This document shows, piece after piece, positions 1-37,181 of a DNA stretch of 37,181 bases (its first letter is position 1; each line of letters opens with the position of its first letter). The DNA comes from Magnetococcales bacterium (GTDB lineage: Bacteria; Pseudomonadota; Magnetococcia; Magnetococcales; JADFYX01). The position numbers were made by a program, and so were the translations under genes. The notes beneath the pieces are model-generated. The model did not search any database, was not told the origin of the DNA, and worked only from the letters and a program-made list of their open reading frames with translations. The stretch covers positions 1-37,181 of the forward strand of contig PEAM01000034.1 of assembly GCA_002753565.1 (NCBI GenBank), in the 5' to 3' direction.

Positions 1-408
1 GTGGCGCTGGAGCTTTCGACCATTATGGCCTCCATGGGCTACACAAAGAGTATTGCCGAACCTCCCTTGCAGAGCGGGTATCTCCCTTCGGATCTGGTTC
101 TTAAGGGGCACAATATCTTGAGACTGCTAAATAAACTGCAGACTCGTGCAGGCCTGTTCTCCTCCCGACTGCCCATCCCCCCCCTCCCTGCATCGGTAGA
201 GTCTAACGATATCATGAATGTGATCAATCTTATTCATGCCGAGGTGGTTGCGGTAAAAATCCATTTAGGTATCACCAAACAGTTGGGTGCCTTACCGGTG
301 ACAGATGCCGACCATTACGATGAGACCTATCGACAGCTAAGCTGGATGGAGATGATTATTACCGATTTATTGGAAAATGAGCCCCCCTATGAGGGAGGGG
401 AGAAATGA
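1..408 (+). CDS. Hypothetical protein, probably 3' part of a longer gene
   Basis: The frame is open from the first base and ends with TGA in an ATGA overlap with the next kinase gene. The 135 visible residues look soluble and mostly helical, with no membrane segment or recognised motif. The first codon is GTG, but no upstream sequence is visible, so this is probably the C-terminal part of a larger protein. The ATGA overlap implies translational coupling to the hybrid kinase, so a sensory or accessory role for that kinase is a reasonable inference. I do not recognise the family. Confidence 0.6.
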   Translation: MALELSTIMASMGYTKSIAEPPLQSGYLPSDLVLKGHNILRLLNKLQTRAGLFSSRLPIPPLPASVESNDIMNVINLIHAEVVAVKIHLGITKQLGALPVTDADHYDETYRQLSWMEMIITDLLENEPPYEGGEK

Positions 409-3400
409 AACTTTCCCTACCGATCAAATTTGCCATTCTCTCTCTGTTCATCAGCCTGATCGGCATGATTGGTATTAGCTTGTTTGTTTTCCACAGCTCT
501 GATGTACTGCTGCAAAAGCAGGCATTGGCCCGTTTGGGGGACGACCTGGAGCGTGAAAAAGCGGTCTTTTCCAGCAAGCTGAATGCTGTCGTTCGAGATT
601 TGCAAAACCTGGCTAAGAGTGATGCGATTGAGGGCATTATTCGAGCGACCCGGAATGAGGGGTATGATGAACGAGAAAACATGACCTTGGAACTCTGGAA
701 GGAGCGCCTGGCAAGACGTTTTTCTACCATTATGGAGCAGCGTCTGGAGTATGCCAAAATTCGACTGATCGGCAACCAACCCAGAGGGTTGGAGATGGTT
801 CGGGTGGAGCGATTTGACGACCACATCCGTACCAGCTCTCCCAAAGAGTTGCAGTTCAAGGAAAAACGCCCCTATTTCAGGGAGGCCATCCTGCTGGAAC
901 CCGGAGAGATCTATTTTTCCGATATCACCCTTAACCGGGAGCGCGGCAATGTCACCTTTCCCCCCCAGCCCATGTTACGCCTTGCCATCCCCTTGGAGCA
1001 CTACGCTGGTGAGTCTTTTGGTGTGGTCATCATCAATGTGGATTTTGAGATTTTTTCCGATACCCTGCTGACCCCACCAGAGGGAATTTACTATTTTCTG
1101 GCCAACCGCAACGGTGACTACCTTCTGCACCCTGATAAGGACAAGAGGCTGGCTTTTGAGTTTCGTCGCCAAGCACGTATTGAAGACGATTTTCCTGAGT
1201 ATAGCCAATGGTTGTTGGGTGGTGAGAGCCAGAGGGAAGTTTTTCATGAAATTCTCTCTGAAAAGAAATTGGGGGTTGCCATTACCCATTTTCAATTTGA
1301 CCCCTGGCGACAGAAAAAGGATTTTCTGGCCATGGGAGCCGTCGCCGAACTCTCCCTTATCGAAGAGGGGTCAAATATTCTGCAAACCCGTCTGTTCATC
1401 GTCATTCTCTTCGGGGTCTTACTGGTTCTGTTCATCACCCTAATTATTGCCAAACAGTTAACCCAGCCCATTCGGGCTTTAACCAAGGTGGCGGATCAGG
1501 TAACAGCGGGTAATGAGAGTATCGAAATACCTCTCATCGGCAATGATGAGATTACCGCATTGGGCTACTCATTAAAGACCATGTTGGAACGGTTGTCGGC
1601 CTCACGTCAGGAGTTGGCCCTGCTTAACCGTTCGTTAGAGGATCAGGTTCAGCTTAGAACCCGAGAGCTGAAGGCTGCCAAGGATGACCTGGAATATAAA
1701 AACAGCGCCTTGATAGGGGCCTTGCAGCAGGCGGAAGAGAGTGCTCGATCCAAGAGTGAATTTTTAGCCACCATGAGTCATGAGATCCGTACCCCGATGA
1801 ACGGGGTGTTGGGTATGACCGAAATGTTGATGACCACCCCGCTCAGCTCTCGACAACAGCGCTATGCGGATGTCATCTATCGTTCTGGAGAGTCTTTACT
1901 TACCATCATCAACGATATTCTCGATCTCTCCAAGATCGAAGCCGGAAAGATGGAGCTGATTGAAAAACCTTTCGATCTTCGGGAGATGATTGAGGGGGTT
2001 CTGGACGCCTTTTTTATCGAGTCGGGAAAAAAACAGTTGGATCTGGCTCTGCGTTTCAAGCCGGTGGATGCCCTCTCTGGGGTGGTGGGAGATATCAGCC
2101 GGCTGCGACAGGTTTTAGTCAATTTGGTGGGGAATGCCGTCAAGTTTACCGACAGAGGCAGTATTACCGTCCATGTCATTGAGCAGGAGCGTACGGAGAG
2201 CAATCTGGGGATACGCATTGAAGTGGTGGATACCGGAATCGGTATTCCTGCAGAGATCCAACAGGGTCTGTTTGAACCCTTTGTACAGGGGGATGGCTCC
2301 TCCAGTCGGAGCTTTGGTGGAACCGGATTGGGGCTGGCTATTGTCAAACGGCTGGTCTCTCTTTTGGGGGGGCGTCTGGGTGTGGAGAGTTCGGTGGGTC
2401 AGGGGGCCACATTCTGGTTTGAGATCACGTTTAAACGAGACGATTCGGCTATCTCTGGAAACAATTTTGCCAATCTGGAGGTGATGAGCCGAGGGGCGAT
2501 GCATAACGCACGGGTTCTTGTTGTGGATGATAATCAGATCAACCGGGAGATTGCTCGGGAGTATCTCAACCTATGGGGGTTGGCGTGTGAGGAGGCTGAG
2601 GAGGCTGAGGAGGCCTTGAAAAAACTGACCAAGGCCAACAATGAGCAGAATCGGTTTGGTCTGGTGTTGATGGATCATATGATGCCGGGTATGACCGGGG
2701 TTGAGCTATCGGAAAAGCTCAGTCAAGACCCCCGTTTTTCAGATATTCCCATTATTCTGCTCTCATCGGTGGCTGATCATGAGGAGAGTTTGAGCAACTA
2801 TTCAACGAATCTTCGAGAACTCCTCCGAAAGCCGGTGCGAAAATCGGTATTGTACAACTCTATTTTGACGGTTCTTCAGGGAAAGAAGGGGACGACCAAG
2901 GGTGATCAGGCGGGTGTGTCCATTCCTGACCTGGTACCAGAGGGGGGGGCAGGCTCTTTCTGCAACCTGCTTTTGGTGGAAGATAGCGATATCAACGCCG
3001 AGGTAGCCATCGAAATGCTGCAAAAATTGGGTTACAGCGCCGATTGGGTTGATAATGGAGAGGCGGCTCTTAAACGGTTGGCGGTGCAATCGTACCATCT
3101 GGTGTTGATGGATTGCCATATGCCGGGACTTGACGGTTTTGAGACGACTCAGAAAATCAGAGAGCAGGAGCAGTTGGAAGGAGAAGGGAGACATATCCCC
3201 ATTGTTGCTTTAACCGCCAAAGCCATGGAGGAGGACAGACTGCAGTGTCTGGCGGTTGGCATGGATGACTATCTGGCTAAACCCATTCGAGCCAGACGCC
3301 TGCAGGATATGATCGATAAGTGGTGCAGGCCCGAGAACGAAAGTGAGGCTACGACACCCTCTGTGGACTGGGGGGCGTTGAAGCGTTATCGTCGGGAGGT

Positions 3401-3707
3401 GGGGGCCAGGAGTGATCAAATCATCTCTCGTTTCTTAAAACGTCTGCCCAAGCAGTGTCAGATCATTGAAGATGCTCTGCTGGCCAGGGAGTATCAAGAG
3501 GTTCAACGGGCGGCCCATAAATTGAAAGGGATGGCCAGACAGTTTGGTGGGGTACTTTTGGGCGATCTTTGTCAGCAGATGGAGAACCAGAGCCGGGATG
3601 GATCTTCGGAAGGGTTGGATGGGATACTGCAGAGGCTCAAGAGAGAGGGAGAGTCTTTTTCAAAGGCTCTTAAGTCGGTAATGGGAAGCAAGCGTGATGA
3701 TGGATAG
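405..3707 (+). CDS. Membrane hybrid histidine kinase: Cache-like sensor, HAMP, HisKA, HATPase, REC, REC, HPt
   Basis: This is an 1100-residue sensor kinase. A first membrane helix at about residues 8-29 and a second at about 329-351 enclose a roughly 300-residue periplasmic region resembling a double-Cache ligand sensor. HAMP follows (about 350-400), then HisKA with MSHEIRTPMNG (His near 459). The HATPase has the N box, DTGIGIP and GGTGLGLAI. Two receivers follow (about 702-822 with LMDHMMPGM; about 854-985 with LMDCHMPGLDGF) and an HPt domain with AAHKLKG near 1035. All phosphotransfer residues appear present, so it can run a complete relay on its own or hand phosphate to other receivers. 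The start is set by the ATGA overlap at 405-408 and the GAGGGAGGGGAG ribosome site before it. It overlaps the next kinase by about 11 bases. The ligand cannot be told from sequence. Confidence 0.93.
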   Translation: MKLSLPIKFAILSLFISLIGMIGISLFVFHSSDVLLQKQALARLGDDLEREKAVFSSKLNAVVRDLQNLAKSDAIEGIIRATRNEGYDERENMTLELWKERLARRFSTIMEQRLEYAKIRLIGNQPRGLEMVRVERFDDHIRTSSPKELQFKEKRPYFREAILLEPGEIYFSDITLNRERGNVTFPPQPMLRLAIPLEHYAGESFGVVIINVDFEIFSDTLLTPPEGIYYFLANRNGDYLLHPDKDKRLAFEFRRQARIEDDFPEYSQWLLGGESQREVFHEILSEKKLGVAITHFQFDPWRQKKDFLAMGAVAELSLIEEGSNILQTRLFIVILFGVLLVLFITLIIAKQLTQPIRALTKVADQVTAGNESIEIPLIGNDEITALGYSLKTMLERLSASRQELALLNRSLEDQVQLRTRELKAAKDDLEYKNSALIGALQQAEESARSKSEFLATMSHEIRTPMNGVLGMTEMLMTTPLSSRQQRYADVIYRSGESLLTIINDILDLSKIEAGKMELIEKPFDLREMIEGVLDAFFIESGKKQLDLALRFKPVDALSGVVGDISRLRQVLVNLVGNAVKFTDRGSITVHVIEQERTESNLGIRIEVVDTGIGIPAEIQQGLFEPFVQGDGSSSRSFGGTGLGLAIVKRLVSLLGGRLGVESSVGQGATFWFEITFKRDDSAISGNNFANLEVMSRGAMHNARVLVVDDNQINREIAREYLNLWGLACEEAEEAEEALKKLTKANNEQNRFGLVLMDHMMPGMTGVELSEKLSQDPRFSDIPIILLSSVADHEESLSNYSTNLRELLRKPVRKSVLYNSILTVLQGKKGTTKGDQAGVSIPDLVPEGGAGSFCNLLLVEDSDINAEVAIEMLQKLGYSADWVDNGEAALKRLAVQSYHLVLMDCHMPGLDGFETTQKIREQEQLEGEGRHIPIVALTAKAMEEDRLQCLAVGMDDYLAKPIRARRLQDMIDKWCRPENESEATTPSVDWGALKRYRREVGARSDQIISRFLKRLPKQCQIIEDALLAREYQEVQRAAHKLKGMARQFGGVLLGDLCQQMENQSRDGSSEGLDGILQRLKREGESFSKALKSVMGSKRDDG
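2942..2949 (+). repeat. G8 homopolymer inside kinase gene
   Basis: Eight consecutive G bases encode part of a Glu-Gly-Gly linker between the two receiver domains of the upstream hybrid kinase. A one-base slip would truncate the protein before the second receiver and HPt. Confidence 0.85.
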
Positions 3708-6700
3708 TTCGGTCAAAAATGCCGAGATGATTCTGGTGGTGGATGATGATGAGGATTTCCGAGACTCTCTTGCTGGCTTTCTTGAGACACAGGGCTATGT
3801 AACCCAGGAGGCCGAGGGGGGGGCTCAGGCGTTACTGTTGTGCCAAGAGCGGTTGCCGGATCTGATTCTTCTCGATGCAGAGATGCCGGGTCTGGATGGA
3901 TTCAGCCTCTGTTCCCAGCTCTCCAAGGCGGCCAAAACCGCTACCATTCCCATCATCATGATTACCGGTCTGGACGATGCGGAATCTGTGGATAAAGCCT
4001 TTGATGCAGGGGCCGAAGAGTATATCACCAAGCCGGTAAACTGGTCGGTATTGCGGCTGCGCATTCATCGCATTATCGAGCGAAAAAAGTTGCAGGCACA
4101 GCAGTTGATCTATGCCAGTGCGTTTGAGCAGAGTCCTGCCAGCATCATGATTACCGACCTGAACGGGATCATCCAACATGTCAACCCCTCCTTTCTGAGA
4201 ATATCCGGCTATAGTAAAGCGGAGGTGGTGGGGAGAAAACCCAGTTTTTTACGCTCTGGCAAGACCCCTCTCTCTGTTTATCAACAGTTATGGGAGACTA
4301 TTACCCATGGCAAGCTCTGGCATGGAGAGTTTGTTAATCGAAAGAAAAATAAAGAAATATTTATTGAGTCGGCATTAATTGTTCCCATACGGGATCAGTT
4401 TGGTGTCATGACCCATTATCTGGCCTCCAAATCGGATATCACCTCACAACGGCGTGCAGAGATGTTGCTGGAACAGAGCCGCAGGGATCTGGCTAAAGCT
4501 CAGGAGGTCTCTCATACGGGGAGTTGGGCGTGGAACCTGGAAGACGATCGGCTCTCCTGGTCCGATGAGATGTTCAATATCTGTCGTCTCAATCCTCAAA
4601 GCTATCAACCCACCTACAGCGGTTATCTGCAACGGGTCCATGATGAGGACAGAGGCTCACTCAAAGAGGCCGTCAACCGGACCATGGTCTCCCCTTTTCC
4701 GCCCTTCAGAAACGAACACCGGATCAACTGCGACGACGGGGAGGTGTTGTGGGTTGAGACACGGGGAGAGATGGAAAATCAAGCGCAGGGGGAGGGGATG
4801 CAGTTAGTTGGGACCCTGGCTGATATTACCGAACGCAAACAGCGAGAGAAGGCGCTTCAAGAGAGTCAAGAGCAGTATAGAAAACTGTTGGAGACCTCGC
4901 AATTTGTCCCGTGGGAGTTGGATCTGACTACCAACTGTTTCACCTATATGGGGCCACAGATTTTTGACCTGCTGGGGAATCAACCAGAAGAGTGGCTGGA
5001 TATCGACTATTGGCTCAGTCGGGTTCATCCGGACGATCGGGAACGGGCCAATCAGATATGTTCGGTAGCAACCGCCCAGGGGGAGGACCACGATTTTGAA
5101 TACCGTATGATCGCCAAGGATGGTCGTACCATCTGGATTCGGGATGTGGTGACGGTGGTTCATCAGAGGGATCGGGTGGTTGGTCTGCGCGGTTTTTTTA
5201 TTGATATTACCGTCCAGAAAACTGGAGAAATAGAGCTTCGGCAGACCATGGAGCTGTTAAAGAAAAATGAACATCAACTCCAGGCCATTTTGTCCAACAC
5301 TTCTGCGCTTGTGTTTCTTAAAGATCTCCAAGGCCGATATCTTCTGATCAATCGACGTTTTGAGTCGCTGTTTCACGTGAGCAATGAGGAGATCCAGGGA
5401 AAAACGGTCTTTGATCTCTACCCCCCTCAAGCGGCGAAGGCTCTCCACGAAAATGATCAGAAAATCATTCGAAACGGTCACTCCATGGAGATGGAGGAGA
5501 TCATTCCCCAGGATGATGGTATCCATACCTATCTATCGGTTAAATTTCCACTCTATGACGAGCATAAGACCATTTTTGCCTTGGGTGGCATCGCTACCGA
5601 TATCACCGATCGAAAAGTAGCTGAGTTAAAACTCAAAAAAGCCAAACAGAATGCCGAACTGGCTAATCAGGCCAAGAGTCAGTTTCTGGCGGCCATGAGT
5701 CACGATATTCGAACCCCCATGAATGCCATTTTGGGTATGGGAGAGATTCTGGCTGAAAGCGGGCTTACCGCTAAACAGCGGCAGTATTTAAATGTGTTGA
5801 CCCATGCGGGGGAGGGGTTGCTTGCTCTGATCAACGATATTCTCGATCTCTCCAAGATTGAGGCCGGCCAACTGCAGATGGAGACCGTCTCTTTCGACCT
5901 CTATGATCTGGTAGAGGGCGCCGGACAGATTCTTCAGCACAAGGCGGCACAAAAACAGATTGAACTGACACTGGCTATTCATCCAGACACCCCCCACGAG
6001 GTGATGGGTGATCCACAGCGACTCAGGCAGATCTTACTGAACTTATTGGGAAATGCCATCAAGTTTACCCCAGAGGGCAGCATTGATCTCAGTATGGCAC
6101 CTCAACAGGGGGATCTGGTACGGTTTGTTGTTTCGGATACGGGTATCGGTATACCCAAAGAGAAATTTACCGATATTTTCCGCTCCTTCACCCAGGCCGA
6201 GACCTCAACGACCCGTCGCTTTGGTGGCTCGGGTTTGGGGTTGGCAATCTGCGCTCAACTGGTCGAAAAAATGGGCGGGGAAATCTGGGTTGAGAGCGAG
6301 CTGGGGGTGGGGAGCCGTTTTTTCTTTGAGGCCCGCCTGCCTCGGTCCGGTGACGCCCTGTCGGATGAGCATTTAACCCATGTTGTTCGGCAGTCGGAGC
6401 CACGTCTCGACTCCCTTGCGGAGTCGACCAAAAGAGGCGCCCTGAAAATTTTAATGGTGGATGATGCCGAGGATAATCTTTTTGTTTTGTCGGCATTTCT
6501 GGAGAATACGCCCCATGAAATCGAGATTGCCAAGAACGGTTTGTTAGCTTTGGAGGCCTTTAAAACCGGAGAGTTCGACCTGATATTGATGGATATGATG
6601 ATGCCGGTCATGGATGGCTATGAGGCGACCAAACAGATTCGGGCGTGGGAACAGCGCCACGACTGGAACCGGACACCCGTTGTCGCTTTAACGGCTAACG

Positions 6701-6825
6701 TCATGCGGGAGAGTGTCAGCATGACCCTGGAGGCGGGTTGCGACCTCTATCTTTCCAAACCGATTCGCAAAGCCTATCTGTTGGAGGTAATCGGTCGTTT
6801 TACCGCTCTGGAGGGTTCAACCTAG
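3697..6825 (+). CDS. Soluble hybrid histidine kinase: REC, four PAS, HisKA, HATPase, REC
   Basis: This is a cytoplasmic protein of about 1042 residues with no membrane helix. An N-terminal receiver (residues about 10-130, LLDAEMPGLDGF, KPVNWSVLR) is followed by four PAS domains (about 142-250, 270-380, 395-510, 525-640). HisKA has MSHDIRTPMNA, with Asp where Glu is usual after the His near 670. The HATPase has DTGIGIP and GGSGLGLAI, and the C-terminal receiver has LMDMMMPVMDGY. There is no HPt, so onward transfer probably uses an HPt from another protein, such as the kinase encoded just upstream. The start is one of GTG 3694, ATG 3697 or ATG 3700. All overlap the end of the previous gene, and GGGAAG lies a few bases before. 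The N-terminal receiver suggests this kinase is itself controlled by phosphorylation. Confidence 0.92.
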   Translation: MMDSSVKNAEMILVVDDDEDFRDSLAGFLETQGYVTQEAEGGAQALLLCQERLPDLILLDAEMPGLDGFSLCSQLSKAAKTATIPIIMITGLDDAESVDKAFDAGAEEYITKPVNWSVLRLRIHRIIERKKLQAQQLIYASAFEQSPASIMITDLNGIIQHVNPSFLRISGYSKAEVVGRKPSFLRSGKTPLSVYQQLWETITHGKLWHGEFVNRKKNKEIFIESALIVPIRDQFGVMTHYLASKSDITSQRRAEMLLEQSRRDLAKAQEVSHTGSWAWNLEDDRLSWSDEMFNICRLNPQSYQPTYSGYLQRVHDEDRGSLKEAVNRTMVSPFPPFRNEHRINCDDGEVLWVETRGEMENQAQGEGMQLVGTLADITERKQREKALQESQEQYRKLLETSQFVPWELDLTTNCFTYMGPQIFDLLGNQPEEWLDIDYWLSRVHPDDRERANQICSVATAQGEDHDFEYRMIAKDGRTIWIRDVVTVVHQRDRVVGLRGFFIDITVQKTGEIELRQTMELLKKNEHQLQAILSNTSALVFLKDLQGRYLLINRRFESLFHVSNEEIQGKTVFDLYPPQAAKALHENDQKIIRNGHSMEMEEIIPQDDGIHTYLSVKFPLYDEHKTIFALGGIATDITDRKVAELKLKKAKQNAELANQAKSQFLAAMSHDIRTPMNAILGMGEILAESGLTAKQRQYLNVLTHAGEGLLALINDILDLSKIEAGQLQMETVSFDLYDLVEGAGQILQHKAAQKQIELTLAIHPDTPHEVMGDPQRLRQILLNLLGNAIKFTPEGSIDLSMAPQQGDLVRFVVSDTGIGIPKEKFTDIFRSFTQAETSTTRRFGGSGLGLAICAQLVEKMGGEIWVESELGVGSRFFFEARLPRSGDALSDEHLTHVVRQSEPRLDSLAESTKRGALKILMVDDAEDNLFVLSAFLENTPHEIEIAKNGLLALEAFKTGEFDLILMDMMMPVMDGYEATKQIRAWEQRHDWNRTPVVALTANVMRESVSMTLEAGCDLYLSKPIRKAYLLEVIGRFTALEGST
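3816..3823 (+). repeat. G8 homopolymer inside kinase gene
   Basis: Eight consecutive G bases lie in the N-terminal receiver of the soluble hybrid kinase, around residue 40. A slip would remove nearly all of the protein. Confidence 0.85.
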
Positions 6826-6886
6826 AAATGGGTCAAAAGACAAGCAAGATATGCAAGTTATTATTGCTAGACTCCTTAAATGTTGG

Positions 6887-6912
6887 GACCCAGGGATGGC
6901 CCCCCCCTGGTC
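6887..6912. terminator. Weak hairpin between convergent genes
   Basis: GACC-C-AGGG can pair with CCCT-GGTC across an 9-base loop, with one bulged C. It lies in the 85-base gap between the convergent kinase and GGDEF-EAL genes and overlaps the stop codon of the latter. No T-run follows on either strand, so intrinsic termination is doubtful. Confidence 0.25.
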
Positions 6913-8755
6913 AACGTTTCTGGGTGGGGAGGCCCGAAAAATGGTGTATGGCCTGCTTGCCAGCCTCTGGGGCGTCGATTCCACCCAGTGGGATATCCCC
7001 TTGGAGTAGTTTTTGAAAGGCCTTCTGACCCAGTGGTGGGCTGAAGATGAACCCCTGCACCTCTTTACCCCCCAGTTTTCTCAAGGTTTGCAGCTGCTGC
7101 CTGTTTTCCACCCCCTCGGTGACAACATGAAGGCCCAGCTGCTTGGCCATGGAGATGATGGCTGAGATGAAAGCAGAGTTATTCGGGTGCTGTTCCAGGT
7201 TGTTGATAAAAGAACGGTCAATTTTAAGAGCCTGGATGGGCAGATGTTTCAGCATGGCCAACGAGGAGTAGCCGGTACCAAAATCGTCCATAAAAATGGT
7301 CACACCCAACGCTCTGAGCTGGGTGAGGATGGCGGAGGCCTGCTCCAGGTTGTCCATCATCATACTTTCGGTAATTTCCAACTCCAGACTGTGGGCCGGA
7401 AAGCCGGTCTCTGTCAGGGTGTCTTCCACCAGCACAACCAACTGCTCCTTATCCCGAAACTGGAGGGTAGAAAGGTTAACCGCCAGCTTAAGCTCCGTAT
7501 ACCCGGACGCTATCCAGTGGGCGGCATCCTGGCAGGCGGTACGAAGAACCCAAGCCCCAATTTGGATGATCAGGCCGGTCTCTTCGGCCAGGGGGATGAA
7601 ATCTTTGGGGAATAGGATGCCCTCCTCAGGGTGGTCCCACCGAACCAGGGCCTCCATACCGATAATCTTGTTGGTGTTGAGGTCGATTTTGGGTTGATAG
7701 TCCAAGAAAAAGCGACTGTGATGGAGAGCGTGGCGCATCTCTCCTTCCATTTGCAGGCGACGCCGGACTTTTTGGTTGATGTCGGATGAAAAAAACTGAA
7801 ACGCATTACGACCGGACTCTTTGGCCTGGTACATGGCACTATCGGCATTTTTGATCAGATCTTCTGCGGTTGTGCCGTCATTGGGATAGATGGCCACACC
7901 CACACTGCTGGAAATACCCACCTCCTGTTGTTTCAACTTGAAAGGGAGGCTCATCTGCTCAAGGATTTTGCGGGCAACCAGATCGGCCATGGAGAGGTGC
8001 ATGATATTGGGCAGAATGACGGTAAACTCATCGCCACCCAACCGGGCGATGGTATCGGACTGCCGAACCACATGGCTCAGACGTTCTGCGGCCATGATCA
8101 GGAGCTCGTCCCCCGCATCATGGCCCAGGGTATCGTTGACCCATTTGAAGCGATCCAGGTCGATAAACATCAGGGCAAAGGTTTGGGCGGTGCGGTTGGA
8201 TTGGAGGATTGCCTGCTGCAACCGGTCTTGGAACAGTTTGCGGTTGGGGAGTTTGGTCAGCTCATCAAATTCGGCCTGTTCTCGGAGTCGATGCTCCAAC
8301 AGTTCCCGTTCCTGGATCTCCTGCAGCAGTCTGGCATTACTTTTTTCCAGCTCATCTCGCTGTTTTTTGATCTCCAGATGGGTCTTCACCCGTGCCCGAA
8401 CCACCGATGGGTTGACCGGCTTGGTAATAAAATCGACTGCTCCAACGGCAAAGCCTTGGGTCTCTGCCTCCGGGTCCTCTTTTCCCGTGACAAAAATAAT
8501 GGGGATATCACGGCATTTTCTATCGGCTTGCAATATGGTACAGACATCCAGCCCGTCCATCTCCGGCATGACGATATCCAATAGGATCAGGTCGGGTTGG
8601 TTGTTGGCGACACTCTCGAGCGCATCCTTGCCGTTGGTGGCAAAATAGACCTGATATTGATCTCGGAGGATTTTATTGAGAATTTGAATGTTTTCCGGTA
8701 AATCATCCACCACCAGAATGGTTCTGATGACTGGTGAATTGTTGTCGTTGCTCAT
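6911..8755 (-). CDS. Response regulator REC-GGDEF-EAL (c-di-GMP synthesis and breakdown)
   Basis: This 614-residue regulator could both make and hydrolyse c-di-GMP. The receiver covers about residues 10-130 (DD pair, Asp60 in LILLDIVMPEMDG, KPVNPSVVRARV). A short coiled coil leads to the GGDEF domain, with an intact RLGGDEFTVIL and an RQSD product-inhibition site five residues before it. The EAL domain from about 365 shows MEALVRW, ELEITESMMM, MDDFGTGYSSL, KIDRSFI and TEGVE, so both catalytic sites look intact. I chose ATG 8755 because it forms an ATGA overlap with the upstream hybrid kinase; the frame stays open further upstream, but that part lies inside the kinase gene. It is the last gene of the operon. 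Receiver phosphorylation probably sets the synthesis/breakdown balance. Confidence 0.94.
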   Translation of the reverse strand: MSNDNNSPVIRTILVVDDLPENIQILNKILRDQYQVYFATNGKDALESVANNQPDLILLDIVMPEMDGLDVCTILQADRKCRDIPIIFVTGKEDPEAETQGFAVGAVDFITKPVNPSVVRARVKTHLEIKKQRDELEKSNARLLQEIQERELLEHRLREQAEFDELTKLPNRKLFQDRLQQAILQSNRTAQTFALMFIDLDRFKWVNDTLGHDAGDELLIMAAERLSHVVRQSDTIARLGGDEFTVILPNIMHLSMADLVARKILEQMSLPFKLKQQEVGISSSVGVAIYPNDGTTAEDLIKNADSAMYQAKESGRNAFQFFSSDINQKVRRRLQMEGEMRHALHHSRFFLDYQPKIDLNTNKIIGMEALVRWDHPEEGILFPKDFIPLAEETGLIIQIGAWVLRTACQDAAHWIASGYTELKLAVNLSTLQFRDKEQLVVLVEDTLTETGFPAHSLELEITESMMMDNLEQASAILTQLRALGVTIFMDDFGTGYSSLAMLKHLPIQALKIDRSFINNLEQHPNNSAFISAIISMAKQLGLHVVTEGVENRQQLQTLRKLGGKEVQGFIFSPPLGQKAFQKLLQGDIPLGGIDAPEAGKQAIHHFSGLPTQKR

Positions 8756-11700
8756 TGTTTTTCCTCTAAAGCAGATACGATCGGAATCAGATCTTGTATC
8801 ATGGTCAAGGCTTTGGGGTAATCCAGGTTTTCTATGCAGTTGCCCAGGGCAGTGGTCTGTTCTTCCAGTTCGGATAGTTTCGCTAATACCTTCAGGATCT
8901 CTTCCCACAGGCTGGCAGCCATCATATCTCTTTTTTTCAGTCTGTTTTCCAACTCCACCATTTGAGTTATCAGGGTTTCAAGTACTTTACCGGTCGGCCT
9001 GGTTGAGGCAGCCTGCTTTTGTGTGGCTGTGGGGGTGTGTTGTTGATCCTGAAGTATCTGCACCGACTGGAGAATGTCATCCATGGCAACTTCCAGGGTG
9101 GGAAGAAGGGCCTTACCGGTCTGGATATCCCCCTTTAAAAAAGCCTGCTCCATCTCTGCTGCTGTAGTGGAGAGTTCAACCGCGGCAATATTACCCGCAA
9201 CCCCTTTGAGGCTGTGGGCCACTCTTTGAGCTGTGTCAACATCTCCCTGTTCCAGGGCAAGACGAATATCGGGTATGGCCTGGCTGTTGTTTAAAGGGAA
9301 ACGTGAGACCATTCTAGCCAAAAGTGCTTTATCGTCATCCATGATTCGCAGCGCTTTGTCAATATGGATTCCGGGGAGGTGATCGGGGAGACCGGCCTCG
9401 CCATCAGGGTTGGTCGTGGCAGGGGGGGTAGATTGCGCCTGTTTGGGTTCAATCCATCGGGCCAGGGTGGCAAACAGCTCTTTGACATCAAAAGGTTTGG
9501 CAATATGGCTGTTCATTCCTGCAGCCAGACATTTTTCCACATCTTGAACCATGGCACTGGCTGTCATGGCGATAATGGGTAGAGAGTGTGTCTCTGGTCG
9601 GCTACGTATCTCTTGGGTGGCTTGGAATCCATCCATGACCGGCATTTGAATATCCATCAAGACCGCATGGAAAGGGGAGGTTGCCTGGGTAATGCGTTGG
9701 ACCGCCTCCTGCCCGTTATTGGCAAGGGTCACTTGGATGCCGCGTCGTTCGAGAATCTCTTGAACAATGGTCCGATTATCTTCCAGATCATCCACAACCA
9801 AAACCCGGCTGCTTTGAAGCGTGTGATACGGCTTGGGCTCATGGGGTGGAATGGCATGGGGGCTTTCTGATGGTTTGTCGGCCTGTCCCATGATCCGTAT
9901 CAGGGTATCAAAAAGGGTGGAGGCGTTGACCGGTTTGTGGATAAAACCGGCAAACAGCTCCTGCTTACCCTGTCCGATGATTTTGTCCTGATCGAAAGAG
10001 GAGACCATGATAACGGTGGGTGGGGTGGGGAAATCGGCATCTTGGTGAATCAAGGCTGCCGTCTCCAGTCCATCCAGGTCGGGCATGACCCAGTCCATCA
10101 GGATCAGATCGTAGGGCTGTTCTCCCTCGGATACCGCCCGTTTAAGCTCTGTAATGGCTTTTTTTCCAGAATCGACGATGGAGTTGTTAAAAGAGAGGGA
10201 GGATAAAATCGTTTGCAACACCTCCTGAGAGGCGCTGTTGTCATCCACGACCAAAATCCGCATGTTGCGTATCGACTCTGGAATCTCATCCGGGGTAGCC
10301 ACAAGCCCTTTTTTATACTGGAATCGGGCGGTAAAAATCAGTTGAGTCCCTTTTCCCAAGATACTTTTAGCGTAGATATTCCCCCCCATCATCTTGACCA
10401 GGTTTTGACAGATGGAGAGTCCCAGTCCGGTCCCGCCATATTTTCGGGTGGTGGAGCTGTCGGCCTGGTGAAAAGGGTCAAAGAGTCTGTCGAGTTGGTC
10501 AGCTGTCATGCCAATGCCGCTATCACGCACCTCAAAACGCAAGGTGATTTGATCATCCCGCATTTCAACCGGTTCGGTGGAGATGACAATTTCCCCTTTT
10601 TCCGTAAACTTGACCGCATTACTACAGAGGTTGGTTAATACCTGCCCCAACCGACCGGGATCACCAACCAGTTGTTGAGGAAGATCCGGATGGCTGGAAA
10701 ACAGCACCTCCACCCCTTTTTTCTCCGCCTGAAGCAGGGTGGCATCCATGAGCTGCCCAAACACCTCTTCCAAGGTGAAAGGGATGGACTCCAGGGTTAG
10801 CTTGCCGGCATCGATTTTGGAAAAATCCAGGATATCGTCGATAATGCGTAAAAGGGAGTTGGCTGCCGTGGTAATCTTGTTGATATACCCCTGTTGCTGC
10901 TTGGTCAGGTTGGTCTGCAGGGCCAGATAGCCCATGCCGGTAATGGTGTTCATGGGGGTTCGGATCTCATGGCTCATATTGGCCAGAAAATCACTTTTAG
11001 CCCGGTTGGCCGCCTCGGCCTGATCGCGGGCTGCATGCAAGAGTATTTCCCCTTGTTTTTGCTGAGTAATATCCACGGCAACCCCGGCAATTCGTTCAGT
11101 GTTGCCTTGGAGATCGCTGATGGGAAAGGCACTATGATGAATCCAACGGATTGCGCCGTCGGTGCGATTGATCCGGTAGACCTCATCCAGCTTTCCGCTC
11201 TTTTTCATCTCTTGGAAGGCGATGGCGATACGTTGTTTGTCGTCGATATGTATGGATTTTTTCCATAAGTGGGGGTCATCGTACAGCTGCTGACAGGAGT
11301 GCCCCCAGATTGTCTCGTAGGCGGGGCTGACATAGAGCATGGAGTCGGCATCGGGTGAGACCATCCATAAAACGGCATCAATATTTTCAGCAATCAGACT
11401 CAGCCGCTGCTCACTCTCCACCAGGGCCATTTTAAGCTGGTTTCGTTCGGTAATATCCCGAGCCGCCACCACAATTCCCTCTACCTCTCCTTGGGCATCA
11501 TATTGGGGAAAGTAGGAGACATCCATATAGCGTTGACCAGTTGATGGAAACTGGAAGGTGGCGCGATAGTTGATGGATTCACCGGCCAGGCAGCGATCCA
11601 GGTTCTCTTTGATGGATTGAAAAACCGCCTCACCCAGTAGATCGGAGACCGAATAGCCAAGGATCTCCTCCTCTTTTTTGGCACAGTTGATCAAATAGGC

Positions 11701-12780
11701 ATTATTCACCGCTCGGTAGATATAATTTCGGTCTAGAAATGACATGTGATCTTCAGACGCCGAGACCATATTGGCATATTGGCGCATGGCATTTTCCGCC
11801 TGCTTTTTGTCGGTCAAATCGTCATAGATAGCCACCAGTTCACCGGAATCGAGCTGATAGATATAATTTTCCAGCCAACCCTGGGTTCGATCGTCCAGGT
11901 AGAAGGTGATCGGATGGTGGGCCGGTTTTCCGGTTCTGTGGACTTGCTGGAACACCTCAAAAAGACCAAAATCCCGAATGCCGGGAAAGACCTCCGTGAC
12001 CCGGCGACCCAAGACCTTCTCTTTGCTGATCGCATTAATTTTTTCGCTCGCCTTGTTAAAATCTTTGAAGATAAAATCTTCCCCATCATTGTAGGCTTCA
12101 TAGATGGCGACACCACTGGTCATGGCATCGAATAGTGCCCGAAAGCGCTGTTCATTCTTACGCAGCTCCATCTCAACGCGATTCCGCTCCCCGATCTCAC
12201 CGCGCAGCTCCTGGTTGGTGTTTTCCAGCAACTGGGCTTTCTGGCGTTCCTGCTCCAAGTCCAGGGGGTCCAGAGCGATTTTTTTAATGACAAACCAAAG
12301 GGCGACACCTAAAAAGGTGAAAAAGAGGGTAAAGAGTGTGGCAAGCCATTGATGCAGAGAGGCTATGTTTTTCTCTACCTCTGAAAGATTCACCTCCAAG
12401 GTGAGGTCTAGATAGTCATCGTCTGGCAATTTAACCCGGCCGGTAATTGTCTGGTATTGCCCCGTCGGTTTGGGGCCGGAAAAGTTGAAAAGCTCTACCC
12501 CCTTTTTTTTTACCGCCTTGAGGGCGATCATGTTGGGGTGTTTTCGCAACACATTTTCCAGATAGATATCGATAGCTTGCTGATTGCCACTATTCAGGCT
12601 CTCACGCAAAAAGGCGCTCATTAAGGTGAGTTCGGCAGAGTAGTGTTGGTGATGATCATCCAACAACATCTCCCGCTGCTTGCTGATAACCAACCAGGTG
12701 GCCATCAGGGAGAAGCTAAACAGAAGGAGAAACAGGGAGAGGAGCAGCCTGTTGCGTCGGGATGAGAGCAACACGTTCAT
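8752..12780 (-). CDS. Membrane hybrid histidine kinase: three PAS, HisKA, HATPase, REC, REC, HPt
   Basis: This is a 1342-residue membrane kinase. A membrane helix at about 9-31, a periplasmic stretch of about 110 residues and a second helix near 148-170 form the sensor. Three PAS domains follow (about 217-325, 340-450, 465-580). HisKA has NMSHEIRTPMNT (His near 602), and the HATPase has DSGIGM and GGTGLGLSI. The first receiver carries LMDWVMPDLDG and the second LMDIQMPVMDGF. The HPt has VAHSLKGVAGN. A C-terminal helical tail of about 100 residues ends the protein. ATG 12780 starts two bases after the stop of the CZB gene, and the gene ends in an ATGA overlap with REC-GGDEF-EAL. That regulator, and probably others in the operon, are likely partners. 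The catalytic core is close at DNA level to that of the kinase at 15561-19466. Confidence 0.93.
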   Translation of the reverse strand: MNVLLSSRRNRLLLSLFLLLFSFSLMATWLVISKQREMLLDDHHQHYSAELTLMSAFLRESLNSGNQQAIDIYLENVLRKHPNMIALKAVKKKGVELFNFSGPKPTGQYQTITGRVKLPDDDYLDLTLEVNLSEVEKNIASLHQWLATLFTLFFTFLGVALWFVIKKIALDPLDLEQERQKAQLLENTNQELRGEIGERNRVEMELRKNEQRFRALFDAMTSGVAIYEAYNDGEDFIFKDFNKASEKINAISKEKVLGRRVTEVFPGIRDFGLFEVFQQVHRTGKPAHHPITFYLDDRTQGWLENYIYQLDSGELVAIYDDLTDKKQAENAMRQYANMVSASEDHMSFLDRNYIYRAVNNAYLINCAKKEEEILGYSVSDLLGEAVFQSIKENLDRCLAGESINYRATFQFPSTGQRYMDVSYFPQYDAQGEVEGIVVAARDITERNQLKMALVESEQRLSLIAENIDAVLWMVSPDADSMLYVSPAYETIWGHSCQQLYDDPHLWKKSIHIDDKQRIAIAFQEMKKSGKLDEVYRINRTDGAIRWIHHSAFPISDLQGNTERIAGVAVDITQQKQGEILLHAARDQAEAANRAKSDFLANMSHEIRTPMNTITGMGYLALQTNLTKQQQGYINKITTAANSLLRIIDDILDFSKIDAGKLTLESIPFTLEEVFGQLMDATLLQAEKKGVEVLFSSHPDLPQQLVGDPGRLGQVLTNLCSNAVKFTEKGEIVISTEPVEMRDDQITLRFEVRDSGIGMTADQLDRLFDPFHQADSSTTRKYGGTGLGLSICQNLVKMMGGNIYAKSILGKGTQLIFTARFQYKKGLVATPDEIPESIRNMRILVVDDNSASQEVLQTILSSLSFNNSIVDSGKKAITELKRAVSEGEQPYDLILMDWVMPDLDGLETAALIHQDADFPTPPTVIMVSSFDQDKIIGQGKQELFAGFIHKPVNASTLFDTLIRIMGQADKPSESPHAIPPHEPKPYHTLQSSRVLVVDDLEDNRTIVQEILERRGIQVTLANNGQEAVQRITQATSPFHAVLMDIQMPVMDGFQATQEIRSRPETHSLPIIAMTASAMVQDVEKCLAAGMNSHIAKPFDVKELFATLARWIEPKQAQSTPPATTNPDGEAGLPDHLPGIHIDKALRIMDDDKALLARMVSRFPLNNSQAIPDIRLALEQGDVDTAQRVAHSLKGVAGNIAAVELSTTAAEMEQAFLKGDIQTGKALLPTLEVAMDDILQSVQILQDQQHTPTATQKQAASTRPTGKVLETLITQMVELENRLKKRDMMAASLWEEILKVLAKLSELEEQTTALGNCIENLDYPKALTMIQDLIPIVSALEEKQ

Positions 12781-12782
12781 GG

Positions 12783-13163
12783 TTAATAGTCGACCTCTCT
12801 TTTTCTCAATCCGCTATGGCTCTTTTTGAAGGTTTGACGGTGGTTGGATTGTTGGTAGATTTGACTGATTCTCTGGCGTTTTTGTGTGAGCTGTTGCCAC
12901 AGGTCGTTAAAGTGTTCCATGGCGCTGATACCGATGCTGCTACCGGACACTTCATTGTACCATACGATCTCTTTAGCTATCCAGTGAAGCTGGGCATGAA
13001 TTCGCTGCAGCTCCTGAAAATCCTGTGAGGAGCCCAAACTCTGTTGCCCCTCCTTTTCGCACCATTGACCCAGTGCGCAGTCATGGTGGCTGACCAGGGA
13101 GCTGGCTGATTGTGAGCCTCTCTCTCCTCCGGGGAGGGAGCAGCGGGGTGGTTCATTCGTCAT
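12783..13163 (-). CDS. Small stand-alone CZB-like (zinc/redox sensing) protein
   Basis: This 126-residue soluble protein contains the core of a CZB (chemoreceptor zinc-binding) domain: SHHDCALGQW (Cys29), then HAQLH (His56, His60). These match the Cys and HxxxH zinc ligands of the family. CZB domains are known in chemoreceptors and in the diguanylate cyclase DgcZ, where zinc or oxidant binding at the Cys changes output. Here the usual first helix with its His ligand is not evident, and a charged C-terminal tail of about 55 residues follows. The start ATG 13163 has GGGAG eight bases upstream; an in-frame ATG at 13178 is possible. Its place between the PP2C regulator and a hybrid kinase that precedes GGDEF-EAL suggests it feeds a metal or oxidant signal to one of them. 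Confidence 0.7.
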   Translation of the reverse strand: MTNEPPRCSLPGGERGSQSASSLVSHHDCALGQWCEKEGQQSLGSSQDFQELQRIHAQLHWIAKEIVWYNEVSGSSIGISAMEHFNDLWQQLTQKRQRISQIYQQSNHRQTFKKSHSGLRKREVDY

Positions 13164-13218
13164 TGGATTGGCTCCCATCGGACTAAGAGTGCTCCCCGGG
13201 CCAGCCGGGTCGGTACCC

Positions 13219-14385
13219 TCAACATGTGATCTCCACCAGAGTGATATCATCCTGTTGGCTGACCCCTTGCCGGTAGCGGGTCAACACCTCCAGAAGAAAG
13301 GTCAAGGGTCTGTTTTGCGAAAGGGTCTCTTCCAGCAGTTGTATGGATCGACTTTCGTTAAACATCTCCCCTTTGGGGTTTGTCGCCTCTTCCAGACCAT
13401 CGGTACACATGATGATTTTATCTCCCGGCTGGATGGATACCGTCACCCCAGGATCATCGGGTACATCCATCAACCCTCTGGGGACAAAGCAGGAGGGGAT
13501 GTTCTGAATGATTTTTCCCTGGCGGTAAAGATAGATGTTGGCCAGACCGGCGTTGTAGAGGCTGGCTTGATCTCTCGCTGCATTGAGCTCCAGACAGCAA
13601 CAGGCCATGAACATATCTTCTCGCAGGGCGTGGAGAAGGCGGAAGTTGAGTGTTTTGAACATTTGGTCCAAGGGGATGCCCATGGCGGAGTCGGAATAGA
13701 AAATCTCTGAAACCAGGGGACTGCCAATAGCCGCCACCAGACCATGGCCGGTAAAATCCCCCAGCAATACCCGTTGGGCGCCATCCGGGCAGAGGGTTGA
13801 GCAGATGATATCCCCCATGGTCTTATCGACCGATTTTTCCAAAACTCTCAGGTTTTGGTCATGAAATAGAGGGGAGTGGCGGGTTTTCATGACAATATCT
13901 TCAATGATCCCTCGCTCTTCCATCAGGGTTTCATTCAAGCTGTTGAGCCGCTTATTGGCCTGCCACAACTCCCCGGTCAGACGTTTGAGCTGATCACGGC
14001 TGCGTTTTAAATCGAGCTGGTTTTTGACTCTGGCACTGACGATACCGGGGTTGAAGGGTTTGGTAATGTAATCCACCGCCCCCAGAGAGAGACCTCTCTC
14101 CTCATCTTGTGCCCCATCATTGGCGGTTAAAAAGATGATGGGTATCTCTTTAGACGCCAGGTCGGATTTTAAGTGTTCGCACACCGCATAACCGTCCATA
14201 TCCGGCATGACGATATCCAGAAGAATCAGGTCGATGCGTTGGCTTTTAACGGTCTCCAAGGCGTTGGCACCATTGGTGGCAACGAAGATGTGGTGATTGT
14301 TTTTCAAGATTTCAGCCATCATGCTGATATTGCTTGGAATATCATCAACAATAAGAATATGTGCTTTATGTTCTGAAAAATTCAT
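13219..14385 (-). CDS. Response regulator REC-PP2C (RsbU/SpoIIE-type Ser/Thr phosphatase)
   Basis: This 388-residue protein has a receiver at about 8-125 (Asp57 in LILLDIVMPDMDGY, KPFNPGIVSARV) and a short coiled coil. A PP2C-type phosphatase domain follows from about 195. Recognisable phosphatase motifs are MGDI, GDFTGHGLVAAIG, YNAGLANIYLYR, MCTDGLEEATN and QQDDITLV, which supply the metal-binding Asp residues. Known relatives dephosphorylate STAS-domain anti-anti-sigma proteins. No STAS protein or RsbW-like kinase is encoded in this window, so the substrate is elsewhere or different. The start overlaps the stop of the HD-GYP gene by four bases (14382-14385), implying coupled translation. 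Confidence 0.92.
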   Translation of the reverse strand: MNFSEHKAHILIVDDIPSNISMMAEILKNNHHIFVATNGANALETVKSQRIDLILLDIVMPDMDGYAVCEHLKSDLASKEIPIIFLTANDGAQDEERGLSLGAVDYITKPFNPGIVSARVKNQLDLKRSRDQLKRLTGELWQANKRLNSLNETLMEERGIIEDIVMKTRHSPLFHDQNLRVLEKSVDKTMGDIICSTLCPDGAQRVLLGDFTGHGLVAAIGSPLVSEIFYSDSAMGIPLDQMFKTLNFRLLHALREDMFMACCCLELNAARDQASLYNAGLANIYLYRQGKIIQNIPSCFVPRGLMDVPDDPGVTVSIQPGDKIIMCTDGLEEATNPKGEMFNESRSIQLLEETLSQNRPLTFLLEVLTRYRQGVSQQDDITLVEITC

Positions 14386-15560
14386 GGTTCTATCCCTTCA
14401 CAGCTAAGTGGGTTTACCATCTCCAAAGGGCCGTAAGGCTTATCCTGGCTGTCGGGCGTATGATGGGCTGAGTCGGCAAATTTATAGGCAATCTGTTGGA
14501 ACTGGTCGCTGATCTGTAAAAAGGCATCGACAATCTCCGGGTCAAACATACGGCCTCGACCTTCCAGAATGATCTCTGTTGCTCTTTGGTGGGAGTAGGC
14601 CGACTTGTAGACCCGTTTGCTGATCAGGGCATCATAGACATCAGCCAGGGTCATCAACCGGGCGGAGATGGGAATTTTATCTTGACTGATGCCATAGGGG
14701 TATCCGGTGCCATCCCATTTTTCATGGTGAAAAAGGACGATATCCCGAGCCAGTTCCAGAAAGTGGGATTGGGCGCTGCTGACCATTTTTTCCGCTTCCA
14801 AAATGGCTTTGTATCCCAAAATGGGATGTTTTTTGATCTCCTGGAACTCATCCGCCGTCAATTTGCCCGGTTTGAGAAGAACCCGATCCGGAACACCTAC
14901 CTTGCCGATATCGTGGAGTGGGGCAGATTTGTGCAGGATTTCAATGATATCCTGGGATAAAAAAGGGCGGAATTGGGGGTGATCCATCAGTTGGATCGCC
15001 AACGCTTTCACGTAGTATTGGGTGCGTCGGATGTGGTTGCCGGTTTCAGGATCTCGGGTCTCCGCCAACGATCCCATGGCAACCATGGCGGCATCCTGAA
15101 TAGTTCTCAACTGTAGGGTTCTCTCAGCCACCATCTGCTCAAGGCGGTCATTTTGGTGGAGGAGGGCGTTACGTGCCTCTATCAGGGAGACCTGGGTGAG
15201 AATCCTCGCCCGGACGATAAAGGGGTCGATAGGCTTGAGGATAAAATCCACCGCCCCCAGCATCAACCCTTTGGCTTCATCCAGAGTTCGGTCTTGGCTG
15301 GTGAGAAAAATGATGGGAATGGAGGCGGTGCCGATATCGGCCTTCAGGCGGCGGCACACCTCATAGCCATCCATCTCTGGCATGACAATATCCAGAAGAA
15401 TCAGATCGATGGCTTCCGATTGGGCGATCTCCAGCGCATCCCGACCATTGACGGCAACAAACAGCTCATAGTTTTCTGAGAGAATAGCCTTCAGAATTTT
15501 GATGTTGCCGGGGATATCGTCGACAATCAGGATATGCAGCCTTTTAGTCGATTGCTTCAT
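14382..15560 (-). CDS. Response regulator REC-HD-GYP (c-di-GMP phosphodiesterase)
   Basis: This 392-residue regulator has a receiver at about 8-125 (Asp57 in LILLDIVMPEMDGY, KPIDPFIVRARI), a coiled coil and an HD-GYP domain. The domain shows ETGNHIRRT, APLHDIGK (His216-Asp217), KHPILGY, FHHEKWDGTGYPYG and LADVYDAL, the full metal-binding and GYP set. It should hydrolyse c-di-GMP to pGpG or GMP when its receiver is modified. Its ATG comes directly after the TAG of the hybrid kinase gene, with GGAGAG in the kinase's last codons serving as ribosome site. This makes the kinase at 15561-19466 its most likely phosphate donor. Confidence 0.95.
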   Translation of the reverse strand: MKQSTKRLHILIVDDIPGNIKILKAILSENYELFVAVNGRDALEIAQSEAIDLILLDIVMPEMDGYEVCRRLKADIGTASIPIIFLTSQDRTLDEAKGLMLGAVDFILKPIDPFIVRARILTQVSLIEARNALLHQNDRLEQMVAERTLQLRTIQDAAMVAMGSLAETRDPETGNHIRRTQYYVKALAIQLMDHPQFRPFLSQDIIEILHKSAPLHDIGKVGVPDRVLLKPGKLTADEFQEIKKHPILGYKAILEAEKMVSSAQSHFLELARDIVLFHHEKWDGTGYPYGISQDKIPISARLMTLADVYDALISKRVYKSAYSHQRATEIILEGRGRMFDPEIVDAFLQISDQFQQIAYKFADSAHHTPDSQDKPYGPLEMVNPLSCEGIEP

Positions 15561-18500
15561 CTAGCTCTCCTCCAGAGGAATGTTGAGCATCTTGGCGATG
15601 GTTTTTAAGGATATCCGAGCGTTCTTAAAGGCAAATCTCTCCATCTCCTCTGTCATTTCATCCAGTTTCTCTTTTAAGTCAGCTCGATTGGTCTGCTCTA
15701 TCAATGGTCGTAATAACTCGAAGGAGTCCTGGGCGCGTAAATTGGTTTTTTTGAGAAGAGAGGCCATCTCCACAAGCAGAGGGGCCAGCTCTTGGGGAGG
15801 GGGTTGGAACTTTGTTCTTGGCCAATCCGGTGACTTGGCCAGGGTATGTTTCTCCTCCACCTCTTTCACCTTGCCAATGCTGTCCATCACCTGATCCAAG
15901 GCCAGCTCAAACTCATCCAAGGCCACCAGACGCTGGTCCGATGGGTGGTTCAACCCGGTTTCCAGTGCCAGGGCTGCCGAATAGAGTCGATTGGCCGCAA
16001 GGTTTCCCGCTGTCCCCTTGATGGAGTGAGCCAGATAGGCTGCTGTCTCCAGATCATCCTGTCGCCGCCCATCGATGACAGCGCGGATTTTTTTGGCGGC
16101 ATCAAAAAAATCATGGTGGAGTTCATAAAGTATGGACCGAACAAGACGGCGGTTGCCGTCAACCCGTGCCAGAGCAGACTCTATGTCAATGCCCGGCAGA
16201 TGATCTGGAAAGGGGCAGTCGTCCTCTGTTGTCATCTGGGTTGGAATAACAATGGCGCTGCCACCAACCCCTTCTCTGGGCTCAATCCACTTCATTAAGG
16301 CGGTATAGAGCTGCTTTTTGTCGATGGGTTTGGCCACATGGTCATTCATTCCGGCCTGCAGAGATTTTTCTCGATCACCAACCATGGCGTGGGCAGTCAT
16401 GGCGATAATGGGAGTTTTTTTCAGGGTGGGATCATTGCGAATAAGTCGGGTTACCGTGTAGCCATCCATACGTGGCATCTGGATATCCATCAAAATGGCA
16501 TCAAACGGCTCTGTTTTCATTTTTTCCAGCGCCTCTTGACCCTCTCTGGCTACTACCACCGTCACCCCAACCATCTGGAGAATTTCGCACGCCACCTGCT
16601 GGTTGATGGTGATATCCTCAACCAGTAGCACTTTGGCCTTGCCAATCCGCTCGGCCACTTTGGCAGGGTCCAGGCTCTCCCGGCCGGATCGGGAGAGACG
16701 GTTCACTTTTTTGCCAAACAGCTTCATGATGGTGTCAAACAGGGTGGAGCAGTTGACCGGCTTGACTATCCGGCTATCCGCCAACGTATCGTGAGGGTAC
16801 GCTTCTCCCGCCTCTTCGGTTTCGGTGAGCAGAAGGGTTTTGGGCATGGGGAAGGGGTGGTTGGAGATCACCTTGTTTAACTGCTCGATGATCTCCTCTC
16901 CTGCCAATCCCGCTATTTTCCAATCGATCAGAGCCAGTTGATAGGGGGCGTTTTCCTCTATGGCCTCAAGAAGTCTCTCTTCAGCCTCACTTTGAGAGCA
17001 AGCTGTGGATGCCTGGAAGGTGAAGAGCTCTAGAATACCCTGGATGGCTTGACAGACTGAAGGGTTGTCATCCACAACCAACACCTTGAGGTTGCGCAGA
17101 TCATTCGGGGGTAGCAGATCTCTCTCCTGCTTTTCGATGGGTTGCCGGGCCAGACGAGCGGTAAAGTGGAATTGGGCGCCGTTACCCATCTGGCTCTCCA
17201 CCCAAATGTTGCCCCCCATCATCTCCACCAACCGTTTGCAGATGGTCAAACCCAATCCGGTCCCGCCATATTTTCGGGTGGTGGAACTATCAGCCTGGGC
17301 AAACGGCAGGAAGAGACGGGAGGACTGTTCGTCGGTCATGCCCAGGCCGGTATCTCGAACCGTAAAGAGAAGCTCGGCCCACGCCTCCTGGTTCTCCAGG
17401 GTTTCAACTCGGAGTTCAACTTCGCCCTGGTCGGTAAATTTAAGGGCATTATTGAGCAGATTACTTAAAATCTGCTCCAACCGCATGGCATCTCCCTTCA
17501 GGGGATAAAAACACTCTTCCGAGTAGCTTACAATCAGCTCGACCCCTTTTTCCTGAGCTTGAATGTGGAACATGTCGGACATATGGTCAAACAGGTTATG
17601 GAGCAGAAAATCCTTCTGCTCCAGGTCCAACTTTCCCGCCTCAATTTTAGAAAAGTCCAGAATATCATTGATAATCCGCAGCAAAGAGTGGGAAGCGCTG
17701 GATATCTTGGTCAGGTATCCTCTGGTTCGGGAATTGTTTTCGGTCATGAGCGCCAGATCCGTCAAGCCAAGCACCGCATTCATGGGGGTGCGTATTTCGT
17801 GGCTCATATTGGCCAAAAACTCACTTTTGGCCTGACTGGCCAACTGGATCTTGGCCCTCTCCTTCTCGATACGGAACCGCTCAATAATGCCGGCAATGGT
17901 GGCGGCAAACGAGCGCAAAAACCGCTTCTCCTCCTCCTTCTCAGGGTGACCCTCCTCCAGATAGACGTTGACCACCCCCAACAGTCGACTCTCCGAAAGA
18001 ATGGGGACGATGTAGTGTCCATGGGGATACTGTTCCAACGGGTTGGCATCGTGGTGGCTGTTGGCATCTGGAGTGTAGATGATCTCTTTTTTGCGGGCGG
18101 CCTCTCCACACAGACACTCCCTGAAGGTAATGCGGACACAGCTGTTGACCAGTGCGTCAGTCAGGCCTTGATGGGCGGTCAGGTAGAGGGTCTCATCCTC
18201 AACACCGGTCAGAAAAATGGCCCCCTTACGCTGGGTAGAGAGCCAGGGGGTATCGAGGAGTAACGTTAAGGCGCCATCCAACATTTTACCAAGAGTGACC
18301 GGCTTGAGAGCCAGATGGAGCAGATCGCTGATCACCTCTCGGGAGTTGATCAGGTGCAGGGTCTGCTCTTCAGCCAGCTTTCGGGCGGAGATATCCCGAA
18401 CAATGGCAGAGAAAAAGATCCCTTCATCGGTAGACCAGCTAGCCAGAGATAGCTCCAGAGGAAACTCTTCGCCATTTTGGCGCAGGCCGAATACCTCAAC

Positions 18501-19466
18501 GGTTTTTCCGATCCATTTGCTTTGGTTGGTTGTTTTCAGCCGTGCTATCCCTTGTTGATGGGCCTTTTGGAACCTCTCCGGCATCAGGCAAGTGAGGCAG
18601 CGGCCTAAAATCTCCTCCTGGCTATAGCCAAATATTTTTTCCGCACCGGGATTCCAATAGGTGATCTTGCCCATGACATCGGCTGAAATAATGGCATCGA
18701 CAGCTGTCTGGGTAACGGAGCGAAAATGGTTTTCGTTCTCCTGGATTTTTCGAATGGCCGGGTTGCTGATGTGAAAAAACAGAAAACTACCGCCACCAAC
18801 AATCAACAGGGATAACCCCAAGGAGAGGTTGATGGTCTGTTGAAAAGGGGATTGAATCTCAGACATATCAATCTTGGCAACAATTCCCAACCCCATATTC
18901 TCCACCGGTTCATGGGCTGCCAGCACGTGTACCCCACGGTAATCCAGGCCGATCAGGGTGCCGGATTTTCCCAAGAGCGCCCGTCGCATCGGTTCGGCGA
19001 TTGGGCTGTTGAGGGGGATGGGGTTTATCTTGGCAAGGGTTGTAAATCGTGGTTTGGAGATAAAAATAATGGCCTGATCTTCCAACTTGGCCAGAGTAAA
19101 CTCGCCGGTTTTTCCAAACCCTTTATAGTTATCGTGGGCATCGTTGAACTGAGACAGGGTGGCCTGTAGGGAGCCACCGATAAAGTTATTCTTATAACGG
19201 GCACCAAAGCGACCAATCGCCTCAATCAACCGGGCCTGGCTTTTGGCAGTCTCCATCAGACGGACCCGCTCTTCATCGATGGCAGTTCGATAGAGCAGAG
19301 CAATGGTCACCCCACCCACCACCAAGGCAACCCCCACCATGATCATCACCAGCAACAGTACTCTTTTTCTCTCGGCAAAGGCGAGAGGATGGGTAAGCCA
19401 AGAGCTGGCTGATGGCTCTGAAATCTCCGTTTTTGTGGAGGGTGTCGGTATTCGATTATCCGACAT
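15561..19466 (-). CDS. Membrane hybrid histidine kinase: Cache-like sensor, PAS, GAF, HisKA, HATPase, REC, REC, HPt
   Basis: This 1301-residue kinase opens the six-gene operon. Membrane helices at about 36-59 and 213-232 flank a Cache-like extracytoplasmic domain. A PAS domain (about 240-365) and a GAF domain (about 395-545) follow. HisKA has NMSHEIRTPMNAVLG (His near 554), and the HATPase has DTGLGM and GGTGLGLTI. The first receiver has a less typical phosphorylation segment, LALIDWKIAGLAGEE. The second is standard (LMDIQMPRMDGY). The HPt has LAHSIKGTAGN. ATG 19466 has GAGAGAA just upstream and overlaps a possible 12-codon leader. The next gene starts with no gap. It probably phosphorylates the HD-GYP and PP2C regulators downstream. 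Confidence 0.93.
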   Translation of the reverse strand: MSDNRIPTPSTKTEISEPSASSWLTHPLAFAERKRVLLLVMIMVGVALVVGGVTIALLYRTAIDEERVRLMETAKSQARLIEAIGRFGARYKNNFIGGSLQATLSQFNDAHDNYKGFGKTGEFTLAKLEDQAIIFISKPRFTTLAKINPIPLNSPIAEPMRRALLGKSGTLIGLDYRGVHVLAAHEPVENMGLGIVAKIDMSEIQSPFQQTINLSLGLSLLIVGGGSFLFFHISNPAIRKIQENENHFRSVTQTAVDAIISADVMGKITYWNPGAEKIFGYSQEEILGRCLTCLMPERFQKAHQQGIARLKTTNQSKWIGKTVEVFGLRQNGEEFPLELSLASWSTDEGIFFSAIVRDISARKLAEEQTLHLINSREVISDLLHLALKPVTLGKMLDGALTLLLDTPWLSTQRKGAIFLTGVEDETLYLTAHQGLTDALVNSCVRITFRECLCGEAARKKEIIYTPDANSHHDANPLEQYPHGHYIVPILSESRLLGVVNVYLEEGHPEKEEEKRFLRSFAATIAGIIERFRIEKERAKIQLASQAKSEFLANMSHEIRTPMNAVLGLTDLALMTENNSRTRGYLTKISSASHSLLRIINDILDFSKIEAGKLDLEQKDFLLHNLFDHMSDMFHIQAQEKGVELIVSYSEECFYPLKGDAMRLEQILSNLLNNALKFTDQGEVELRVETLENQEAWAELLFTVRDTGLGMTDEQSSRLFLPFAQADSSTTRKYGGTGLGLTICKRLVEMMGGNIWVESQMGNGAQFHFTARLARQPIEKQERDLLPPNDLRNLKVLVVDDNPSVCQAIQGILELFTFQASTACSQSEAEERLLEAIEENAPYQLALIDWKIAGLAGEEIIEQLNKVISNHPFPMPKTLLLTETEEAGEAYPHDTLADSRIVKPVNCSTLFDTIMKLFGKKVNRLSRSGRESLDPAKVAERIGKAKVLLVEDITINQQVACEILQMVGVTVVVAREGQEALEKMKTEPFDAILMDIQMPRMDGYTVTRLIRNDPTLKKTPIIAMTAHAMVGDREKSLQAGMNDHVAKPIDKKQLYTALMKWIEPREGVGGSAIVIPTQMTTEDDCPFPDHLPGIDIESALARVDGNRRLVRSILYELHHDFFDAAKKIRAVIDGRRQDDLETAAYLAHSIKGTAGNLAANRLYSAALALETGLNHPSDQRLVALDEFELALDQVMDSIGKVKEVEEKHTLAKSPDWPRTKFQPPPQELAPLLVEMASLLKKTNLRAQDSFELLRPLIEQTNRADLKEKLDEMTEEMERFAFKNARISLKTIAKMLNIPLEES

Positions 19467-19494
19467 GGTTCTCTCTTGGCGCTTGGAAGTTCAT
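19456..19494 (-). CDS. Possible 12-codon leader peptide overlapping kinase start
   Basis: An ATG with a strong ribosome site (AAGGGAGAAGCACC before it) opens a reading frame for MNFQAPRENHVG. It ends at a TAA lying just inside the kinase gene, in another frame. The overlap with ATG 19466 would let ribosomes ending the leader re-initiate at the kinase. Short and unsupported by homology. Confidence 0.3.
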   Translation of the reverse strand: MNFQAPRENHVG

Positions 19495-19662
19495 GGTGCT
19501 TCTCCCTTGTTTTCAGTGCGTTGTCGGTACATTGAATGTTTCAATAACCTACTAAATGATAATGCGAATTATGCGCCAAACAGGATTGGCTCCTTGAATG
19601 GTTGATGATATCAACGGGTTAGGTTCGTTAATGGTAAGGGTGGGGGTGGCACGAATGGGAGG

Positions 19663-19677
19663 GCAGAATGCAACCAG
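19663..19677 (+). repeat. Direct repeat copy 1, GCAGAATGCAACCAG
   Basis: This copy differs from the one at 19760-19774 by a single base. The two lie 97 bases apart in the intergenic region upstream of the kinase operon and could be binding sites for a regulator, for example the NtrC-type protein encoded next door. Confidence 0.6.
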
Positions 19678-19759
19678 TTAAGGAGAGAACAGAGGAGTAA
19701 CAGGTAAAAGACTAGTAAAGTCAATGGGATGTTGGTTTTGCGCATTGTGCGACATGGGT

Positions 19760-19774
19760 GCAGATTGCAACCAG
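19760..19774 (+). repeat. Direct repeat copy 2, GCAGATTGCAACCAG
   Basis: Partner of the repeat at 19663-19677. This copy contains a small dyad around TTGCAA, as expected of a dimeric regulator site. It lies immediately before the end of the NtrC-type gene. Confidence 0.6.
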
Positions 19775-19777
19775 GGT

Positions 19778-21202
19778 TCAGGACTCTTTATCCGTGGAGC
19801 GGGCCCTGAGCCTGCGCATCAGGGTGTGACGGCTGATTCCCAAGATCGAGGCAGCAATCCGTTGGTTGCCGCCAGAACGTTTTAACGTCTCATCAATAAG
19901 ACAATCAGACCAGGTGTGCAGAGTTGGGAGGGGGTCGGGTAGGTTTTCCAGGAGGTTGTCGTACTGGGTGGGTTCTGGAGAGGAGGGGAGGGGGCGATGG
20001 AAAATGGCCTTTTCAAAACTCTCCATGGAAAGGATTCGTGAGGTGTGTTGGGCAACGGCATCTTCTACCAGGGCTTTCAGCTCCCTGATGTTGCCGGGAA
20101 AAGGGTGTACAGCCAGAAGCTTGAGCAGCTCGGGGGGTGGGGTGGGAATGGGTTTTTTCAGGTTTTGAGCCGATCTCTTGAGAAAATGGGCCAATAAAAG
20201 TGGAATGTCCTCGGTGCGTTCCCGCAGGGGGGGAAGAATAATTTGGTGGGTGTAGAGCCGATAATAAAGATCGGCTCTGAAGGTACCTTGTTCTACCAAT
20301 AATGCCAGATCTTGGTTGGTGGCGCACACTATCCGGGTCTGACTTTTTTGGATGAGGTCCGATCCCAAGGGGTAGTAGCTCTCCTCCTGGAGCAGGCGTA
20401 GCAGCTTGACCTGGGAAGCGGGGGAGAGATCACCTATCTCATCCAGAAAGAGGCTGCCCCCAGCCCCTTTGGCAATCATCCCCTGCCGAGAACGGTCTGC
20501 CCCAGAGAAGGCCCCCTTTGTATGACCAAACAGCGCATCGGCAAAGAGGTGGTCATCCAGTCCAGCCACATTGACAGCCACCAACGCCCCTTTTCGCCCG
20601 CTCAGGTCGTGGATAGCCTGAATAAGCGACTCTTTACCAACCCCTGTCTCTCCCATGACCAAAACCGGCGCTTTGGAGGGGGCGACCGCTTCGACATACT
20701 GAAAAATAGCCCGCATTTTCGGGCTGCGGGTCAGGATGGCAGAAAAAGCCTGCTCCTGTCTGGGAGAGCCGGTCAGCAAAGCCCCTTTCAGCTCCCTGAC
20801 CTGCTGCTTCATGGCGTGCATCTCCATGGCCCGTTTGACATTGGCAATGAAGCGGCTCTCTTCCACCGGTTTGATCATGTAGTCCAGCGCTCCGTCCCGC
20901 ATGCTTTGAATGGCCAACTCCAGCTCTTGGGAGGCGGTCATGACAATCACCGGAGTGTCGGGAAAACGGCGGGTAATCTCCGGCAGCAGTTGCATGCCGG
21001 TCAGGTGAGGCATCATCAGGTCGAGAATAATCACCGCCGCCGCATTGTTTTCCAGGAAGGGGAGCAGATCCCGGCTATCTTCCAGGGTGACGATGCCATC
21101 GAACCCACTGGTACGCAACAGGGCCTTGCTGGTCATCAAGACCGACGCTTCATCATCCACTAAGACAACGGCTGGTTGCGCTGTGTTGGCTTGATCAGTC
21201 AT
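19778..21202 (-). CDS. NtrC-type sigma54-dependent response regulator
   Basis: This 474-residue activator has a receiver (Asp61 in ILDLMMPHLTGM) and an AAA+ domain with Walker A GETGVGKE (184-191) and Walker B SLFLDEIGDL. An arginine-finger region (FRADLYYRL) and a C-terminal Fis-type helix-turn-helix (about 432-474, GGNQRIAASILGISRHTLMRRL) follow. The loop that contacts sigma54 reads GAFSGA (230-235) instead of the usual GAFTGA, a conservative Thr-to-Ser change. It shares an ATGA overlap with the kinase gene at 21199-22884, which is its evident partner. It should activate sigma54 promoters by ATP-driven remodelling. No clear -24/-12 promoter was found in the window, so targets are unknown. 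Confidence 0.94.
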   Translation of the reverse strand: MTDQANTAQPAVVLVDDEASVLMTSKALLRTSGFDGIVTLEDSRDLLPFLENNAAAVIILDLMMPHLTGMQLLPEITRRFPDTPVIVMTASQELELAIQSMRDGALDYMIKPVEESRFIANVKRAMEMHAMKQQVRELKGALLTGSPRQEQAFSAILTRSPKMRAIFQYVEAVAPSKAPVLVMGETGVGKESLIQAIHDLSGRKGALVAVNVAGLDDHLFADALFGHTKGAFSGADRSRQGMIAKGAGGSLFLDEIGDLSPASQVKLLRLLQEESYYPLGSDLIQKSQTRIVCATNQDLALLVEQGTFRADLYYRLYTHQIILPPLRERTEDIPLLLAHFLKRSAQNLKKPIPTPPPELLKLLAVHPFPGNIRELKALVEDAVAQHTSRILSMESFEKAIFHRPLPSSPEPTQYDNLLENLPDPLPTLHTWSDCLIDETLKRSGGNQRIAASILGISRHTLMRRLRARSTDKES

Positions 21203-22884
21203 GAGGAAACCTGCCTCATGGCTGGCAGCCGAACCAGGGCTGTTGTCCCTTGGTTTGGCGTGGATTGAAAGGTTAGAGAGCCGTTATGGTTGTCGAGAAT
21301 GGTTTTGGAGATGGAGAGGCCCAAACCTGTGCCACCCTGCTCCTCTTTGGTGGTATAGAACGGTTTGGTGATCAGATCCATCCGATCCCCACTGATGCCA
21401 CTCCCCTGGTCTTGCACCCAAACCTCAACCATGGGCCGGTTGTCCTGTTGGCTCATCTTGGTGGTGATGGAGACCCCTTTATCCCGACTGGGCAGGGATT
21501 GCAGCGCATTTTGGATCAGGTTGATGAAAACCTGTTCCAACTGCTGAAAGTTGCCTTTGATGGGCCGTAGATTGCCGCTCTGGTTCAGGGAAAAGTGGTC
21601 GGTCTGTTTTTGGATGACATTTTTTAAAAGGGCCACCGCCGAGCGCAGGGATTCGTCGATATCCACCACCCGGTCCAGATTGCCCACATCCCCACGGGTC
21701 ATATGTTTGAGATTGGCCACAATGGCGCTGATTCTTCGGCTGTTCTCTCCCACCTCCCCAACCAACTCAGCGGTGGTCTCCAACGCCTCATCCAGACCAA
21801 GGCCACAGATTTCTACCGAGCTGTTCTCCTTCTGGTAGGCTCTCAAGTGGGGAGAGAACCCCTGCCAGAGCCTGGTTAGGGTGGCGGCGGAAAAGCCGAT
21901 GGCATTGTTGGGGTTGTTGATCTCGTGTGCCACACCGGCTGCCAGGGTGCCCAGAGAGGCGAGTCTGGCATTGCGGATGGCGGTCTCTTCGGCCACCTTT
22001 CTTTCGGTGATATCTCGGAGCATACCGGTAAACAGAGAGCCTTTTTCCAGCTTGACCTCTGCCACCCCCAACTCGATAGAGAAGAGGGTGCCATCTTTTC
22101 GCAGGCCGATGATCTCTCGGCTGGAGCCCACGATACTCTGAGGGCTTTTTCCGTTGATTCGGTAGTGTTGGAGATAGTTGTCGTGTCTCTCTCGGTCGGG
22201 AGAGGTCATGAGAAGGGTGAGGTTCTGCCCGACCAACTCTCCGGCATCATAGCCGAACATCTTCTCTCCGGCCACATTGACAAACTCGATGACCCCCTGT
22301 TCATTGATGGTGATGATACCATCCACCGCCGTATCGACGATGGCTTGCAGTTTAGCCTGGTTGGAGGTCAGAGCCTGTTCGGCCCGAATCCGCTCATCAA
22401 CCTCTTTGGAGAGGAGGTTGACGGTGGTCTGTAGCTCTTGGGTGCGCTGTTCAACCCGCTGTTCCAACTCATGGGCCAGTTTTTTCAGGGAATCGCTCTT
22501 TTTTTTCAGATCCAGGTGGGTTTTAACACGGGCCTGGACAATTTGAGCGCGGACCGGTTTGGTGAGAAAATCTACCGCCCCCAGCCCCAACCCTTTGGTC
22601 TCGTCCCAGGGATCATTTTTGGAGGTGACAAAGATGACCGGAATCTCTTTGGTCTCTTCTCGCTCCTTGAGTATCCGACACACCTCATAGCCGCTTATGC
22701 CTGGCATGAGGATATCCAGCAGAATCAAGTCGATACCCCCAAGTGAAGCGATCTCCAGGGCCTCCTGACCACTGGTGGCAACGGAGATTTCGTAGTGGGT
22801 ATCCAGCAGTCCTGCCAGAACAAGAATGTTGCCCGGCAGATCATCGACAAGGAGAATGTTTGGCCTGTCGAGGAAGAGGCTCAT
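21199..22884 (-). CDS. Soluble REC-PAS histidine kinase, partner of NtrC-type regulator
   Basis: This protein of about 561 residues has an N-terminal receiver (Asp57 in LILLDILMPGISGYEV, KPVRAQIVQARV), a coiled coil and a PAS domain (about 210-320, DGIITINEQGVIEFVN). HisKA has the GVAHEINNPNNAI H-box (His near 320), of the NtrB-like HEINNP type. The HATPase has VQDQGSG and GGTGLGLSI. It has no membrane helix, so it senses a cytoplasmic or relayed signal. ATG 22884 is chosen because the receiver begins right after it. No ribosome site precedes it, only a run of seven C bases. The frame is open upstream to 23046, inside the end of the SCO1-fusion gene, so a longer form cannot be excluded. Confidence 0.88.
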   Translation of the reverse strand: MSLFLDRPNILLVDDLPGNILVLAGLLDTHYEISVATSGQEALEIASLGGIDLILLDILMPGISGYEVCRILKEREETKEIPVIFVTSKNDPWDETKGLGLGAVDFLTKPVRAQIVQARVKTHLDLKKKSDSLKKLAHELEQRVEQRTQELQTTVNLLSKEVDERIRAEQALTSNQAKLQAIVDTAVDGIITINEQGVIEFVNVAGEKMFGYDAGELVGQNLTLLMTSPDRERHDNYLQHYRINGKSPQSIVGSSREIIGLRKDGTLFSIELGVAEVKLEKGSLFTGMLRDITERKVAEETAIRNARLASLGTLAAGVAHEINNPNNAIGFSAATLTRLWQGFSPHLRAYQKENSSVEICGLGLDEALETTAELVGEVGENSRRISAIVANLKHMTRGDVGNLDRVVDIDESLRSAVALLKNVIQKQTDHFSLNQSGNLRPIKGNFQQLEQVFINLIQNALQSLPSRDKGVSITTKMSQQDNRPMVEVWVQDQGSGISGDRMDLITKPFYTTKEEQGGTGLGLSISKTILDNHNGSLTFQSTPNQGTTALVRLPAMRQVSS

Positions 22885-22966
22885 GGGGGGGTGACATCCG
22901 TTGAAGAGAGACTGAACCTGGAAATGGTCGTTGCCAGCAGACACTTGGCATACCTGTTGTTGGGCC

Positions 22967-24433
22967 TCATGGGATGATTTCCGAGAGCCTCTTGGCCAAT
23001 ATTTCGGCCGTGATGCCATAGGCGAATTTGGTGATAAACTTGCCATCCTGTCCCATTAAAAACAGGCTGGCAGTATGGTTGACAGCATAATGCTCCGGAC
23101 CCCACTCCGGCAGCGGAACCTTCTCATAGCGGACCTTGAAACGCTCGACAGCCCGTTTAACCAAGGCCGGCTGGCCCGTCAAGGCAAGCAGGGTGGGGTG
23201 AAACGGTTCCATATACCCCCGCAGAGCCTCTGCGCTGTCTCGCTCTGGGTCTACGGTGATAAACAGAGGTTGGATAAGTTTAGCCTTTGTGCCGATTAAC
23301 GCCAACGCTTCTGAGACCACATAGAGGGTGTTGGGGCAGATATCCGGGCAGTTTGTGTAGCCGAAAAAGACCAGCATGAATTGACCCGCAAACTGCTCAC
23401 TGAGGACCGCCTGACCGTTTTGATCCATCAAAAGAAAGCGCCCCCCCACTTCTGAAGGGGAGAGAGGCTCTGTTTCATCCTTGTCAGAAGTTGGTGGGGG
23501 GGAGATAGAGTCCGGTTTGTTTGGTGTTTTGGTTGTGGCCGCAGCCCGACTGCTGAAAGAGAGCAGACAGTTGCGGATGGCAAAAAAGTTGTGCCGGATC
23601 AGCTTTTCATAGAGCTCCGGCCCGGCCTTCTGGGTAACCCCCAACGAGTCAAGCTCCACAAGGCGAAGCTTAGGCTGCTGGGCCAGCAGGGCCAGATGGG
23701 TCTGATCCAGACCCGCCTCGGTAAACAGGCAACTCCCCCCCCTGCCAGAGCTCTCTCCCAAGGTGGCAAGCAGACGGGGCAGGTTGGCTGGTTGAGTGGG
23801 GGAGGGGGAGAGAATGGTGTCGGACCGAAAGCCATAGGCCTGGGCAAAATAGTATTGAGTGTCGTGGTAGAGATAACCCGAAAGCCAGGAGACATCCCGA
23901 TAGGCATACTCCATCTCTCTCTCCAACCGAGAGATTTTCTCGTTGAGTTGGCGGCGGTTTTGCTCATAAAGATCGGCTCTGGCGGGGTCCAATTTGATGA
24001 GTTGTTGGCTCAGCATGCCGATGAGCATCTCGGCATTACGGACATCCAGCCAGAAAAAGGGGTCTCGGCTGGCGGGATCATAGCGGGCCGGCAGGACTTT
24101 GATCTCCTCACTGGCTAACAGTTCCAATTGGAATGGTACGCTGCCGTGCCCTTTGAGATAAGAGGCCACGGCCGGTTCCAACTCTGGCCCGGTCCAGATC
24201 AGCAGATCGGCCTGAGCGATGTTCTGCTGATCCTCTGCGGACAAAGAGGCGAAGTAGGGGGCCTGCTCACCATCAAACAGAAGAGCCGGCACAGCGACCC
24301 CTTTCATCAGGGCGGTGGTCAGAGAGTGGATCGGTTTGATGCTGACCGTCACCCGAGGAGGCTCTTGGGCAGAAGCTGGATTGGGGTACCCCAGCCAGAA
24401 GATTAAGGCAACGAGAAGGATGAACAGGCGCAT
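22967..24433 (-). CDS. Periplasmic fusion: ZnuA/TroA-like binding domain plus SCO1/SenC domain
   Basis: This 488-residue exported protein has a Sec signal peptide (cleavage probably after PASA, residues 19-22). Residues about 25-290 resemble metal-ABC binding proteins of the ZnuA/TroA class (SIKPIHSLTTALMKGV, ADLLIWTGPELEP, YHDTQYYFAQAYGF). Two usual metal-His positions appear replaced: APYFASL where a His-containing loop is normal, and DPFFWLD instead of DPHxWLD. A proline-rich linker joins it to a SCO1/SenC domain (about 330-488) with FGYTNCPDICPNTL (Cys362, Cys366), DPERD and NHTASLF (His453), the full copper-binding set. SCO1 proteins help build the CuA centre of cytochrome oxidase. The start ATG 24433 has GGAG six bases before it. 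It lies 23 bases after the small exported-protein gene. Confidence 0.85.
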   Translation of the reverse strand: MRLFILLVALIFWLGYPNPASAQEPPRVTVSIKPIHSLTTALMKGVAVPALLFDGEQAPYFASLSAEDQQNIAQADLLIWTGPELEPAVASYLKGHGSVPFQLELLASEEIKVLPARYDPASRDPFFWLDVRNAEMLIGMLSQQLIKLDPARADLYEQNRRQLNEKISRLEREMEYAYRDVSWLSGYLYHDTQYYFAQAYGFRSDTILSPSPTQPANLPRLLATLGESSGRGGSCLFTEAGLDQTHLALLAQQPKLRLVELDSLGVTQKAGPELYEKLIRHNFFAIRNCLLSFSSRAAATTKTPNKPDSISPPPTSDKDETEPLSPSEVGGRFLLMDQNGQAVLSEQFAGQFMLVFFGYTNCPDICPNTLYVVSEALALIGTKAKLIQPLFITVDPERDSAEALRGYMEPFHPTLLALTGQPALVKRAVERFKVRYEKVPLPEWGPEHYAVNHTASLFLMGQDGKFITKFAYGITAEILAKRLSEIIP

Positions 24434-24456
24434 GAAGCTCTCCAAAATAGCTCGGG

Positions 24457-24840
24457 TTAACGACCGGGCTGAAAAAAGTGTTGAAGCTGATCGATGGCGT
24501 GTTGAACGGTTGCCCGAAAGGCGATGGGATCAGGGCAGCTCTCTTGAGTGCGGGCTGCTCTTAAAAAGGCGTCGTTGGTGGCCGAAAAGAAGCTCTCCCG
24601 ATACTCCGGCAGCTTGGGAACCAGACCAACCATGGCCCCCTTGATTTTACGCACCTGATTGGGACGATTACAGTGCAGGGCAACCCCATTGACAGCCCCC
24701 AACGCCTCAATGACCTTATCGGCCTCTTCTGCCTGGGCGCTGGAAGAGAAGGTGGCTGCTCCCAACAGGAGGACCAGGCAAAGCAGGCTACCGCTAACCC
24801 TGGAGGATTGACCGGGTGTTTTTTCTCTGTTTAAGATCAT
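24457..24840 (-). CDS. Small exported protein of unknown function
   Basis: This protein of 127 residues has an N-terminal signal sequence (hydrophobic LLCLVLLLGAATF, likely cleavage after SAQA). The mature part of about 90 residues is helical and contains two Cys (LHCNRP and ESCPDP) that may form a disulfide. I chose ATG 24840 because AAGGA lies eight bases upstream; a longer in-frame start at 24882 is less likely. It sits between a DsbA-like protein and the SCO1 fusion in the same direction, so a periplasmic role in thiol or metal handling is a guess. I do not recognise the family. Confidence 0.75.
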   Translation of the reverse strand: MILNREKTPGQSSRVSGSLLCLVLLLGAATFSSSAQAEEADKVIEALGAVNGVALHCNRPNQVRKIKGAMVGLVPKLPEYRESFFSATNDAFLRAARTQESCPDPIAFRATVQHAIDQLQHFFQPGR

Positions 24841-24910
24841 TTTTTTATCCTTGAAGTCCAATAGGCTTCTGGGAAAAATCATAGATTGTCACCAAGGGGC
24901 ATGCCCACCC

Positions 24911-25561
24911 TCAATAGGCCTTGGCCAACTCCTCCTCCACCAACGTCTTGAGCGGTTCGAAACCAAAGCGGGGCAGGGGACGACCATTGACAAAAAACTC
25001 GGGGGTTTTGCTGACGTTGAGGGCGGCACCGTCTCGAAGATCTTTCTGGATGATTTCGTCCATTCCCGGTGCGTTCAGGTCACGGCCCAACTGTTCCAGA
25101 TCCATACCAAGAGGGCCGAGAAAGGTCCAGATTTTCTGGGGTTGTGGCGCCTCATGAGAGGCCCACTCCGACTGGGTGGCAAACATCACTTCCAGTGCTT
25201 GCCAGAACTTCCCCTGTTTGCGTGAGGCCTCCAACAATTTAACCAGATAGTCCGAGCCTTGATGAAAAGGGGCGTAGCGGGCCATAACCCTCAATTTTCC
25301 GGGGTATTGAGCCAGAAGATCCTCCACAAAAGGGTGGAATTGGGCGCAGGTGCCACAGGCCGGATCAAAAAATTCAACCAGGGTCACCTTGGCGTCGGCG
25401 CTCCCTTTGGCAGGCCCGTCGTGGCGGATCAACTTGGTGAGGTTTTTGGTTGCCTGTTGTTGCGAAAGAGTGGACTGGCTTTGATTATAATAGAGGGTGC
25501 CACCAATAAACAGCAGGCCGATTAAGGCCAGGGCAGAGAGAAAAAGCGTTTTCTTATTCAT
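24911..25561 (-). CDS. DsbA/BdbD-like periplasmic thiol-disulfide oxidoreductase
   Basis: This 216-residue protein has an N-terminal hydrophobic anchor or signal (about 5-25) and a thioredoxin-fold domain of the DsbA/BdbD class. The active site is DPACGTCAQF (Cys69, Cys72) and the cis-Pro loop is VSKTPEFFVNG. It would oxidise or isomerise disulfides in exported proteins. Its ATG overlaps the stop of the DsbB-like gene by four bases, so the two are translated together and very probably form a redox pair. The active-site dipeptide Gly-Thr differs from Pro-His of E. coli DsbA. Confidence 0.9.
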   Translation of the reverse strand: MNKKTLFLSALALIGLLFIGGTLYYNQSQSTLSQQQATKNLTKLIRHDGPAKGSADAKVTLVEFFDPACGTCAQFHPFVEDLLAQYPGKLRVMARYAPFHQGSDYLVKLLEASRKQGKFWQALEVMFATQSEWASHEAPQPQKIWTFLGPLGMDLEQLGRDLNAPGMDEIIQKDLRDGAALNVSKTPEFFVNGRPLPRFGFEPLKTLVEEELAKAY

Positions 25562-26076
25562 TTAGAGACCTTTTTAGAGACCAGAAGCAGCAGACCGATG
25601 ATCACCGTAAAGGAGAACAGAGACATCACCGGAATGGATAAAAAACCAAACCACTCAATTACATTCTCCGAGCAGGATACCCCTTTGGAGCAGGGTTGGA
25701 TACTTTTTGGAATGTAACCCATCGTCAAGGCGACCTGATAGAGGGCGATCAGCCAGCCCAGAATCGGCAGAGGCAGGAGATAGCGAACCACCCCAACATC
25801 CAGTGGAAACAGGCCCAGAGGCAGGATGAACACCAGTGGATACATGGCGATACGTTGATACCAGCACAACACGCAGGGGGTGACACCCATCACTTCGCTG
25901 AAAAAGAGGCTCCCCAGCATGGAGATGACGGCGATCAGCCAACAGACAAAAAGAAGCGTCCAGTCGCGGCCTGCTTTATGGGTTGGGGCGGGGGTGGTCA
26001 TGGTCACACTGTTTCGACTGTTGTTTTCTGGTTGCTCATCCACTTTTTGGGATGAGGGCGGCATTCCATTTGCCAA
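25558..26076 (-). CDS. DsbB/BdbC-like membrane disulfide-bond protein
   Basis: This membrane protein of up to 172 residues has four hydrophobic segments. The first pair of redox Cys is in TPCVLCWYQR (Cys68, Cys71) and the second pair is Cys129 and Cys135 in QPCSKGVSCSE. This is the classic DsbB/BdbC layout, which passes electrons from DsbA-like proteins to quinone. The start is uncertain. TTG 26076 has AAAGG eleven bases upstream, while the in-frame ATG at 26001 would give 147 residues, closer to usual BdbC length. The gene overlaps the DsbA-like gene by ATGA. Confidence 0.88.
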   Translation of the reverse strand: MANGMPPSSQKVDEQPENNSRNSVTMTTPAPTHKAGRDWTLLFVCWLIAVISMLGSLFFSEVMGVTPCVLCWYQRIAMYPLVFILPLGLFPLDVGVVRYLLPLPILGWLIALYQVALTMGYIPKSIQPCSKGVSCSENVIEWFGFLSIPVMSLFSFTVIIGLLLLVSKKVSK

Positions 26077-26103
26077 TCTACCAATAACCTTTGGTTAAAT
26101 CCA

Positions 26104-26119
26104 GCCACCTGAGGGTGGC
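26104..26119. terminator. Small hairpin between MFS and DsbB-like genes
   Basis: GCCACC, loop TGAG, GGTGGC forms a perfect six-pair stem in the 77-base gap. On the minus strand it is followed by TGGATTT, a poor T-run. At best it is a partial terminator or RNA-end stabiliser. Confidence 0.25.
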
Positions 26120-26153
26120 ACCGCTCTCTTTTACGGCACGACTCATGCTGTTT

Positions 26154-27350
26154 TTAGCTCTGTTGAGCCAGCAGTCGTCTTTTGTCCGCCAGTTCTACCT
26201 GGCGCAAAATAATCAGCAGCAGGGTGCCAACCACCATCACCCCGGCAGCCATGTAAAGCCCCTGGGCATAGCTGCCGGTCTGTCCGGCCAGCCACCCGGT
26301 CAGGGCCGGGCCAAGAATTTGAGCCACACCATAGGCGACGGTCATGCGCCCCATCATTTTTGCTGGTCGGGTGGGGTAATAGCGTCCTGCCATGGTTAGA
26401 ACCAGGCTGACAATCCCGATAAAGGTACCACCAAAGAGGATGGCACCCAGAAAGGCCCAAACCAACCCATCCATCCAGATTGGTAGAAGAATCCCCACAA
26501 TTTGCAGCAGGGCGGCTCCGATCAATGCCAACACTTCGCCGGTACGGCGGGCAATCAGATCCCAGATAATGCAGGCCGGTGTAGCAGCCAGACCCAACAC
26601 CAAAAAGACCAGTGCCCCCCGCCCTGCCAGCTCTGGTTGCTCCTCGATGACGGCCACAATAAAGGTTGCGCTGATCACATAGCCCATACCGGCACAAAAA
26701 TAGGCCGCCATAAAAAGACGCATAAAGAGGGGGGAAGGGGGTGTGTCGACCAGTCTGACCCCGGTTCGGGTAAAGGATGAGCTGTCTGGAGGAGGGAGCC
26801 AGCGCAGCGCTGGTATTAATAAAATCGCCCCCAGAACAGAAAAAAGAATCCACTGGGTTTGCCAATCAAACCAGGGGCTCATCACCTCCACACTGATGGC
26901 TCCCAGAGCGATTCCTACGCCGGTTCCGCCAAAATGGATGCCCAACTCACTGGGGTGGTTGTGGCGCAGGAGCCAGTTGAGAATAAGCCCAGAGCCAAAC
27001 AGAAGCCCCGCTGCACTGCTGAGCCCAGCCAGAAAACGCAGAACCTCCCAAACCCACAGGTTGGTGGTCAACCCCATACCCAGGGTGGTGAGTACCGAGA
27101 TAACCAGCCCGATCCGATAAAGGCGATCTTTTAAAATGAGGTCGTTGATGAAAGAGGCCAGTAAAGCGCCACTCAAATAGCCCATATAGTTAAAGGCCGC
27201 CAGGGTCCCCCCCTCTGTCACCCCCAACCCGGCCTGTTCCTGCATGAGGGGTAGTAGAGGGGTATAGGCAAAACGGGCAATCCCCAGGGTGAGAACCAGA
27301 CTTAAAACACCGGCACTCAACACTTTGAGACGTTGGTTGTTTTCTTGCAC
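26154..27350 (-). CDS. MFS transporter, YbfB/YjiJ-like
   Basis: This 398-residue inner-membrane protein has about twelve hydrophobic segments. It starts with LGIARFAYTPLLPLM and later has GGTGVGIALG, both typical of the YbfB/YjiJ-type MFS group, whose substrates are poorly known. I placed the start at GTG 27350 because GGAGA lies six bases upstream and the first helix begins soon after. A TTG at 27413 would add 21 residues without a good ribosome site. It lies upstream of the DsbB-like gene on the same strand with a 77-base gap, so co-transcription is possible. No substrate can be assigned. Confidence 0.85.
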   Translation of the reverse strand: MQENNQRLKVLSAGVLSLVLTLGIARFAYTPLLPLMQEQAGLGVTEGGTLAAFNYMGYLSGALLASFINDLILKDRLYRIGLVISVLTTLGMGLTTNLWVWEVLRFLAGLSSAAGLLFGSGLILNWLLRHNHPSELGIHFGGTGVGIALGAISVEVMSPWFDWQTQWILFSVLGAILLIPALRWLPPPDSSSFTRTGVRLVDTPPSPLFMRLFMAAYFCAGMGYVISATFIVAVIEEQPELAGRGALVFLVLGLAATPACIIWDLIARRTGEVLALIGAALLQIVGILLPIWMDGLVWAFLGAILFGGTFIGIVSLVLTMAGRYYPTRPAKMMGRMTVAYGVAQILGPALTGWLAGQTGSYAQGLYMAAGVMVVGTLLLIILRQVELADKRRLLAQQS

Positions 27351-27507
27351 TACAAATCTCCGAACAAAGGACAGTTGAAATCCAAGGGGCGGGAGATCAT
27401 CTATCGATACCAAGGTATGGAAGGGTGTATACGGTTTCAGGTTAAGGGATAGTAATCGGTTGTTTGGAAAAGGGAAGGGTCTTTTCTTGTTGAGCTGTTA
27501 AAAAGTC

Positions 27508-27605
27508 AGGCTACCCCCTTGAGGGTTGACAGGGTAGGATAAAGAGAAAAAAAATGCTCTTTTCCTGGCTCTTAGCCTTGAGGAAGGTTTACAGTAGGGT
27601 AGCCT
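27508..27605. repeat. Inverted repeat AGGCTACCC / GGGTAGCCT
   Basis: Perfect nine-base arms at 27508-27516 and 27597-27605, with an 80-base interior that contains a TTGACA promoter-like box. Could be paired operator sites or long-range RNA pairing. Confidence 0.55.
27526..27555 (+). promoter_or_regulatory. Candidate promoter for REC-GGDEF gene
   Basis: TTGACA at 27526-27531 and AAAAAT 18 bases later (27550-27555). The -35 box is perfect and the -10 box is weak. It would give a leader of about 170 bases. Confidence 0.3.
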
Positions 27606-27731
27606 GTTGTTTGGTGCGTCTGCTCGGGTCCTGTTGGGAGAAGGCTCTGGGAGGGTCAGGCTCTTTTGCTGCCGCTGAACTCTTACAGGTCTGACAGATT
27701 AATATCCTTGTTATCCTAGGAAAGTTTGCCA

Positions 27732-28661
27732 ATGAGTGACTCCATCACCCAGCCAGATCGTCCGTTGGTTCTTGTCGCCGATGACGATGAACTGATTCTG
27801 GATCTCATCCAAGCCTTTTTAAAACAGAATGGCTACGCCTCGGTTCTGGCAGAGAATGGCTCAGAGGCTGTCGAACTGTTTAAAAAGCACCACCCGGATC
27901 TGGCCTTGCTGGATGGTAACATGCCGGGAATGGACGGTTTTGAAGCGTGTGAGACCATTCGCACCTTGTCGGATGGTCGACGGATACCCATTGTCATGGT
28001 GACCGCTCTATCGGATGATGAGTCGGTGGACAGGGCGTTTGACGTCGGGGCGGAAGACTATATTACCAAGCCCATCCATTGGGCCGTGCTGCGTCAGCGG
28101 GTGCGGATTCTTTTGGAGCGTAAACAGGCACAGGAACGGATTCATTTTCAGGCTACCCATGACGGCCTCACTTCTCTGCCCAACCGCACCCTGTTTATGG
28201 ACCGTTTGGAGTCGGCCATCGCCTTGAGTCGTCGTCGCAACAATCAGATGGGGCTGATGTTCGTGGATCTGGACCGGTTTAAATGGGTCAACGACAACCT
28301 GGGCCATCATGCCGGGGATCTGCTTCTTCAAGAGGTGGCAAACCGACTGAAGGATTGTGTCCGTCAGTCCGATACGGTCGCCCGTCTGGGAGGGGATGAG
28401 TTTACGGTTATTCTCAGTGATTTTGCCGAGATCGGTAATCCGGGAACCGTCGCCCAGAAGATCTTACACCTACTGCAGCAACCCTTTAAGCTGGGAGATC
28501 AGGAGACCACCATCTCCGGTTCCATCGGCGTAGCCATCTACCCTGAAGATGGTGAAGATTCCGAAACCCTGCTGCGCCATGCGGATGCTGCCATGTATGT
28601 TGCCAAGAATAAAGGCCGAAACGCCTGCTGGTTTTTTCAGGCGGATCAACAGCTACCTTAA
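27732..28661 (+). CDS. Response regulator REC-GGDEF (diguanylate cyclase)
   Basis: This 309-residue regulator has a receiver at about 8-125 (DD pair, LLDGNMPGMDGF, KPIHWAVLRQRV) and a GGDEF domain from about 143. The domain has FVDLDRFKWVND, an intact RLGGDEFTVIL and an RQSD inhibitory site, so it should make c-di-GMP and be feedback-inhibited. ATG 27732 is chosen because AGGAAAG ends seven bases upstream. A TTG two codons earlier is less likely. The next gene, REC-PAS-DAC-like, starts 54 bases later on the same strand and carries a very similar receiver, so the two probably share a phosphate donor. Confidence 0.94.
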   Translation: MSDSITQPDRPLVLVADDDELILDLIQAFLKQNGYASVLAENGSEAVELFKKHHPDLALLDGNMPGMDGFEACETIRTLSDGRRIPIVMVTALSDDESVDRAFDVGAEDYITKPIHWAVLRQRVRILLERKQAQERIHFQATHDGLTSLPNRTLFMDRLESAIALSRRRNNQMGLMFVDLDRFKWVNDNLGHHAGDLLLQEVANRLKDCVRQSDTVARLGGDEFTVILSDFAEIGNPGTVAQKILHLLQQPFKLGDQETTISGSIGVAIYPEDGEDSETLLRHADAAMYVAKNKGRNACWFFQADQQLP

Positions 28662-28715
28662 TCCGGGTTTCCGGGTTGAATGGACCGATGGTCGGAGTCT
28701 CAAGGATCACACCCT

Positions 28716-30773
28716 ATGGCCAACAAAAAGCAGTCTGAAGAGAAGCCCCTGATTTTTGTTGTCGATGATGACACCATTTTTCAGGAGATTCTGGCGCTCT
28801 TTTTAGAGAATAATGGCTATGGCGTCAAGCGGATCGATAGTGGATTCCAGGTGGTAGAGCTGTGTGACTCTCTGCAGCCAGATCTGATCATGATGGATGC
28901 CATCATGCCGGAAATGGATGGGTTTTCTACCTGTCAAAAACTCAAGGAAAACCCCAATACTGCGGATATACCGGTTATCATGGTCACCGGTAACGATGAT
29001 ACCAAATCGGTAGAAAAAGCTTTTGCCAGTGGGGCGGAAGAGTTTATTACCAAGCCGATTCACTGGCCTGTGTTACGGCAGCGGGTGCGGATCTACCTGG
29101 AGCGAAAAAAAAGCCAACTGGCCATGCGCGCCAGCGAGGAGCGGTTTCGCTCGGTAACCAACTCCACCATCGATGCTATTATCTCGGCTGACGAAAAGGG
29201 CCGGATTGTTTTTTGGAACAAGGGGGCGGAAAATGTCTTTGGCTATCGAGATGCCGAGATACTTGGGCAGTCGGTAACCAAACTGATGCCAAAACGGTTC
29301 AGAAAAGAGCATCTGGACGGTTTTAATCGCCTTGTGAATACCGGAATCTCCAAGTTTCAGGGTAATACCATCGAGCTCATTGGGGTGCGCAACGATGGAT
29401 CCAAGTTTCCTCTGGAGATCTCCATCACCTCCTCCAATGTCGCCGAAAAACGATATATTTCGGCTGTTCTTCGGGATATCACCGAGCGAAAACGGGTCTT
29501 GGGCAACCGAGAAGGGGTCGCCCTCTTCGATACCCACATCATCGAGCAGATCTACTCTCTTTGGCGCCAGGTTGCCAGTCGGGATGCCGGACAACTCTCT
29601 TTTATCAAGCTGAAGATCATCATGGAGATGGTCTTTTTAGCCGGCATTCAAAAAGAGGAGGGTGAGCCGATTCGTCTGGCTGTCTCTCTTCTCGATCGGG
29701 GGTTTCTCAAAGAGGATGAGAACTATAGCGATAACTCCATCCTGGTTTTCGATCAAAGCCTCCCCTTTGTTCTCGACTCGCTGGTCAAGTTAGCCTCTGG
29801 TTTTGATCCGGACACTACGGTTTTTGCCGTTAGCGGAGAGAGCGACCAAACAGAGTTGAAAATCTGGGGGGTGGTTTTTACCAGTAAACGGGGGAAAACC
29901 CGTCTGGACCCCTATCCTTTTATCCCGGAACCACTGGATGTTCTGACTGTCTCCTCCATCAAGGCCGGCTCTCTGACCATCTCCTGGGGTGGGCGGGTGT
30001 TGGCCAATTTCAACTCCGGGCACTTTTCCGAGACATCCCTGGTTCGAGCCACCTCTTGCCCACTGGCAGAGACCATGCTCAAGGGTATTCGTGATCATAA
30101 GGCCTATAAAAAAGGCGGGAACGCCTACTGGAGTGTCTATCAGGAGATGATCCGGTTGATGGTGAGGGAGGCGGCAAAACGGTGTCATGGTGGTACCATT
30201 ATCTGGCTCCCTGAAAAGCAGATTGGCGAGGTTGAAAAGTCTCTTCTTACCAAATATCCCACCGCCCAAAACCCCAACATACCAGCCAGTATTGCCCATT
30301 TATGTCTGTTGGAGAGAGAGCGGGAGAGAGGGGTTAAAAATAGGGGGAAGGGTCAGTTTGTCGAGGAGTTTGTGGATGTCAAGGTGTTGGAGGATACCAT
30401 CAACGAGTGTAAAAAACGGCTGGTGGACCACCTTGAATTTCTGGCTCAACTCACCCGTGTCGATGGCGCCCTGATACTCTCCCATAAAATGACCACCCTC
30501 TCTTTTGGTGCGGTTTTGACAGCTCCACAGTGGAAGGGGAATATTGAATATTTTCAGCCCTCCCTCTCAGATCAGATACAGCAGGTCAACCTGACCAACT
30601 ACGGCACTCGCCATATCTCTGCGGTTAATTTTGTCGGTCGATATCCAGGGGTTGTTGCCATTGTTATCTCTCAGGATGGCCCAATATCCTGCCTGATTCG
30701 AAAGGATAAAGAGACGGTTCTCTGGCTGCCTGACTACCTGAATTCTGATAACGGGTGGCGTGAAGAGCAGTAA
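28716..30773 (+). CDS. Response regulator REC-PAS with DACNV-like and diadenylate-cyclase-like (DisA_N) domains
   Basis: This 685-residue protein has four parts. The receiver (about 12-125) has all active residues (VVDDD, MMDAIMPEMDGF, KPIHWPVLRQRV). A PAS domain covers about 140-265. A region at about 285-480 resembles the DACNV sensor domains found before diadenylate cyclases (MVFLAGIQKEEGEPIRLAVS). The C-terminal domain has DGALIL (Asp583) and GTRHISA (Arg632, His633, Ile634), followed by VVAIVISQDG. These match the DGA and GTRHR motifs of DisA_N/DAC domains that join two ATP into c-di-AMP, but the last Arg of RHR is Ile, so activity is uncertain. ATG 28716 has AAGGA ten bases upstream and starts just before the receiver. 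It follows the REC-GGDEF gene by 54 bases. A phosphorelay-controlled DAC-type output is unusual. Confidence 0.8.
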   Translation: MANKKQSEEKPLIFVVDDDTIFQEILALFLENNGYGVKRIDSGFQVVELCDSLQPDLIMMDAIMPEMDGFSTCQKLKENPNTADIPVIMVTGNDDTKSVEKAFASGAEEFITKPIHWPVLRQRVRIYLERKKSQLAMRASEERFRSVTNSTIDAIISADEKGRIVFWNKGAENVFGYRDAEILGQSVTKLMPKRFRKEHLDGFNRLVNTGISKFQGNTIELIGVRNDGSKFPLEISITSSNVAEKRYISAVLRDITERKRVLGNREGVALFDTHIIEQIYSLWRQVASRDAGQLSFIKLKIIMEMVFLAGIQKEEGEPIRLAVSLLDRGFLKEDENYSDNSILVFDQSLPFVLDSLVKLASGFDPDTTVFAVSGESDQTELKIWGVVFTSKRGKTRLDPYPFIPEPLDVLTVSSIKAGSLTISWGGRVLANFNSGHFSETSLVRATSCPLAETMLKGIRDHKAYKKGGNAYWSVYQEMIRLMVREAAKRCHGGTIIWLPEKQIGEVEKSLLTKYPTAQNPNIPASIAHLCLLERERERGVKNRGKGQFVEEFVDVKVLEDTINECKKRLVDHLEFLAQLTRVDGALILSHKMTTLSFGAVLTAPQWKGNIEYFQPSLSDQIQQVNLTNYGTRHISAVNFVGRYPGVVAIVISQDGPISCLIRKDKETVLWLPDYLNSDNGWREEQ

Positions 30774-30780
30774 GGAACTC

Positions 30781-30834
30781 CAACTCTAAAGACAGCGGAT
30801 GTAGCCAATGCAAGACAACTGGGATAGAGTTGTC
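30781..30834 (+). promoter_or_regulatory. Two competing hairpins ahead of AsmA-family gene
   Basis: GACAACT (30814-30820) can pair with AGTTGTC (30828-30834), followed by ATTTTACAGGGTATTTTTTT, which looks like a terminator. The same 3' bases, TAGAGTTG (30825-30832), can instead pair with CAACTCTA (30781-30788). The two pairings exclude each other, as in an attenuator. It may simply be the terminator of the upstream gene. Confidence 0.4.
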
Positions 30835-30906
30835 ATTTTACAGGGTATTTTTTTGGCTCATAACAGGTTGAGTTAATCTATTTTTAAAGTTGTAGGAGGA
30901 TAAACA

Positions 30907-33042
30907 GTGGGGAAGGCAATCAAGGCATTTATCTATCTGGTTTTGGGGGTGGTTATTCTTGTTGGCGGGCTGTTTGCAGCCGTTGCACTCTTGGTCAATC
31001 CCAACGATTACAAGGGGGAGATCGTTAATCTGGTCAAAGAAAAGACCGGACGGGATCTCACCATCACACAGGACATGTCTCTGACCTTTTTTCCCTGGGT
31101 TGGGGTAGAGCTGGGCGGATTGGTGTTGAGCAATGCCAAAGGGTTTGGCTCGGACCCCTTCATGGGGGTCGATTCGGTGCGCGTGCGGGTTAAGCTCATG
31201 CCTCTTTTCAAAAGCCGGTTGGAGGCAGACTCCATCTTGGTGAAGGGGTTGCGCCTCAATCTGGCAAAAAATGCTAAAGGAGTCAGCAATTGGGATGATC
31301 TGACCGCTTCTCCTGATACCGACAAGCCTTCATCCCCAACCTCTGAATCTCCGGTAGGGAGTGACCATCCATCCACGGTTGTATTGAGTGTGGGTGGGGT
31401 GAATATCGAGAATGCCGCGCTGCGCTGGCAGGATGCTCAGGCGGGTGTTGACTATGCTCTGGAGAAGATCAACTTTTCAACAGGCCCCTTAACACCCGAA
31501 ACCCCCTTTGATATGAAGCTGGCGTTTGGTTTAAGTAGTAACGAACCCGCTCTGGGGGCAACCATCGAGCTGTCAGGCCGAGCCACCTTGGACCTGTCGG
31601 CCCAGCGGTATCAGTTCTCCTCTGCCGTGCTGGCAGTCAAGGCACAGGGAGCAGCCATTCCTGAGGGAAAAACCGAAATGCGGATGGGCTTTGATGCTCT
31701 GGCCGACCTGAGCCAGGAGAGCCTGTCGGTGGAGGGGTTGAAGCTGGCTGCCATGGGGATGGATCTATCCGGGAAGATCGTTGGTAGCTCCATTGTCTCC
31801 AAGCCACACTTTAAAGCCGATCTGTCACTGGCAGAGTTCAACTTGAAAAAGCTGTTGAGCCAGCTTGCTGGAGAGCCTGTTCAGACTCTTGACCCTAAGG
31901 CCATGAGCCGAGTTTCCAGTCAGATTGCCCTTACCGCCGGTTTAGAGGAGGCCCGAGTAACCCAGTTGACGGTCCACCTGGATGAGACCACCCTGAAAGG
32001 CAGTGGGTCGGTCTCTCACTTCAGCAACCCGGTTATCGGTTTTAACTTAACCCTGGATACGTTGGATGTGGACCGTTACCTGCCCCCTCAGCCTTCATCA
32101 GGCGAGGGCCAAAAAGGGGATATCCAGGCCAAGAGTAAGGCTAAAAAGGGGGGAGCAAATCAGGGTGAATCCCTCAAGTCGTTGCGTGGTTTGAACCTGG
32201 ATGGAACATTCAAGGCGGGAAAACTCAAGGTAGCCAATGCCAGCTTGACCGATCTGACCGTCGGCGTTAAAGCCAATGAGGGTATCATCAAGGTTCAACC
32301 GTTGTCGGCTCATCTCTATCAGGGTCTGTTTGATGGCAATGTAAAAATGGATGCCCGTCGGGATCTGCCGGTAGTTTGGGTCAACTACGATCTGAAAAAC
32401 CTTCAAGCCGGTCCTCTTTTGAAGGATGTCACCGGAGCTGATCGTCTAAGTGGTACAGCCCGCTCGACGGCTAACATTTCCACACGGGGATTTGAGCCTG
32501 ACACAATCAAGGCCAATCTCAATGGAACAGCAGATTTCTTTTTTGAAAACGGTGCATTGAATGGCGTCAATGTGGCTCGCATGATTCGCAACGCCTTTAA
32601 TATGCTCAAAGGGATTCCACCTGAGCCAGAGGGAACAGCCCAAAAAACCGATTTTGCCGAGCTGTCCGGTTCCGTGAATATCAATCAGGGTGTGGTCGAA
32701 AACCAGGATCTCAGCATGAAATCCCCGTTACTGCGTATTACCGGCAAAGGGCAGGTTGATCTACCAGGAAACCAGATCAATTATGAGGCCAAGGCCGCTG
32801 TCGTAGGTACGTTAAAAGGTCAAGATGGTCAATCCATTGATGAGCTGAAAAATATTGTGGTACCCATCAAGGTGACCGGATCTCTGGATGAACCCAAGCC
32901 AGCTCTGGATGTGGGGGCTGTTCTGCGGGAGAACCTTAAAGGCCAGGCCAAAGAGAAGCTCAAAGAGCAGATTAGTGAAAAACTAAAAGGGCGTGGATTG
33001 GGTGGAGCCGAAGGGTTGTTGAAAAATATTCTCCCCTTTTAG
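30907..33042 (+). CDS. AsmA-family protein
   Basis: This 711-residue protein has one N-terminal membrane helix (about 7-29), then a long beta-rich periplasmic body. N-terminal AsmA features are NPNDYKGEIVNLVKEKTGRD, FFPWVGVELGG and NLAKNAKGVSNWDDL. C-terminal AsmA_2 features include NGALNGVNVARMIRNAF and INYEAKA. AsmA-like proteins span the cell envelope and are linked to lipid transport and outer-membrane homeostasis. The start is GTG 30907, fixed by a strong TAGGAGGA seven bases before it. A low-complexity Lys/Gly-rich insert (about 398-420) lies mid-protein. A competing-hairpin region lies upstream and a good terminator downstream. Confidence 0.9.
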   Translation: MGKAIKAFIYLVLGVVILVGGLFAAVALLVNPNDYKGEIVNLVKEKTGRDLTITQDMSLTFFPWVGVELGGLVLSNAKGFGSDPFMGVDSVRVRVKLMPLFKSRLEADSILVKGLRLNLAKNAKGVSNWDDLTASPDTDKPSSPTSESPVGSDHPSTVVLSVGGVNIENAALRWQDAQAGVDYALEKINFSTGPLTPETPFDMKLAFGLSSNEPALGATIELSGRATLDLSAQRYQFSSAVLAVKAQGAAIPEGKTEMRMGFDALADLSQESLSVEGLKLAAMGMDLSGKIVGSSIVSKPHFKADLSLAEFNLKKLLSQLAGEPVQTLDPKAMSRVSSQIALTAGLEEARVTQLTVHLDETTLKGSGSVSHFSNPVIGFNLTLDTLDVDRYLPPQPSSGEGQKGDIQAKSKAKKGGANQGESLKSLRGLNLDGTFKAGKLKVANASLTDLTVGVKANEGIIKVQPLSAHLYQGLFDGNVKMDARRDLPVVWVNYDLKNLQAGPLLKDVTGADRLSGTARSTANISTRGFEPDTIKANLNGTADFFFENGALNGVNVARMIRNAFNMLKGIPPEPEGTAQKTDFAELSGSVNINQGVVENQDLSMKSPLLRITGKGQVDLPGNQINYEAKAAVVGTLKGQDGQSIDELKNIVVPIKVTGSLDEPKPALDVGAVLRENLKGQAKEKLKEQISEKLKGRGLGGAEGLLKNILPF

Positions 33043-33092
33043 GAGTCTATAGAGATTTCAAACCAAATTTGTACAAAACGATTGCGGATGGG

Positions 33093-33120
33093 GCTTGGAA
33101 GGCATGAATGCCTTCCAAGC
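33093..33120. repeat. Perfect 13-base inverted repeat
   Basis: GCTTGGAAGGCAT and ATGCCTTCCAAGC are separated by two bases, 50 bases after the AsmA stop. There is no T-run, so this is a stable hairpin or protein site rather than an intrinsic terminator. Confidence 0.7.
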
Positions 33121-33164
33121 AGGTTTGGGCAGGGCCAAGGTCCTAATAAAACAGGATAGGACGT

Positions 33165-33213
33165 CAACCCAACAGGAGCTACTGGCTTCTGTTGGGTTGT
33201 TTGGTTCTTGTTT
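33165..33213 (+). terminator. Rho-independent terminator after AsmA gene
   Basis: A 15-pair stem (33165-33179 with 33185-33199, one G-U pair, loop TACTG) is followed by TTTGGTTCTTGTTT. It ends the plus-strand unit. The hairpin also lies downstream of the minus-strand sigma gene and may act in both directions. Confidence 0.8.
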
Positions 33214-33215
33214 GA

Positions 33216-34040
33216 TTATGACGGTTTGATATGGCGTAGTTTTTTCTTGAGTTTATTTCTGATTTTCAGTTCCAGATTGAGCATGCTCACCACACCCCGA
33301 TTGATACCTTCGCTGACCTCTCTATTATTTTTATCCGCAAAATATTTTTCCATAATCAGTTTTTTTTCGTGTGGTTTCAGGCTATCGAGAGCCTCAAGAA
33401 TAATTTGGGAAATCTCTGATTGTTGGTACGCCTCTTCTGGTGAAGGGGCCTTGCTGGGCAGAATATCCACCAGTTCACTCTGATCTTCTGGCTGGATGTT
33501 GTGCTTGGAGGAGGTGATGCTGGTGTTCAGAGAGACATCGCTTGTCAGAGTGGACATGATCATCTCTTTGACCATAGTGCTGGAGGCTCCGGTCTCTTTT
33601 TGGATCTGCCGGACCATCTCTGTCAGGTTGCCGGTTTTTTTGTGATATCTGAGAATCTGCACAAATATCTTGTCACGCAGTGAGGTGCGAGGGATATAGG
33701 CAATTCTCAGGTTTTTCCGCACGACAATCTGGATTTCTCGTCGTACCCAATATTTGGCATAACTTCCAAAACGGACACCCTGCTTGGGGTCAAATTTATC
33801 ACTGGCATGCAGAAGCCCAACCAAACCAGCTTGAAGCAGATCTTGAAGCTCATTTTTTTTATGGGTTTTGGCAAATTTTCTGGCTAAGGTTACAACGAGG
33901 ATGAGTTGACTTTTTATCAGGGTTTGACGAGCTGCAAGGTCGCCGTTTTGATGATAGAGGTGGAAAAGACGCATCTCTTCCTCGTGGGTAAGAGCGTTTG
34001 ATGTACCAAGATTATTATTAATGAATGCTTGAATAGACAT
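33216..34040 (-). CDS. RpoH-like alternative sigma70-family factor with divergent region 4
   Basis: This 274-residue sigma factor has clear region 2: ELQDLLQAGLVGLLHASDKF, FGSYAKYWVRREIQ and RKNLRIAYIPRTSLRDKIF, close to the RpoH pattern including its core-binding segment. Region 3-like helices follow. In region 4, where sigma factors normally have an SRERVRQIE-like recognition helix, this protein reads NREVSEGINRGVVSMLNLELKIRNKLKKKL, so -35 recognition may be unusual. The ATG at 34040 is preceded by T/A-rich DNA with no ribosome site. It is divergently transcribed from the giant repeat protein, and its DNA is richer in A+T than that of its neighbours. No anti-sigma gene is adjacent. Confidence 0.85.
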   Translation of the reverse strand: MSIQAFINNNLGTSNALTHEEEMRLFHLYHQNGDLAARQTLIKSQLILVVTLARKFAKTHKKNELQDLLQAGLVGLLHASDKFDPKQGVRFGSYAKYWVRREIQIVVRKNLRIAYIPRTSLRDKIFVQILRYHKKTGNLTEMVRQIQKETGASSTMVKEMIMSTLTSDVSLNTSITSSKHNIQPEDQSELVDILPSKAPSPEEAYQQSEISQIILEALDSLKPHEKKLIMEKYFADKNNREVSEGINRGVVSMLNLELKIRNKLKKKLRHIKPS

Positions 34041-34085
34041 TTTTTTTTAAATTAAAAAACAAAATTAAAACAGCTAGATGTATAT

Positions 34086-34094
34086 ATTTTAGCA
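34086..34094 (-). promoter_or_regulatory. Extended -10 promoter for sigma-factor gene
   Basis: On the minus strand TGCTAAAAT gives an extended -10 (TGn plus TAAAAT, five of six consensus bases), without a clear -35 box. Transcription would start about 40 bases before the ATG at 34040, in very A+T-rich DNA. Confidence 0.45.
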
Positions 34095-34263
34095 TAACTA
34101 GGCTAAATAAAAATAAAAAAAAAGGTGAACAATTGCAATAATACAAGTAGGTACATTACTAACACGGAGGGAAGATTGTAGCGTGGTGAGTTTAAAGATG
34201 TGAGATCGGTCTTTTTATTCTCGTTCACATTGATCAGATCACTTTTATAAAGGGTATAAGACA

Positions 34264-37181
<2,918 letters not shown>

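Follow-up and report, generated by a model that had tools for sequence, protein, structure and literature searches.

Clade II N2O reducers act as a sink of N2O, a greenhouse gas. SCO proteins classically serve the CuA site of cytochrome oxidase, and PCuAC is a copper donor. N2O reductase (NosZ) fails without copper, and NosL serves its CuZ site, according to excerpts of one account (PMC6530538). SCO and PCuAC relatives have been implicated in loading the CuA site of Paracoccus NosZ, and when copper is low, N2O reduction in this genus is affected by senC2 and pcuC (excerpts of PMC7558416). In an Acidobacteriota strain and in Opitutus, clade II nosZ is preceded by a SCO gene (excerpts of PMC13122619).

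The window considered here, that is, the whole stretch of Magnetococcales DNA that was analyzed (37,181 nucleotides), encodes a fusion of a ZnuA-like domain with a SCO1/SenC domain. The second half resembles SCO1/SenC/ScoI proteins (PF02630), including Paracoccus SenC2 as presented in excerpts of PMC7558416, in its fold, its CxxxC and His copper site, and its occurrence in a genome with a CuA enzyme (NosZ). In contrast to these proteins, the SCO domain of the fusion sits behind a ZnuA-like domain, and the fusion has a probable signal peptide instead of the usual N-terminal anchor and is paired with a small two-Cys protein instead of PCuAC. The first half shares with ZnuA and cluster A-I proteins (PF01297; AztC, TroA, PsaA) the overall domain, the disulfide Cys positions, and an Asp at the fourth ligand position, but carries Tyr/Phe in place of His ligands, lacks the His-rich loop, and has no adjacent ABC permease or ATPase gene. 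With NosL and NosDFY, which act in assembly of the NosZ CuZ site, the fusion shares the gene neighborhood and probably the client enzyme; the families are unrelated, and the SCO domain suggests CuA, whereas NosL serves CuZ (excerpts of PMC6530538). The gene of the Acidobacteriota strain and Opitutus likewise links SCO to clade II nosZ, but the excerpts of that report (PMC13122619) describe it merely as a 'SCO family protein' and mention no ZnuA-like half or small partner. In open-licence PMC full text, we found no paper describing the fusion or the gene pair; one outside this collection could exist.

Domains and metal sites of the fusion protein

The fusion gene occupies positions 22967..24433 of the minus strand, with the ATG at 24433 and the stop codon at 22967-22969, and encodes 488 amino acids; all features of the fusion described below are on the same strand. 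Residues 1-23 (24365..24433) read as a probable Sec signal peptide ending in ASA-Q, with residues 2-15 forming a helix in the model. No lipobox was seen in the N-terminus, where a hydrophobic helix or signal peptide is the only candidate membrane anchor in the sequence and the model. The ZnuA-like domain (residues 28-289; 23567..24352) matches PF01297 at an E value of 5.8e-32 and 111.6 bits, compared with a cut-off of 29, and the SCO1/SenC domain (residues 330-466; 23036..23446) matches PF02630 at 8.1e-45 and 152.5 bits, compared with a cut-off of 22.8. They are joined by a low-complexity linker (residues 290-329; 23447..23566) with pLDDT below 50 across most of its length, in a region partly within an unusable stretch of the model. 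The open reading frame and the two Pfam domains together bear out the ZnuA-like/SCO1 fusion proposed in an earlier note on this DNA.

Solved relatives are ZnuA/PsaA-type proteins for the first half and ScoI/SCO1 for the second. The AlphaFold2 model agrees for the SCO half, for which the best Foldseek match is ScoI (4wbj; TMt 0.92), and for the first lobe of the ZnuA-like half. The input alignment placed most ZnuA C-lobes onto the SCO half, which makes residues 206-311 of the model unusable.

In an alignment to ZnuA homologues, the canonical H-H-H-D ligand columns correspond to Tyr60 (24254..24256), Phe126 (24056..24058), His190 (23864..23866), and Asp262 (23648..23650) of the fusion, the fourth position being assessed on sequence alone given the unusable part of the model. 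Thus, the first two His ligands are replaced, as the earlier note had suspected, and the last two ligands are kept. The His-rich loop of ZnuA is absent between residues 112 and 124. The ZnuA homologues first fetched have H-H-H-D throughout, several rows of that comparison being repeat fetches of one gene, and four more ZnuA genes from another class likewise keep the His ligands. The copper site of the SCO half, which the same note considered intact, indeed is: the two Cys of the CPDIC motif (Cys362 and Cys366; 23336..23350) and His453 (23075..23077) align with the solved ScoI structure 4wbj. Both Cys are present in 14/14 fusions and the His in 13/13 fusions that reach this position.

The 14 fusions include that of the window; the other 13 are in gammaproteobacterial genomes, a designation that includes the class of genome G343, whose name is inferred. 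Together with the N-terminal half from the sister genome G004 and two unfused domains, they make up a 17-row alignment of the ZnuA-like half. Position 60 is Tyr in 11 rows, Phe in four, Leu in one, and a gap in one (His in 0/16), and position 126 is Phe in 14 and Tyr in three (His in 0/17). Position 190 is Tyr in eight rows, Phe in four, His in four, and Asp in one, so that the His kept in the window fusion is replaced in 13 of the 17; position 262 is Asp in 15 of 16 rows and Asn in the other, one further row ending before it. Ligand loss in the ZnuA-like half is thus a trait of the whole family, which would represent a metal-binding fold that has kept its shape and lost its metal. An 'iron site' suggested by the Tyr, Tyr, His pattern of G004 found no support in the other members, which do not keep this pattern.

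The earlier note had allowed for the missing ligands being supplied by nearby residues. The amino acid sequence, on which the second lobe was judged, offers no nearby His, Cys, or Met to stand in for them, and structural compensation of this kind is probably absent. The ZnuA-like half could nevertheless bind metal, probably copper, through a different set of ligands, such as the invariant His36, Asp262, Glu/Asp239, Tyr60, and, where kept, His190, and hand it to the SCO half intramolecularly, in the role of PCuAC. His36 is invariant in 17/17 rows, Asp262 is conserved as described above, and position 239 is Glu or Asp throughout; furthermore, stand-alone SCO genes adjoin the gene for the copper donor PCuAC in the genome of the window, which makes a donor domain fused to SCO plausible. 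However, His is missing from all of positions 60, 126, and 190 in most family rows, there is no visible cluster of Met or Cys, and the two Cys (235 and 289) correspond to a pair that forms a structural disulfide in ZnuA. Canonical ZnuA proteins commonly have His36 as well, and it is therefore not a new ligand. Overall, we regard a new metal site as unlikely.

Partner gene and nos neighborhood

A small gene is located directly upstream of the family gene in 14/14 assessable loci (12 gammaproteobacterial fusions, the window, and G004; the contig of G1102 starts too close to the fusion for assessment). In the window, it occupies 24457..24882 (minus strand), with a likely start at M15 (24840), and encodes a small exported protein. 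The protein is 111-141 amino acids long across loci and has two Cys that are invariant in 8/8 aligned sequences; a two-sequence model predicts it to be helical. It has no Pfam match, and a fold search of the PDB returned no match (best E 2.5). Among 61 relatives, it was found in G000 and G004 only. The stop codon of the small gene overlaps the start of the fusion in nine loci (L132, L134, L135, L137, L139, L183, L184, L185, and L187), and in the window the two genes are separated by 23 bases. No small gene was seen next to either of the unfused genes (L133 and L138). In four gammaproteobacterial loci, an exported pentapeptide-repeat gene lies just 5' of the small gene (L132:9242-10000, L137:9517-10254, L184:10679-11542, and L188:1658-2410).

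The two-gene unit of the window comes after genes for a DsbB/BdbC-like disulfide oxidoreductase (25558..26076, minus strand) and a DsbA-like thioredoxin with a CGTC motif (24911..25561, minus strand). These overlap each other, and dsbA is apparently in the same operon as the unit, with 28 bases between it and the small gene. The surroundings of the fusion in the window consist of MFS, dsbB, dsbA, small, kinase, and regulator genes, with no ABC permease or ATPase gene adjacent.

Eleven of the 13 gammaproteobacterial fusions could be assessed for nos neighborhood, two contigs being too short. A nos cluster lies at most 10 kb from the fusion in nine of the 11: nos genes are within ~2.5 kb in seven (G889, G1077, G982, G1124, G1123, G1103, and G1131) and within ~10 kb in two (G952 and G840). 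In G823, no nos gene was found near the fusion and nosZ is on another contig; in G1129, none was found within 9 kb. These loci are not independent, because eight of the 13 fusions (five of the 11 assessable) belong to one GTDB family. The fusions of L132, L137, and L139 adjoin nos genes, with NosZ in L137 and NosD, NosG-like, NosF-like, NosY-like, or NosL among the three. The L137 NosZ matches TIGR04246 (Sec-dependent NosZ) at 3e-265, the L132 NosL match is slightly below the Pfam cut-off, and the other nos labels rest on similarity to labelled L132/L137 genes. Beside nosY, L132 also encodes a further small protein with a membrane anchor, Cys residues, and no Pfam assignment (L132:10805-11284, minus strand), which recurs in L162, L168, L171, L172, L183, L185, and L188, in L171 beside SCO and PCuAC genes, and is another candidate copper or NosZ accessory protein.

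We also compared the occurrence of the family and of NosZ across 80 genomes (48 Magnetococcales including that of the window, eight family-bearing gammaproteobacteria, and 24 others). Sec-type (clade II) NosZ exceeds the curated cut-off in 11 genomes, exactly those with the family or a fragment of it. In the remaining 69 it never does so, 23 of them having a NosZ match below the cut-off only. The 24 family-negative gammaproteobacterial genomes were taken in list order and are thus a non-random sample. A broader sample of 166 genomes of the class of G343 contains Sec-type NosZ in nine: all four sampled genomes that carry the family; G862, which has a ZnuA-like gene that lacks the ligands and falls outside the family; and four that have no close member (G775, G835, G859, and G886). 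G835 has stand-alone SCO and PCuAC genes ~5 kb from nosZ. In these data, therefore, the family implies Sec-type NosZ and the reverse does not hold; the four genomes with no close member indicate that the unit is not essential to clade II NosZ generally.

In the genome of the window, the unit is on contig C13 and the Sec-type nosZ cluster on C14 (L158:4074-13994); this NosZ has a CuA-type cupredoxin domain, and a CuA enzyme is thus present. Elsewhere in the order, beyond this genus, NosZ matches are below the Sec-type cut-off, unlike the C14 cluster, and the presence of the cluster in the genus is possibly the result of horizontal replacement. On C21, the same genome encodes a canonical ZnuA, accompanied by what looks like a permease gene. 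Its three further SCO genes lie beside PCuAC in two cases and near a gene that reads as CtaA-like in the third. Accordingly, the fusion is an extra, specialized copy.

In six of the 11 gammaproteobacterial loci, the 350 bases preceding the unit, whose first gene is either the small gene or a pentapeptide-repeat gene (several gene starts being estimated), contain a perfect TTGAT-N4-ATCAA box, an FNR/DNR-type motif. The 222,673 bases of the 13 scanned loci contain 11 such boxes in total. The boxes speak for a link of the unit with N2O reduction, and their absence from both Magnetococcales loci scanned speaks against it.

The nos neighborhood could alternatively reflect shared anaerobic regulation, the fusion being a general SCO protein that serves the CuA site of cytochrome oxidase or exchanges thiols in the periplasm. 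Oxidase CuA is the classic client of SCO proteins, the unit in the window comes after dsbB and dsbA and not after nos genes, and two gammaproteobacterial loci are near a cytochrome cd1 gene and NirT. Against a general SCO role stand the exact match with Sec-type NosZ in the 80 genomes, the adjacency of nos genes in seven of the 11 loci, and the three other SCO genes already available in the genome of the window. We consider this explanation quite unlikely.

Conservation and origin of the family

The ratio dN/dS of the N-terminal half is 0.087, 0.073, and 0.088 in the three close pairs whose dS could be measured, values comparable to those of the SCO half, and 0.255 at high dS in the pair formed by the window and G004; dS is saturated in the remaining pairs. 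In this half, 45 positions are invariant across 14 rows, a count that leaves out L180 and L188 (incomplete or gapped) and L039. The N-terminal half is thus under purifying selection. The absence of metal ligands and of the His-rich loop might suggest a decaying, functionless remnant of a zinc-binding protein that is carried along by the SCO half. Decay is very improbable in view of the dN/dS of 0.07-0.09, on which it was rejected, the invariant positions, and two genomes (G755 and G1048) that keep the N-terminal half with no SCO domain and with no small gene nearby.

The earlier note called for a search for the same fusion in other genomes, and the 13 further fusions have the domain order and linker position of the window. 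No fusion was found outside the genus of the window in 398 Pseudomonadota genomes and 385 genomes of another class. Among 369 genomes of the class of G343, eight have an N-terminal half at 37-42% identity: six are fusions of 471-499 amino acids (L132, L134, L135, L136, L137, and L139), and two are unfused (L133 and L138). When 41 genomes from a single order were searched with a profile, G889 was recovered again and seven fusions were added (G1102, G1103, G1117, G1123, G1124, G1129, and G1131, the last split over two contigs). Restriction of the fusion to one genus is rejected by the fusions in the class of G343.

The closest relatives of the fusion are from Magnetococcales. In sister genome G004, the contig ends within the gene, leaving the N-terminal half (53% identity), and in sister genome G001 the contig begins within it, leaving the SCO tail (70% identity); neither half was found in G002 and G003. 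Although these contig ends leave the fusion unseen as a whole in the sister genomes, its recurrence in the same order and with the same linker position in 13 gammaproteobacterial genomes in practice excludes a chimeric assembly or a sequencing error joining two genes, the possibility raised in the earlier note, and an assembly error is almost certainly not the explanation.

In the trees, the 17 family N-terminal halves fall on one side of a branch with support of 100/100 (the first tree was built without one malformed row), and 13 SCO halves group together with an SH-aLRT of 99 in a quick tree. Both halves are separate from the sampled stand-alone copies, including those of the genome of the window, and an origin from that genome's own ZnuA and SCO copies is rejected. 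As each half forms a single clade, the trees point to one origin of the fusion, which is a conserved family and no private oddity. The unfused L138 nests beside the fused L134 and L135, suggesting secondary loss of SCO. The stand-alone ZnuA-like gene of G862, a genome with Sec-type NosZ, also lacks the ligands (L167:7630-8448, minus strand); it is outside the family on a long branch and is therefore excluded from the family count, its ligand loss possibly being an independent event. A plasmid search gave 63 records, of which the 15 listed are ordinary ZnuA-like matches at 23-29% identity, and a second plasmid search yielded nothing at 1e-40.

Proposed role in copper loading of NosZ

Relatives of the gene pair adjoin N2O reductase genes, and the pair therefore probably helps put copper into Sec-exported (clade II) NosZ, most likely into its CuA center. 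SCO and PCuAC are tied to CuA loading, NosL is tied to CuZ, and a SCO gene precedes clade II nosZ; on these grounds, we interpret the fusion as an assembly factor for CuA. Like other SCO proteins, the SCO half would bind copper and/or reduce the cysteines of the CuA site. The ZnuA-like half would no longer carry metal at its old site; unable to bind metal in the manner of ZnuA yet conserved, it may instead bind a protein partner. Its conserved aromatic cleft could hold the small protein or NosZ, and the SCO half would thereby be brought to its client. Copper transfer, docking, and the choice of partner by the fusion are what we infer from these comparisons. Counting against this reading are the separate contigs of unit and nosZ in the genome of the window and in G823, the locus of G1129 away from nos genes, the four Sec-type NosZ genomes that lack a close family member, the two genomes with an N-terminal half only, and the origin of eight fusions in a single GTDB family.

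The earlier note suggested that the first half may have turned into a docking or copper-delivery module. The lost ligands and the intact SCO site fit this suggestion, in which docking is the conjectural part; the case is now stronger than that note could know, since ligand loss is conserved family-wide under purifying selection. The two-gene unit, Sec-type NosZ as the likely client, and the retention of His190 and Asp262 in the window fusion, with His190 lost in most relatives, go beyond what that note described. We tentatively suggest that the ligand-free ZnuA fold may have been recast as a receptor that binds the two-Cys protein and/or NosZ and presents the tethered SCO domain to the CuA site, replacing the pair of SCO and PCuAC and providing a distinct copper-loading route for Sec-exported NosZ. 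Two genes, one of them of no known family, are thereby named as candidate NosZ assembly factors, through which the loading of the CuA site in Sec-exported NosZ becomes a directly testable question.

Two other open reading frames of the window were also considered. The low-complexity frame at 34617-36521 (minus strand) resembles models of staphylococcal SD-repeat adhesins at scores well under the cut-offs, a match that is probably compositional. The frame at 28680-30773 (plus strand) combines a response regulator, a PAS domain, a DACNV sensor, and a weak match to DAC (DisA-like cyclase), and possibly encodes a cyclic-di-AMP signaling protein.

Follow-up and report, generated by a model that had tools for sequence, protein, structure and literature searches.

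A putative response-regulator diadenylate cyclase of the DACNV-DAC family with an altered RHR motif in Magnetococcales

The closest described relatives of the protein analysed in this work are the diadenylate cyclases CdaA/DacA, DisA and CdaS (PF02457), with which it shares the fold, the DGA and GTRH motifs, the Ser-acidic motif that follows them, and the order of these elements. It differs from them in having RHx instead of RHR, SQDGP instead of SEE, and a helical insert of ~85 residues, and it is a soluble protein with REC, PAS and DACNV inputs, whereas the known enzymes carry membrane helices or DNA-binding parts. With other DACNV-DAC proteins (PF21751) it shares the DACNV domain and the DAC core, being a member of this group above the DACNV cutoff, but it has REC and PAS domains in addition, and the best DACNV scorers, which come from Desulfobacterota (L157-L160), carry RHR. 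PleD and WspR are response-regulator diguanylate cyclases, and by analogy the protein described here may likewise be a dimeric dinucleotide cyclase under receiver control; however, its catalytic domain is unrelated to theirs and its product is presumably different. As a signal molecule, c-di-AMP is generally associated with the homeostasis of potassium and of the wall. All these domain families are already known and catalogued. The literature searched yielded no work dealing with DACNV or with c-di-AMP in Magnetococcales, and no report of a receiver-DAC fusion, although the original description of the DACNV domain lay outside this search and the result is not proof of absence.

The window, i.e. 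the whole stretch of 37,181 nucleotides analysed here, belongs to a genome that related contigs place in the order Magnetococcales, a group of magnetotactic bacteria. The features of interest, all on the forward strand, are as follows:

27726..28661 (+), REC-GGDEF diguanylate cyclase, the upstream neighbour (Pfam)
28716..30773 (+), REC-PAS-DACNV-DAC protein, 685 aa (ORF, Pfam and start analysis)
28752..29090 (+), receiver (REC) domain (Pfam Response_reg, E-value 4e-27; acidic pair, Asp, Thr and Lys conserved)
29139..29486 (+), PAS domain (Pfam PAS_9, E-value 1.6e-17)
29610..29876 (+), DACNV, probable sensor domain (PF21751, E-value 4.4e-12, above cutoff)
30099..30728 (+), DAC (DisA_N) domain, with the helical insert between the GALI-like strand and DGA (PF02457, hhalign, AlphaFold2 and Foldseek)
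30189..30212 (+), GGTIIWLP strand, equivalent to the GALI motif on the adenine side of canonical DACs (alignment; strand in the model; Gly invariant)
30462..30470 (+), DGA motif (Asp and Ala identical throughout the 47 relatives)
30603..30617 (+), GTRHI, counterpart of GTRHR, with Ile third in RHR (Gly, Arg and His invariant)
30669..30683 (+), SQDGP, in the place of the canonical SEE, with Asp replacing the metal-binding Glu (no variation in Ser, Asp, Gly and Pro among the 47 relatives)

The order of domains found by the Pfam profile search, with the DGA and GTRHI motifs in the last of them, agrees with a preliminary description made from the sequence, which had proposed REC and PAS domains ahead of a DACNV-like and a DAC region. 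The reading frame is open back to 28680, but the start at 28716 is preferred, because it is preceded by a Shine-Dalgarno-like stretch AAGGAT and because the N-termini of orthologues align with the MANKKQ encoded from this position; residue numbers counted from 28680 are higher by 12 than those counted from 28716 (Ile634 = 646). The phospho-acceptor Asp of the receiver is encoded at 28896-28898, and D73, T103 and K125 (numbered from 28680) as well as the acidic pair are intact, i.e. all residues expected of a response regulator are present. They are conserved in all 16 REC members (the window protein and 15 relatives). The adjoining DACNV and DAC domains are not recognized equally well: PF21751 is matched with 46.4 bits against a cutoff of 27, while PF02457 is matched with 20.6-22.3 bits (E-value 3.5e-4 to 1.2e-4), below its curated cutoff, also of 27 bits.

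The PDB sequence searches with phmmer and hmmsearch gave no significant DAC match (8ofj, E-value 1.2), and fold and profile-profile comparison were therefore needed. The hhalign comparison with nine CdaA-type DACs supports the relationship (E-value 4.6e-8), and among the 47 relatives 44 match PF02457 (E-values up to 0.1) and all match DACNV. AlphaFold2 models were obtained for the DACNV-DAC region (pLDDT 88.2, pTM 0.82) and for the DAC part alone (pLDDT 90.1, pTM 0.86); for both of them the best 50 PDB matches reported by Foldseek are all structures of DacA, CdaA, CdaM or DisA, with a probability of 1.00 almost throughout. The comparison with DisA and CdaA that the preliminary description had proposed supports a DAC fold, and its view of a phosphorelay input, with intact receiver residues, joined to a DAC-type output is supported as well. 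The TM-scores normalized by target are modest (mostly ~0.46-0.59 for single-domain DAC structures) and the rmsd is large, probably due to the insert between the first strand and DGA. In the model GTRH, at the beginning of the helix that follows the DGA sheet, forms its cap, and SQD lies just past the next strand, so that both appear in CdaA-like topological places; a GTRH segment away from the nucleotide pocket had been named beforehand as an argument against the DAC assignment.

The segment GTRHISA departs from the canonical GxRHRxA in the third residue of RHR: Gly, Arg and His are kept, and the third Arg is replaced by Ile634, as had been noticed earlier. In SQD, compared with SEE, the motif for metal and phosphate, the Ser is kept and the second Glu is replaced by an Asp that is invariant in the 47 relatives. 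According to a review (PMC7288161), the side chains of CdaA that contact ATP are those of Leu31, Asp71, Thr102, Arg103, His104, Ser122 and Glu124, and the third Arg of RHR is absent from this list. The counterparts of Asp71, Arg103, His104 and Ser122 are invariant in the 47 relatives, that of Thr102 is Thr in 40, and that of Glu124 is always Asp. At the third RHR position, on the other hand, the same relatives exhibit 8 residue types (N, T, A, S, R, I, K, H), its conservation by entropy ranks 211 of 387 columns, and in a tree of 60 sequences it has changed at least 16 times, including at least 3 changes between Arg and another residue. Members with RHR occur in Nitrospira, Methylobacter and Desulfobacterota, and CdaA-type proteins with DAC matches as strong as 117-127 bits also carry RHT or RHH. 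The mutation of RHR to AAA abolishes the activity of DisA, CdaS and CdaM, but these published mutants altered all three residues together and are uninformative on the third one; a mutant of the third Arg alone was not found in the literature consulted. The preliminary description took Ile634 as a possible sign of inactivity or of another nucleotide. Given its variability among the homologues, the invariant Asp, Arg, His and Ser, and the place of the third Arg outside the CdaA contacts, we regard Ile634 as one state of a free position and not as evidence of inactivation, and the alignment suggests that the third Arg of RHR may be dispensable in the DACNV-DAC family.

A query built from the alignment found 63 loci in the genome contigs. 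DACNV proteins were identified in 43 of 48 Magnetococcales genomes and in none of 350 other Pseudomonadota sampled; elsewhere, the Desulfogranum phylum has them in 10 of 198 genomes and the Nitrospira phylum in 2 of 148. Most Magnetococcales genomes encode a free-standing DACNV-DAC protein of ~415-430 aa, while the 26 long members comprise 16 REC-PAS and 10 GAF fusions, the REC-PAS proteins forming one supported clade inside Magnetococcales. The genome to which the window belongs has three paralogues (with RHI, RHA and RHA), which leaves room for one of them to be inactive. In the main rival explanation the DAC domain would be a pseudoenzyme, serving as a sensor or allosteric module through the binding of ATP or c-di-AMP, while another paralogue makes the signal; the lost third Arg, the replacement of the metal-binding Glu by Asp and the weak DAC profile score can be read in the same sense, and the modest TM-scores and the long insert also count against an active cyclase. 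However, the third Arg is absent from all three paralogues and from every stand-alone Magnetococcales relative examined, so that these genomes retain no DAC closer to the canonical type that could produce the signal, and a canonical DAC was found neither in the window's genome nor elsewhere across Magnetococcales.

Another finding that bears on this question is a 772-aa protein encoded in the same genome, unlinked to the gene described here, which has the three domains of Listeria PgpH (7TMR-HDED, 7TM and HD). Its HD domain matches the structure of Listeria PgpH (4s1b) with an E-value of 1.2e-60, and this structure was solved with c-di-AMP (PMC12072042). Proteins of PF07698 degrade c-di-AMP (PMC5897029); they were found in 46 of the 48 Magnetococcales genomes, and over the cutoff in 1 of the 350 other Pseudomonadota, the genomes being related and the counts therefore not independent. 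The sole DHH protein of the window's genome is RecJ, so that its set of a PgpH, RecJ and DAC candidates resembles the c-di-AMP enzymes predicted for Synechococcus elongatus (one PgpH, RecJ and one DAC; PMC5897029). A predicted c-di-AMP phosphodiesterase is thus encoded in this genome, and since there are hardly any DAC candidates in Magnetococcales other than DACNV-DAC proteins, it is simplest to suppose that the latter produce the c-di-AMP which PgpH breaks down. DAC and PgpH are not linked everywhere, since numerous Pseudomonadota outside the order carry a canonical DAC and mostly lack PgpH. The preliminary description called c-di-AMP enzymes uncommon in proteobacteria, which needs to be qualified: a DAC over the cutoff is present in 73 of the 350 sampled Pseudomonadota outside Magnetococcales, mostly in one family. 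RCK_C proteins, possible c-di-AMP targets, were considered as a marker of the pathway, but they are present in E. coli as well as in this genome and have no discriminating value.

With PgpH retained so widely and the catalytic Asp, Arg, His and Ser invariant, we consider it unlikely that the domain is a pseudoenzyme. It is less likely still that the cyclase is active but yields something else, be it a different cyclic or linear adenine dinucleotide or one of mixed composition: the adenine-side strand is divergent (GGTIIW vs GALI), SQDGP takes the place of SEE and no assayed DACNV member was found, yet the PgpH of this genome, close as it is to a c-di-AMP-bound structure, argues for the usual product.

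Taken as observed, the domain content, the receiver phosphorylation residues, the DAC fold, the conserved nucleotide-contact residues, the variable third residue and the PgpH gene lead us to infer, with a probability of roughly two thirds, that the window protein is an active response-regulator diadenylate cyclase, that its product is c-di-AMP degraded by PgpH, and that the third Arg is dispensable for its activity. DAC enzymes work only with two domains facing each other (PMC7288161). Receiver phosphorylation, combined with the PAS and DACNV inputs, would set the arrangement of the C-terminal DAC domains in the dimer, a face-to-face pair would join two ATP molecules into c-di-AMP, and the PgpH-type phosphodiesterase of the same genome would degrade it; REC and PAS ahead of DACNV-DAC could switch DAC pairing by phosphorylation in the way known for receiver-controlled diguanylate cyclases. 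For a broader proposal the odds are in our opinion slightly better than even: Magnetococcales would make c-di-AMP solely with a non-canonical RHx diadenylate cyclase that can dispense with the third Arg, and some lineages would have fused it to REC and PAS, giving a two-component-controlled synthase. As most DAC domains of Magnetococcales score under the Pfam cutoff, standard annotation tends to miss c-di-AMP synthesis there. If the protein is active, c-di-AMP would be placed directly under two-component control and the view of RHR as a required unit would have to be corrected.

The gene begins 54 bases after an intact REC-GGDEF gene, as described previously, and since no terminator-like site was found between the two, their co-transcription is plausible. 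The preliminary description suggested that two dinucleotide signals may be wired to one relay, i.e. that REC-GGDEF and REC-DAC form a dual-output module producing c-di-GMP and c-di-AMP under one kinase. The short gap and the 45% identity of the two receivers agree with this, but the GGDEF receiver is equally close to other DAC-fused receivers, the similarity reflecting a receiver family common in Magnetococcales, and none of the 15 related REC-PAS-DACNV-DAC genes (12 of them with more than 2.4 kb of upstream sequence) has a GGDEF gene nearby. The pairing is therefore local, and a dual-output module, whose probability stands separately because it is compatible with an active response-regulator diadenylate cyclase, seems to us unlikely. 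When the neighbourhoods of the 63 loci were clustered, no gene recurred next to every member as a conserved partner; one stand-alone gene (L066) has a cyclic-nucleotide-binding-like protein encoded upstream of it, whose candidacy as a partner was rejected because the arrangement is not general. Several hybrid histidine kinases are encoded within the window, which has histidine kinase genes at 405-3707, 3694-6825, 8752-12780 and 15561-19466. Two-component genes are densely clustered over positions 405-23046, with REC-GGDEF-EAL, REC-SpoIIE, REC-HD and a sigma-54 response regulator besides the hybrid kinases. The window also contains an ORF at 22970-24445 (-) that matches both ZnuA and SCO1/SenC, an apparent fusion, and a 634-aa ORF at 34620-36521 (-) without a Pfam match.

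Several further DAC-like proteins were encountered. CdaA-type proteins from MAGs of Desulfobacterota and Syntrophaceae (L132-L137, L142) combine RHT (and GLRH) or RHH with strong DAC scores, and the genome of Desulfogranum marinum (L107) has six DAC-like genes of the canonical and DACNV types (L130, L142, L150, L152-L154). One family of Pseudomonadota with small genomes (f18, ~1-3 Mb) has a canonical CdaA-like DAC throughout, without PgpH over the cutoff. Two Magnetococcales genomes encode a further DAC-like type (L128:520-6038 and L129:2995-3948) with the motifs GARHATA, GGRHASA and SQDGP; the L128 gene is part of a series of same-strand genes that also encodes an AAA+ ATPase and two proteins lacking a Pfam match, and it looks like a separate system.
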